From NCBI GenBank assembly GCA_964035015.1, contig OZ036007.1, positions 10,987,881 to 11,051,880 on the forward strand: a DNA stretch of 64,000 nucleotides, given 5' to 3'. Below the pieces are notes generated by a model that saw nothing but the letters and a program-made list of their open reading frames with translations, had not been told where the DNA came from and made no database searches. A program made the translations under genes and the position numbers. Source of the stretch: Corallium rubrum. Taxonomy: Eukaryota; Cnidaria; Anthozoa; Scleralcyonacea; Coralliidae. Shown in pieces: positions 1 through 64,000 of the stretch. How positions within the stretch are numbered: the first letter of the stretch is position 1; every line of letters begins with the position of its first letter.

Positions 1-470
1 ACATCGTTGAGCTGATGTTTCAAAGCGTTGAAACAAACCTCGGTTTTCGGGTCTGGCATACTCTGAAAAAGGCACTATTTCAGCACGGGTTTTTCTCCGA
101 AGCACTCGGTTTCAAAAATAGAAAAACAAATACATTAATCATTGCCGACTGCGATTAACATTTCAATGGCGCCGTGGGAGACCTTTCAGTATAAATCGAA
201 TATACTTACATACGGCAAATCACAAACGGAAGCTTTCTGTCTGAACATACAACTTGTCCTTACTTCTAACGGCTAACTGCTGATTTCGAACTGCAGTTTG
301 CAATGTGCCGTAAATGCGATCTATTCTTTATTATTTAAGGCCGCTAATATAGATGTATACCGTCTCGGGCAGTAATTAGTAGGACCCTTCAGAAATATAT
401 ATTTTTTACTTTTAAAAAGTTTTGTCCACATTACACGTATATCAATTATTCTGTAAGGAATCATTCTGAG
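1..470. other. Non-coding sequence, no gene seen
   Basis: No convincing coding exon, RNA gene or repeat is visible. The stretch lies upstream of the NF-YA exons on the same strand, so it may be intronic sequence of that gene, but no spliceable exon was identified. Confidence 0.4.
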
Positions 471-471
471 G

Positions 472-565
472 GGGGGGACAAATTTCCGAAGAGGGGGACA
501 TATTTCCTAGGAAATGTGTCCCTGGGGGGACACATTTTGGGGGGGACACATTTACTGGGACACCG
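472..565. repeat. G-rich degenerate tandem tract with short palindrome
   Basis: Several imperfect units of G5-8 followed by ACA(t/a)ATTT are strung together, and the centre (TTTCCTAGGAAA) is a perfect 12 bp palindrome. G-runs of 5 to 8 could form G-quadruplex structure on this strand. It is probably the relic of a small repeat; no family name is claimed. Confidence 0.5.
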
Positions 566-1007
566 GTACTCCTGTTCCGTGTAAACGGGGTCTCTTGGGT
601 GCCCAGTTAGTTAAGTTAATAGCAGGATTTCTGGGATGAATTTTATGGTTTGTTTATATGGAAGGAAGTTGTATAAATATTTGAGATGATTCATGATTAT
701 CAATGAAATGACTTAAAAATTTATCTGGTGTTGACAAGTCAGACTTATGATAACTTCTTATTAATTTTTGCACGTGGTAATTAATGTTTGCCAATTTTGC
801 TATATAGCCTAAAACAACCAAGAAACATTATATAATACATGTAAATTACAATTCAATGACTTAGTTGTACATATTGATGAGTAAAATTTGACTGTAGCAG
901 TGAAAGAGAGACTTCTTTTTGGCTTGTTCTTTGGGCTACTTATTTTAAGAGGGCTTTTTTTCAGAAGGGGGGGGGGTGGTTTACTTTACGTTTAAGATGA
1001 TAATCAT
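566..1007. other. Non-coding AT-rich spacer
   Basis: No gene or RNA was recognised. A G9 run near 967-976 precedes the terminal inverted repeat of the next element. Confidence 0.4.
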
Positions 1008-1967
1008 AATCGTAGCACAAAAATTAATGCCCAGCATAAAACACGAAATAAAGCCATAGATAAGAATAATATTTATTAATAAAAGGAACTAGTAACATTT
1101 CATCGCATCACACAACATCATCAGAGTGAAGTAAAACATGGTTGACAATGAATGAATTAATGAGAAAAGTATTATATTACATGTCGTCAGTGTGGTGAGG
1201 TGGAAGTAAAGTAGGAAACATAGATCAAAACATGAAGAGGGAATCTATAGTTCCTTTTTTACCTCTGCCTGGAGGTTATGTTTTTACCCCATTCTGTTTG
1301 TTTGTTTGTTTGTTTGTTTGTTTGTTTGTTTGTTTGTTTGTCTGTCTGTCTGTCACCAGGATATCTCAAAAAGTATTGCACCGATTGGGTCATTCCAGAA
1401 AACATCCACCTCCCCCACGGAGGAAATGTGAAGTTGATCCACTCCCCCCTTCGGACGTCCTAGTACATTTTACTATTATCAGAAGTAGATTTACCCCCCT
1501 CCCCTCCCTGGATGGCACAAATTTCCTCTGTGGGGGAGGTATGGATCTTTTCTGGAATTACCCATTTTCATGAATGTTTGCAGAAGGGTTGGCCATAGAC
1601 CAATGACCAATCCATTAAATTTTGGTTGAATTTAGTAAAAAATTTGGATGAGAAATTAATAAAAATCTGACCACAAGATTCTCCATGTAGAAGAAATGCT
1701 TGATTACGCTCATTACCCTTATTTTATGCAAATATTTTTGCATAACTTTGGTATGAGTGCAATCAAGCATTTTATTCATACATGCATGTGTTGGTCTCGT
1801 GAGCTAGCCTGGTTAGTGGGAATGGTTCATTTTCTTTTTAAACATCCCTATTAACCCACTGGTGGAGGTATGTGCAGTCTCCGACTGCCCTGTAGTTAAT
1901 AAATATTTTTCTTATCTATGGCTTTGTTTTGTGTTTTATGCTGGCCATTAATTTTTGTGCTACGATT
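1008..1967. mobile_element. Non-autonomous TIR element (about 0.96 kb)
   Basis: The first about 70 bp (1008-1079) are the near-exact reverse complement of the last about 70 bp (1896-1967), both containing AATCGTAGCACAAAAATTAA at their outer ends. No transposase frame lies between them. The interior holds a (TTTG)n/(TCTG)n microsatellite (about 1295-1350) and a second, inner inverted pair (about 1389-1432 and 1524-1566) built around CCTCCCCCAC/GTGGGGGAGG. ATGATAATCAT occurs just outside both ends (998-1008 and 1989-1999), but on the right it is displaced by about 22 bp, so a target-site duplication is not proven. It sits in the presumed NF-YA intron immediately upstream of exon 2125-2264. Confidence 0.7.
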
Positions 1968-2124
1968 GGTTCCTCACTGGTTACAATAATGATAATCATG
2001 ATAGAGTAGATAATCATATGTACTTTGTGACATTATTATGCGATACAGGTATTTTTTCTATGATAAGATATGCACAATAATTATTTGTACTCAAAATTCT
2101 AAACCACTATTTTTAAGCCACTAG

Positions 2125-2836
2125 CTGCACAACGGCTACCAGTTGCTGTGGAAACCCTAGATGAGCCATTATATGTGAATGCTAAACAGTACCACAGGAT
2201 AATAAAAAGAAGGCAAGCCAGAGCAAAACTTGAAGCTGAAGGAAAAATTCCAAAGCAAAGAAAGGTATGTTATAGACCTTATTCTAAAATGGCAACCAAA
2301 TTAAAATTCTTTTATATACATATAAATTAGCCCTTATGAACTCATTTTCATGTGTGAAATTAAAATGAGGTCATAAGGGCTAATTTATATGCACATAAAA
2401 GAATTCTCATTCGGTGGCCATTTTTAAATAAGGTCTATTCAGCTGGTGTACTCGACTTAGAACTTAAGTAGTAAGTTCCATGCTGAACATGATCAAATTA
2501 CTGTTTTGTTTAGAAATACCTGCATGAATCTCGTCATATGCATGCATGTCGCCGCCAAAGAAGTGGAGGTGGACGGTTTGTGACAAAACCCGAGGATCTC
2601 ATCAACTTATCAAATAATCCAAATGTTGAACTTGTACACGGTGAACCGAAAAGGTGAGTAATTAGAGAATATTATTTTTTGGTGTTGTCTAAATATTACC
2701 ATCAGCAAATTTTTTTTATTACTTATTTTTTGGGCTTGTTTCTAGACAAACTACCCGAAGTTTAGCAGCAGAGAACTTGGCCAGCCAAATGACGTCAACA
2801 GAGCAAGTTTTGGCACCGCGCCCACCTGACCAGTAG
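2125..2836 (+). CDS. NFYA: Nuclear transcription factor Y subunit alpha, last three exons
   Basis: NF-YA is the sequence-specific subunit of the trimeric CCAAT-box factor NF-Y; it joins the NF-YB/NF-YC histone-fold dimer and inserts into the minor groove. Three exons join in frame: 2125-2264, 2514-2653 and 2746-2836, with AG/GT borders (donors GTATGT and GTGAGT). The first encodes EPLYVNAKQYHRIIKRRQAR, the NF-YB/C-interacting A1 helix region. The second encodes KYLHESRHMHACRRQRSGGG and RFVTKPED, the DNA-binding A2 region. The third encodes a short Ser/Thr-rich tail ending ...PPDQ and TAG at 2834-2836. The N-terminal glutamine-rich activation region and start codon are not in this piece; they should lie upstream, probably outside the window. 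The intron between exons 1 and 2 contains a foldback repeat. Family identity is very secure because this domain is nearly invariant in eukaryotes. Confidence 0.95.
2273..2445. repeat. Foldback (MITE-like) repeat inside NFYA intron
   Basis: About 73 bp arms (2273-2345 and 2365-2445) are imperfect reverse complements. They share AATTAGCCCTTATGA with TCATAAGGGCTAATT, and AGACCTTATT with AATAAGGTCT at the ends. A related stretch (GCACATAAAAGAAT...GGCCATT) recurs at about 33985-34030. It has no coding potential. Confidence 0.65.
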
Positions 2837-3063
2837 CTAACACAGGACTTTTCATGAGCATCATGTGAGCCATCCTTTACATGAGGATAGACTAGACTCC
2901 TATGTATACTGTATATAATATTTATTTCTTTTATTGAACATTTCTTTTATCGAAGATTTTTGTCACATCAGAGTCAGTCAAAATGTGGTCTGGAAACTTT
3001 GAGCCAGCTCTATGAACTGAAACTTTGAAACTTGCACCTAATGAGCTGTGATTTCATGTTGAG

Positions 3064-3487
3064 ACGGTCCTCACCTATATACGCAGGTTTCGGGGGAAAG
3101 TGGGCTCTGCCAACAAACTCAATATTTCTTTTTGAGCATGCATGAACGGTTGCCAAGATACTATTTTGGACCCAGGCTCTAACGCGTTACTTGCTATTTT
3201 CTGCTCATAAACTAGAACTTGTCTGACCAGTTTAAAACCTGACTGACTCGTCCCAAACTTGGGGCAAAGATTGAGTTAGCCTTTCAAAAGAAATATGGGC
3301 CAGGTAACCACTAATCTCATTCTCGCGTCATCAGGGCTAAATCCACTTATGACGATTGCAGTTTTACTCATAGCCACTAAAAACGCGGAAGTCTTTAGTG
3401 GTTACCATGCCCATATTCTTTGATTGGGCCAGGGTACCAGGCTAAGATCGAGTTTGTTGGCAGAGCCAACTTTCCCCCAAAGCCTGG
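3064..3487. mobile_element. Foldback repeat family F1, copy 1, with nested insertion
   Basis: The outer arms are GGGGGAAAGTGGGCTCTGCC near 3089 and GGCAGAGCCAACTTTCCCCC near 3460. A smaller inverted pair built on GGGCCAGGTAACCACTA and TAGTGGTTACCATGCCCA (about 3297-3430) is nested inside. A second copy of the outer family lies at 60555-60845 without the nested piece, which shows that the inner segment is a later insertion. Confidence 0.7.
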
Positions 3488-3528
3488 GTAGTCCTCACCA
3501 TGTACAAATCTGTTCCTTTTTCACTTGT

Positions 3529-4427
3529 TAAAGTGCCTATGAAGCGAAAATTAAGTTTGTCTTATTTGAAAGAACACTCAAAATGATAGAGTAACATCTT
3601 TTGCAGTTTTTCGTTTCCTTGCTTCGTTCTTGAGATATTTCAGTTTATTTGATGTAAATGTCGCATGTTGCGACGTCACACGTGCATAATGAGTTACCGA
3701 AAAACGTTATATATCTTTGCTATTGTCAAATATAATCACTTGACAATCTACATGTTTAGTGTTCTGGACGAAACACACGCACATGTTTCCCTCGAATTTA
3801 TTTTTTTTCTGCATATTTTTTTAATTTATTTTACATGCTTTTTTTTTTTTTAGTATTGTATAGGGCTATAGTGGCCTACTAGAAGTCTGTAAAGACTTTT
3901 AATTAAGACCCCTAGTTAAACAATATTTTATATCTATACCTGTATTTTCTAATTACAGTCATAGTTATTTAAAAGAAGAGAAAAGTAAAGGAAATTTTAT
4001 CTACATTTACAATTGATATAGAAGTGAGAAAAAAAAGTTAAAGAAGATTAAGAAGCATACTGTATATATAATGACCTACTGTGCTAAAATCTGGCAACGC
4101 AAATTGCAATTTAAATCCTATTATGTTGCTAGACTTTGAACAAACACAAGTATTTAAATACAAAATAGATACTAAGGAAACTGTATCATATATTACATTG
4201 TGCAGTTGATTAATTATGTTGCATTTGTTTGATACTAGCAAAGATATATAGCTTTTTCCAATAACTCATTATGCACATGACGTTAAAATGTTTAATTTGC
4301 ATATCAAAGAAACTGAAATGTCTCAAGAACGAAGCAAGGAAACGAAAAACTTCAAAAGATGTTACTCTATCATTTTAAGGGTTCTTTCAAATAAGACAGA
4401 TTTAATTTTTATTTCATAGGCACTTTA
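3529..4427. mobile_element. TIR/MITE family F2, copy 1 (about 0.9 kb)
   Basis: About 180 bp terminal inverted repeats begin AAAGTGCCTATGAAGCGAAA and end in its complement (TTTCATAGGCACTTT). The arms contain GAACGAAGCAAGGAAACGAA and its complement. The AT-rich interior has no significant frame. A second copy is at 57077-58121, and the outer sequence is also related to the element at 54648-55488. Confidence 0.8.
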
Positions 4428-4662
4428 ATATTTAAATAACACGGTTGAGTGATTGGAACCTAAATGCTGCTATGGGTGACTGCTTTATTATACCAAAGAC
4501 GATCTCTCGATAGACTATATAGTTGCAGTTGCACGGATCAAATCTGTCAAACTCTATGTAATATTTTTCACTTGCGAGGAAAGCGAGGCACCTAATTTGG
4601 AAAACGCGCATGGTTGATTGCCTGAAACTGTGTTTCCATGACTCAGGGGAAACGTCATGCTA

Positions 4663-4695
4663 AGCTTTCGGCCTGTTGACTCAGGCCTTCCTCAG
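4663..4695 (-). ncRNA. Hammerhead-ribozyme-like motif 1
   Basis: Read on the - strand the sequence gives CTGAGGA (core CUGANGA), then a perfect 6 bp stem II (GGCCTG/CAGGCC) closing a six-base loop, then GAA followed by AGCT and T. AGCU is self-complementary, as expected for the very short stem III of dimer-forming hammerheads known in Penelope-like retroelements. There is one extra A between the core and stem II. No catalytic proof is possible from sequence; it may be a decayed copy. Confidence 0.4.
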
Positions 4696-5177
4696 AGCAA
4701 TGAACTTCACGAAAAATGTTGGGAAAAAACAAATATGACGACAAAAATGTTGCGAGACTTTCAGTGATTGCAGGGTATGTTACGTCATGCAATGCCGTTT
4801 GCAACTTGTGTCGCCCAAAAATTACGAGAAAAGTTGCGCGAAACTAATTGCATAATGTAAAATTCCTGTAAAGATATTTAGCATTATAAACCTCAGGTCA
4901 AAATTAGTATAGGTATGAGAATATTAAATATATATGTATGTATGTGACGTGTAAACTGTATAGCAAAGACAAAATATGAACAGAAAATGCTAAAGAAAGA
5001 ATGAAAAACAGAAATCTTTCTGTTGATTTCACATTCGGTGTGTTGCGAAGTTCGTTCGGAAGTTCCGAAGTTCGTTGCCAAGGCTGACAATTATCCAATC
5101 AAATTCAGGCGAGTTTTAGATCAAAGCTCGATTTTGATTGGATAATTGTGGGCTGGCGACTGGCGTGTGTTGTTAGA

Positions 5178-5364
5178 GCGCTGCCTCTCACCAATAGTTA
5201 AGCCGGTCGGACGGGGTTAGTACTTGGATGGGTGACTGTTTGGGAATAACCCCGTACTCCGCCAGCTTGGGACTTATGTGAGTAGAGTTTAGTTGGTCTC
5301 CCCTGTGCTGCGAGGGTTTTTCGCTGGGTTCTCCAGTTTTCCTCCCTCCGTAAAATCAACACCT
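5178..5364 (+). mobile_element. 5S-rRNA-derived SINE, copy 1
   Basis: The 5' part matches the 3' half of 5S rRNA (GTTAGTACTTGGATGGGTGA followed by CTGTTTGGGAATA), which carries the internal RNA polymerase III promoter. It is fused to a tail containing GGGTTCTCCAGTTTTCCTCC. The second copy at 44063-44248 shares the whole structure, which defines it as a dispersed SINE rather than a 5S gene. Confidence 0.85.
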
Positions 5365-5689
5365 AGGTCTTGTTGTTGTCTACACATAGGAGACCGAGTT
5401 TGGCGTCAATTCGGACGAAAGTTCTGTTCCTCTCTCCTGCCACACGTTAGACTCCTACGTTCTCTGTTTCGGCAGTATATCTAACCTTGCTATATTTCGA
5501 TTGTTGTTTCTACACTGCCTACGCAGCACGCTACTTTTATTACACTACTTAAAGTATGCATATATGTCATATCACTGGCTGTTTTAGAATACACACAATA
5601 GTTTGGGAGATATTGACCGTGTCCACTTTCCGCTCCCAACTCCCAAGTTCCCCAACGCTAAAAGATCAAATATATAAAGCCCAGTCTAA

Positions 5690-8045
5690 AATCTGGACTG
5701 AGTGTAGAGTTCGGAGTGCAGAATTCAAACTTCAGAGTGCTTAGTGGAGAGTGGAAAGTACAGAGTGTGTAGTGTAGAGTACAGGGTGTAGTGTGGAGTG
5801 GAGAGTGCAGAGTGTAAGCTACAGAGTGTAGAGTGCAAGCTGTATAGAGTGCAAGCTGCAGAGTGGAGAGTAGAGAGTAGAGAGTACAAGTTGCAAAGTG
5901 TAGACTACAGAGTGAAGACTGCAGAGTGGAGAGTACAAGCTACAGAGTGTATACTGCGGAGTGAAGACTGCAGAGTGAAAGTGTATAGTGCAAGCTGCAT
6001 AGTGTAGACTGCAAAGTGGAGGGTGGAGAGTACATAGTGTAGAGTGCAGAGTGTGGAGTGCAGAGAGTGTGAAGTGCAGAGAGTGTAGAGTGCAGAGAAT
6101 GCAGAGCGTGTGGAGTGCAGAGAGTGTGGAATGCAGGGAGTGTAGAGTGCAGAGAGTGTGGAGTGCAGAGAGTGTGGAGTGCACAGTGTAGTGAGTGTGG
6201 AGTGCAGAGAGTGTAGAGTGCAGAGAGTGTGGAGTGTAGAAAGTGTGGAGTGCAGAGTGTGTAGAGTGTAGAAAGTGTGGAGTGCATAGAGTGTGGAGTG
6301 CAGAGAGTGTGGAGTGCAGAGAGTGTAGAGTGCAGTGAGTGTGGAGTGCAGTGAGTGTGGAGTGCAGAGAGCAGAGTGTAGTGAGTGGAGTGCAGAGAGT
6401 GTAGAGTGTAGAGTGTAGAGTGCAGAGTGTGTGGAGTGTAGAAAGTGTGGAGTGCATAGAGTGTGGAGTACAGAGTGTGTAGAGTGTAGAAAGTGTGGAG
6501 TGCAGAGAGTGTAGAGAGTGTGGAGTGCACAGAGTGTGGAGTGCAGTGAGTGTGGAGTGCAGTGAGTGTAGAGTGCAGAGAGTGTGGAGTGTCGAAAGTG
6601 TGGAGTGCAGAGAGTGTAGAGTGCAGTGAGTGTGGATGCAGAGTGTAGAGTGCAGTGAGTGTGGAGTGCAGTGAGTGTGGAGTGCAGTGAGTGTGGAGTG
6701 CAGTGAGTGTGGAGTGCAGTGAGTGTGGAGTGCAGTGAGTGTGGAGTGCAGTGAGTGGTGAGTGTGGAGTGCAGTGAGGTGTGGAGTGCAGAGTGTAGAG
6801 TGCAGTGAGGGTGGAGTGCAGAGTGTAGAGTGCAGTGAGTGTGGAGTGCAGAGTGCAGTGAGTGTGGAGTGCAGAGTGTAGAGTGCAGTGAGTGAGTGAG
6901 TGAGTGAGTGAGTGAGTGAGTGAGTGAGTGAGTGAGTGAGTGAGTGAGTGAGTGAGTGAGTGAGTGAGTGAGTGAGTGAGTGAGTGAGTGAGTGAGTGAG
7001 TGAGTGAGTGAGTGTGGAGTGCAGTGAGTGTGGAGTGCAGAGTGTAGAGTGCAGTGAGTGTGGAGTGCAGAGTGTAGAGTTCAGTGAGTGTGGAGTGCAG
7101 TGAGTGTGGAGTGCAGAGTGCAGTGAGTGTGGAGTGCAGAGTGTAGAGTGCAGTGAGTGTGGAGTGCAAAGTGTAGATTGCAGTGAGTGTGGAGTGCAGT
7201 GAGTGTGGAGTGCAGAGTGCAGTGAGTGTGGAGTGCAGAGTGTAGAGTGCAGTGAGTGTGGAGTGCAGAGTGCAGTGAGTGTGGAGTGCAGAGTGTAGAG
7301 TGCAGTGAGTGTGGAGTGCAGTGAGTGTGGAGTGCAGTGAGTGTGGAGTGCAGTAGTGAGTGTGGAGTGCAGTGAGTGTGGAGTGCAGTGAGTGGAGTGC
7401 AGTGAGTGTGGAGTGCAGTGAGTGTGGAGTGCAGTGAGTGGTGAGTGTGGAGTGCAGTGAGGTGCAGAGTGTAGAGTGTAGAGTACAGTGAGGGTGGAGT
7501 GCAGAGTGTAGAGTGCAGTGAGTGTGGAGTGCAGAGTGCAGTGAGTGTGGAGTGCAGAGTGTAGAGTGCAGTGAGTGAGTGAGTGAGTGAGTGAGTGAGT
7601 GAGTGAGTGAGTGAGTGAGTGAGTGAGTGAGTGAGTGAGTGAGTGAGTGAGTGAGTGAGTGAGTGAGTGAGTGAGTGAGTGAGTGAGTGAGTGTGGAGTG
7701 CAGTGAGTGTGGAGTGCAGAGTGTAGAGTGCAGTGAGTGTGGAGTGCAGAGTGTAGAGTTCAGTGAGTGTGGAGTGCAGTGAGTGTGGAGTGCAGAGTGC
7801 AGTGAGTGTGGAGTGCAGAGTGTAGAGTGCAGTGAGTGTGGAGTGCAAAGTGTAGATTGCAGTGAGTGTGGAGTGCAGTGAGTGTGGAGTGCAGAGTGCA
7901 GTGAGTGTGGAGTGCAGAGTGTAGAGTGCAGTGAGTGTGGAGTGCAGAGTGCAGTGAGTGTGGAGTGCAGAGTGTAATGTGCAGTGAGTGTGGAGTGTAG
8001 AGTGCAGTGAGTGTGGAGTGCAGAGCGTGTGGAAGTTTGAGAGTG
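5690..8045. repeat. 2.3 kb minisatellite of GTGTGGAGTGCAGTGA-type units
   Basis: A degenerate array of roughly 16 bp units (variants of GAGTGTGGAGTGCAGA and GAGTGTAGAGTGCAGT) becomes progressively more regular from left to right. Two pure (GTGA)n tracts of about 124 bp are embedded at about 6887-7012 and 7567-7690. The segment around 6.9-7.3 kb recurs about 679 bp downstream with the same minor variants, giving a higher-order duplication. Long open frames on the - strand (Leu/His/Ser/Thr repeats) are a by-product of the repeat and are not genes. Confidence 0.95.
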
Positions 8046-8609
8046 CAGAGTGTAGAGTGTATAATATTAAAATACCAAAATACTCTAGGCCTAATTGTAT
8101 AATATGGTATTATGACATTAGAATACTAAAGTGTTATAGTATTATAATTGCTTATGTAATTTAATTTATAGTTTTTACATTACTCTTTTACTATTTTATT
8201 ATAGGTTTACAGAACTGCGTGAAGTGAAAAAAAAAGGAACGCGATATCTAAAACGATTTATGTTATATTTACACTATAGAACAGGTTAATTGATTAACAA
8301 AAACGAACTATTGAATTACGAAGGTTAAAGATAGTATATTACTTTCTCTGGCGACGTTATCGTATGCGAGACAATCAATAGATTGCCAATTCTCACTGAG
8401 ATCAGTACCAATTATATATTATAGACTATTTATTCGCGCGCCTTTACAGTAATACCCTTGATATCGTTTAGGCTTAGCGGTTCATCATTCGGCAACTAAA
8501 GTGTAAAAATAAAATTTATCAACCTTAAGTTATATTTTGTATTTGTTTTTGAATTTAACACACAATTTGTGTGTTGTTGAGTGCTTTACTTTGTTCTCTC
8601 AGATCACAC
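8046..8609. other. AT-rich spacer
   Basis: No coding or RNA feature was recognised between the minisatellite and the next array. Confidence 0.4.
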
Positions 8610-9175
8610 ATTTCGACGTGTTGTTTCTTGGCGTGGTGTTTATTTTGGTGTGTTGTTTCTTGACGTGTTGTTTCTTGACGTGTTGTTTCTTGGTGTGTTG
8701 TTTTTAACATGTGTTGTTTCTGGACGTGTTGTTTCTTGACGTGTTGTTGCTTGACGTGTTGTTTTCTTGACGTGTTGTTTTCTTGACGTGTTGTTTTCTT
8801 GAAGTGTTGTTGCGTGACGTGTTGTTTCTTGATGTGTGACCAGTAAGAACACGCCTGGTGTGTTCCTACAACACACTAACATTGACAACACGCCAAAACC
8901 GTGTTCAACACACTTTTGGCGTGTCAACTGAGAGGACAAAACGGCGTGTTGTTTCGATAATGAAAAACACGCTAAATGCGTGTTTTATACAACACGCCAA
9001 AGGCGTGTTTTAGTCAATATACAACACGCCAAAGGCGTGTTTTATGCAACACGTCTAACTACAACACGCCTAAAATACAACACGTCAAAAGTGTGTTCAA
9101 CACACTTTCAGCGTGTCAACTGAGAGGACAAAACGGCGTGTTGTTTCGACACATTTGCAACACGTCAGGTTTTCT
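8610..9175. repeat. CGTGTTG-based tandem and inverted repeat cluster
   Basis: 8615-8840 is a tandem array of about 15 bp units (GTGTTGTTTCTTGAC and variants). 8850-9175 contains many short palindromes of the type AACACGCCAAAGGCGTGTTT, and a direct repeat of about 35 bp (TGTCAACTGAGAGGACAAAA...) at about 8923 and 9114. The cluster looks like the subterminal array of a transposon or a decayed satellite. There is no gene. Confidence 0.75.
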
Positions 9176-9267
9176 AGTGCGTATGAGCTATAGTTACTGT
9201 AATTAGCTCGTTTTCGCGATATGAGTTTTCATTCACTCGCCCCCAGTACATGTTCACGAAATCTCAG

Positions 9268-9269
<2 letters not shown>

Positions 9270-9303
<34 letters not shown>
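9270..9303. repeat. (TA)n microsatellite
   Basis: A pure TA dinucleotide run of about 34 bp. Confidence 0.95.
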
Positions 9304-9307
<4 letters not shown>

Positions 9308-9436
9308 ATCGCTACTACTGTCAATTTCACGCTGGGCGATCTTCAGGCAGTGAAGATTTTCGCTTCGGCACTGTCTTATTAAATTGGTTGAGATGTTTTA
9401 AACGTCAATCTGCGCCATCAACCCACACATGCACAG

Positions 9437-9620
9437 CATAGTGAGATCAGTGATGGGGATATGTGACTTGGAGCACGATTGTCGGTCATTTTCGTCGGCG
9501 CTGTCTTAACAATGCTAGTGCAGGATGTGTGGGTTGATGGCGCACATGAGATGAGTGACTTGCAGCAATAGTGAGATCAGTGATGGGGATATGTGACTTG
9601 GAGCACGATTGTTGGTCATC
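9437..9620. repeat. Direct duplication of about 50 bp, spaced 131 bp
   Basis: The stretch AGTGAGATCAGTGATGGGGA...GAGCACGATTGT occurs at about 9440 and again at about 9571 with nearly no changes. The sequence between includes another repeated phrase (GTGTGGGTTGATGGCGC, complementary to the stretch near 9415). It is probably local repeat debris upstream of the PP1 regulatory gene. Confidence 0.7.
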
Positions 9621-10104
9621 GATGCCGATGGAGTTATAGACAGATATAGCCATAAAGCATTTTCCTACGAGTTGATAGAAGCAGATAAGTACATTGTGGT
9701 AACTGTTTGTCAAGCAGCGAAGCATTGTTATTAAACGAAGACGGAAAAAAAAACAAATAACGCTTAATTTCCAGTTCTATCGATCAAATTCCATCTGCCA
9801 CGTTAAGAGTGTGGGGGCGAAAATAGATTGTTCTAATTGGTTGTTTCGGTGAATAAGTAATTTGAAATACCCACTTGAATTTAAATAACTTAAATTAATG
9901 TATAAACGCCAAAATCTACATATATAAATCAGGACAAGAGATGCTGTTCTTCTATCTGCACTTGCTTCATGGCATTCTAAAGCTAAATGCTGTGTACCAC
10001 GAAGAGAGGTGTGAGGACTACGATTGAACAAAGCGACATATACACAACAGATATTGTGTTAATGTGTTTACAAGTGTAACAGCTTGTGAGGCTGAGAGTT
10101 TGAC

Positions 10105-10800
10105 ATGATCATGCATATGGTTGTGAGTGCGGTGGAATACGACGAATTATGTGGAGTCAGTGTAACTAATGATGTACAGGGTACTTCAGAGACCCGAAGT
10201 AAAAAGCCGAGATCCAAATCAGTGCATTTCGCCGACTCGAAAGGTCTAGCTTTGACGTCGATTTTTCTCTTCGCGAGTCCAAAGGACAACTTGTCACCGC
10301 CGTGTCGACGCAGAACAATTGCATGTTTAAAAGACATCAAGCGAAGTGACTTGGGAAAGCCAGCCAAACTACTGAACTTCAGATCGCCTGTTTCGTACAC
10401 AGAAGTCCTCGAACGCGTTCAAACACTAAACGTGTGCTTAGAAATGATAGTCTGCGACACGTTCGGAATCTGCGGCCGAATACATGTCAAAAATCTCGCT
10501 TTCGTCAAGGAAGTGTCAGTGAGGTACACTTTTGACGCGTGGCAAACGTTTCGAGATCAACCAGCCAACTATATTCGATGTTCCAGCACCAAGGAAAGGG
10601 ATTTGTTTTTCTTTGAAATTAAACCTCCGCAGATTTCGGAGAATACGACGAAAATGAGGTTCGCGATTTGCTACAGAGTTTGCGACATGGAGTTCTGGGA
10701 CAATAATCATGGCGATGATTACCGTTTGGTATACTATAAAACCAAGGATACAATGTCAACGGATCTATCCTTAACTGAACTAGCGGACAGAAATATTTAA
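10105..10800 (+). CDS. Protein phosphatase 1 regulatory subunit 3-like (glycogen-targeting), paralogue A
   Basis: The 231-residue product has the two hallmarks of the PPP1R3 family. KKPRSKSVHFADSKG carries an RVxF-type PP1-docking motif (K-S-V-H-F) at about residue 38. A C-terminal CBM21 carbohydrate-binding domain spans about residues 120-225 and contains VKNLAFVKEVSVRYTFDAW, MRFAICYRV and FWDNNHGDDYRLVY. Family members recruit PP1 catalytic subunit to glycogen so that it dephosphorylates glycogen synthase and phosphorylase; the role here is inferred from the family. The coding region is one uninterrupted exon; the first ATG of the frame is used. A likely 3' splice site (AAGTGTAACAG at about 10070-10081) suggests a separate 5' UTR exon. 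The stop is TAA at 10798-10800, followed closely by a foldback repeat. A close paralogue lies 37 kb downstream on the same strand. Confidence 0.88.
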   Translation: MIMHMVVSAVEYDELCGVSVTNDVQGTSETRSKKPRSKSVHFADSKGLALTSIFLFASPKDNLSPPCRRRTIACLKDIKRSDLGKPAKLLNFRSPVSYTEVLERVQTLNVCLEMIVCDTFGICGRIHVKNLAFVKEVSVRYTFDAWQTFRDQPANYIRCSSTKERDLFFFEIKPPQISENTTKMRFAICYRVCDMEFWDNNHGDDYRLVYYKTKDTMSTDLSLTELADRNI

Positions 10801-10832
10801 CGTATATAGAAAACACATATATATCATATACT

Positions 10833-11058
10833 GCGGTTTAGGTGTTTAATGTTTCGGGACATCCGTATTCAGGCGTATTATTTAGCCTGTAAAATCACTT
10901 AATCACGTTTGCTAGCGCCAAACTTCACGCGTTTCTTAGTGAAACATCCACTCAATACTATCGTTCCTTGCTGGGCTTGAACCACGAAGATGTGTGGATC
11001 GAAGTTGATGTTGAGTATTCGTACGGATGTCCCGAAACACTCAACCTAAATCAGCTGT
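10833..11058. mobile_element. Foldback MITE in the 3' flank of PP1R3 paralogue A
   Basis: Arms at about 10833-10878 and 11013-11058 are inverted copies sharing GTTTCGGGACATCCGTA. The interior is about 135 bp and has no gene. It may lie inside the 3' UTR of the upstream gene. Confidence 0.7.
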
Positions 11059-11412
11059 AGAAAACCATATTATATACGGAATTGTTAATTTTTGTTAGGC
11101 TAAAACCTTTCGTCTATAGCGGACATGATATGTGTAAACTCTATTTTTCGGAGAGAAACTGCTTTGCGTATATGTGTGTTGGCCGACAGTACAGGAGTCT
11201 GACAATATATGGATTATTGTGTCAATCAAATGACTAATAATCTTTAATTGGTATTTACCGAGTCCTTTATAAATGTACTGCTGTGAGGTTTTGTGTGAAG
11301 ACAAGTAGTCGCAGATATGCGAGATACCGCGGGATTTTTTTCCTATAGGATAAGAACTCTTTAATCTATCATTAAGTCTAGTATTCGGATGATAATGTGC
11401 ATACATGATGCG

Positions 11413-12010
11413 GTAGGTTGGAAAACCCGGAATCCGGAATCCGGAATGGAATCCGGAATCTGTAGGAATCGTCATAGTTAATATAAAAACGGTTTTCCTA
11501 ATGATATTAGTAATATAATAATTAACTATTAAAATAATAATGATAACTAACCAATATATCATATAATGATTAACTATTAATTAATTAGTAATATAATAAT
11601 TAACTATTAATTATTAACTATTAAAATAACAATAATAATTATCAACATAAATCGTATGACATTTTATTTTGGCTTGCAAGAAGTTTGTTTTGTACGAATT
11701 TTTTTATTATTCAAAATCACTGAATGAGTCAACGCATCACTGTATATCTCGCTATGCATGTTTTGCAAACCGCAGAAAATAATAAAAGGGTGTTAGTATA
11801 TTGTCTGACTATGGAGGCAAGCCGCGAGCTATCCTGTTTACCGGGCTAGCTCGCTAGGCAGTATATTGTTTCTGCCTTTCTGGTGTGCGTTTAATATTAT
11901 AGGCGAATTTCATCATGCCTAATAAGTACTGGGATGATTTGATGTCAACAAAAATATCAAAATGCTCCCCCAATAGTCAATATATACAGGATAATACGCG
12001 AAGCGCTTTT
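11413..12010 (+). repeat. Left inverted arm of the 6.6 kb element
   Basis: This is a single copy of the arm sequence, 598 bp. It begins GGTAGGTTGGAAAACCCGGA and ends CGCGAAGCGCTTTT. Compared with the right arm it lacks the 165 bp internal duplication. Confidence 0.85.
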
Positions 12011-12857
12011 GAATAAGTCTTGAAAAAGTCAACCTGGCAACTAGTCCGAAACGCTCTATTAAAGACGGATAAAGAAACCTAAAGATCGACTATAACTTAA
12101 CGATATCACGGAGAGTGTCGTAAAAACGCATTAAAAACTTAATTCTGGATTGTCGGCAGAGAACTCAGGTGAATATAATGATATTAATTACTCACGTCCG
12201 CTCCATGTTGACACGATCAAGTTAGATCTATCCGATTTCTCCAGGCATTTTAATAGACTTGCTTAAATGGATTTGTCATTGCATTCAGATTGTTTTTTGT
12301 TAACACTGCACTCATTGACTGTTGCGCCGGTACAACAAATATCGCGTGCATGTACAGTATGGAGTCTATTTTATTACTTTTGTTCTCTGCCCGCTCTCTA
12401 TCCATTTACACACAATGGCATATAACTTTCAGTTTCCATACACGCAGCCAAATTATCGGGATTGCAATCGAGAGCTGTTGCCTTATTGCGTGCGCAATCA
12501 CTGCAATAATTTTTGTCATGTAAACACCCGATGATGATTGGAATATAAAGTTCAATCCTACTCCGGAGGTGGTTTGCGGTATATTGCGTTTTAAATTGTA
12601 GCATTTGTGCGTATTAAAACTAGTTTTTATTCTAGATTATTTTTGAGGAAACACCTGACAAGGTTTCCTGCTTGGAAAATCCTTGCTTAGTGTATATGTG
12701 ACAGCTAAAATAACTTGCTACGACTAATTAATTAAGTTGTATAAACAGGTGTGATTGTCACCTAACCTTTTCCCTGTGCGTGTTCAAAGCGGTGATTATC
12801 TATATCCAGAAATTTTTGTTCGAGATTATAACTGATTCTTAAAGTTCTGCAGTGAAG
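12011..12857 (+). other. Upstream region of the element-borne gene
   Basis: There is no coding exon. GGAATATAAAGTTC at about 12539-12552 is a TATA-like candidate about 300 bp before the first ATG. The region is single-copy within this window. Confidence 0.3.
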
Positions 12858-15800
12858 ATGCCTTTTGGAAAGCGGTTGTACTCTGATGTTCTTTCAGGTA
12901 AAAATCCACGTGTGTTACTTTTATGTGGTAAAATATGCATAAACTACCTCGATGTACTTCTGATGATTTATCATTGATTAAATAAATAAATATACAGGTC
13001 ATGAAGAGAATTCTTCGTCAGCTACGCTTTCTGACCATGGTTCTGACTCATCGTCTGGTGACACAATATACATGTAAGTGTACATTTTCGCGCTATGCCA
13101 TGCAGTAAAACCATTCTTAGCGTGTAAATTTTATATATTGGTATTGGTATAAAAAATTTTTTCTTCTATTGTACCACTTAGCGAGCAAGAACCAGTGGCT
13201 CAGCGCAAGCGAAAGATGTACAAGCCCAAGAAAAACAAAGCAAAGCCACCAAAAAATGCAAAAAATGGTCAGTACAATGTCTATATATCACATTTAAAAC
13301 AAGTCATACATTTCCATGGCACAATCGTGTTTGGGGGTATTAAAGAAGCATGAATTTCAGACCTTTTTGGCATATTTAAATATTTGTAATTTTAGTCATT
13401 CGTAGTCACGCAATCAGTAGTCGCCGTCGCGGGAAAACTTCCCATGACAAGCAATCAAGTAAATTAAACGTGGCTTTAAAGTACGCAAACTTTTTGGTGT
13501 ACTCTATTGAGGTTATTGTAAAATACCTTTGCATTGCCTGTCTTAAAACTTCGCGTTGCGCTAATGGGTGTAGTTACTTAGCGGGGGCGGGAAGAGTAAA
13601 GCACAAAATTCGAGCAAAAAATAGACAGTTGGAATCGATAAAAATAGACATTGGCTTCTGGAAAAATTTCGTCCGATGCAGAAGGAAAAAGCCTTTCCAG
13701 TTTGAAATTTTGACCAGTAAAGTAATGTATCAATATATCGAGAATTTGCGAATACCATTGGACGCTCGCAGGCAAAGCGTGTTAGCTCAATGAATGCTAC
13801 CAGCGGCAGGGACGTAGCCAGGGGGGAGCCAGGGGAGCCGCGGCTCCCCCCCCTTTTGATATAAAACAACAGTCATGTAACTACAAAACTGCTGCGATAT
13901 GAATTGTGTCAGGAAATAAACTGTAAACAGTGTATTCATATGACGTTTGCGTGTCTTGAGTATTTTATATGACGTTTTATAACCTTTAGAGTCTGTAAAA
14001 TCTTCCTCCAAAAGCCAGGAAATGGCATTTCAGCGACTCGAGTTTCAAAATTTCCCGGGGGAGCATGCCCCTGGACCCCCCTAAAAAATTATTTTGATTT
14101 CCGCTCCCCCCCCCCTTTCAAAATCCTGGCTACGTCCCTGACCAGAGGTATATAGTTGCGCCGGCGTTGTACTGAACAACAAACATACGCTGTTTCGGCC
14201 TCCAGTTTAGCATAATTTATCTATTACATAAGACTCATAGCTGCTTATTTAAGCTTTGCAACAAGAATCTACAATACTGCAGCGTGCACGATTAACTTGA
14301 TTGATCTAGCTAATGCTTTATTGTGGGAAAGGAAATTGTAGCAACGTCAGGATGTCACACACCTTTCCTTGCATGATAACAGGATTAACAGAGAGTTAAA
14401 CCTGGCAACGCCCAAGCACGCGAGTTTCGTGCGAGAGTTAAAAATAGACGTGAAATGTTAATACATTTTGGAAGTCATTTACGCAAAAAAGCAGTACTAT
14501 ATATATATATATATATGTTACTCTGGCCATGTCTGTGCTGTCATTAATGGATACTGAGTACTGGATCTCCTTTCCTTTTATCTGATTCTGGGCATGTTTG
14601 ATTTTATCGAGTAGGATTATGTTCGGATGTATTGTTCGTTCAATCGCAATCGTTCAAAAAGTTTAACGTATAAGAAAGACTCAGAACGGTTGTAAAGCGT
14701 ACAGACCGCCGCCCAAATTAACCCGGCTGGACACGCTAAAACAGATATATGTACTTTGATACATGTTCAGAATACACGCAAAACGGAAAATCCGCTGTAG
14801 ATAATCCCCTAACCGAGGTTATCTGGAAAACGCAAGTAGCAGATAGCGGAAACCCGTTGCGGGTAGTCATTTGAGGGTAAAATGGAAAATGCGGGTAGTC
14901 ATTTGCGGATAAAATGGAAAATGGAAAATGCGGGTAGATACTTGTGGGTAGAATATGGAAAATGCCAGGAAGTAGACGAATTTTAACTAAATTAATTTCC
15001 TGATTTGGCTAGGCGCAGTTAAAGTAGGTGCTAGAGTGGGATTTTATCACCAACTTTCAGATTTCCGCACCGCAGACGAGATTTACAGTAGAGTCTCAGT
15101 CGACTTTCGCAGTTAAAAATATAATAGTCGATATTCGAAATGAATATTCGAATTAGCATGTGTGCAGACTCTACTTGAGGAAACCACGGTTAATAAACAA
15201 GACATCAAACACACTCATAGATGAGGGTTTTTATCTAAATAGCAGTAATATGGTAATACGAATTTGTACAAAATAATTCATGAAAAACCATGTGCAAATT
15301 AAGTAAGTTGTTATAGAGCTCTCGCATCTCTGTTACATTGCATTATATTGTATTACATTCATGTAGTAAAATGGAAAATGCCGGTAAAATTGAAAAAGTG
15401 AGTTTGAAAAATGAAAAAAATAGAATTTCAAAATGTTTAATACCGCGTGACGAATTTTAACTAAATTAACCTCCTGATTTAACTATCCTGGCTAGGCGCA
15501 GTTAAAGTAGGTGCTAAAGTGGTATTTTAACACCAACTTTCAGATTTCCGCACCGCTTCTCTTTACGGACGACCTAAATCGATCCATCCGCACGAGATTT
15601 ACAGTCTTGGGGCTTATTTCCAATTTTATGCAACGAAAAGTGTCAGTCGACTTTCGCAGTTTAGAATTAGTGATAACAATCCGATATCTGAAATGAATTA
15701 ACATGCGCGCAGACTCTACTCGACGAAACCACAGTTAATAAACAAGATATATATCATACACACTCATAGATGAGGGTTTTTTAATTTAAATAGCAGTGAT

Positions 15801-17309
15801 ATAGTAATATGAATTTATTATACAAAATAATTCAGGTATAATTCATGTGCAAATTTTAATTGTTAAAGAGCTCCCGGATCTCTGTTACATTACATTACAT
15901 TACATTACATTACATTACATTACATTACATTACATTACATTACATTACATTACATTACATTATATTGCATAACATTGCACCCGCATTTTCCATTTTACCC
16001 GCAATTTTTTACCCGCATTTTCCATTTACCCGCAATTTTCTACCCGCATTTTCCATCAGAAGGCCAATCAGAAAAGGCCCTGAAATAATGTCTGTTACCG
16101 GGGCACGCGACCACGTGGGTCGAGAATGTTTAGCCGCTGTCAGCTAATTACAGACGGGTGGCTAATTCCAAGCAAATATTTTATTTATAGCCACCGATTT
16201 TAATGTAAATGATATTACAATTATGCAGAAATCATGAATATGAATTTCCATGTTACGCTGTCTGTTTAAACCATAAAAGCGTCATTCCGCGGTGCAATTT
16301 TTCATGCTACTTGTCTCGCAATAATTTATTATATGTAAAAAAAACCTTGGTACTTTCAAAACTAAAATAAACTAAATACTTTTCTAGCCAATGTACACCT
16401 TGATGATAGTGACTCCAACACTTCCAAAGAAGATAAAGATGCATTTTCCGATGTACCAGTGCAAGACACGAAATCGACCGGTTCGTACATTGTACACATT
16501 TCTTTTGCGATTTGTATTTTAAGTGAACATAAATATACAATTAAACAAGTCTAGATTTGTATAGTAAGTATTATGTACTGGTATTATGTGTTTTAGACCT
16601 GAAAGCTACTGAGCTTGTTACAGTGTCGAGTGGCAGCGATTGCTCTGATCAATCCTCGATTGTTGGTAACATCAAACACAGGGCCAGTGCTTCGAGCGGA
16701 TTGGCTGATGACCCAATAATGATTGGTGAAGTCACCCCTAAGAAATCGACGGTACGAGCCCCCGGGTATGCTAGTTATGGGAAAACGATGGCAAAAAGAC
16801 GAGCAATTAGCAGTCTAAAGATCAAAAGTATCCAGCCAAAATGCATTTCACCTCATAATGATTTCAAGATTAGACAGCTTGAAGAAGATGTTTCTGAGAG
16901 AAGTAGCGACAAGAATAATGTTGAAATATCCCAATTTCTCAACGGTGACACCAGATTCCCGACAATTAGCCAATGCAATGAAAGTTATAGTGCCGAAGAA
17001 CTGCTAACGTACATTCGAGAGGGCTTCACGGAAGAAAGAAAATGCAGCAAGCAGCCAATGAGAGTTCAAAAAAATGCAATTTTTGCTATAGATACACGGT
17101 TTGTTCCCCTCGAGGACTTGCCTGCGGATGGAAATGGATCCTATGTAAACAACGGTCGCTCGACTCATACGTATCGCTGCAAGACGAATGGAAACTGGAA
17201 GAAATTGAATTCCCGGTGTTTGCAGCTTTCAAATTCAAGCGAGGTGCATTTTACGAAAAGCGCTTCGCGTATTATCCTGTATATATTGACTATTGGGGGA
17301 GTATTTTGA
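12858..17309 (+). CDS. Six-exon gene of unknown family inside the 6.6 kb element
   Basis: Exons 12858-12897, 12998-13073, 13182-13267, 13396-13458, 16388-16480 and 16597-17309 join with perfectly compatible phases to one frame of 356 codons; introns have GT/AG borders (e.g. GTAAGT after 13073). Such phase agreement over five introns argues that the gene is real. The product starts MPFGKRLYSDVLSG and has an acidic/Ser-rich stretch (SDHGSDSSSGD). A strongly basic nuclear-localisation-like block (RKRKMYKPKKNKAKPPKNAK) follows, then another acidic Ser-rich block, and a longer C-terminal part with no motif I recognise. Near 17042-17347 a second frame is also open and contains FPVFAAFKFKRGAFYEKRFA followed by YYPVYIDYW, which looks more protein-like than the main frame. 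A frameshift or an extra splice in the last exon is therefore possible. Intron 4 (2.9 kb) is filled with nested repeats. It could be a transposase, an accessory protein or captured host sequence. Confidence 0.6.
13807..14140. mobile_element. Short TIR element with C/G-runs (MITE), nested in intron 4
   Basis: The ends are CAGGGACGTAGCCAGG and its complement CCTGGCTACGTCCCTG. Subterminal G/C runs (GGCTCCCCCCCC) flank an interior of about 250 bp that includes GGGGGAGCATGCCCCTGGA. Related 'GGGGCATGCCCC...GGAAATTTT' sequences recur at about 39300-39520, 48890-49030 and 63420-63640. Confidence 0.8.
14800..16060. mobile_element. Repeat-bounded block with GCGGGTAAAATGGAAAA ends and an internal duplication
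   Basis: The left end holds tandem copies of a GCGGGTAG..AAAATGGAAAAT unit (about 14830-14965). The right end holds the complement (TTTTCCATTTTACCCGC, about 15980-16055). Inside, about 320 bp starting GACGAATTTTAACTAAATTA are duplicated (about 14978-15300 and 15446-15850), with substitutions and small insertions. No transposase frame was seen; it is probably a non-autonomous element nested in intron 4 of the gene above. Confidence 0.65.
15884..15962. repeat. (TTACA)n pentanucleotide microsatellite
   Basis: About 15 nearly perfect TTACA units lie within the block described above; the copy of this position near 15340 has only an interrupted short version. Confidence 0.95.
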
Positions 17310-18049
17310 TATTTTTGTTGACATCAAATCATCCCAGTACTTATTAGGCATGATGAAATTCGCCTATAATATTAAACGCACACCAGAAAGGCAGAAACAA
17401 TATACTGCCTAGCGAGCTAGCCCGGTAAACAGGATAGCTCGCGGCTTGCCTCCATAGTCAGACAATATACTAACACCCTTTTATTATTTTCTGCGGTTTG
17501 CAAAACATGCATAGCGAGATATACAGTGATGCGTTGACTCATTCAGTGATTTTGAATAATAAAAAAATTCGTACAAAACAAACTTCTTGCAAGCCAAAAT
17601 AAAATGTCATACGATTTATGTTGATAATTATTATTGTTATTTTAATAGTTAATAATTAATAGTTAATTATTATATTACTAATTAATTAATAGCTAATCAT
17701 TATATGATATATTGGTTAGTTATCTAAAAAAATTCGTACAAAACAAACTTCTTGCAAGCCAAAATAAAATGTCATACGATTTATGTTGATAATTATTATT
17801 GTTATTTTAATAGTTAATAATTAATAGTTAATTATTATATTACTAATTAATTAATAGTTAATCATCATATGATATATTGGTTAGTTATCATTATTATTTT
17901 AATAGTTAATAGTTAATTATTATATTACTAATATCATTAGGAAAACCGTTTTTATATTAACTATGACGATTCCTACAGATTCCGGATTCCATTCTGGATT
18001 CCAGATTCCATTCCGGATTCCGGATTCCGGATTTTCCAACCTACCTACG
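17257..18049 (-). repeat. Right inverted arm of the 6.6 kb element
   Basis: Reverse complement of the left arm, 793 bp. It includes a roughly 165 bp tandem duplication starting at the AAAAAAATTCGTACAAAACA phrase (17561 and about 17726). The 3' end of the internal gene is encoded within its first about 90 bp. Confidence 0.85.
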
Positions 18050-18224
18050 TGATGCCCATCGATAATCCAGAATTGAATAGATTTCAAAAAAATTTTCCAG
18101 TTTTCAATTACATATACTGTACGTCCGTGTTGCATGGAAACAAACTGACTACATGTTAAAGCCTATAGGTCAAAGTGAAAAGGCGGTGAACGGACGAGAA
18201 GTATAGTTTTGATAAGGAAATACT

Positions 18225-18251
18225 GACGTTTCGAGCCGAGCTCTTCGTCGG
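18225..18251 (-). ncRNA. Hammerhead-ribozyme-like motif 2
   Basis: On the - strand: CCGACGA (one mismatch to CUGANGA), stem II GAGC-TCG-GCTC, GAA, self-complementary ACGT, then C. The arrangement matches motif 1, including an extra A before stem II. The C in place of the invariant U4 probably makes it inactive, so this is likely a decayed retroelement end. Confidence 0.35.
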
Positions 18252-18482
18252 CGTAACATTTACTTTACTCTCATGATGAACAGCTTCGAAAGATCAGTAT
18301 TTCGTTATTGGCAAAACTATTCCCAGCAGTTTCAGTTACCACCTTCAGTTCACTTTCTATATACGCAGCACTCTATTTTAGGATCTGTCTGCATCGAAAC
18401 TAAACGAATTCTTTGGAAATTTGAAAAAGACTATACTTTTAAGGAATATAGCATTCATTGTATACAATGACATGTATACGCC

Positions 18483-18665
18483 GGCTGGGGTATATAGATA
18501 TATCCCTACAAAATACAGACGCATGTATACTTCCTATGTAGTATAGCGCCCCCAACAATGTAATACACTGTATATATAATGAACGCTATTACGCTATATT
18601 TGTTGGACATATAGTCTTTCCAAAACAGATTCGGTTCAAGTATGAAAAATTGCATTTTTCTTCAA
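18483..18665 (+). repeat. Dispersed repeat D1, copy 1
   Basis: The segment containing GCCCCCAACAATGTAATACA and TTTGTTGGACATATAGTCTT recurs in inverse orientation at about 33325-33500 and, more diverged, at about 34493-34700. Two of the copies bracket the recombinase and HECT/integrase elements in opposite orientation. Confidence 0.75.
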
Positions 18666-18705
18666 ACACACACACACACGCACACACACACGCACACACA
18701 CACAT
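18666..18705. repeat. (CA)n microsatellite with CG interruptions
   Basis: CACACACACACGCACACACA type tract of about 40 bp at the end of dispersed repeat D1. Confidence 0.9.
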
Positions 18706-18711
18706 ATATTT

Positions 18712-18832
18712 AATAGATAATTACTGAGGCCAACGGCATTATTGAATATATTGCAGCTAGCTGAGGGCGTAGCCCGAAGCTGGCTGCAATATATTCAATA
18801 CGGTAATGCCGTTTGGCCGAAGTAATTATCTA
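18712..18832. mobile_element. Short foldback abutting the recombinase element
   Basis: A near-perfect palindrome of about 120 bp: ATAGATAATTACT...GCAATATATTCAATA and its complement, with the loop around GAGGGCGTAGCCCGAAG. Its outer arm sequence AGTAATTAT resembles the outermost bases of the 64 bp TIR that starts directly after it (18834). Confidence 0.75.
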
Positions 18833-18833
18833 T

Positions 18834-18897
18834 TATAATTACTGACCCGCGTCAAATTCCATTGTTCTCTGTCTGCATTATATCAACGATTTCAGGC
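18834..18897 (+). repeat. Left 64 bp TIR of the recombinase element
   Basis: Identical over 64 bp to the reverse complement of 21022-21085. Similarity stops sharply on the inner side after CAGGC. Confidence 0.95.
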
Positions 18898-19118
18898 ACC
18901 CCATTCCCAAACAATGAACAGGATGTATTGTTTACAATTTCAATAGGAAAGTTTTTGAATATCACTGTCAGAATTTTAGATTAGTTATAGAATTTGCGTG
19001 TTTTGTTTTGTTTGATTGTTATTGATGTGGACTTTGGAAGAACATTTGCATATTATAAGAGAACAAATAATTTTATTTATTCAATTTAGTTAGGCTTAGC
19101 TAGTGGCGTGGTATAGAG

Positions 19119-20589
19119 ATGGAAGATTCTTCAGAAGATGAAAGTTTTTATATCACACAGTCGTCGACAAATAAGCGAAAGCTAAGCGAAGAAAGAGACG
19201 TTGACGTTCATGAACTAGCTGTTCTTTTCGAGAATGAGAATGCACAGGAGGGAAGTGAAGAGACTGATGAAGATAGAAAAGGTACGGAGCACGTGGCGAA
19301 TTTAAAATTGTCGAAAGGTTGGTTCGCTAGTTTAGTATGTTCTTTTGCTTGTTGAGTTTTTAATGTAATGAAATGTGTCGTTTGTAACCAGGAAATAGAT
19401 TTCGAAAACCGATAACGTCGTTGGAGTGCGAAAAGTTCAAACAAAGTTGGACTTCGGAAGCTAGTCGAAAGAAGTGGCGTTGGGTGTTGAAAACATTTGA
19501 AGAGTGGCGGACCGAAAGAAATCATGGTGTGACTAATCTCACCTGTAGTGGAGAACCAGTGATGAACGCAAGCTTAGAAGAAATGTCTGTCGATGAATTG
19601 GATTATTTCCTGGCACGTTTCGTTGCAGAAGTGAGAAAAGTAGACGGGAAAGAGTATCCCGGCAAGACTATATATGAAATGTTAAGTAGCATTCAAACGT
19701 ATTTACGCGTGGAATGTAAGCGTATAATGTGACTTTAATTGATAAGACAAGTTGTGTATTTAGAGAGTTAAATTCGGCGTTAAATTTTGTATTGAAAGAA
19801 AGAGCAGGGCAAGGATTAGGCGTAGAGGTCGCACAAGCTAATTTTATATCGGAAGAGCAAGAAAATTATTTGTGGGAGCACGGTTTCTTAGAAAGCAGCG
19901 GGGCAAGTTTGCTTAGAGATACGTTAGTTTATGTGTTCGGTATACAATTTGCGCTTAGGGCTGGTCAAGAGCATAGAAATTTGAGAAGTAAAAACTCGCA
20001 ACTATCCCTACAAGTTGACGAATTTGGGTCTGAATATTTGCAGTATACGGAAGATGTCAGCAAGACGAATAACGGGGGGTTAGCCCATTTGCGTATCAAA
20101 AGAAAAGTTGTTCGGGCATATAAGAATTTAGAAAATCCCCTTCGTTGTCCAGTTGAGCTTTATAAGAAATATTTATCTCATGTTCCAAAGGACATCAGCG
20201 ATAACGCGTTCTATTTGCGAGCTTTGGCAAAGCCAAATGGTGATATTTGGTATTACAAAAAAGCTGTGGGTAGGGAAACGTTAGGAAATGTGGTGAAAAA
20301 TATTATGAAGAATGCCGGGTTTGAAGGGCATTTTACAAATCACTCTCTTCGGCGTAGTTGCGCTACAAGATTGTACAATGCGGGAATATCAGAACAAGTT
20401 ATTCAGGAGACGACTGGTCACCGGTCATCTGATGGGGCGTATAAATGTACTTCGACGTCAATTAAAAGAAAAGCGAGTGAGATATTACAAGGTTCCGATT
20501 TACGTAAGGTTGAAGTGAATACGGAAGGTGAAAAGAAAATATGTTTAAAGAAAAATACTGAAAATGACGTGTCTGACTTATGTTGTTGA
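19119..20589 (+). CDS. Crypton-like tyrosine recombinase (YR, DUF3504-type), possibly interrupted
   Basis: Exon 1 is 19119-19280 (acidic N-terminus MEDSSEDESFYITQSSTNKR). It splices at GTACGG to 19393, followed by a core-binding-type region (TSLECEKFKQSWTSEASRKK...). The catalytic domain shows the R-H-R-H-Y series: LRAGQEHRNL (Arg codon 19957), HSLRRSCATRLYNAGISEQV (His 20341, Arg 20350), TGHRS (His 20419) and the Tyr of GAYK (20440). Enzymes of this fold cut and rejoin DNA through a covalent 3'-phosphotyrosine. Between the core-binding and catalytic parts the frame changes near 19715-19765: the first frame meets TGA at 19730-19732 while the second is open on both sides. Either a very short intron or a frameshift lies there; I could not find a splice pair with satisfying phase. 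The stop is TGA at 20587-20589. The closest relatives by motif are Crypton recombinases and domesticated ZMYM/QRICH1-type proteins. Confidence 0.85.
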
Positions 20590-20854
20590 TCAATCGCTTG
20601 TAATTAATACAGGCTGCACTAAGATCGTTGTGTCGTATAAATGAATGCTTTAAAAATGGTGACTGCCGATATGTTATTTAGTGCAGATGTTGTGTAATTA
20701 TTTATAATATAAAATATGTCCTGTTTATGGAATTGTGTTCTTGTTTTGTTGTGTACAATCGTATAATTTTTTATATTGGTAAAATCAAGAGTAAGCTTGT
20801 AGATTCATCTAATAATTATGAGGAAGACTGTTTTTAGCTTGTTTTTTTATTGCT

Positions 20855-20946
20855 GGGTGCAATATTTTTAATATTGCAGTGTGCTAGCAGCAATATTTTT
20901 AATATTGCAGTGTGCTGGCTGCAATATTTTTAATATTGCAGTGTGC
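20855..20946. repeat. Three tandem palindromic 31 bp units
   Basis: GCAATATTTTTAATATTGCA followed by GTGTGCTNGC occurs three times. Each unit is itself a hairpin. The position just inside the right TIR suggests recombinase-binding or subterminal sites, by inference only. Confidence 0.85.
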
Positions 20947-21021
20947 CAGTTTAGTACGTTTATAATTACCCCTGATAATTTCCCCGCTACCAAAAAGGAC
21001 CGTCGCCGTTTTCCTAAAACA

Positions 21022-21080
21022 GCCTGAAATCGTTGATATAATGCAGACAGAGAACAATGGAATTTGACGCGGGTCAGTAA

Positions 21081-21085
<5 letters not shown>
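21022..21085 (-). repeat. Right 64 bp TIR of the recombinase element
   Basis: Exact reverse complement of 18834-18897. Confidence 0.95.
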
Positions 21086-22700
<1,615 letters not shown>

Positions 22701-22813
22701 AATAAATTCATATAGTGTTTACTTGGTCGAGAGGGCTCAACACGACAGTTAATGTTGTGGAGTAATGATATTTGGTTTAAAAAGGATAAAAATACAGTTT
22801 TAAAAAGTTCGGT

Positions 22814-22845
22814 TACTCGAGTTTCATGCTCAAAGCGATCATCAG
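22814..22845 (-). ncRNA. Hammerhead-ribozyme-like motif 3
   Basis: On the - strand: perfect CTGATGA core, a weak stem II (inner pairs GCT/AGC), GAA, then the 8 bp palindrome ACTCGAGT and A. The palindromic stem III fits a dimer-type hammerhead. A long perfect hairpin (22846-22929) lies directly on its 5' side on the same strand. Confidence 0.4.
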
Positions 22846-22929
22846 ACTAAAGGTTTTTAAAATATGAATATGCCTATAAGTATTTTAAATACTTACAGGC
22901 ATATTCATAGTTAAAAACCTTTAGTCTCG
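22846..22929. repeat. Near-perfect hairpin of about 41 bp arms
   Basis: GACTAAAGGTTTTTAAAATA...GCCTATAAGTATTT and its complement meet with almost no loop. It lies between hammerhead-like motif 3 and the target-site copy of the 10.1 kb element. Confidence 0.9.
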
Positions 22930-22950
22930 GTAATTTTTCTGAACGTTTTC

Positions 22951-23330
22951 TATGGTTGGCCATTCGTTTCAAAATTGGGTCTTCGTATACGGGGCTTTTT
23001 TGCACGTATATTTCTATATTTTCATCTGTTTGTACGCGTATATACGCCTATTTTCGACGCATGTATACACGCGTCTTTTTGTACGCGTATATATGCCTAT
23101 TTTCGACGCATGTATACACGCGTCTTTTTGTACGCGTATATACACGCGTCTTTTTGAACGCGTATATGCGTCGTTTTTTGTACCCGTATATACACGCGTC
23201 TTTTTGAACGCGTATATACACGCGTCTTTTTGTACGCGTATATAGGCATCTTTTTATACGCGTATATACACGCGTCTTTTTGAACGCGTATATACACGCG
23301 TCTTTTTGAACGAGGAATATACGCGTGCGA
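22951..23330 (+). repeat. Left TIR plus subterminal array of the 10.1 kb element
   Basis: The terminal about 110 bp match the right end. Then follow about ten imperfect units of ACGCGTATATACACGCGTCT plus TTTTGA/TTTTGT. Each unit contains a CGCGTATATACGCG-like palindrome. The array ends about 130 bp upstream of the HECT gene start, so it may serve as transposase-binding sites and promoter; this is inference. Confidence 0.85.
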
Positions 23331-23459
23331 ATTTGTTTTCGCGCGCAAAGTCATGGCGGCAAATATCGTTCTGTGTCACGGGGGGAGGCGGAACAGAAAG
23401 TTGACTTCGGCCAGTGTTCAAACCTCAGTTCTTTATTCTGTGTTCAAAGTGAAAAGACG

Positions 23460-26400
23460 ATGTGTGAAAATTCTTCTGCTGGGCCTTCTAGGATTCTCAT
23501 CCGTCCGGTAGGACAAAAGCAAGGTGGAACGGTGAGTTTGATCTTACCAATTTATGTTGTTTTAACGTACAGTTTCACGCCAATAAACTTGGATATTTAC
23601 TGATACTGGTATAGAACTGTGTCCCATGTTTGATGAATCCTTTTACCCATTTTTCATAGTATATGGCTATTCCTACCACGCTTGACGTGATGGCAAAAGA
23701 GGGAGCTTGGCATTCACAATAGTCCTGATATACAAGTACTTAATGGGGATCTGGGGTTACTAAAAGCAAAGATCCTTCTCTTCTACAGTAAATGAAGATC
23801 TTTTAAATATAAGTTAGCTATTTAGAAATAATGTATTTTGTACTGTAGAGACAGAGTCTACCAAATAATGGACGTCAACCAGTGGATGATGGGGGCACTG
23901 GGCACACATGCTCCATTCATAGTTTATTTTATATATTATATTGTATATATTTTATATATTATATTATTTTATGTATTATATATTATTTTGTATCATTCTT
24001 CTAGGGATGGTGATATTATCTATTTTGGAACTCCCCCAAAAGAAAAAGAACAGTCTGGTATAAAGACAGTGACCAGTCAATACGATTATGATCTGTGCTT
24101 GTGGAGGCAGTGATTCTCTTTTACTTTCTGTGTAAATGGGAAGCCCTGCAAGAGAACAGAAATTTGACAATGACTCCCCTCCATATTATATAATGTGCTC
24201 TGTGACATGACCCCCCTTCATTTACTTGCTTTGTCATGTTTACTGAAATTATCCTATGACTGAGTGAGTGGGGAGGGGGGAGACAAATTAATATAAACAT
24301 ATTAGGTAGTGGGTGGAGCCTATTCACCTATTGCTAGCCTCCTGCTACATCTTTTTTTTTTTCATCTATGTAACCCCTTAATTTTCCCCTTCTTCCCCAT
24401 AAGTAACTGGTCATGTGAACTATAAAAAGTTTTTTTGTTGTATCCCATTTTCTTTTTTTTGTATATTATTTAAATACTGTACACAGTACATGTACTTTTC
24501 TTTTTTTTTGTTAAATACTAGTAAATGAAACTCTACGCAGTATGTTTGGAGGACAAAATCAGCAACAACAGCAAGCTCGGAACAGCAACTCATTCAATAC
24601 AACCATTGAAAATGCACTGGGCAATATCAGTGGTATCATGAGTAGCTATAACCAACATGGATCATCCAGTATTCCTCGAAGACAAAAAGCGAGATCAAGG
24701 AACAGATCATCACCATACACTCAAGTCAGGCCATGCAAACGCAAAGTAGTCCAACTGCTTTGTAAAAAGAGAGGATCAAGCTCCAGAGAAATACCAGAAC
24801 CTTGGCCATACAAGAATTTTGAAGAGATCTGGGAAGGAAATATAGAGTATACAGATCAAACATCTGAGGGTGACATTTTGACATATATATGTACTGCATT
24901 TAACTCTCAACCACAAGCAAATAAGGCTAATATCAGTGAGCTAAAACCAGGAAAGCTTCGTTTTGTTCACAGAAAAAATGGAAAAGTGACAACAAGGTCT
25001 TCTGCAACATATGATGGAGCAGGTATTCAGTGTAATTACAGACAAGGAATCGTTTATATGCTTGTACAAGACGATCTACATTCAACAGCAACAGTTTTGT
25101 CATCTGGATTGGAAACCATTCCATATGTAAGATATTTTTGGAGATAGATACTATTACTATTAGTACGTGTATAAAGCCAGTGGATATTTATAACCATGGT
25201 GCAATTTGCACTTTTATATCAGATTAATTTCAAAATCAAATTACATGCATGCCCTTTGGGTTATTCTGTGGACTTGTTCAGTGTTAAGTTTGTCCATTCC
25301 ACACCCATTTTCAGTTTTACACTTGGCCGAAATGCAATTATAATTGTTTGTTCAGGTTGGTTAGTCATTGGTTCCTCTAAAATGTTTTTTTTGTGCCATT
25401 GTCAAGATTCATGAGGTCAATCCAGCACTGAGTAACAGAAAGCATGCATCTTATTTATCTACAGTTCTGCTGGACAAACATCTTCAGTTGCCTATTTGTT
25501 GAAATACATGTACATTCCTTTCATATTGAAATACACCCATATTGTGTATATGATTTGGTTGAATATTTCAAAATACTGGTACATGTAGTATGTCTTGTTT
25601 TGTTTCACATTTATCGCCATTCAATTTACAATTAATTATACCTAGACATGCAAGAAAACAGATACATTTGTGTGACCAAAAACTTTTGTCCAATACTGTA
25701 CTACTGTATCAGAATTCAGAAACTATAAGTAATAACTCTCTAACTCACTATGTTCTTACCTTGTCAGCAATCAAATGTGCCTCCAGTGGAGACCCCACCA
25801 TGCAGGGTGAACAATGCATTAGCTGGAACATCCACTCAAACGTCTTTAGTCATTGTCGGCAAGAGCCCAACATCATGCATGGTGAACAATCCATTAACTG
25901 GAACATCCACTCAAACTTCTTTAGTCACCATTGACAAAACCGCAATCTCATGTAGGATGAACAATCCATTACCTGGAACATCTCATCAAACACCTTGTAC
26001 CACCATTGAGGATACTACCAGTGAAGATGTTAAAAGTAAGTAGGCCTCCACACATACCAACTACTGTATACTGTTGTACCTTTGATAATAACCCCAAAAA
26101 TACGCTGTGCCCTTGGAAATATAACTTTTTTGAGTATGTAAACCCCTCTCATGTGGGTATGTATATGTTTCCCCTGGGAGGGGGGGAGATGGTCACAACA
26201 ATAATTGAACCATGCATAAGCCCCACCTATTAATATTAATGAAGCAAAATTCTTCTGATAATATAACCCTCAAATACAAAAAGAAAATATGCTGTGATAT
26301 GGGCTTATTAATTTTATGATTAAAAAATATATATTTATAACAGATAACAATTTATTTATAATTTTGGGATGTAATGTTGGTGGAGGTCCGCACTCAGGTG

Positions 26401-29400
26401 ATTTTTGTTGTGATTTTTCTCATCCTGATGCATGAGATTGAATGGATGACTAACAAAAGTACTGTATTGAACAATATAATTTGGAACAAAAAGTTCAATT
26501 ATACATTTGTAAGTCATTCCATTTGGTAATTGATTGCATGTGTCAGAAGGAGTTAAATCACAGCAAATATTGCATGTGTAAATGCATGGATCCCAGCCAA
26601 TCAGAGTTTGTAGAGGATACCTTATTTTATAAAGCAATATCACCACACATTGTGTTGCAGCTATTATACTATTTATATATTATATATTTAATTTCCTCAA
26701 ATCACCCAGCCCTTCATGTCTGTAAATCCCATGTGAGTTGACACAGGCCAAACAAAACCCATAACATTTTGTTTCCTTTATGTTCGAAGGATATGTGATT
26801 GAAGCTGGTTTCTCATCAGAAGATGCTGACAAAGGAATATTAGCCTGTGTATGTAATATGCAATACTTTTCAACAATCATAATTTTACATACTTTTACAA
26901 TTTAATGCTCATTGAATTGATTGATTGAACTTTTGAAGCTTTTAATTTAGTTTTGTTAACATGTAGAAGCATATTCACACCTTAACTTTGACTATATAAA
27001 TTATTATAATTTGTGGTTATAATTTATATTATAAGTAAGCTCTTAGGGCAAAAATAAAGTTTAAATAAAAAACCCCAAAACAAACTAAGGCAAGGAAGGG
27101 ATGGGTCCACAGCCCTAACTGCATGCACTTTGATCATGATTTGTACATAATTTCCAAATGACTCACTAGTGTTCTGAGATTCAAACACACCCATTTTTCT
27201 CTTTTATTCAACTGCCCTTCTTGTAACTAGTTGTACTTGGGATATTTCCTCAGGGCTCTTCTTTTAGCCTTACTTCCCCCAAATGGCCCTTACCAGCCAG
27301 ACCACCCCATACAAGCTTTAACATGAGTAGTGTACATGTACATGTACATGCAAATTTACATGAGCATCTAGTTGGTTTTATCTTCAAACAGTTCAAAGAA
27401 TGTTATACTAAGTGATCAGTAGCTTAGTGTGTTCTAACATTTTTTTTAATTATTTATCAACATTTAACATAGGGCTCCCTTGCAACTGCTTCAGATGTCA
27501 TTGAGTGGATTTGTGATAGTCAAGAATTCCCATGCATGATGGATGATAATGACATTACAATGACTGCTGAGGAGCTGCTGCAAAGAGAGATATCAAAGCT
27601 AGTAAACAAATATGATGATCACTTTTTGTGTCTAAATAGAGAAGAAATATGGAAGTCTGGCTTAACATTTTATAAGCAGTGTATGGGAGACAAATCAAAG
27701 TTGCAAAGAAACCTTACAATTAGCTTCGATGGGGAGGATGGGCTTGATGCTGGGGCCATAAAAGCTGAATTCTTTAGTTGCCTGTTACAAGAAATGGATA
27801 AAAGATTCTTCGAGGGAAAGGCTGAAAGACGTATTCCAAGAAAGTCCTGGGGAAGTAACCATCATGTTATTGCAGGCATGATCATAGGGCATTCTTTATT
27901 ACAGGCTGGTCCAGCATATCCTATGCTTGCACCTGCTGTATATCAGTACTTGTGTACAGCCTCAGAAGATGCAGTTGTTCAATCTATGTCTATGTTACCA
28001 TGTAGTGATGATATTCCTAAAGATGCTAGTACACTTGCAATTCATGATGTTATTGCTAAGGTTTGTACAATGATAATAGATTTCTTGTTTAAATTGAAAT
28101 TCAAGATTTAAAATACATAAGTCATATATGTTCTAGGGATTTATGGTGAAGGAAAATTCGAGTGTAGAATATATACATTACTGTATAAGACCAAACCGGG
28201 ACCAGTTGCGAAAAATGCAACTACACAGGCCTTCCGGCAGGAATTGAACCCACGACCTTGCGATCCTAGTGCAATGCTCTGACCACTGAGCCACGGAGGC
28301 CGTTGCCGAGAGCTTGATCGCGAGTTCTGTATATACAGAAGGCCTGTGTAGTTGCATTTTTCGCAACTGGTCCCGGTTTGGTCTTATAATGTATATATTC
28401 TACACTCGAATTTTCCTTCACCATAAATCCCTAGAACATGCTATGTAATCGAGTGAAATGCCCAATATTACTTCTAATAAACCCCATTCTCTCCTGGCAT
28501 TACCACCTTAATATATACAGAACTCGCGATCAAGCTCTCGGCAACGGCCTCCGTGGCTCAGTGGTCAGAGCATTGCACTAGAATCGCAAGGTCGTGGGTT
28601 CAATTCCTGCCGGAAGGCCTGTGTAGTTGCATTTTTCGCAACTGGTCCCGGTTTGGTCTTATAATGTATATAATCTACACTCGAATTTTCCTTCACCATA
28701 AATCCCTAGAACATGCTATGTAATCGAGTGAAATGCCCAATATTACTCATAAGTCATATAGTTGTACAGTACATTAATTTAATGTATAAAATTAATCTTT
28801 GTATTTACATTACATGATAGATGGATTTAGCTTCAACACAAGAAGAAATTGATTCATTACTTGATGTACCAGAATACTTGGAAGTCATTAATGGTTCAGG
28901 GTGGCCTTGTACACAAGCTATTTTGATCACAAACAAGAGTGAAATAGTGCAAGGCTTAATCATTGAGGAGGTTATAAGAAAGAGAGTGAAGTCAATGGAT
29001 GAGATAAGGAAAGGTCTTGGCATTGTTGGAATTCTGCCAATAATGGAAGCTCATCCCAGTCAATTCAAAAAGTTCCTGGTACACGAGGAACATCCTCTTA
29101 CAGCAGCAGAATTCAAGAGTCTATTTTCCAAGGACTGTATCAAGCCAAGTGAATACCCTGATTGCCAAATCTATGACTGGTTCATGAAATACATTGAGAA
29201 TGGGGATACACCTTGTGAAGGTTAGTTATTAGCACAGAAGAACTGTTTCTAGGGGGAATTATCCTCTCCCCCAATACCACTTACAGTATTCTTGCCCCAG
29301 TACCCTTAGAACATAATATTTGGGGTGAACAATTGCTCAAACATCCACCAGTAACTGTTGCTCACATTGAAGTTGGAAAACATTCTTTAAAAATGGGGAC

Positions 29401-30014
29401 ATAACTGACTTACCTCCTTCAAGCGATGTTAGTATAGTTATTGATGATCTTATAATGTGATGTATTTCCAACAGGTCTTTGAAACTCAATCTTCTTACAG
29501 TATGTGGGTTGTTTTTTTTAAAAATACCAGAATTTTATAAAATTTGACTGAATTTTCCTTAAAATTTATTTTTTTGCCAGTGTGAAATAAGATAGATTAT
29601 AAACATCCCCCCTTCAACTTCCCTGAGCTGCAAAGCTTTACATACATCAATACACTCTGGATGCAAAGATTGGCAGATTGTCACTAAACTCGATCTTTGA
29701 AAAAGGTAGTATTATAGACTAAAATGCTTGAAAATATCCCTGTTTTATATTATTCTTAATTTCCAGAATTTCCAGAAGGGAGACTTGTGCCTTTGCTGCA
29801 ATTTTCAACAGGATACAGAAGTATACCCCCTCTTGGCCTCAGTTGCAGGCTATCCATACAATATTTAAGTGATGATGACACAAATGAATTACCCATGGCA
29901 CAGGCATGTTTTGGTCTTATCAAGCTTCCAGTAATCCATACCAGCAAGAATGTATTTTTCAAAAAGCTTGACACAGCTATAGCTTTTGGATCCATGGGGT
30001 TTGGGTTGACGTGA
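23460..30014 (+). CDS. HECT-type E3 ubiquitin ligase-like protein carried by the transposon
   Basis: Recognised exons: 23460-23531 (MCENSSAGPSRILIRPVG), 24005-24057, 24522-25126, 25768-26035, 26790-26848, 27473-28060, 28821-29220 and 29767-30014. From 24005 onward all phases are compatible; at least one exon between 23531 and 24005 is unresolved (the open stretch at about 23851-23920 is a candidate). The N-terminal half is Gln/Ser-rich and then a conserved-looking domain with WPYKNFEEIWEG. Exon 25768-26035 encodes three repeats of about 24 residues (C-[RM]-[VM]-NNPL-x-GTSTQTSLV). The C-terminal half is HECT: N-lobe LTISFDGEDGLDAGAIKAEF, then C-lobe LLQFSTGYRSIPPLG, the active-site Cys in MAQACFGLIKLP (codon 29907-29909) and the end MGFGLT. 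HECT enzymes accept ubiquitin from E2 as a thioester and pass it to lysines. The terminal TGA could be skipped because GTGAGT overlaps it, but GFGLT is a normal HECT C-terminus. Resembles metazoan G2E3-like proteins. Confidence 0.82.
25768..26035 (+). repeat. Intragenic triplicated coding repeat
   Basis: Three successive 72-75 bp units in one exon encode variants of NNPLTGTSTQTSLVTI preceded by Cys. Nucleotide similarity between units remains high (GGAACATCCACTCAAAC in units 1 and 2), which indicates recent tandem expansion. This is a flexible Thr/Ser-rich linker between the N-terminal domain and HECT. Confidence 0.85.
28228..28301 (-). pseudogene. tRNA-like head of SINE (reverse copy)
   Basis: The 74 nt segment keeps A-box TGGCTCAGTGGT and B-box GGTTCAATTCC with tRNA spacing. 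The anticodon loop would be CTAGGAT and the acceptor stem has an unpaired A, so it is the Pol III promoter head of a SINE, not a functional tRNA. Confidence 0.75.
28546..28619 (+). pseudogene. tRNA-like head of SINE (forward copy)
   Basis: Same structure as the reverse copy with one difference in the anticodon loop (CTAGAAT). A and B boxes are intact. It is followed by the SINE body, not by a Pol III T-run. Confidence 0.75.
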
Positions 30015-30734
30015 GTTACTGAAACCACCCCTTGAACTTAGTTATTGTTCTGCAATAACAAGTTTGACATGTTAATTTAAAAGCATCTTTTTACGTTGTG
30101 TTAAAGAATGGTTACCATTTTTGTCATGAAGTTTAAAGATACTGTATTATAGTTTTTACTATTCTACCTATTGTATAATTAAAGAAAGACAGCACAATTT
30201 AAAACTTTACAGATATACAGGTATGTAACCAACTGTATGTGGGTTAATAGCCAATTTATCTTATTTTTAAACCAAAGCACTTTACATGACTGTATTCTTT
30301 TACAAATGAAGTACCATAATGCTTTGCACCATCAGGGGTGGGGGTATCTCCTCAATGTTATTTTGTTTTGACAAAATAATTATATTGAGCAGATTGAAAA
30401 AGTCCTATAAGTGTGTAAATCTGAATGCTGTTTTGCTCCTGGATGTTTGAGTACTAGAAAGACAAGTCTCCACCAGCAAATTCTGTATGTAATTATAAAA
30501 AGTTGGGATAGAATTAGGTGTAAAATTTTAGTGCCTTCAGAAAACACATTAATTTGTCTTTGTTTGTGACTTTGTGTTTAAACCAAATTCACATAGTAGC
30601 ACATCAACATTCAACAATAATTTTTACCCATTTATAACTATTTTTTTCCAAATAACACTGTTTTGTTTCTGAGTTACATTCCAGGATGCAAAGCATGGTA
30701 TTACAGAAAACTGCAGGCAAATACTGTACAATTA

Positions 30735-31085
30735 AAGTCGTTCTCTGAAAATATTTTTGGTAATGTTTCTGCATAATCCTAAAGACATGGTAGTAATTGT
30801 ACGGAGTTTCAATGTTTCATTTCAAAATTCTCAAAAACAAAGTTGTATTTTAAGTGTAAAGTTTGTATTTTGGAGAAAAACTTCTGTCATAGACTCAATA
30901 AAACGAAAGATCATTGTTGTTGTCAACAAAAGGGTCATTGTTATTGAGCCTACAGTACTGTAAAATATCACCTTTTCTTCACCAAATTTTGAAATGAAAC
31001 TTTGCACGATTACCAACTACCATAACATCTTTAGGATTAAGCAAAAACATTGCCAACAATATTTTCATCTGAGAGCCACTTTAAC
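30735..31085. repeat. Imperfect foldback between the two convergent transposon genes
   Basis: The arms at about 30735-30870 and 30950-31085 pair imperfectly (AAAGTCGTTCTCTGAAAATA vs its diverged complement; TAATCCTAAAGACATGGTAG vs CTACCATAACATCTTTAGGA). It occupies the intergenic space where both transcripts must end; whether it is a nested MITE or a terminator structure is open. Confidence 0.65.
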
Positions 31086-31172
31086 TTGTTACACTGTATC
31101 ATTAACATCACTTGTGCTTTGAAATTTAACAATAAAAATTTATATTTTCTTATGAACTCACTGTGTAATGAT

Positions 31173-32695
31173 CTATCTCATATTTGCTTCCATAAGTGTG
31201 GCAATTATTGTTCTTGTTTCCAAGTAAATGTCAACACCATAGTTATTACTCCAAGCAAGAGGTTGGATGTGTGAAATAGTTCTAAGTTCCATATCATTCA
31301 ATGGGAGTGTTGTATCTGGTACTTCAACAGTGCCAAGGTCAAATTCATTTGGTGGAGGTCCTTGTGGATCCATACCGTACAGATCACCAGGTGGTGTGAT
31401 CCCATCAAAAACATCTCTGACTGCAGTATTCTCCATGTTTTCATGAGAAATAACTCCATTAACCCAAATTTGCCAAGGATTCCAGTTTGCCTCAGTTCTC
31501 AGTGGGTGATTATTCCAAGCTCCTGTGAAAAGGTTTAACTGATGATTTATCCTTGGACAAAAAACATAGTGTAGGCAAAATAGATCAACTGTATTTGTTG
31601 GATCCAATATTCCATTTTCTTCCATACTATAGAAGAGTGTATAGAAAAAGTGGCAAACACCAACAAACACATCTCTCCATAATCGCTCAATGCGCTGATT
31701 ATGAACAGATACTCCTGCAATGTGACTTCCCCTGTTAAGACCTCTGTGTCTTAGCATAGCTTCTGCCACATCAACATTTTCACCCCCTTGTCAGACCGTA
31801 CCCTTGATGGCCATCCATGTCTATCCACAGCTGCCATAAAATTTGTTAGTACTGTGGAAGCTAGATTGTTCGTTGAACAGACTAAGAAAACAATAAGTCT
31901 AGAAAACCCATCTATTCCTCCATGGACTACAAATCTCCAGCGTATCAAGGCATGCAGTCCATCAATATGCCAAAGTGAGTTTGGCCCTGGCACACTGTAT
32001 ACACGTCTAGCAACACTGTTGAGCCACCTCAAGGAACTTCCCACTGGATCAATTCTCACCAAACTCGCGCGTATCCGATGGCGCTGAATATAGACATTTC
32101 GACTACGTAAGTGTCCCAGCATCATGCTTATACCAGAATTGGGAAAAGTTTGCCTTAGTCTACGAATACATTCATCTAAATTATTATCTGTTATGTCAGT
32201 ATAATAATGGCTAAATGATTCGACATCTCTGACTCTTCGCCAAAGTGTTGTTCTTGAAACCAAGAGCATCGATGAAATTTGATTCCAGGTAAATCTCATC
32301 CTATTCCTGAAGAACTCTAACTGTGGTATAGAAATGTCATATGATGGACGACCAACTCTTCGAAGAGTTGGGTCATTATTCACTTCGGGTAGTATTCTTG
32401 CAGGATTAACTCTGGTGCATGAGCTTGCTCCGATAGTTAAAACTTCCCACCTGTATAATAGGGATCTAAGTTGAGTATCCAGGGAATCAAGATGTTGTAG
32501 TACTTGAGGTTCACGACCAGTACCAATTAACGTATTCATCAGACGGTCAACTGATTCGACAGCAACTTGTAAACGAATAACTAAGTTCTCTGCCATATTA
32601 CGGTCTGTCGTCGGATAATGTCTTCTACAATCATTTAATATTAGTCTTATTGCTTCCAGTAAATCAACTGTCAATACATAATTATTATCCGCCAT
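31173..32695 (-). pseudogene. Integrase-type DDE transposase, one frameshift
   Basis: The start MADNNYVLTVDLLEAIRLIL (ATG at 32693-32695) lies about 50 bp inside the right subterminal array. The N-terminal half contains a helix-turn-helix-like segment (FTWNQISSMLLVSRTTLWRR). The integrase core follows with D (SLWHIDGLHALIRWR), D (RVRSDKG) and E (HNQRIERLWRDV), the DDE triad of retroviral-integrase-fold transposases. A G5 run at 31783-31787, just after the second D, shifts the frame: the first frame (32695-31751) runs out into unrelated residues while the second (31769-31173) continues the core to ...LMEANMR. A single missing base in the G run would explain this. The copy is therefore either recently inactivated, a sequencing error, or subject to frameshifting. 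About 500 residues in total would be expected. The gene is convergent with the HECT gene. Confidence 0.87.
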
Positions 32696-32744
32696 CTTTT
32701 GCCAAGAATTTTATATTTCTCTTATTTATAGTCGTACCAGTCTT

Positions 32745-33065
32745 CTCGCTCGGTTACAAAAAGACGCGTGTATATACGCGTTCAAAAAGACGCGTGTATA
32801 TACGCGTTCAAAAAGACGCGTGTATATATGCGTTCAAAAAGACGCGTGTATATACGTGTTCAAAAAGTCGCGTGTATATACGCGTTCAAAAAGACGCGTG
32901 TATATACGCGTATAAAAACGCCAATATACGCGTACAAAAAGACGCGTGTATACATGCGTCGAAAATAGGCGTATATACGCGTACAAACAGATGAAAATAT
33001 AGAAATATACGTGCAAAAAAGCCCCGTATACGAAGACCCAATTTTGAAACGAATGGCCAACCATA
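32745..33065 (-). repeat. Right TIR plus subterminal array of the 10.1 kb element
   Basis: Eight or so units of AAAAAGACGCGTGTATATAC followed by GCGTTC, then the terminal TIR ending GGCCAACCATA at 33065. The array begins about 50 bp from the transposase start codon. Confidence 0.87.
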
Positions 33066-33071
33066 GTTTTC

Positions 33072-35126
33072 GGCTATATATACACAAACGAAAAACTTGA
33101 AATAGCCATATACTGTATTATCGAGCTCATAATCTAATTGTTAATTAATAGATGATTTATAAACCTTGTTAGTTGTTTACTAGCTCATGTACAAGAAAAT
33201 ATCAGAACCTCGCCCACGGATCAGTCTGTACTGTTAAGACCTTGGTACATTTCTAAGAAGTACATGCATGTGTATGTTTACGAAGGTTTACTAAAATTAC
33301 ATACGGATTACTTGATGATGGCCTGGATGTTTTTGAAGAAAACTGTAATTTTTCATACTTGAACTGAATCTGGGTTTGGAAAGACTAGATGTCCAACAAA
33401 ATGGCGTTCATTATATATAAACAGTGTATTACATTGTTGGGGGCGTTATACTACAAAGAAAGCGTACATGCGTCTGTATCTGTAGTATTTGCATGTACTG
33501 TTCTAAATTAAGTTTAAAATACTCATTAATATAATTCATGAAGAAAACACAAAAGAAATCATGACCGTGAAGGAGGTTGTATATCTGATACAAACCACGC
33601 GTGGTTGTATATCAGGTCTATCTTAGCTCTAAAACATTGAAATTGAGCTTTGTCTGAATTAGTCTGAACAAATATTACTCATATTAACATCAAAGACTCG
33701 GAGTATTTTAAGCTATTTACAATATTCGTGTCCGTGTTGTATTGGATATGACAATCTCTCGCCTTCGGCTCGAGCTTGCATGATATCCAGTACAACACGA
33801 CCACTCATATTGTAAATAGTACATACATGCTCGTTAACCATACAGGGACCATGGGATCAGAAAGAGATCTATTTTTAATGAAACGAAGCAAAAGAATAGC
33901 AGTATAATAAGCCTTTCTGGTTTGTGTGTCTGCAATTCAAAAGAATTTTTGCTTCATAACAAGGTCAGAAAGGATCATTTAGATGCACATAAAAGAATAT
34001 TTAAAGTGTGGCCATTATGAAAGTGGTCTATACAAGCTCTGAACTGTTGAACGATAAATTCAGTTCTATAATTATCAACAACTGAAGTTATTGTATTGAT
34101 CATTACATTGCAATTGGGTTCCTAATGATTTCTCACTGTCATTGTGGCTAATTATACAGCTTTATTAGTGCAATTGGGCTTTTTATGACTTTATTACCGT
34201 CATGGGGCCCTCTCAGTATAAAGGCTATATATAGCCTTTTCAATTCACTACCATGGGTTATTTTTATGTTGTAGTTAAAATATTCGCACCCGATCGGCTT
34301 TATGGGCATCTACAATGGCGAGCCATCAGTGTAGATGCCCACAAAGCCGATCGGACGCGTTTTAACTTACTTATCAAATTCTAAGTGTACATGATGAATA
34401 CTTTTTTAAGAGTTGTAAGAAACGTTAGATAAGATCATTTTAACTCAGAAAAAACTGAATTTGATCCGCTAGTGTCTAATAACTTTTGTTTATTACTAAT
34501 TACATTCGGATTACTTGATGATGAACTGGATGTTTTCAGTGAAAAAGACTGTATTTCAGTTATTACAGTGTATATACGTTGTTGGGGTATATAGCGCTAT
34601 ATAACTAGGAGGTATATACAATACATGCATGTGAGCGTGTATATTTATGTGTACTGTTCTAAAATTAGTACATGCATTGCATGCAAAACAAACGTTTATT
34701 ATTAAAATTACATATACGAATTACTTAATGCCACTATTAGCTCTTGCGGTCATTGTAAATACAAAGTAATGTTGGTATAAATATATAAAAAACAAAGTTT
34801 ACTTTTAATAGTGGTTTATCTCATATCATAATGATGAACAAAGCTCTTCAAATGCATGGGAATTAATTGTTATATATGTTCAGTAAACTTTGGCACCCTT
34901 TTAAGGCCGGTATAAGTCACTCAAATCTATTGCACTTTTGCCTTTGGCTAAAAACAGACAATTTCAGTTGTCACAGCGAGATGATTGACACCGACAGGAA
35001 AAAATAAATATTGGAGAGTTCGAGAATGTTGACAAACGGCAGAATTAATTTTGCTACTTTTTCCACCCGACGCTCGTCACCTTGTCCTTCGCTTTTTCTA
35101 GTCATGATTTGTCAAATCAACGTATA
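33072..35126. other. Non-coding region with dispersed repeats and small foldbacks
   Basis: No gene was seen. It contains dispersed repeat D1 copies 2 and 3 (about 33325-33500 and 34493-34700, inverse of 18483-18665). It also has a foldback at about 33705-33822 with the centre CTCTCGCCTTCGGCTCGAG, and one at about 34280-34362 with arms CCGATCGGCTTTATGGGCAT and ATGCCCACAAAGCCGATCGG. Confidence 0.6.
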
Positions 35127-35612
35127 CGTAATGATTCGAATAAGCGCCCTCCTTCCACTACATTTTTTGAAATAAGCGCCCCCTCCCGAATAAGCGCCCC
35201 CCCCCCCCTCCTTCCTCTCGATAGGGAACTACTGTATGTAAATGATCACCCAACCGATGAGACGCATGAACACCGGTATAAAATCAACTGTCCTTCAACA
35301 TTTTATTTGTCACAAATATATGCATTGCGCATATTAGAACTTGTCACTGATTGATTGATTGAGAACAATTAGCTACATTATAAATATAACTTGTATCCCA
35401 TCTTCTTGTTAAGATTGTTATTAAAGTTCTGCGTTTTTATGGAATCAGATTGCGGTGTTTGATAAGCGCCCCTCCCGAATAAGCGCCTCCCATCGACCTC
35501 CTAAAATTAAATAAGTGCCCCCTCCCAAATAAGCGCCCCCTCTCGAATAAGCGCCCCCCATCGACCTCCTGAAATTAAATAAGCGCCCCGGGCGCTTATT
35601 CGAATCATTACG
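35127..35612. mobile_element. MITE with AATAAGCGCCCC tandem motif
   Basis: The ends CGTAATGATTCGAATAAGCG and the complement (CGCTTATTCGAATCATTACG) are inverted repeats. Subterminally the CGAATAAGCGCCCCCTCC unit repeats several times on both sides. Diverged relatives of the unit lie at about 58465-58800 (GGCGCTTATTTGAGGG). Confidence 0.85.
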
Positions 35613-35885
35613 GTAGAAGCGAATGAGTAAAATACTGTTTTACGACGAGAGGATAAAATTCATATTTTCAAGCCACCTGTAATTAATTTTGAAATTTAAA
35701 TCCTTGTTTGCAACAAACAAAATCTATTAGAAAAATTTTGGAATTATAAAGTAAGGATTTTGTGCTGTATATAATCATCGATGTGATATGCTATATATTT
35801 ATATATACTGTAGATCAGTTTATCAATATTTGAAAAGGAAGAGAAAAATTGTCTGGCATGCAGACAGAGTAAAACCGTTTTTGGC

Positions 35886-36503
35886 GGGAGTAGCTAATGG
35901 TCGTGGGTCGTGGGTCGTGGGTAAAATGCCGTGGGTCGTGGGTAAAAAGTCGTGGGTCGTGGGTAAAAAGTCGTGGGTCGTGATTTTTACCGGGAAACCG
36001 CCGTGTGCGTTTACAATATATTGCTCTGACGTTCAGTCATACGCTTTACAATAATTTTCACGCACATTTGTTTGCATGGGCAGAATTAAGAACATAGTCA
36101 AAATACTTTTCTTCGTAAAGTTTGTGAAGTTCTAAGCGAAACGCTCCGAATAAACAAGTTGCAGAGTCAATTAGCTCACTCAGTTGTTGGTTCTATAATA
36201 GAGATGGAAACGCGGGTTTCAAATTTAACTCACCCGTCAAGTGTCAATATCTCCGCAAATGCGCAGTATTACTTCTGATTGTAATAACCACATTGGAAGC
36301 CTTGAACTATAAAAATACTTAGTATAATCGATTACTTATCGATTACTCTTGACAATGCAATAGCCAGAATTGAATAGCTATTCTATAATTTATTCACAAT
36401 TTTTGGAAAAATCACGACCCACGACTTTTTACCCACGACCCACGACTTTTTACCCACGAACCCACGACATTTTACCCACGACCCACGACCATTAGCTACT
36501 CCC
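35886..36503. mobile_element. Foldback element with GTGGGTCGTGGGTAAAA tandem ends
   Basis: Both ends start GGGAGTAGCTAATGGTCGTG. Each end then carries about five tandem units of GTCGTGGGTAAAAA in opposite orientation. The central about 400 bp are AT-rich and non-coding. This is a long-inverted-repeat, Foldback-like organisation. Confidence 0.88.
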
Positions 36504-37191
36504 GTTTTTGGCTGGCACAAGCAGGAATGAGTTAATCACTTGTCAACACTTTGAAGCCTTACGACGAGTACTTAAGGTTTATTGGGAGAGCTAGGTCCAG
36601 GCCTAAGATATTTGAAAGTTCTCGCTTTGATAAGTAAAATCAGTAAATTGTCTGGTGTTAGACAGAGTAAAAAAATAAAGGAACTGGTTTTTGGTTGGCT
36701 CTGCAGGCAGGAATACACCAAATCGTAGTTTCATTTAGGCCCACATGCAAATTAGTTTCCTATATGCAAATTACATCGTGTCTATTAAAGCATAACGGGA
36801 AGATAAAATATAGGCTGGGACTGCTTTTTCATGTTTTGAGTTCATTATTTTTAGACACTACATTTAGGATTATTGTCAAGGATAATCGATAAGCAAACTT
36901 TATCCTTATAGAATACCTAAACATTAAAAAGTTTCTGAAATCAGAAATGTTATGTTTACTAAGGCTGCTTCAGTCTCGTGGTATAAATAAACTACGTTTC
37001 ATCTCGACTCAGATTGTATGCGCAGTCGAAACTCCGATTTCGTCTATGGGTTGATCACTTGTTAATAAAAAAATATTTAAATGACCTGTCATCATATGGG
37101 TAAAGTGTTTTCGCATTTGAAACGTGATGTTTTCATTTTGTAAAATAAAGAATATTTTACATTGAAATTAAAATGACATTTCACAGTTATG
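36504..37191. other. Spacer, no gene recognised
   Basis: AT-rich sequence. A phrase (GGCATGCAGACAGAGTAAAA, 35857) is echoed as GTGTTAGACAGAGTAAAA at about 36655, suggesting an old duplication around the previous element. Confidence 0.4.
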
Positions 37192-37284
37192 GGAAGTTGG
37201 AGAGCATTCAAAAATCTAGTTGTTCTCGGCTACGCCTCGACCAACTCTTGGGCTTTTTTCGTGCTCTCCGAACTTCCCGCGTGC
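37192..37284. repeat. Short foldback
   Basis: GGGAAGTTGGAGAGCA and TGCTCTCCGAACTTCCC form the arms, with the centre around TCGGCTACGCCTCGA. It belongs to the same structural class as the foldbacks at 18712 and 33705. Confidence 0.75.
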
Positions 37285-37387
37285 ATCCATTTAACAATTA
37301 GACGAGTTGTCTAATTGTTTTAGTATACACCCTGTACCTACTCTAAAAAATACAGTTTTTCTAGTGCAAACTGACGAAAATGTTGTG

Positions 37388-37582
37388 TTATTTAACCACT
37401 CGTGAGCGGCAAGTAAAAGCAGATTTATTAATAAAATACGGTTTAATTGTATTTCGTTCCTTACCATTAAAAATCTCCATGCCATATTTTGTGGCGTTTT
37501 TAGTTTTCTCAGGGATAGAATTTTCTATCAAACTCTCAAAAAATTCCTCCAAAACGTCTACAAAACGAGAGTTTACTGCCAT
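37388..37582 (-). pseudogene. Fragment of a Crypton/ZMYM-type recombinase N-terminus
   Basis: The 64-residue frame begins MAVNSRFVDVLEEFFESLIE and contains PEKTKNATKYGMEIFNG. This resembles the N-terminal opening of many animal DUF3504/Crypton-related tyrosine recombinases (acidic helix followed by a [K/R]-x-T-K-x-[A]-x-K-Y-[GA] motif). It diverges after about 40 residues, then ends; no catalytic domain follows. Probably a truncated copy or a single captured exon. Family assignment rests on pattern memory and is moderate. Confidence 0.5.
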
Positions 37583-37700
37583 AGTTTTTCAGGTTTGTTT
37601 TCATTTTTCTGAAACGTTGTCCATCACGAATAGACAACGGTTGAGTAGCCAATCAGAATGCAGGGTTTGTAATAGACGATGGTTGGGTCAGGGCCGTAGC

Positions 37701-39253
37701 ACAGAATAAGGATCAACCAGAAGTCCAACTCTCTGTCGGCACCTTTGATGTAAGCGTCCTCGGGAAATGTCGGCCTCGCGATCCCGGCGCCATTTTGAAA
37801 GTAAGTGCAACCGGGAAATTAGCCCCCTCGTCCTTACGACCCTCGGGCTCCTGTAGTCAATTACTCTTGGCCTTCTTGTGACCTTTTAATTAACTTTATA
37901 TTGTTATCTATGTATATAAATAATATTTAGTTAAGTAAATAAGTAATTTACTTTAGAAAACGATTCTTTGGAGATAGAATTCTTTGACCACGACCTTATT
38001 AAAACTTCAGTGAGCGGATACTACGGGTAAAAGTCCGTGGCAAAAAAGTCCTGCACTCATGAAGCGGGTTTTACATTTCTCGATTTTGCCGACACATTTG
38101 TTTATAGAAAAAGATTGCTAACAATTTCGGAACTACGCATTGTTGAAATACATCGGGTACGTATGTTGTTAGAAATTTTATAAGCTTTCATTTGGTATAT
38201 AATTCAAATTTTAGTGTTACCTGTAACTTTTTAAAATGTTCAAAATGTTCTCACCATTGTTCGTAAAATAAGAATTGTATAATGCGAAATGGACTCCTCA
38301 CAAGTGTTATAGAATTTTGGATTTTGTTTTTAAATACTAAACGCACAGCCCTGAACAAGATATTAAACAAAGGGTACTGTCAAGTGCTATTCATGTCAGA
38401 ACTTTTAATTTTCTTGCTGGGAAGTATTTTAAAATATGAAAAAAAACATTATTTTGACGTGGACAGTCTGAATTCTGAAATGGATGAATTTCTTAAGTTT
38501 GTTTTGCCTTTTGTTGTTTTGGTGTTTGCTATAACCTCAGAAAGACTTCTGGCATGAACCTAAGATATTTCTTGAACAGAAGCTAATTCAAATATGAAAG
38601 GAGTGGAAAAGTTTGCAGATTTCTAGTTGAAGTTCAAAACGTTTTTGGTGCAAATTAGTGATCATACCTTTTGAACATATGAAAAAAACATTATAACTTT
38701 TATGGTCAATGGTCAGAACATTTTGAACATTTTAAAAAGTTACAGGTAACACTATGATTTGAACTACATACCGAATGAAAGCTTATAAAATTTCTAACAA
38801 CATACGTACTCGGTGTATTTCAAAAATGCGTAGTTCCGGAATTTTTAGCCATCTTTCTCTATAAACAAGTGTGTCGGCATCATCCAGAAATGTAAAACTC
38901 AGCTTCGTGAGTACAGGACTTTTTTGCCACGGACTTTTACCCGTAGTATCCGCGTACTGAAGTTTTAATAACCTCGTGGTCAAAGAATTTCATCTCCAAC
39001 GAAATGCTTTCTAAAGTAAATTACTTATTACTTAACAAATATTATTTATATATGTATAGACAACAATATAAAGTTAAATAAAAGGTCACAAGAAGGCCAA
39101 GGGTAATTGACTACAGGAGCCCGAGGGTCGTAAGGACGAGGGGGATAATTTCCCGGTTGCACTTACTTTCAAAATGGCGGACTGGCGCATGCGCATAAAA
39201 ATAATGGGACACTTTTTTCCGAGAGTTGGACTTCTGGTTGATCCTTATTCTGT
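37701..39253. mobile_element. 1.55 kb giant foldback element with about 545 bp arms
   Basis: 37701-38245 and 38705-39253 are inverted copies with substitutions and small indels. They start ACAGAATAAGGATCAACCAG and end in its complement. The 460 bp centre holds a weak open frame (38282-38557) with hydrophobic character but no known domain. The outermost motif (CAGAAT...A(C)CAGAAGTCCAACT) is shared by the 0.3 kb foldback at 60864-61164, which looks like a reduced member of the same family. Confidence 0.88.
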
Positions 39254-39640
39254 GGCCGTAGGAAGCTATTTTGTATTGGGAGGGCTGATATAGCTAGCGT
39301 CGAAGACGCGAGATATCTAGGGGGTCCAGGGGCATGCCCCCCCGGAAAATTTTGGATTCTAGGGTCTCTGAAACAGCATTTCCCGCATTCTGGGGCGAGA
39401 TTTATAGCAAAATTTATAGCATAACTTTTATTTCCCTCTAAAACTTTACAGATTATCGCTAGTTTACAAATTATTGGGTGGGCTGAAGCCCCCCAGCCCC
39501 TCCAGTGTCTACGGCCCTGTGGGTGTATACTAAAACTCGATGGAGCACGCCAAAACATGAACCATTTCTTTTATAACAGAGAATCAGACACAAAACAACG
39601 GAAAACAAGATTTATTTCGCTGATTAAAAATGAGTAGATA
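39254..39640. repeat. Repeat relic with GGGGGTCCAGGGGCATGCCC signature
   Basis: Contains GGGGGTCCAGGGGCATGCCC followed by GGAAAATTTTGGATTCTAGG and CTGAAGCCCCCCAGCCCC, shared as diverged versions with 13990-14130, 48890-49030, 53480-53560 and 63420-63900. No coding sequence was seen. It ends in an (AGAT)n tract (39634-39655) that is probably the 3' tail of the adjacent LINE. Confidence 0.65.
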
Positions 39641-42580
39641 GATAGATAGATAGATAATCTTTATTTAACCACGCTAACACTGTCAGCAGATGCTGGTTTC
39701 CACAGTGGGCGTGTTTGAGATACAGGTATTACGCTAAATTACATACAAAATAGAATATCTACAAAGATTTACATAAATGTCTGGATTACAAATTTTTAGA
39801 ACATAGTTAAGTATAATCATGGATAATATAATTAGATAATTTATAAATATAATCTATTATATTACCCATGGTTTAATATAGAGAAAAATGTTACAGTTTA
39901 GTTACTTACAGTAGAGCAGAAGCAGCAATGTTTCGTTTGAATTGGTTGAGAGACTTGCTATTTTTAGTTTCTACTGACAGGGAGTTCCATATCGAGCCCC
40001 CATCATATAGAAAACTTTTCTTCATGTTATTTGTTCTCGGTTTTGGCAAACAAACATTAAGGTCACTGTTTCGAAGATTGTGATTTAGGACTTCTTCTCT
40101 GAAAGTGAATTGATTTTGTAGGCATTCTGGACCCATGTTGTTTAATATTTTGTACATCATTTTGGCTTTTGCTTTCATTCTTTGTGATTTTAGTGGTTCC
40201 CAATTTAATTCACTTAATATAGTATCTTGCTGTACTTCATTGGGCATATTTGTTATAATGCGAGCAGCTCTGTTATGAAGCTTTTGTAGACGTGTGGATT
40301 GAGTTTCTCCTAGCACATTCCAAACTTCACAGCAATAATCAAAGTAAGGTTGTATTATAGCATTATATATTGATAGAAGGGTTTTCAGATCAACAAATTC
40401 TTTTAGGCGCCGAAGAGCACCTAGACCTGATGTTATTTTTTTACAGACAATGTCAGTGTTATTTTTCCAGTTCAAATTTTCGTCGACAACTATGCCCAAT
40501 GTTTTACTTTCAGTTACTTGTTTGACTGCTTTACCATCAATAGAAATATTTGGCTGACAATTTGATACTGTTTTCAACATTTGATTAGAACCAATTAATA
40601 AGAATTCAGTTTTAGTTACATTTAGGTTTAGTTTGTTCGCTATTAGCCAATTTCGAAGGTTTTCTAGATCCGAGTTTACGACATTTTCAATTTCATTTAT
40701 TGTTTTCCCAGCTGCTGTTATATTTGTATCATCAGCAAATAATCGAGCTTCAGTTTTGTTCAGGCATTTAGGGAGGTCATTTATGTAAATCAAAAAGAAC
40801 AAAGGTCCTAAGATAGATCCTTGAGGTACACCACATATTATATCTCGTTCAGATGAAACATATCCATTTACTTGACATTTTTGGGTGCGATCTGATAAAT
40901 ATGACGTTAATAATGTTAGAGCATCGCCTTTGATACCATAGAGTTCCATTTTTTGTAGGAGAATTTTATGGTCCACAGTATCAAATGCTTTCTTTAAATC
41001 AATTAAAACAACGAGGTTTAACATTTTTCTATCCATATTTAGATACCAACTATTTGTGCAGTCAAGTAGTGCAGTAGCAGTAGAATGATGCTTTCGAAAG
41101 CCAAATTGTTTCTCTGATAAAAGATTATTTTCAGAAAGATATTCATAGAGTTGGTTGTATAAAATACGTTCCATAATTTTGCTTAGGATAGGTAAAACAG
41201 ATATAGGTCTGTAATTTTCAGGTAAATTTTTCTTGCCGCTCTTGAAGATGGGGGTTACTTTTGCCATTTTCCATTCATGTGGAAAACTGCATAAAGTGAT
41301 AGATTGGTTAAATATATATGTCAGTGAACTGGATATGATTGGTGCAGCAATTTTAATAATTTTACTAGAAATTTTATCAATGCCTGTGGCTTTTGAGCTC
41401 TGAAGCTGAGACAAGAGATGAAAGACATGGTTAAGAGGAACTGGGTCAAACGCAGTAAACTCAGATTTAGTTTTTTCGATGTATTGTTGAAAACAGTTGC
41501 TGTTGTTCTGGTTAATTTTGTCAGCTAATTTTGATCCAATTTCCGAGAAGTAATCATTAAAGCTTTCTGCGAAATCACTTAAGTTTGTTACCTTTTTGTC
41601 ATCGATAATCAGTTCATTTATATTTGTTTTTTTGTTTTGTTTGCCAAGTAAACTATTTATCATTTTCCAAGCAGATTTAGGATTTTGACTTTCATTTTTA
41701 ATTTTGGTTGAGAAATATTCTTGTTTTGCTTGTCGTATTTGAAGAGTTATGTCATTCCTTATTTTCTTATAATTTTCCCAATCTGTTCCTAGTTTTGTGA
41801 TCATGGCTTTTCTTTTTAGTTTATCTCTCTGAAGAATCATGGCTTTTATACTATTAGTTATCCATGGAGAATTTTTTGACTTTATCTTTTTCTGTTGTAG
41901 AGGGGCATGTTTATCAAGAATTTCTAAAAATAATTCTTTCCAAATGTCCCACATGCTTTTGGGATTATCTGCAAAAAAGTATATATCTTCCCATGTCTGA
42001 TGTGCTAGATCATTTAGAAATTTTTGTTCATCAAAATGTTTCATATTTCTCATTTCAATAATATTTTCTCTATTCTTGTCTTGAGCAATTTTATTTATTT
42101 TTCTAATTGCGAAAATCAGGCTGTGATCACTAATTCCAGTGTGAATGACACCAGTTTTACATATTTTCTCTGGGTTATTAGTGATAAAAGGATCAATCAG
42201 GGTTGCAGAATGTATAGTTACTCGTGTAGCCTCAATAATTAGTTGTGATAATTGATAAATTTCAAATAAAGATTTTAGTTTATTCGTATGATGATCACCG
42301 TTATCTTTTAGCAAATCACAATTTAGATCACCAAGAACATAAATTTCTTTATCTTCATTATCTAGACTTTTAATACTTTCTTCGAACTGAGTGAAAAACT
42401 CTGTTTGAGCATTTGGTGGTCTATAGATTGCCATGATTATGAATGGCTTACTGTGTGGTTTTGTAATTTCAATGCATATAGCTTCTATGTCAGATGGTAC
42501 AATGTTTTCTCTGATCTGATAATTTATGGTGTTACGTAAGTAAATACACACCCCACCACCAATTTCAAATTTACGTTTGA
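39640..42580 (-). mobile_element. 5'-truncated non-LTR retrotransposon (LINE)
   Basis: On the - strand a single long coding frame is followed by about 250 bp of 3' UTR, AATAAAGATTATC and a short tetranucleotide tail (TATC)n. The 5' end is cut inside the endonuclease domain at about 42580, where the sequence turns into a local GTTTGAAATTATC repeat. The organisation (APE endonuclease plus RT, microsatellite-like 3' tail) fits the CR1/L2/Rex1 side of the non-LTR tree; the exact clade is undecided. Confidence 0.85.
39906..42551 (-). CDS. LINE ORF2-like polyprotein: partial APE endonuclease plus reverse transcriptase
   Basis: 881 codons without a stop. Residues 1-170 are the C-terminal half of an apurinic-endonuclease-like domain (AIYRPPN, VLGDLNCDLL, TGISDHSLIFAI). 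The reverse transcriptase lies at about residues 400-680: KMAKVTPIFKSG, NYRPISVLPILSKIMER, FGFRKHHSTATALL, LVVLIDLKKAFDTVDH (first catalytic Asp), GVPQGSILGPLFFLIYINDL and LFADDTNI (catalytic Asp pair, about 40723-40742). The C-terminus carries YNAIIQPYFDYCCEVW and LQKLHNRAARII, typical of CR1-like ORF2 tails. Translation given from the first Met codon is arbitrary because the true N-terminus is missing; the frame stays open to the truncation point. Openness over 2.6 kb points to a recent insertion. It copies RNA into the genome by target-primed reverse transcription in intact relatives; this copy cannot be autonomous. Confidence 0.93.
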   Translation of the reverse strand: MCIYLRNTINYQIRENIVPSDIEAICIEITKPHSKPFIIMAIYRPPNAQTEFFTQFEESIKSLDNEDKEIYVLGDLNCDLLKDNGDHHTNKLKSLFEIYQLSQLIIEATRVTIHSATLIDPFITNNPEKICKTGVIHTGISDHSLIFAIRKINKIAQDKNRENIIEMRNMKHFDEQKFLNDLAHQTWEDIYFFADNPKSMWDIWKELFLEILDKHAPLQQKKIKSKNSPWITNSIKAMILQRDKLKRKAMITKLGTDWENYKKIRNDITLQIRQAKQEYFSTKIKNESQNPKSAWKMINSLLGKQNKKTNINELIIDDKKVTNLSDFAESFNDYFSEIGSKLADKINQNNSNCFQQYIEKTKSEFTAFDPVPLNHVFHLLSQLQSSKATGIDKISSKIIKIAAPIISSSLTYIFNQSITLCSFPHEWKMAKVTPIFKSGKKNLPENYRPISVLPILSKIMERILYNQLYEYLSENNLLSEKQFGFRKHHSTATALLDCTNSWYLNMDRKMLNLVVLIDLKKAFDTVDHKILLQKMELYGIKGDALTLLTSYLSDRTQKCQVNGYVSSERDIICGVPQGSILGPLFFLIYINDLPKCLNKTEARLFADDTNITAAGKTINEIENVVNSDLENLRNWLIANKLNLNVTKTEFLLIGSNQMLKTVSNCQPNISIDGKAVKQVTESKTLGIVVDENLNWKNNTDIVCKKITSGLGALRRLKEFVDLKTLLSIYNAIIQPYFDYCCEVWNVLGETQSTRLQKLHNRAARIITNMPNEVQQDTILSELNWEPLKSQRMKAKAKMMYKILNNMGPECLQNQFTFREEVLNHNLRNSDLNVCLPKPRTNNMKKSFLYDGGSIWNSLSVETKNSKSLNQFKRNIAASALL

Positions 42581-43426
42581 AATTATCGTTTCGAAATTAT
42601 CATTACGTTTGAAATTATATGGAGCACGTACGGTAGGTCGGTAGCCAATCAGAAACCCCGTTATATTACATCTATGTTATAAAGCTCTTTTTAACATGTG
42701 ATCAATCTCGTTCCCAGAGCCCACGTTCCCCTTACCCAGCGGGCGGGAAACGAGTAGCGCCAAAGCACTAGGGCAGCCTGTACTTCAAGTAACCTTGAAC
42801 ATTCTGTAGGATCGCAGATTCCGAAAACGGTATTTGACTATATGCCATGTACTTTTTAAATCTTGCTGTATCAGTGTATGGTAAGGTGCTTCAAATAGCA
42901 ACTGAATGAAAGTGGCCTTGATGCCCTGCCTGGCCTTGATGCCCTGAAAAACATCGTAACATTCAAGGCCAAACTCCTTCGCAGACGTCTTGTGGGCTTT
43001 TCTTCCCACAAGACGTCTGCGAAGGAGGCTACATTAATACTTCTTCAAAACCTCTTTTTAAATAAGAAAAATGTCTCTAAAAATTGTTAAAAAGACTTTA
43101 GGCCAATGGTTGCCTAACAATATTAGCTTCTTAGTTATTTTATGGGAAACCAATACCATATCAATTTATATATACTTACGTTAAAATATTCTTATAATTT
43201 TCTTTTCTATTTTTATGGTATAAATAAATCTTCCTCTACTGCAACCTTCTATGTAATGACTAGACTTTCTTTTCAAACATTTTTGACCTTTCGACATTTT
43301 TGACCTTTCGGTTCTTCGCCTCTTTCCTCCCCGCTTTTCCGCTCTCCCGCCTTTCCGTTCGCCCGCCTTTCCACCCGCCCGCAAAAACTAGCGCTAAGAG
43401 GCGGACTTGGAGCAAGTCTATATTAA
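42581..43426. other. Non-coding region with local repeats
   Basis: Tandem GTTTGAAATTATCATTACG-type phrases at the LINE junction (42575-42620). A short tandem duplication CCTGGCCTTGATGCCCTG lies at about 42915-42945, and an inverted pair (CACAAGACGTCTGCGAAGGA and its complement) at about 42975-43025. No convincing gene. Confidence 0.5.
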
Positions 43427-43574
43427 GCCGGTTTTCCACTAGGCGACTTTTTTCGCGCGAAGCGACTTTTTCTTTTGTCTCATGAGCTCTGAGCTGGAAC
43501 TAATCAGAAATCTATTGAATTCGAACAAAAGAAAGTCGCTTCGCGCGAAAAAAATCGCCTAGTAGAAAACCGGC
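43427..43574. mobile_element. Perfect foldback MITE family F3, copy 1
   Basis: The ends GCCGGTTTTCCACTAGGCGA and complement are inverted repeats continuing through TTTTTTCGCGCGAAGCGACT, with an about 45 bp loop. Copy 2 is at 54250-54383, and a one-ended relic (GCCTAGTGGAAAACCGGCTT) is at about 63256. Confidence 0.9.
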
Positions 43575-44062
43575 ATAATGACAGGTTAGACGCTTTATCA
43601 ACGAGAATATATATTCTAACCTTTTAGCTCGGATAGAGAACAAAAGTTGCAAATTCATACTCATAATAGAGAAGGCCTCTTTCACAATGACGATTATTTT
43701 GGGGCCTTTTTGGGGACGTAAACAGATCAGTGGACGTAACAAAGAACCCGCCCCAAAAAAGCAGTTCCATGATGCATTATCAACCTTGCTATCCCCAGGC
43801 TATACTAGGTTTACAGGTACATAACTAAAATTATATATTATAATATAGTACATATGATATATATCAAAACAAAGAAGAAGGAGAAAAAACCCCCAACTAA
43901 TAAAATGATTTAAATATACAAGTAATATATAAGAAACTAAAATACAAAATCAATCAATAAGATGGATGACAGAGGGACTTAATTGTAGGCATATAGCGGA
44001 GGTTTTGAAGATTGGAATACTAGATATAGACGAGAGATTACTATATGGAATCTGCTATTAGG
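43575..44062. other. Spacer, no gene
   Basis: AT-rich sequence between the foldback and the SINE. Nothing recognisable. Confidence 0.4.
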
Positions 44063-44248
44063 GCGCTGCCTCTCACCAATAGTTAAGCCCGGTTAGACGG
44101 GGTTAGTACTTGGATGGGTGACCGTCTGGGAATAACGCCGTTCTCGAGCTTGCGACTCATGTGAGTAGAGTTTAGTTGGTCTCTCCTGTGCTTCGAGGGT
44201 TTTTCGCCGGGTTCTCCGGTTTTCCTCCCTCCACAAAAATCAACACCT
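44063..44248 (+). mobile_element. 5S-rRNA-derived SINE, copy 2
   Basis: Contains GTTAGTACTTGGATGGGTGA followed by CCGTCTGGGAATA, closer to genuine 5S rRNA than copy 1, and the same tail GGGTTCTCCGGTTTTCCTCC. It keeps the Pol III internal control elements of 5S. Confidence 0.88.
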
Positions 44249-45247
44249 TCATCTTAATAACTATTTCATATATCTAGCAACTATCATATAAAGTTTTATA
44301 CCTTGTCCCTTTAATATGTTGTTTTCAAGTTTTTGCCCATTAAGCAGTATACAGCTTCACGTTTTCGTGCTTTCCCTTTGCTACTGTGGACGTGATGTTT
44401 TTCATTGACTTAATTGCAAGCACTTATCAGTTATCATAAATACTCATAGGCTTTGTCCATTTTCTTTTGTCCTGTATTATACAGACTGAAAGGTTGTCTG
44501 TTGTTTTTATCTCCTATTATAAATGTAGTTTTTGAGCTGTTAACTTTTAATCTTGCCTTTGCAAAACATAAAAGTAATTCCTTTGGAAACCTCCTAAATG
44601 GCTAAAAACAATATATTTTTACAATCAGAGTTTAATATGACATATGCAAGTTTTCCTTTGATATTTTCAACTTTCTTTTAGTCATCCTAATCATAAATTC
44701 TGTAATTATCCTGAAGATCATCATTTGTTTTTGCTGTATATCAGGAGTGCTTATTTTAATTGGAAGACTTGGAAGGTGAGGGTGGGGTGTATTTAAAAAA
44801 GCATATAAAAGCAGGCGAGGGGTTGTTGCATTTATGTATTTCTAGTATATGCATGTTATATGAACAACAACGTACGTAAGTAAGCGCAGTTGGTATTTCA
44901 TAGTGGGTTAACGCCTTTGCATTTTGGAAGTACCGTCACGTCCACTCTCTGTCCCCCACACCCAAATCCTCATCATCCGTCGTGCGATCGACCGTCATGA
45001 TGACACTACGACACGTCACAGCTTTCTTATACTAGTCTTTCATCTCTTGCACTTTTGTCTTAATACAGAGGTCTTAATATTATCTTTTCCATGTATGACC
45101 TTTTTTGTTTTTGCATTTGACTTGTATTTGATTACGATCTTTTCACGCCCTCACACAATATTGTTTACTTAAGCTATGGTGAATGAGGTTAGCTCAAAAC
45201 GTGATAAGCCTTAGGGTTTCTATTTGAGCATCCTCGCTGCTAACTAC
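44249..45247. other. Spacer, no gene recognised
   Basis: No exon with domain similarity and no clear repeat; scattered short frames only. Confidence 0.4.
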
Positions 45248-45482
45248 TGTATTTGTTTCTTAATTATTTTTTTTCTTGGTGGCAAATAAATGTCTATGTC
45301 TACATATTTGTATTTGTTTCTTAATTATTTTTTTTCTTGGTGGCAAATAAATGTCTATGTCTACATATTTGTATCTTAATTATTTTTTTTCTTGGTGGCA
45401 AATAAATGTCTATGTCTACATATTTGTATTTGTTTCTTAATCATTTTTTTTCTTGGTGGTAAATAAATGTCTATGTCTATGT
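45248..45482. repeat. Four-unit tandem repeat of about 60 bp
   Basis: The unit TATTTGTTTCTTAATTATTT + TTTTTCTTGGTGGCAAATAA + ATGTCTATGTCTACA is repeated about four times; the third lacks the TTTGTTTC part. The AATAAATGTCTATGTCTA phrase ending each unit resembles a poly(A)-signal-containing LINE 3' end. Confidence 0.9.
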
Positions 45483-47107
45483 GTCGGGATTAGTAGTCCT
45501 AACCTCAGGTTAGACCTTTTAGAGATTCGGTCATGAAGATTTGGATTTTCCTCTTTCTTTTCTTGCCTTACAATTGTAACTATAGATAAAAAGTCTGTGT
45601 AGACTTCTAGTAGACCTCTAGCCCTACAATGCTAAACAAATAACATAAATATTATACATTTTTTGATGGGCAAAAATAGAAATAAAAAAAAGGATCATCG
45701 CCTACATCGCTACCTAGCGCCCCCTGGAGTGCATGATCACGTTGTGTGAAATGACTTCCGGAGACACTCACGTATACTGGGAGGGCTCGTTTCTAATTGG
45801 TCAATGCCGAAAACATGAGAAGGTTTCAAACCAATTACATGTCGACACTCCAAGGGTCTAATCACAACAGGAAGATACTTCAAGTGTCTGTCCATGCATG
45901 GTCCATGTGTGCGTCAAGTTACATAACTACGCGCTATTTCGTTTCCCAGCGTTTCAGTGCCGTGTGCCCTTCATGAGCAAGCAGCTGAAGCAACGAGGAA
46001 GCCAGGAAATTAAAAGCACTCTCTTCGATAAAGGTAGGTCTAATATTAATCCATACGAATTTAGAAATATCATCGAATATAGGAACATCATTGAAATATT
46101 ATCAAAACATTGAAATAGAAAGATTATTAGAACATTATTGAAATACTATTGAAATACAATCGAAATATTATTATGGTTTCATATTCGTCTTGATTTTCTT
46201 AATTTGAATTTTGATTTCTTAAGATGATAATTTTTGTACGTTTATAGTATAGTATACTGTACTCTCATCTTGAGGTTTGTGAAGTCTTGTTAGTTCTGGC
46301 TGTATAAACAATCTTGCCTTAATTATTATAATGCCTTACGCAACCTTTAATACTTTCAGCTTAGAGTTAGTGAAGTTTTCTCAGTCCTTGTTGTACAAGC
46401 TGTCGTTAGGCGTACATGTATTAGCCATAGCAAGGATTTACAGTAGAATACAGGTCAACAATCTTGTTAAGTGATAAAGAACAATGCAGAAAAGCTTATT
46501 TATTACTTAACATGCATCTAAATCATAAATCGGCGACGATCTGCGACTGTCGGCGATGCACAAGAACTAGGCTAAGAGTTAGTGAAGGTTACTCCGTCCT
46601 TGTTGTACAAGCTCTCGTAAGGTGTTAAATTCTGACCGTAACTAGAAACAAACCCACAGCCTTCCGAATGTTATATAACCATTAGCCAGGCGCTCTATAT
46701 AACTATTAGTATTAAGCCACAATAATTCACATGGTATATATAGATTGAGGTTATTTACGCGTCTATATACTTGCTGGGCTATAAGCCGCTTTGTGTCAGT
46801 AAATTTCCAGTTTAATATTGGTTTGGAATTTGTAGCTTGGAGTTAGTAAAGGTTTCTCAGTTCTCGCTCTACTCTTCTTCTTCTTCAAGCTGTCGTAAAT
46901 TGTTAGTACTCAGGAAACGCTGAGCTGTAGTCGGTATTTGAACCCGCACCTGGAACTCAGGTGACCGATTGTTTATTTGTTTTCTGGTTTATTTACTGGA
47001 ATTGTGGGCGGATATTGGCTATGTATATAAATAGTAATGACTCCGTTATAAATTCTTCTAAGTTAACCATTTTCTTTCTATCTACAGGGCAGAGAAAGTG
47101 AGAAACC
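45483..47107 (+). other. Upstream region of PP1R3 paralogue B
   Basis: No coding exon was proven. 45960-46034 (…GATAAAG followed by GTAGGT) could be a 5' UTR exon spliced to the acceptor TATCTACAG at about 47080-47088 just before the PP1R3 start; joining the frame gives a stop before the ATG, so it would be untranslated. The phrase GTTAGTGAAGGTTNCTC is repeated three times (about 46368, 46568, 46840), showing an old local duplication. Confidence 0.35.
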
Positions 47108-47782
47108 ATGTTGTTAATCACGCCACGGTTAACTAACTCCTGTGGGTGTTACCGTACACAAGAGGAGAGTATCCGAATGGGTTCCGACAAGGACAAGTGC
47201 ATGTCGTTTAATACTCAAGAGCCTTTTACCACACGAGTTTCAAAACAACGAAAGATCAAGTCGGTTCATTTTGCTGACACAAAAGGTCTTGCTTTGACAT
47301 CGACATTTTTTTTCGCAAAGGAACATTTCTCGCCTCAAGACAACCGTGGACGGATCATCGCCAATTTTTACCAAAATAACAGAAAAATCAACGGAGAGTG
47401 CGCCAAGCTTCTAAACTTTAAATCACCTGTCTGCCCCAAAGACTTGACGGATAACCTTGATAATAATAATGTTTGTTTGGAGAAGACGTATTGCAATCGA
47501 AATGGGATTTACGGTCGGATCCAGGTCAAGAATATTGCCTTTGAAAAAGATGTTTTTGTAAGATATACTTTTGACTTGTGGCAAACTTGGCAAGACCAGA
47601 AAGCGAATCACATCCCAGGCTCCAGTACTTTGGAAACAGATACATTTTTCTTTCATATCAAATCGCCACGGAGTTCGGAAGACAAGAAAATGGAGTTCGC
47701 GATTTGCTACAAGGTCAACGAAAGGCAATTCTGGGAAAATAATTTCGGAGACAATTACCGATTAATCTACTCGCATTCTTAG
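47108..47782 (+). CDS. Protein phosphatase 1 regulatory subunit 3-like (glycogen-targeting), paralogue B
   Basis: The 224-residue product is parallel to paralogue A. It has the PP1-docking block RKIKSVHFADTKGLALTSTF (K-S-V-H-F at about residue 52), the LLNFKSPVC segment, and a CBM21 domain over about residues 112-222 (VKNIAFEKDVFVRYTFDLW, DTFFFHIKSP, MEFAICYKV, FWENNFGDNYRLIY). The aromatic residues of the CBM21 carbohydrate site region (W in FDLW and QTW) are conserved. As in paralogue A, the coding sequence is one exon preceded by a plausible 3' splice site. An internal ATG (MGSDKDKC, 47180) is an alternative start. The stop is TAG at 47780-47782. The family brings PP1 to glycogen particles; function here is inferred. 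Confidence 0.88.
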   Translation: MLLITPRLTNSCGCYRTQEESIRMGSDKDKCMSFNTQEPFTTRVSKQRKIKSVHFADTKGLALTSTFFFAKEHFSPQDNRGRIIANFYQNNRKINGECAKLLNFKSPVCPKDLTDNLDNNNVCLEKTYCNRNGIYGRIQVKNIAFEKDVFVRYTFDLWQTWQDQKANHIPGSSTLETDTFFFHIKSPRSSEDKKMEFAICYKVNERQFWENNFGDNYRLIYSHS

Positions 47783-48334
47783 CCTAGTTAGAAAATATTA
47801 CATAGTTAGAATTGATAATTACATAAGCCTGAACGTTCTAAGACGTTTTATGTAAAAAGGAAGGATGTCGCAAGAAAAACAGGAAAGTTCAGTGCCGCAT
47901 GGCGAGACTCTTACGTCAAAACAAATGGGAGAGGTATCCCGTTTCCGCGATGACTCTTGGAGTGAAACTTTCACGTGGAAACTCGATGCAGCGCTTCGTT
48001 GCGACGTCAGCTATTTAATTAATTTGTGTATTTATTGCTATTTTCCCACAAATATATGTATAATTATTATAGAAGTATTATAAAATTAAAGATTATAAAA
48101 GAATAGCTGGAGCTTTGCGCCTGGAAAGTTAAGCTAACTAATCTCGCCCACTCAATCAGAATATTAATATGTTTATTATATTCAACCAGGGGCTGACTCG
48201 TGTCGGGAAATTTTTTCCTCAGCGGCAAAAGGAGATTTGAATTAACGTTTAGATTTGTTTACATCTAAACTAAACCAATTTTTCTTTGTAACTTTAGGTT
48301 ATGCGAGTTTTAAAACCACAGTGAAACTTAGGGG

Positions 48335-48897
48335 GTGTTTATATGAGAGGCGAGCCAGCCCGGTAAGCGGGATCTTACTGTAGTTATTTTCCTGTTAAAA
48401 ATTCCTCTGCGTTTATATGGCCAAGCGGGCTAGCCCGGTTAGCGAGATCTCACTTGAACAACACGATCTCTTACCAAAATTAAGTGTATATCTTAATTCT
48501 AAAATAGGGCTCGAATTAAGACATGGCCTTAATTTTAAAATAGGGCTACAATTAAGACATGGCCTTAATTTAATTATCTGTCACACCAGCGGGATGTTAA
48601 ACTTGAACACATAAAGCTAAAAATCCTAGAGGGGTGTTGTGGTCGGGGTTTGAGAGGTAGGTCATTTTTCCGGAGGGTTTAGGGTCCGGGTTTTTTTGGT
48701 TAGGTTTAGGGCTACCGGGGGGTTGTGGTTAGGGGTTGGGGTATGGGGGATGAGTTTTCATTTAAAATGAAGGATTATCCTTAATTCTAGGCGAGTTGAG
48801 AATTAAGGGATGCCGACGCATCTATTGTCGTTGTTGTAAAATCATCCCGGTAGGCGGGATGAAATTCGTTCATATAAACGCGAGCCAGACATAGGCG
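48335..48897. mobile_element. TIR element with GCGAGCCAGCCCGG ends
   Basis: Starts GTGTTTATATGAGAGGCGAG and ends with the diverged complement (CGTTCATATAAACGCGAGCC). It contains two direct units of about 42 bp (TTAATTCTAAAATAGGGCTC... at 48490 and TTAATTTTAAAATAGGGCTA at 48532). The 'AGCCCGGTAAGCGGG' phrase recurs at 54170-54185 and, as 'AGCCCGGTAAACAGG', inside the arms of the 6.6 kb element. Confidence 0.65.
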
Positions 48898-49055
48898 TAG
48901 AGTTTTGTTTTTGTCTAGGGGGGCTGAAGTGCTGAACAGGACCCGGGGGCATGCCCCTCCGGAAATTTTTGAAATCTAGAGACTTGGAAATGCCATTTCC
49001 TGCATTCTGAGGGGTGATTTTTAAGAACACTGAAGGTCATGAAATGTCATAAAAA

Positions 49056-52000
49056 TAGGTACGCAATGCGTACATGCGGATACTGGTTTTTATTTGGCCT
49101 ACAGATAATGATTGAACAACGTAAATTGTTCGCCAAAATATACTGAAAATGCTTGATAACCTTGTGACATATCAGCATATGCTCTCACGTATCATCTAGA
49201 ATCGACAATAATTATTAATTTTTAAATACCTTTAATAACTTAACAAGATAAATGCTTAATTCAAGCCCTTACTTAAACTCCAACCCAATCCCTAACCCAA
49301 GCCCTGCCCCAACCCTAATCTTAACTGTAATCTTAAAATGACAATTTTAGGTAAATTGGGAAAAACGGGAAACCCGGTAGCTAATCGCATTGTTAAAAGA
49401 ATGTGATAATATATCGCATTCGTTCTAATCTATTCTTTACTGTCTACATTAGACTCTGGTAACACATGAATTGATTTGTCTCAACAATGATCAACGCGCT
49501 TTTTGAATAAGTACTTTATACGCCTACATGTAACTCAAGCAGTACCAAATACAGTTGATTTCATAATAACACTTTGCATGTATGGTTTTATTATGCGATG
49601 CTGAATTACTGAACACGAAAAAGTATTGCATGTAAACGAGCATTGATCGCGCGCTTGCTTTAGTATATTAAGATAACAGTGAATACATATAATATCATAA
49701 CTTAAAAGCTATGAAATGCATACTATCTGGTATATAGGTATATGGTTTAGAAAGCAGTCACTGATTTGCAAAAATTGACAAAATCGTTTAAACTTTACTG
49801 TATATCGACAGACCAGTAGACCACTATCAGCTATCAACTCGTCGTGGATATTTTCTTGGCGTCTTGTGATTGCGTGCAAAAGCGAAACTCGACTACCAAT
49901 CTTCCAGTGGTTGTTCTGGTACACGCTCGTAAACCCTTCGGACATACGAATAAGACTTCTGAAGTATGCCTATTAGTGTTTCGCCTTGATCACGTGATTG
50001 ACGAAAACATTCGGATGGTTTAGCAACCAGTATCCGCAAAAACGCACGTTAAGTGGATTTACATAATAGTTTTATTTATTATTCAACCTGCTGTTTGTTC
50101 TTTTTGTAATCTTGGCGGCAAGCAGCTTTTGGCACAGCATAACCTATGTTGACTTGATTTATTTTTGCGACGTCATTACAGCTTGTTTTCCCCTGGACAT
50201 GTTAACTGTTCAGTTTTGTGAACAGGAAAAAAAACATGAAACGCGGTCCTTATAATCGCATTAAAATATGATACTTATATCGCTTTAATTTCGCTTGAGT
50301 GTAATGTTAGGTAAATCGGCAAAAACAGGAAACGCGGACGCTAATCGCATTGTTAAAGAATATGACATTTTTATGTTTATATGTCTATGTTTTAGACTCT
50401 GGTAACATATGCATTCATGCGTCTCAATAAATCGATGTTCAACGCGTTTTTTGAATGGGTATTGCATACGTCTACATGTAACATAAATCATGCCAAGCAC
50501 GGTGGATTTCTGCGTGTAAAACCTATAGCTAAAACATCTTGGTCGAGCGCTTATAAACACGTAAACACTTGAAACATTTAATAGTTAAAAGGGCATTCAG
50601 ATTTCAGAAAGATCTTTAATCCGAAGCCAAACAAGCGCTCACACTGTTTCTTCGTCCTTGGAAAGCTTGTCGTTTAGGCGACAAAGTCGAAATGCGTTCC
50701 GGAATTATTATAGTAACACCTTGTATGGTTTTATTAGGTGATGCTGTATTGAACACGAGAAAGTATGGCATGTAAATGTGCAGTCACCGCGCGCTTGTAT
50801 TTATAGTATAAAACAACAGTACATACATACATACATACACATACATACATGCATGCATAAAAATGTATTAAAATGCTGAAATACATATTGTTTCGAAACC
50901 AGACTATCCACAAAAATTCTCAAAAACGTTCAAATTTATACCGACAGACCAGTAGCCCAATGTGAGCTGTCGACTTGTCATCATATTTCTTGGCGTCTTG
51001 TGATTGCGTGCAAATGTTCATTACCTGAAACAAAACTCAACATTTATCTCCCATTCGTTGTTCGTGCTCACGTTCGTAAAAATAGGTACGCAATGCGTAC
51101 ATGCGGATACTGGTTTTTATTTGGCCTACAGATAACGATTGAACAACGTAAATTGTTCGCCAAAATATACTGAAAATTCTTGATAACCTTGTGATGCTTA
51201 ATTCTAGCCCTTACTTAAACTCCAACCCAATCCCTAACCCAAGCCCTGCCCCAACCCTAATCTTAACTGTAATCTTAAAATGACAATTTTAGGTAAATTG
51301 AGAAAAACGGGAAACACGGTCGCTAATCGCATTGTTAAAAGAATGTGATAATATATCGCTTTCGTTCTAATCTATTCTTTACTGTCTACATTAGACTCTG
51401 GTAACACATGAATTGATTTGTCTCAACAATGATCAACGCGCTTTTTGAATAAGTACTTTATACGCCTACTCTCTCCTCCACAGAGGCTTTATATTACATG
51501 ACGCATGAGGGAATATTAAGATACGCCTACATGTAACTCAAGCAGTACCAAATACAGTTGATTTCTGCGTATATACAGACAATCAGATGGCCGAGGGCCT
51601 AACATGTCAACAGTACACTTGAAACTTTAGTTAAAAGGCTATTCATATTTCATAAAGATCCTTGGTTCGAACCCAAACAAGCACTCGCTCTGTCTTTTCG
51701 TCCATGAAATAAAAGCTTCTCGTTTTAGCGAGAAAGTTGAAGTGCGTTACGAAATAATTATAATAACACTTTGCATGTATGGTTTTATTATGCGATGCTG
51801 AATTACTGAACACGAAAAAGTATTGCATGTAAACGAGCATTGACCGCGCGCTTGCTTTAGTACATCAAGATAACAGTGAATACATATAATATCATAACCT
51901 AAAAGCTATGAAATGCATACTATCTGGTATATAGGTATATGGTTTAGAAAGCAGTCACTGATTTGCAAAAATTGACAAAATCGTTTAAACTTTACTGTAT

Positions 52001-52500
52001 ATCGACAGACCAGTAGACCACTATCAGCTATCAACTCGTGGATATTTTCTTGGCGTCTTGTGATTGCGTGGAAAAGCGAAACTCGACTTCCAATCTTCCA
52101 GTGGTTGTCTGGTACACGCTCGTAAACCCTTCGAACATACGAATAAGACTTCTGAAGTATGCCTATTAGCGTTTCGCCTTGATCACGTGATTGACGAAAA
52201 CATTCGGATGGTTTAGCAACCAGTATCCGCAAAAACGCACGTTAAGTGGATTTACATAATTGTTTTATTTATTGTTCAACCTGCTGTTTGTTCTTTTTGT
52301 AATCTTGGCGGCAAGCAGCTTTTGGCACAGCATAACCTATGTTGACTTGATTTATTTTTGCGACGTCATTACAGCTTGTTTTCCCCTGGACATGTTAACT
52401 TTTGTGAACAGGAAAAAAAACATGAAACGCGGTCCCTATAATCGCATTAAAATATGATACTTATATCGCTTTAATTTCGCTTGAGTGTAAAGAAAGATCT
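49056..52500. repeat. Tandem segmental duplication, units of roughly 2 kb
   Basis: The block starting AGGTACGCAATGCGTACATG (about 49056) recurs at about 51085. Shared landmarks follow in the same order: GCCCTGCCCCAACCCTAATC, the GGTTTAGAAAGCAGTCACTG block (about 49743 and 51941), and CAACCTGCTGTTTGTTCTTT (about 50085 and 52276). The second unit has a deletion plus a small insertion (about 51469-51520). Sub-blocks end in GCGGATACTGGTT or its complement AACCAGTATCCGC (49078, 50022, 51107, 52221, 53107, 53313), which look like ends of a smaller transposable element. Open - strand frames within (YERVPDNHWKIGSRV...) are repeated but unrecognised. Confidence 0.85.
50815..50852. repeat. (ACAT)n microsatellite
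   Basis: ACATACATACATAC tract of about 30 bp within the first duplicated unit; the corresponding place near 52680 is shorter. Confidence 0.85.
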
Positions 52501-52929
52501 TTAATCCGAAGCAAATCAAGCGCTCACACTCTTTCTTCGTCCTTGGAAAGCTTTTCGTTTAGGCGAAAAAGTCGAAACGCGTTCTGGAATTATTATAGTG
52601 ATGCTGAGATGAACACGAGAAAGTATTGCGTGTAAATATGCTGTCACCACGCGCTTGCATTTATAGTATAAATGAACAATACATACATGCATATAAAAAT
52701 GTATTAAAATGCTGAAATACATATTGTTTCGAAACCAGACAATCCGCAAAAATTCGCAAAACCGTTCAAATTTATACCGACAGACCAGTAGCCCACTGAC
52801 AGCTGTCGACTTGTCATGTATTTCTTGGCGTCTTGTGATTGCGCGCAAATGTTCATTACCATTACTATCTTCCATTCGTTGTTCTGGTACACGTTCGTAA
52901 ACAATTCGAACATATAAGACTTCAAACAT

Positions 52930-53006
52930 ACAAATAAGAAGTATGCTGATTCGGATCCGCAGCGCTATTGGTCGTTTGCGTTGATCACGTGATTGACGAA
53001 AACATT

Positions 53007-53073
<67 letters not shown>

Positions 53074-53213
53074 CCGCGCTCATGACATAGCGGATTATGG
53101 TTTAGCAACCAGTATCCGCAAAAACCTACTGACATATAAATAAGACTTCTGAAGTATGCTGATTCGGACTATTGCTATTGGTCTGCGTTGATCACGTGAT
53201 TGACGAAAACATT

Positions 53214-53280
<67 letters not shown>

Positions 53281-53335
53281 GCGCTCATGACATAGCGGAT
53301 TATGGTTTAGCAACCAGTATCCGCAAAAACTAGTT
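52930..53335. repeat. Duplicated cassette around two (CA)n arrays
   Basis: A unit of about 208 bp (TTGATCACGTGATTGACGAA, (CA)n, GCGCTCATGACATAGCGGAT, AACCAGTATCCGCAAAAAC) occurs twice in tandem. The (CA)n tracts are about 62 bp each, at 53010-53071 and 53216-53277. Confidence 0.92.
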
Positions 53336-53455
53336 AAAATACAACACATTTCAACAATTTTTCGATTTTGTGTTTACTGGGTTGACTTATCACTGTATAT
53401 GGGTGCTTTTGGCTGACAGGAATGAGGCTGTAACAGTTATAATTTGTGAATGGTG

Positions 53456-53572
53456 ATTGATGAGTCAGTTGCTGCAAAATTTCTGGGGGGGGGGGGGGGG
53501 CTCATTGAGATTTCTCTGGGGGCTAAAGCCCCTCAGCCCCCCCCCCCCCCATACTCTACGCCTATGGAGCCA
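53456..53572. repeat. G/C-run repeat, copy 1
   Basis: ATGGTGATTGATGAGTCAGT, then G12, GAGATTTCTC, and GCCCC/C13 runs. It is a near copy of 63780-63905; the preceding about 130 bp (TACAACACATTTCAACAATT...) also match 63640-63775. Confidence 0.85.
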
Positions 53573-53596
53573 GAAATCATCCCGCTTACAGAACTA

Positions 53597-54160
53597 CAGT
53601 CAACTCTCGCCTTGCGGACACCCCGCTATTACGGACACCCCGCTAATAAGGACAGTTCGTAAATCCCCGGCCGAAACTACTATGAAATGTATTGAAATAA
53701 CTCTCGCTATTACGGACTCTCGCTATTACGGAATTGCGGACACTTCATGTGGTCCCCAACAAACATTTTTATTCAGTTTACTCTCGTTACAACGGACACC
53801 TTGGACGTGTTTTTCTCTCGACACATGAAAGTGAATGACTTTTTAATTTATCGAGTGACATATTTATGTTACTGATTCATGTTACCGTTGTATTTTTGGT
53901 TTTGGAATAAAAGAAATATTTGAATACAAATTTTTGACTTGTATTTCGACTTGTACTGTGTATTTATCTATCACAGTAAACGTCAACTAGAAATTGAAAT
54001 AAACTGGACATTTTAAAACAAAAAAGCAGTAATACATTGTAGTGACATTTTACAACCTGAAATCGGGGATATTTTCATGGCATCCCGCTATTGCGGACTC
54101 TCGTTATTACGGACACCAAATGACGGTTCCCAGGGTGTCCGCTATAACGAGAGTTGACTG
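53597..54160. mobile_element. Tigger/pogo-type MITE with TA target site
   Basis: The termini are CAGTCAACTCTCG and its complement CGAGAGTTGACTG, each bordered by TA. Subterminal GCTATTACGGACACC units are repeated. Length is 564 bp with no transposase frame. The TIR/TA pattern is that of mariner/pogo-superfamily non-autonomous elements. Confidence 0.88.
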
Positions 54161-54249
54161 TATCCCGGTAAGCGGGCTGGCTCGCATCCATGTAAACAGC
54201 CCATTACACAGTATTAAAGATTCTAATCAATCGCGTGACCTTGCCCAGC

Positions 54250-54383
54250 TGCCTGTTTTCCATGAGGCGGAATTTTGCGCGCGGAGCGGAAATTTTCCTT
54301 GTCTTGTGATTTCTTGGGTGGAACTAATTAGAAAAGACAAATTCCGCTCCGCGCGCAAAATTCCGCCTCGTGCAAAACCGGCT
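54250..54383. mobile_element. Foldback MITE family F3, copy 2
   Basis: Arms CCTGTTTTCCATGAGGCGGA ... GCGCGCGGAGCGGA and complement. The loop shares TTTCTTGGGTGGAACTAATT with copy 1 (GAGCTGGAACTAATC). Confidence 0.85.
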
Positions 54384-54647
54384 TTAGGGGCTGTTTGCAT
54401 TAGCCGGGCTGACTCGTGTCACGAAATTCTTTCCTCGGCCACAAAAAGATATTTTAATCAACGTTAGGATTCGTTTAGATCTAAGCTAAACCAACACTTT
54501 GTAAATTTAGTTTATGCGAGTTTTAAAACCACAGTACGATCCTAATCAATCGCTTGAGCCCAGCTAACCGAGCTAACCCGGCTCAAGTAAACAGGCCCTA
54601 AGAGTTCTTTCTCTGATTTCTAAACGGAGTTGAATGGTGATCACGCT

Positions 54648-55488
54648 ATATTTAAAGTCCTTGTACCTATATGAAACGAAATTTCACTTCAGTCTTTTAA
54701 GATTGTATTTGGAAGAACGCCTAAGATAATGGAAAATGGCTTTTAACAAGCCTTTCAAATCTTATTCCATTCTTGAGTTATTGGCTATGCAATTTGAGCA
54801 ATGACGTCACACGTATGGGGGAGAAAACAGAAAATGGATTGGTTGAATCAAACGTTGGAAATTTTCTTTGGGGTGGTTTCCTGTAGTAAAACCAATCCAA
54901 AGATATGACTGATTTTCCGTTTTCTCCCCACATACAACGTGTGATGTCATTGCTCAAATTGCATAGCTAATAACTCAAACTAAGGCTTAACACGCACGAC
55001 TGGGACTTGCGAGACAAAACCTTATTAGATCTTCCAAAGGTAAAAAGTGCAATAGGGCAATCCATGTTCAAGCATGCAGCTGCAAAGGATTGGAACTATT
55101 TGCCTTCGGAATTCAGAGAACTTACGTCTATCTCTAGTTTTAAACGTAGTATTTTCATGCACCTATTAGAAACTGGCAACAATACTCACATTTGTAGTTT
55201 ATAAATTTCCTATAACTGTTATTTTTATTAATTTTGTTCACTTTGTATTAATGATTAGTTATTATCTATAATTAAGCACTGTTCTCCTGTTAATACCAGC
55301 ATTTATGCTGATAGGATCTTCAACAGTTTAAATAAAGATTTTATTATTATTATTAAGAATGGGAAAAGATTTGAAAGGCGTGTAAAAGCCATTTTTCATT
55401 ATCTTAGATCAAGTGTTCTTCCAAATACAATCTTAAACAACTGAAGTGAAATTTCGTTTCATATAAGTACATGCACTTTAAATATAGC
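54648..55488. mobile_element. TIR element related to family F2, split by a LINE fragment
   Basis: The termini ATTTAAAGTCCTTGTACCTA... and complement are inverted repeats that run deep (TTGGAAGAAC, TTTGAAAG...). The inner inverted pair TGACGTCACACGTATGGGGG / CCCCACATACAACGTGTGATG is still intact. The right arm is interrupted at ATAACTCAA|GAATGGGAAAAG by the inserted LINE 3' end. Confidence 0.82.
54980..55356 (+). mobile_element. LINE 3' end inserted in the TIR element
   Basis: It encodes the last 65 codons of a CR1/L2-like ORF2 (KDWNYLPSEFRELTSISSFK, then RSIFMHLLE) followed by a 3' UTR and (ATT)n tail. Comparison of the two arms of the host element locates both junctions: after ATAACTCAA and before GAATGGG. 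It is a severe 5' truncation typical of target-primed reverse transcription, and belongs to a different family from the 39.6-42.6 kb LINE (different tail). Confidence 0.85.
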
Positions 55489-55508
55489 GTGACTTTAAAT
55501 ATAGCGTG

Positions 55509-55510
<2 letters not shown>

Positions 55511-55580
<70 letters not shown>
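55511..55580. repeat. (TA)n microsatellite
   Basis: About 68 bp of pure TA. Confidence 0.97.
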
Positions 55581-55582
<2 letters not shown>

Positions 55583-57076
55583 GTCAGTGGGTTTGCCTAG
55601 TTGGGACCTCGTGTCCGTTCGCTAGCCCCTTATCAAACTCATCTTTTACTGTTTGTAATGTATTGTGATCTGTTGTTATTATTGTAGTACTGTATTACTT
55701 AGTGAGTTTGATTAAAGCTTCTATTATTAAATATCGTTGAACCGATATCTTTAGTCTTTACATGTGTAAAAACAAGATTTTGAAGACGTGGAGATTTCGA
55801 TGCGTTTTCTTACACATGGAAAACTTTGAGGCTCTTTGATAGTCCTGGAAAAGCTGAGCATATGTGCAAAATTGAAAATCGCCCTAAGATCTTCGACTTC
55901 GTACTTGAAACACGTCTGTCCTCAACGTAACACTGCTCGTTGCCTAATTGTACCTATCCGTCGTTGCCTTTGATAATTTATGTTAATTATGTAATCCATC
56001 TCTCTACGGTTTCTGTAATAGTTAGAGCGGTATTGGAAATGTGCCTGCAAAAATTTGTGTTCCTTTTCAAGTTTTACTAAACACAGTTTTAATAATTAGC
56101 TTAAAAATCAACAAAAAAAAATTGTGCCTGCACAAATTGAAATTTGTGCCTGCGAGCGGCGCTCGCGTGCTCGCGCACTTTAATGAGGCCTGTGTATATT
56201 CACAAGACTGTGTGTTGAGGTGGTGTGAATTCACAATTAAGGTGTGTTCAGGTGGTGTGAATTCAAACTTCAGGTGACGTCAAAGATGTATTCGTGAAGG
56301 TGGACTGGTGTAAATTCTCAAAGGTGTATCAGGTGGTATTAATTCAAACTTCACGGGTGGTGTGAACTTAAAATGAAGACGTACTGCACTGCATTCTGGT
56401 GGTGTGAATTCAGTATATTCAGGTGGGTGTGTTTAAGTTTGTGTTTGCATTCATAAAGATGTATTTAGCAGTATGCCACTACATCTTGCATGTGTAGTAC
56501 TAGTACTTGGTCCTCATCTCAGTGATATCTTAATTCACACAACGAGGGTTACATACCGTTTGATATGTAATCTCACAGCCATTCTGATTGACTTTAACTT
56601 TCTTCTACCATGTCACCATTCCACAAAAAACCAGCATCATTATTTTGTGAATTGCCATCCAATCTTTCCACCAAGACTATTTCCTCCACTGCATATCATT
56701 GGATTTTTTGCTTGCCATGGGTACACTTCTCACACATTCACTGAGATCCAGCATAAAACATGGTCAGTGTTAAACCACATCGATTCCTAATGAACAATAA
56801 GAAAGTATACACTGTTTACTATTAGTTAAAGACTACATTTACTAGTCTTAAAGTCACAAAATATTTTATTAACTAAATTACGGTTGTAAACATAGAAGTT
56901 TGTTTGACAGAAGTGCAGCATTCAAGGTTTGATGGAAGGAGTTAATTCCAAATTAAGACATTTAATATACATTATTGGCTAGTTGAATGGTGATATCTGT
57001 ATGTAGCATTTTATTTTGAAGATTACTGTGGGACCTAGAGCTACAACTTTAAAAACACTTTATATTTTAATTTCTA
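55581..57076. other. Non-coding region with a GGTGGTGTGAATTCA minisatellite
   Basis: About 56205-56420 contains six or so degenerate units of CAGGTGGTGTGAATTCAAAC spaced 25-60 bp. The remainder shows no gene; the short frame 56473-56790 has no recognisable domain. Confidence 0.6.
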
Positions 57077-58121
57077 TAAGTACCTATGAAACGAAAATTA
57101 AGTTTGTCTTATTTGAAAGAACACTTAAAACGGCAGAGTAACATCTTTACCAGTTTTTCGTTTGCTCGCTTTGTTGTTGAGATATTTCAAGTTATTTGAT
57201 ATGCAAATTAAACATTTCGACGTACTTACATGTGCATAATGAGTTACCAGTGAAGGTAATTAATATATCTTTGCTATTATCAAACATAATCACTTGAAAA
57301 TTCTACATGTTTGTTGTTGTGGGAGAAACACACCCACATGCTAGGCTTCCTATAAATTATTTTGGTTTGATCATAGCAACGATCTGATATGACTTTTTCC
57401 AATAACTCATTATGCAAGTTTGATGTCATGATGTTTAATTTCATAAACGAGTGCGAGTGTTTTACCAGGGTTTCCAAACACGAGAGAACAATTGAATTCA
57501 CGAGGCTGTTCACCAAGCGATTTTTATAATTGTTCTCGAGAGTTTGTAAAACACCAGGCCAGTAAACTCAAGAGAACAATTATGACAATCGCACGGTGAA
57601 CAGTCGAGTGAATTCAATTGTTCTCAAGTGTTTGGAAACCCTGGTAAAACGCGAGCCACGAGTTTATGAAATAACTTCTCAGTTGACAATAGTCTATTGT
57701 TGTAGAATTCCCTAATTAGATGGCGTGCTATTATACAACCTAACTTAATTGGTTTCTGTGTTGAGTTTTGCATTTATAATTTAGAATTGTGGTAATAATA
57801 CAGTTTTCTTTGTTTTGACTGTTTTTATAATTTAGAAATGTTGTAATGTACGCTTTTTATTGTTTAAAGCATTTATTATCTAATTTCCTAATTATTAATT
57901 CAATTTTTCGTTTATTACCTGGGTTTTGCAACTCACGCACGTGATGAAATACGTGTTTTTGATTGGCTAATTAGCTCATGAATTATTCATGAATTTGAGA
58001 AGTTTAATTTGCATATCAAGCAAACTGAAATATCTCAACAGCAAAGTAAGGAAATGAAAAACTGCAAAAGATGTTATTCTGTCATTAAGGCAAACTTAAT
58101 TTTCGTTTCATAGACACTTTA
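57077..58121. mobile_element. TIR/MITE family F2, copy 2, with nested foldback
   Basis: Ends TAAGTACCTATGAAACGAAA and complement; the arms are shared with copy 1 (GTTTGTCTTATTTGAAAGAA). A second palindromic element (57437-57672) is inserted inside, absent from copy 1. The copy lies about 10 bp downstream of the FAM204A-like stop codon. Confidence 0.85.
57437..57672. mobile_element. Foldback nested in F2 copy 2
   Basis: Arms TTTCATAAACGAGTGCGAGT ... TTTACCAGGGTTTCCAAACA and complement (ACCCTGGTAAAACGCGAGCC), total 236 bp, nearly symmetrical around the centre. Confidence 0.88.
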
Positions 58122-58132
58122 AGCACACCTCT

Positions 58133-61100
58133 TCACATATTTCCTTTGCTTTCCCATCTTTCCTTTTGTTCAAAACCCCATATCAATTTCTTTTTCTTCT
58201 TTGCCTGTTGGAATTTTTCTTCAGTTTCTTTTCGTTTCTTGTAATCCCTTACTTTGACAGCACTCACTATTTTAACACCAAGTTGCTGTTGTGTTATTTC
58301 ATCACTGATGGCTTCAGCTTTGGAGAAATTACCTTCCTTTACAGCTTCATCAAGGTTTTCCTCAAGTTTACTCTGTGTGAGAATAAATGAGGAAAACAGC
58401 AAAAGAATTAAACAGTGTTAATTTTTTTTTAAATTTTTACTTAACAATTATATATATTATATTATTTGAGGCGCTTATTTGAGGGCGGTGCTCTTTAAAA
58501 ATTATTTTATTTGTAAACGATAACAAGAAATCTTATCAACAAAATAAACCTGTTTCAGATGTTATCTTGTCATTCACATTGAAATATACTCACTTTGAAC
58601 ATATAAACACTGTAATACAGGACAATAAATTTCTGAGGCTGTAGTTGCTTTTTTGGCTTCTCGAGCAATTCTGTCTGACGGTGCTTCGATTAAGCACTGC
58701 ATTGTTGTGAATAAGTGCGGCGCTTATTTGAGGGTGGCACTCTTTAATATTTTTGCTCTCATATGCGGCACTTAATCGGGTGCGGTGCTTAATTGGGGGC
58801 AGCGGTTAAACAAGAAAATATGGTAATGACCTCAGAGGATAAAACCATCCAGAAAATAGTACTGTACAGTACATGTAACTTATAAACAAAGCAATAAAAC
58901 TCAATGTAAAAAAAATGTGTGCTTAAATTGAAAGATGCAGCTAGGACAGTGTGGATATTTTAGTAATTATTATCATCAATATCAGCAAAATAAAATTCAA
59001 AATGCAAACAAGGGATTGAATTATTACAACCAGTCATGTCCAATATGTTGTTACATTTTTCTAAGACTACGTTTACATGGTACTGGATGAATTTGTGACT
59101 GGTCTCAAATTTGTCCGATTTCTCCATGTAAACAGGTGGAACTGTACTAATTTGGAAATGGTTCCAACTTTGTCTTCTGTGTAAACAGGTGGAACCATAC
59201 AAATTCGAGACCGGTTCTGAATTCATCTGGTACTGTATAAACGGGGTCTAAAGCCCTTCTACTTTTAGATCATACCTTTGGTTTCTCTTTAGCTATGCTG
59301 TCCTGGGTGAGATGGGCATTTACATCAATGTTTTGGCAAAGCTCTTTCCAGGCATTCTTGTTTTCACTTAGAATCTGACTGCAAGAATATTTTGAGTTTA
59401 TTTTTTATGCCAAGGCATCAGTTTTTGCAATATTAGTAGTTAAGAGTCAATATTTTACCTTCTAGTTTTCTTTTGTGTTTCTGAACTATGGTCAGTCACT
59501 AGAAAAGTTAAAATTATATTACGATGTTGGACATTCACAATAACAGAAGGTCTCAAGCAAGTCATGAGGATGTCTGTGAAGGAACATTATTATTAAAAAT
59601 CTGGCAAAATGAAGGTTATCTTTGGCATATTTGTTTAATAAAGAAGATACAAAGAGAAGAAAGTGGATGAAACTCTGATCAATATGTTGCTGTTGATCTG
59701 TTTGAAAAATATTTACTGAACTATGCATTTCAAACTTTGTTTTGAAAACAATTTTGGTTTTGAGTGTTTTAGTTCAAAGAACACCAATCAAAACCAATCA
59801 AACACAATTAGTTTATCACTACTATTGAGAATCAATTAATACCAATCAATAATCACAAAATATTCCTTTGTCAATTCTTCATTGATTATCAATATCAATC
59901 AACCAATCGATAGATACCGATTACAGGCCAGGTGTACTTGCATATGGTTGTAATACAGCTATCAATGTTAAGCCCCAGGGGTATTTGTGAAAAACCCACT
60001 GGGATATTACAGTCTTTTGGGGGGAGGGGGAACATCAGTGAGAATGGAAACACACTTGAGGGCTGGCCCTCTTCCCTCTTTGGAGGGCTAGCAAATTGAA
60101 GCTCATATATATATATAATTATATAGTATATCATCTGTATAGTATACATACAGTACTAGTAAAGCTTGCCTTTACTAATATTTTTGGTGAACTTTTTATT
60201 TTACAAGTTGCTTTTGTTCATCAGTGCTTGTTATAAATTCAAATCATGTTTGTGAAAACATGATTTTGGGCTTTGTGGGAAAGTGGCACAAGTCAGTAAA
60301 CAAGCCAACGCGAGGTAAATTCCAGCCCTCTTACTAGGGCTAGTGCTACCAAGAGGGGTGGAACTCCTCCATATAAACACCCCCTTAATACTAAGGTGTT
60401 AAATATTTCAAGAAAGAAACCAGAATACAAAAAAAATGATCTAGAAGTACTCCAGTTTGATAAATAACTGATTTTGATAACTATGTACTGTACTCTGGTC
60501 ACTCAAGAAAACAGTTTGTGTTGTGGACTTTCTGTCCTCAGGCAGCAATAAATGTACCCTGTGAGCCAGAGCCCTTTTCTGACCTACGGAAGCTTCAGGG
60601 GAAAGAAAGTGGGCTCTGCCAACAAACTTGATATTTCTTTTTGAGCATGCGTGAATGGTTGCCAAGATACTATTTTGGGCCCAGGCTCTAACACGTTACT
60701 TGCTATTTTCTTGCTTACATGTATTTATAAAGCAGTTTAAAACCTGACTCACCCCAAACTTGGGGTGAAGATCAAGTTTGTTGGCAGAGCCCACTTTCCC
60801 CCAACACCTGCGTAGGTCGGAAAGGGGCTCTGACTTGCAGGGTACAATAAATGTCACCCTGACCACAGAATAGTAATACAACTAGAAGTCCAACTTGAGT
60901 GAAAACTTGTCCACATTTCTTCAATGTGCAGGCATGATATTTTACGCCATCCTACACAATGTCCTACACCATCCTACGCAATCCTGGGAAGTTCCCCTGG
61001 CAGTTTGGACCTTCAAAAGGTTAAAACTGCCAGGGAACTTGCCAGGATTGCGTGGGATGGTGTAGGATGGTGAGGAATCAAGATGCGCAAGGCGACATGC

Positions 61101-61698
61101 GCGAGGACATAAACTTCAAAGGTTCCAACACGAGTTGGACTTCTGGTTGTATTACTATTCTGTGCCCTGACTCACCCAAGTCAAGGTTTAGAAAAACTTG
61201 TGAAACTAGATTTTCCCTTTATATTCCTTCTATTCCTTGTCAGCCAAAATACACGTTTCTCAGTATATACCTTTTGCAGTTCCACTCTTTGTAAATTTCT
61301 GTTTTCTCTTTTCAGGAAACGGCTTACAAATTTCCTTTCGTCTTTCCTTCAGTCGCTGAAATTTCTAAAAATTCGGAGTTGCAGAAAGGAAATTTGATTT
61401 CACTGAAAATTTGGAGTTACAAAAAGGAAATTTGGTTTTATAGCAACCTTGAAAAACACCCCCAAACAAAAGCTCAACTCTTTGTGTCTTTCTTTGTTCT
61501 CTTTCCGAGCTCCTGAGAGAAAAACATCACGTTATATACCTGCCATGTTTCACTGGACACATTAGATGGTTTGCTTGAACAAGGTCTATCTTTAGCGTCT
61601 TTTATATCTTCTGTACACTCACATTTCGTCTGCCATTCACTTGTATCCGACGAACAACTTTCTAAATATTCATCTGGCGGAGCAACTTCCGAGTACAT
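58133..61698 (-). CDS. FAM204A: FAM204A-like protein
   Basis: Exon 1 is 61698-61540 (MYSEVAPPDEYLESCSSDTS, acidic). Further exons are 59498-59459, 59378-59276 (ILSENKNAWKELCQNIDVN) and 58372-58133, all with GT/AG borders and mutually compatible phases for the last three. Exon 1 ends in phase 0, whereas exon 59498 needs phase 1, so at least one exon in between is missing from this model. The C-terminus reads LGVKIVSAVKVRDYKKRKET ... KKKLIWGFEQKERWESKGNM, which matches the conserved tail of vertebrate FAM204A (WGF[ED]-x-K-x-RWE[ST]K-x-NM). The molecular function of that family is not established; the basic, coiled-coil-prone composition suggests a nuclear protein. Introns contain at least three TIR/foldback repeats. 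Confidence 0.75.
58440..58810. repeat. Relic of the GCGCTTATT repeat in FAM204A-like intron
   Basis: GGCGCTTATTTGAGGGCGGT, GGCGCTTATTTGAGGGTGGC and GCGGTGCTTAATTGGGGGCA recur within about 340 bp. They resemble the subterminal unit of the MITE at 35127-35612. Confidence 0.6.
59064..59250. mobile_element. Foldback MITE in FAM204A-like intron
   Basis: GACTACGTTTACATGGTACT and its diverged complement (AGTACTGTATAAACGGGGTC) form the ends. The arms continue through GGATGAATTTGTGACTGGTC versus GACCGGTTCTGAATTCATC. 187 bp. Confidence 0.85.
60555..60845. mobile_element. Foldback family F1, copy 2, 8 bp target duplication
   Basis: Ends TACCCTGTGAGCCAGAGCCC and complement GGGGCTCTGACTTGCAGGGTA. AATAAATG flanks both sides (60547-60554 and 60846-60853). 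An 8 bp duplication suggests a hAT-type mobiliser. The internal arms GAAAGTGGGCTCTGCCAACA match copy 1 at 3090. Confidence 0.88.
60864..61164. mobile_element. 0.3 kb foldback, reduced relative of the 37.7 kb element
   Basis: Ends CACAGAATAGTAATACAACT and complement, continuing AGAAGTCCAACT. A second internal palindrome is CTGGGAAGTTCCCCTGGCAG versus CTGCCAGGGAACTTGCCAGG. Confidence 0.87.
61165..61539. other. FAM204A-like intron, no other feature
   Basis: Short direct repeat GAAAATTTGGAGTTACAAAAAGG/GAAATTCGGAGTTGCAGAAAGG-like phrases near 61365-61430. No coding exon was identified, although the missing exon of the FAM204A-like gene must lie somewhere in 59500-61540. Confidence 0.4.
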
Positions 61699-62606
61699 TT
61701 AACAGAAATAAAAAAACTGAGGTATAAATTTGAACACTGTAAACTTTCTCGCCTTCGATATAAAAACACCATTTTGCGCCCGCGCGAGAACTTCGCTGCA
61801 GAAGACTGGAAACAAAAACATGAAAACCACGTGACAATGTTTCCAAAAAAATCCGACTAAAAAATTTCTCGAGCTTTAACCCAAATTTTCAAATGTGAGA
61901 CAACTTACAAGAAAGATGACGGTTTGTGCTTGAACGCAATGCAAATGGCTGTAATAGGAAGCTTTCAAGATGGCGAGAATATAATCCAATACTGAAACAA
62001 AGCCATGCAATCAATCAGTTACATAAGTGTAATACTGTTCAAAAATGTAAACTGGCGATTTAATCGTTTCTGTACGCGGTCGTAATTACGCGTATAAACT
62101 GCAGTTGTAACCGTGTCTAAACCGCGTTTCCAACGCAGTTTGAACGCATCTAAGACGCGTTCCACCGCGGCCAAAACGCGTTCCAACGCGGCCAAAATGT
62201 ATCCGTCCAAATTTTGTTATGAACGCGTCCAAACCGCATTTCAAAACATGTTCCCCCTATTTATCTAAAATCACACAAGTTCACAACTTTACAGTCAAAA
62301 TACAAATACCTTCTCTCTTCCCAATTCTCTATTAGTGCAACTGCTACCGAAGCGTGACAAAAATCTATTTGCACTAAAGTTGTATTTTTATGCACACCAT
62401 TCAAAGTCTCGGTCAGTTCGATCGGCAGGCGGCTACAGAAATACCGAGAACAGGCTACAGAAGCGCAAATGGAAAGGTTTTTCTATTTTAACTGTAACGT
62501 TTTTGAAATAACACACTGCGTGCAAAACGCATTTAATTAGAGATCTAGAAGTTTTTGACACAATTCAGACGCGTTTTTGACGCAAGCAAACTTTCATGTT
62601 CCCTTC
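61699..62606. other. Intergenic region between two - strand genes
   Basis: Probably contains the FAM204A-like promoter directly upstream of 61698. About 62100-62240 holds degenerate repeats of AAAACGCGTTCCAACGCGGC (four to five units), non-coding. No other gene was seen. Confidence 0.5.
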
Positions 62607-63116
62607 TCACAGAGAACCTGCAAAACTCCTCCAAAGTTCCCAATCTTTTTCACGGTCGTTGTTGGCATTTAACCAATTATTGGCGGCCCATTTGACACCC
62701 TCGATGACGTCACAACCACCATGAGACGACATTTCGTCGAGTTTTCCCACCCACCCGGTTGCGTCATCGATCACGTGGTTATACCAAAACAAGGCCGTGC
62801 CTTTCTTGGGTTTGTACACGAGATTTGCCTCGTCGCAATGCCTGCTCAGATTTAGACGATATTTGTCCTCGCGATTCGTTTTCTGAAATGAAATGAAATG
62901 AAATGAAATGAAATGAAATGAAATGAAATGAAATGAAACGAAACGAAACGAAACGAAATAAAATGTAATGAAACGAAATGAAGTGAAATGACGCATGATG
63001 TACAAAGGATAACGTTGGGACTAACCACGTCATCATAGGTCGCGTTGTCCGCAAAAGGAAACGCTGTTCCTCCTCCTTCTATTGGTTCGTTTAAATAATA
63101 GAACATTGTAGCGTAT
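62607..63116 (-). CDS. P4HTM: Transmembrane prolyl 4-hydroxylase-like, last two exons
   Basis: Exon 63116-63026 encodes YATMFYYLNEPIEGGGTAFP plus FADNATYDDV; donor GTTAGT. Exon 62882-62607 encodes KTNREDKYRLNLSRHCDEAN, LVYKPKKGTALFWYNHVIDD, TGWVGKLDEMSSHGGCDVIE, GVKWAANNWLNAN and ends at TGA 62607-62609. The double-stranded beta-helix end of a 2-oxoglutarate/Fe(II) dioxygenase is clear: the distal Fe-binding His is in SSHGGC and the 2OG-binding Lys in GVKWAANNW. GGGTAFPFADN plus RHCD and WVG match P4HTM better than collagen P4HA. The proximal HxD and the membrane segment must lie in upstream exons, beyond 63116 or outside the window. P4HTM acts at the ER and hydroxylates proline, including in HIF-alpha, in vertebrates; the role here is inferred. 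Confidence 0.88.
62885..62965 (-). repeat. (TTTCA)n pentanucleotide array forming the 3' splice site tract of P4HTM-like intron
   Basis: About 15 units of TTTCA (last ones TTTCG) on the - strand run directly into CAG|AAAACG, the acceptor of the last exon. The intron is only 143 bp (63025-62883), so more than half of it is the array. Confidence 0.93.
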
Positions 63117-63419
63117 CTAGAAAAAAAGAGTATTAACTACTTATTGACCGAGCGTGAGGTCTGTACTAGTGAAATATCGGACCGACGTTTTTAGTACGGA
63201 CCGAGCGGGCGCAGCGAAGTGAGGCCCGTGCAGAAAACGGAGTATACACTACGTCGCCTAGTGGAAAACCGGCTTTAGTAGGCTCGTATTCGCCACCATC
63301 TTTTTTGCGAACTAAACCAAAATGGCATATGTTTTCCCATTTTTAAAGTACTTTCCGTTTTGCTAAAGTAATAGTGAAATAGTCATATATAATGAAAAGA
63401 TTTATTGCATAATAAAGGC
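63117..63419. other. P4HTM-like intron sequence with foldback relic
   Basis: No exon was recognised. GTCGCCTAGTGGAAAACCGG at about 63253 is one end of family F3 without its partner. Confidence 0.45.
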
Positions 63420-63910
63420 CATGTCACCATAGGTGTAGAGTTTTGTTTTTGCCCGGGGGCGCTGAACAGGGCCTTTAAGAATTTTCCCGTGGGGGGTGTT
63501 CACAAAAAGGGACTCTTCTAGGGGAGTCCGGGTGCATGATCGCCTGGAAATTTTTGAAATTTAAAGTCTTGGAAATGCCATTTCCTGCATTCTGAAAGGT
63601 GATTTTTAAGAACACTGAAGGTCATGAAATGTCACAAAAACTAGTTAAAATACAACACATTTCAACAATTTTTCGATGTTGTGTTTACTGGGTTGTCTTA
63701 TGTGTACATGGGTGATTTTGGCTGACAGGAATGAGGCTGTAATAGTTACTTTATCCTAACCAGTAACCTATAATTGGTGAATGGTGATTGATGAGGCAGT
63801 TGCTGCAAAATGTCTGGGGGGGGCTCAGCCCCCCCCCTCCCCCCATTAAGATTTCTCAGGGGGGGGGGGATAAAGCCCCTCAGCTCCCACAAACTCTACG
63901 CCCATGCATG
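63420..63910. repeat. G/C-run repeat, copy 2, with adjoining shared segments
   Basis: Contains AGGTGTAGAGTTTTGTTTTT, GGAAATTTTTGAAAT, the 'AACACTGAAGGTCATGAAAT' phrase (also at 49024), the TACAACACATTTCAACAATT segment (also at 53340) and the G/C-run palindrome (also at 53480). The order of segments shows a composite element of about 0.5 kb of which 48890-49045 and 53330-53572 are partial copies. Confidence 0.75.
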
Positions 63911-64000
63911 TCACACAAGGTAATTTTCCTTGCAACGCAATGGCGTTGTACTACCATTTGCGTTCAAGTGTTTAGTGTTTAGCGAATAACTAGTTGTTTC

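Follow-up and report, generated by a model that had tools for sequence, protein, structure and literature searches.

IS3EU/GingerRoot transposons, as characterised in the accessible part of PMC10045372, have TA..TA termini, 6-bp target site duplications (TSDs) and a DDE integrase-like transposase that lacks HHCC and carries its first Asp 100-300 residues from the N-terminus; Ginger1 has a 4-bp TSD and an HHCC zinc finger. TET/JBP and alpha-kinase genes occur in some fungal IS3EU elements, with the extra gene opposite to the transposase and kept across families, and it was proposed that TET/JBP aids escape from methylation-based silencing; in rust fungi, the TET-bearing elements end in TAYGG..CCRTA (PMC12730594, partial text). 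Ginger1 elements with OTU or Ulp1 protease domains have been described, and their authors proposed a role of the ubiquitin pathway in transposition (PMC2836005, partial text). The word HECT does not occur in the main text of PMC10045372 and PMC12730594, as far as accessible, and the open literature searched, covered partly as titles and abstract openings of the best-ranked papers, yielded no description of a transposon with a HECT gene.

The window, a 64,000-nucleotide stretch of Corallium rubrum DNA, contains a complete IS3EU-like element (Table 1). The first-pass annotation had described matching terminal inverted repeats (TIRs) with GTTTTC on both sides, subterminal tandem arrays, and a HECT gene convergent with a DDE integrase gene. 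The coordinates of the perfect TIRs and the flanking TSD are exact, arrays of a 26-bp unit were located at both ends, and Pfam matches confirmed the two genes, which face each other. The element with its HECT gene and transposase is confirmed as described. A 16-mer from the TIR has two sites in the whole window at up to 3 mismatches, and these are the two ends, both exact. Integrase and HECT queries matched none of the six pieces of window DNA outside the element.

Table 1. Features of the transposon, in positions of the window
Feature	Position	Strand	Remarks
IS3EU-like DNA transposon, complete, 10,115 bp	22951..33065	.	TIR + TSD; six copies
TSD GTTTTC, left	22945..22950	.	
TSD GTTTTC, right	33066..33071	.	
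Left TIR, 142 bp, perfect	22951..23092	+	starts TATGGTTGGCCATTCG..
Right TIR, 142 bp, perfect	32924..33065	-	
Left subterminal tandem array	23025..23326	.	26-bp unit
Right subterminal tandem array	32757..32991	.	26-bp unit
HECT exon 1	23460..23523	+	ATG 23460; least certain exon, outside P0001 coverage; in frame in 5/6 copies
HECT exon 2	24522..25126	+	N-terminal domain, perhaps ubiquitin-like (predicted secondary structure only)
HECT exon 3	25768..26035	+	linker, poorly conserved, contains 75-bp repeat
HECT exon 4	26790..26848	+	UBA/CUE-like helices begin
HECT exon 5	27473..28060	+	UBA-like helices end, then HECT N-lobe
tRNA-like repeats, inverted pair	28150..28750	.	nested in HECT intron 5
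HECT exon 6	28821..29220	+	HECT middle part
HECT exon 7	29767..30014	+	C-lobe, catalytic Cys (..LPMAQACFGLIKLP..), stop; Pfam, aligned rows
DDE integrase-type transposase	31173..32695	-	Pfam rva_4; ATG 32695; frameshift ~31782-31790

The window family comprises six genome copies, each inserted at a different site and flanked by its own perfect 6-bp TSD. The TIRs of the window element terminate in TATGG..CCATA; the termini are TA..TA in all six copies and TATGG at both ends in five, with one end of copy C25b reading TATAG. These ends are not due to chance, since six copies share their kind and each has a different perfect 6-bp TSD. Over 9.5 kb, copy C1 matches the window sequence at 99.6% identity. 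The window element is best explained as a cut-and-paste transposon of the IS3EU/GingerRoot kind with recent activity. The first-pass annotation asked whether HECT and integrase genes always co-occur in copies with the same TIRs, whether such copies lack HECT, and whether HECT sits at a fixed host locus without TIRs. Both genes are present in 6/6 copies, none of which lacks HECT (C25a, the most decayed, has no match to exon 1), and the six sites and TSDs are not those of a fixed locus. The HECT frame is free of stops and indels in five of the six copies, and the integrase frame is intact in two; in copy C30, one HECT intron acceptor is GG.

The transposase was identified from two pieces that match PF24764 (E 3.1e-35 and 9e-46). 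The integrase gene of the window copy has a frameshift, a one-base loss just past the second catalytic Asp that is private to this copy and absent from the first-pass annotation. In copy C56, the 507-residue integrase has the catalytic residues D245, D302 and E337; HHCC was not found upstream of its DDE core, and inspection of its N-terminal 240 residues by eye revealed no CxxC. By termini, TSD length and transposase anatomy, including the position of the first Asp, the window element fits IS3EU/GingerRoot. IS3EU and Ginger were the two integrase-fold families mentioned in the first-pass annotation; Ginger1 was rejected because the TSD is 6 bp instead of 4 bp and the HHCC zinc finger is absent. 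The TAYGG..CCRTA ends are shared with the rust-fungus elements in the accessible account of these.

The convergent gene for a HECT E3 ligase and the subterminal 26-bp arrays set the window element apart from IS3EU/GingerRoot. As in the fungal TET/JBP elements, insofar as the partial text describes them, an extra enzyme gene lies opposite to the transposase and is kept across families; those elements carry a kinase and a dioxygenase in fungi, whereas the coral element carries a putative ubiquitin ligase in an animal. With the OTU/Ulp1-bearing Ginger1 elements it shares being an integrase-type DNA transposon with an enzyme of the ubiquitin/SUMO system. In Ginger1, according to the accessible text, the enzyme sits at the C-terminus of the transposase as a domain that removes ubiquitin or SUMO, whereas the window HECT is a separate gene whose product should attach ubiquitin.

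The HECT gene has seven exons encoding 743 residues. As the first-pass annotation had claimed, the exon phases are preserved: the junctions are in phase with GT..AG borders, and P0001, an independent 701-residue protein 61% identical to the window HECT, starts in exon 2 and is colinear over the later junctions. The claim of an intact catalytic Cys also held, the residue being present in the C-lobe. PF00632 matches at 29760-30014 (E 3.2e-13); the HECT domain scores 53.5 bits against a curated cut-off of 23.9, and five of six relatives scanned pass as well; L039 has no match. The window HECT resembles the HECT E3 ligases NEDD4, E6AP, SMURF2 and AREL1 in its Pfam domain and catalytic Cys. With a poor model (mean pLDDT 54), Foldseek found 84 PDB chains at E<=0.001; the best 50 of the 84 are all HECT ligases, with TM by query length of 0.13-0.15, and NEDD4 is the best match (E 3.8e-8). 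The window HECT differs from these ligases in being transposon-encoded, in its UBA/CUE-like helices and the variable N-termini of its type, and in sequence, with 15-20% identity to the best 50 of the 84 chains.

The replacement and silent changes across copies bear on whether the HECT gene is maintained. Variable sites are rarer in the HECT coding sequence than in the introns (8/2232 versus 46/4097, Fisher p 0.0014), and the changes comprise 3 replacements over 1749 sites and 5 silent changes over 480 sites (p 0.014). Between the HECT and integrase genes, variation is just as low as in the HECT coding sequence (4/1155 sites, five better copies); the sign of constraint therefore depends on the introns and on eight changes. 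On these small numbers, the HECT gene appears to be under selection.

The pairing of the two genes extends beyond the window family, with at least 28 further loci in the genome, 27 of them convergent. An integrase is present at all 15 of the further HECT loci that were fetched, in convergent orientation at 14; at L030, integrase and HECT lie on the same strand. Two integrase loci fetched downstream both have a facing HECT, and both are already among the 22 pairs discussed below. A pair was also found on a contig from a sponge sample (L002); the 4.2 kb of L001 contain an integrase, but a HECT was not found there, and no relative was found in the viral contigs scanned. The HECT domains across loci are only about 14-57% identical. 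The catalytic Cys is retained in 17/17 HECT rows, and the integrase rows retain the second Asp and Glu in 17/17 and the first Asp in all 15 with letters there; three rows are near duplicates.

Two independently mobile repeat families that insert near each other might produce such pairs by chance, as both are numerous in the genome (739 and 1297 first-look candidates). Among the genome-wide matches listed, however, at least 22 pairings were found, all convergent, against about 0.26 expected on the assumption of even placement over the genome; 100 of 122 HECT loci and 66 of 88 integrase loci are unpaired among these matches. The seven PF00632 rows with the highest scores, presumably host genes, lack an integrase within 20 kb among the same matches. 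Both genes lie inside TIR/TSD boundaries in the six copies, as they do in five diverged elements with TACGG or TATGG ends, four with a perfect 6-bp TSD and the fifth with 5/6; for elements with TSDs, this refutes chance adjacency, whose overall probability we regard as negligible. Ten of the 15 fetched loci have no clear ends. The strict TIR/TSD finder was run on these 15 loci, and a relaxed finder gave L040. The controls apply to the strict finder, which had no match in one mononucleotide shuffle per locus and 8 matches in 150 first-order Markov controls, none with TAYGG ends.

In this genome, the HECT gene is integral to the element type, as shown for the copies and loci examined. The first-pass annotation had called the gene transposon cargo; a HECT-bearing transposon is supported, and 'cargo' is too weak for a pair that recurs across very diverged lineages. 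Gene capture by transposons does occur, and a HECT gene of the host, caught between TIRs, could be a neutral passenger, for which the one module exchange described below also speaks. The 6/6 two-gene copies, the sign of constraint and the recurrent pairing, down to the sponge-sample contig, strongly disfavour this reading, and we consider it highly improbable. HECT seems to be a core companion gene rather than a stray passenger. Very probably, this is a two-gene element that needs or strongly benefits from both transposase and HECT, with HECT integral and under selection.

Distances among HECTs and among integrases show only a modest correlation (Mantel r 0.31; 60 of 9999 permutations reach this value). 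L032 joins an integrase of a second lineage to a HECT resembling those of the first-lineage elements L037 and L038; co-inheritance is imperfect, and at least this element has exchanged modules. In the second lineage, some integrases have a CxxC..CxxC zinc ribbon in place of HHCC, and both proteins of one element can start with a zinc ribbon. In one such element, the ribbon is part of the TIR and hence identical in both proteins. Four of the 19 loci searched have zinc ribbons at both ends; the window element has no zinc ribbon. The HECT proteins of relatives have variable N-termini, perhaps UBL-like, zinc ribbon or CUE. A likeness between the N-terminal domains of L002 and the window HECT was dropped, the sequence match (E 4.8) not being significant.

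In the proposed mechanism, the integrase-type transposase would cut and insert the element, leaving 6-bp TSDs. The second product, a predicted HECT E3 ubiquitin ligase with UBA/CUE-like helices, may act at the transposon ends, where the transposase acts, a proposal we hold at somewhat below even probability. It is judged the most likely because both proteins of one sister-lineage element share the N-terminal zinc-ribbon kind. The targets of ubiquitination would be the transposase, or chromatin or repair proteins bound at the ends; the finished complex could thereby be removed and the insertion repaired. An analogy is the removal of Mu transposase by ClpX. Alternatively, the ligase could act in trans and degrade a host silencing or restriction factor, such as a small-RNA, chromatin or DNA-damage protein; the first-pass annotation had suggested degradation of host restriction factors or control of the transposase as roles. 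Such counter-defence is a tentative possibility: the variable HECT N-termini would suit changing substrates, and fungal IS3EU elements carry TET/JBP and alpha-kinase genes, TET/JBP being proposed as anti-silencing (PMC12730594, partial text). The zinc ribbon common to ligase and transposase in some elements points instead to the transposon end, not to a separate host target. An extension of the end-directed mechanism, which we find rather doubtful, is that HECT-bearing IS3EU elements form a widespread two-component transposition system of animals. The ligase would be a true transposition factor, addressed to the ends or to the transposase by an N-terminal zinc ribbon that the TIR can encode identically in both proteins, so that the finished transpososome is ubiquitin-marked for removal.

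DNA transposons with enzymes that remove ubiquitin or SUMO were already known; the enzyme of the window element is, by its sequence, of the ubiquitin-attaching kind. Its catalytic residue is kept across HECT domains as diverged as those compared here, mostly in the same pair and orientation. The element pair provides a direct test of the published idea, as put forward in the accessible text of PMC2836005, that transposition involves the ubiquitin pathway. Some of the HECT ligase genes annotated in animal genomes may belong to transposons, and tallies of E3 families would then be distorted.

The transposon at positions 22951-33065 of the window is complete. It has perfect 142-bp TIRs that begin with TATGGTTGGCCATTCG, GTTTTC borders it on the left and right, and arrays of a 26-bp unit lie just inside both ends. 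The matching TIRs, the GTTTTC duplication and the subterminal arrays had been described in the first-pass annotation and were recovered, as was the convergent pair of a HECT gene and a DDE integrase gene. The two genes are separated by 1158 bp, and the HECT gene reads through all its exons. The predicted HECT protein scores 53.5 bits against the Pfam HECT domain (cut-off 23.9), and the two integrase pieces match rva_4 with E-values of 3.1e-35 and 9e-46. The integrase frame is broken by one base missing in a G run, directly past the second catalytic Asp.

Features of the window and of diverged elements at other loci (L032-L040) of the same genome
Feature	Position	Strand	Description
HECT gene	window 23460-30014	+	7 exons, 743 aa, stop-free, all introns GT..AG
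Integrase gene	window 32695 to about 31173	-	single exon, two pieces match Pfam rva_4
GAGTGCA-like array	window 5700-8033		2.3 kb, extreme GC skew; minus-strand frames open over long stretches
CBM21 frame	window 10096-10800	+	carbohydrate-binding, ~230 aa
QRICH1/recombinase frame	window 19388-20589	+	QRICH1 domain (E 2.7e-11), then DUF3504 / phage-integrase-type tyrosine recombinase (E 4.5e-30)
(TATGTA)n array	window 21082-22704		1.6 kb, shortly before transposon
Reverse transcriptase frame	window 39906-42596	-	896-aa open frame, E 8.9e-35
CBM21 frame	window 47102-47782	+	carbohydrate-binding, ~230 aa
L032 element	locus 2508-8287		5780 bp; perfect 6-bp TSD, TAYGG ends
L036 element			7429 bp; perfect 6-bp TSD, TAYGG ends
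L037 element			5219 bp; perfect 6-bp TSD, TAYGG ends
L039 element			5900 bp; perfect 6-bp TSD, TAYGG ends
L040 element			7346 bp; TSD 5/6, from relaxed search

Elsewhere in the window, the two CBM21 frames flank the transposon 37 kb apart and are perhaps paralogues of one host gene, presumably for a PP1 regulatory subunit. The reverse transcriptase frame is presumably a non-LTR retrotransposon, and we take the QRICH1/recombinase frame to resemble a Crypton-type transposon or a Crypton-derived gene.

A search of the genome (474 Mb, 312 contigs) with the left end of the element gave 14 matches, namely six end pairs and two extra pieces; the resulting count of six copies is a lower bound. Perfect, copy-specific 6-bp TSDs flank all six (GTTTTC, GAATAG, GAAATC, CCATTC, GTTCCG and ATAATT). 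The TIR is likewise perfect over 142 bp in copies C1 and C56 and has early mismatches in the other three; C25b has TATAG at one end. The first-pass annotation treated the HECT gene as transposon cargo, and HECT and integrase genes occur together in all six copies. The element is mobile with 6-bp TSDs and carries the two genes in every copy. The HECT frame is complete in five copies and the integrase frame in two (C56 and C30). The base missing from the window integrase is present in all five other copies. The three other broken integrases show an insertion of ~0.86 kb in C1, a 2-base loss in C25b and general decay in C25a, the most decayed copy, in which both genes are broken and exon 1 has no match. 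In C30 the last HECT acceptor is GG, not AG.

When the five better-preserved copies are compared, the HECT coding sequence is variable at 8 of 2232 sites and the introns at 46 of 4097 (Fisher p 0.0014); the HECT changes comprise 3 replacements on 1749 sites and 5 silent changes on 480 sites (p 0.014). The contrast depends on the introns, because the integrase coding sequence (8/1515) and the intergenic stretch (4/1155) also vary little. Including C25a, the variable sites are 22/2155 for HECT, 78/2966 for introns, 16/1514 for integrase and 25/1127 for the intergenic stretch. On these small numbers, the comparisons point to constraint on the HECT gene.

The pairing extends beyond the family. P0001, a 701-aa relative from a 3803-bp contig, is 61% identical to the window HECT protein, with colinear exon junctions beyond exon 1. 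Used as a genome query, it gave at least 67 matches, with 64 of 739 first-look candidates scored. Manual grouping assigned these matches to the six copies and to 35 other loci, and 15 of the latter were retrieved for study. An integrase lies within the ~10-kb stretch at all 15, facing HECT in 14; it is on the same strand in L030, and L041 has an additional integrase piece on the opposite strand. Near-duplicate HECT genes occur in the pairs L027/L028, L029/L030 and L034/L035. In a small control, HECT and integrase queries matched none of six window pieces outside the element. On a wider scale, 122 HECT loci came from at least 131 PF00632 matches (129 of 515 candidates scored) together with the 35 loci, and 88 integrase loci from at least 91 matches to the integrase (90 of 1297 scored). 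A listed integrase lies within 5 kb at 22 of the 122 HECT loci, convergent in every case, vs ~0.26 pairs expected assuming even placement. All six copies are among the 22, as are three of the 15 retrieved loci; there are therefore 28 further paired loci, 27 of them convergent. Among the matches listed, 100 HECT loci and 66 integrase loci have no listed partner within 5 kb, the former including some of the retrieved loci that do have an integrase. Among the matches listed, no integrase lies within 20 kb of the seven highest-scoring PF00632 rows; these presumably represent host genes, with some rows probably being exons of a single gene. In the reverse direction, the 3.5 kb downstream of two of the 88 integrase loci held a facing HECT in both, each already among the 22.

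In four of the 15 retrieved loci (L032, L036, L037 and L039), TIRs, a perfect TSD and TAYGG ends enclose both genes. L040, a fifth element that encloses the pair, emerged when the search was relaxed. The strict search on 15 mononucleotide shuffles gave no match, and 150 first-order Markov controls gave 8 TIR/TSD matches, none with TAYGG ends. Clear ends were not found within the retrieved stretch at 10 of the 15 loci; candidate ends with palindromic or AT-repeat 'TSDs' were discarded.

The catalytic Cys, which the first-pass annotation had called intact, is kept in all 17 aligned HECT rows. In the integrase, where C56 stands for the window family, 17 of 17 rows keep the second Asp and the Glu, and all 15 with letters at the first Asp keep it. 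Three of the rows are near duplicates. HECT and integrase distances correlate across the 14 non-duplicate loci (Mantel r 0.31; 60 of 9999 permutations as high). In the integrase tree, L032, L035, L036, L039 and L040 form a second lineage (supports 1.00 and 100). In the HECT tree, L032 clusters with L037 and L038 (0.998 and 100), whose integrases belong to the first lineage. Since L032 is a single TIR/TSD-bounded element with discordant trees, modules have been exchanged between transposons; by the trees, L032 is a chimera of a second-lineage integrase and an L037/L038-type HECT. Judged from these sequences, the integrase has HECT as its constant companion at the loci examined, yet the two are not strictly co-inherited.

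A scan of prokaryote genome contigs gave two integrase loci, L001 and L002, both in sponge symbiont bins and probably host DNA contaminating them. In L002 (Iophon bin) a HECT frame faces the integrase (28.5 bits, over the Pfam cut-off). In the 4.2 kb of L001 no HECT was found, and retroelement-like frames lie downstream of the integrase. Of the 14 proteins that a profile search gave, 11 belong with L002 and 3 with the window. Many fish and cnidarian HECT genes carry the annotation 'G2/M phase-specific E3 ligase-like', and some of these may be of the transposon kind.

In Foldseek, the HECT model matches the HECT domain of NEDD4 best among PDB entries (E 3.8e-8), at low TM-scores; for the integrase model the intasome of Rous sarcoma virus comes first (E 2.7e-3), with nothing below 0.001. 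The P0001 model is weak (mean pLDDT 54, pTM 0.33). Its residues 265-306, better predicted than the rest, form a three-helix bundle that looks like a UBA domain (Pfam UBA in this region: E 0.061, under cut-off), and the order of strands and helix in its N-terminal domain could be ubiquitin-like. A CUE domain scores over the cut-off of 21.1 bits in two relatives, L040 (33.8) and L036 (21.8).

For IS3EU and GingerRoot elements, TA..TA termini and TSDs of 6 bp are reported as the usual state (PMC10045372). The TET-bearing IS3EU elements of rust fungi are described with TAYGG..CCRTA ends; in TET-bearing IS3EU, the TET/JBP gene is flanked by the transposase on one side and by an oppositely oriented alpha-kinase gene on the other (PMC12730594). 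Ginger1 transposases are reported to include an OTU or Ulp1 domain, and a role for the ubiquitin pathway in transposition was suggested in the same paper (PMC2836005). Among the titles and starts of abstracts listed, a set without Repbase and the GingerRoot paper, no report of a DNA transposon with a HECT gene was found.

Pairing and convergence of the predicted genes hold across lineages, with catalytic residues kept. In four second-lineage elements (L032, L036, L039 and L040), a CxxC..CxxC zinc ribbon opens the reading frames at both ends. The L040 terminal repeat (634/614 bp, 607 of 635 positions identical) contains both start codons, so that its transposase and ligase are identical over the first 40 residues. 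In L036 and L032 the two ribbons are similar in kind, diverged, and lie outside the aligned TIR; in L039 they sit in short frames, interpreted as first exons. In Pfam the ribbons score under cut-off, some narrowly, and no ribbon was found in the window, in L001 or L002, in L035 and its duplicate L034, or in the loci of the first lineage. Mainly because of this shared ribbon, we rank action on the transposase or at the ends of the element above a role in which the ligase targets a host factor in trans, which is possible but less probable; other explanations take the remaining weight. Under the reading that we tentatively favour, the HECT ligase would act on the transposase of its own element or at the transposon ends.
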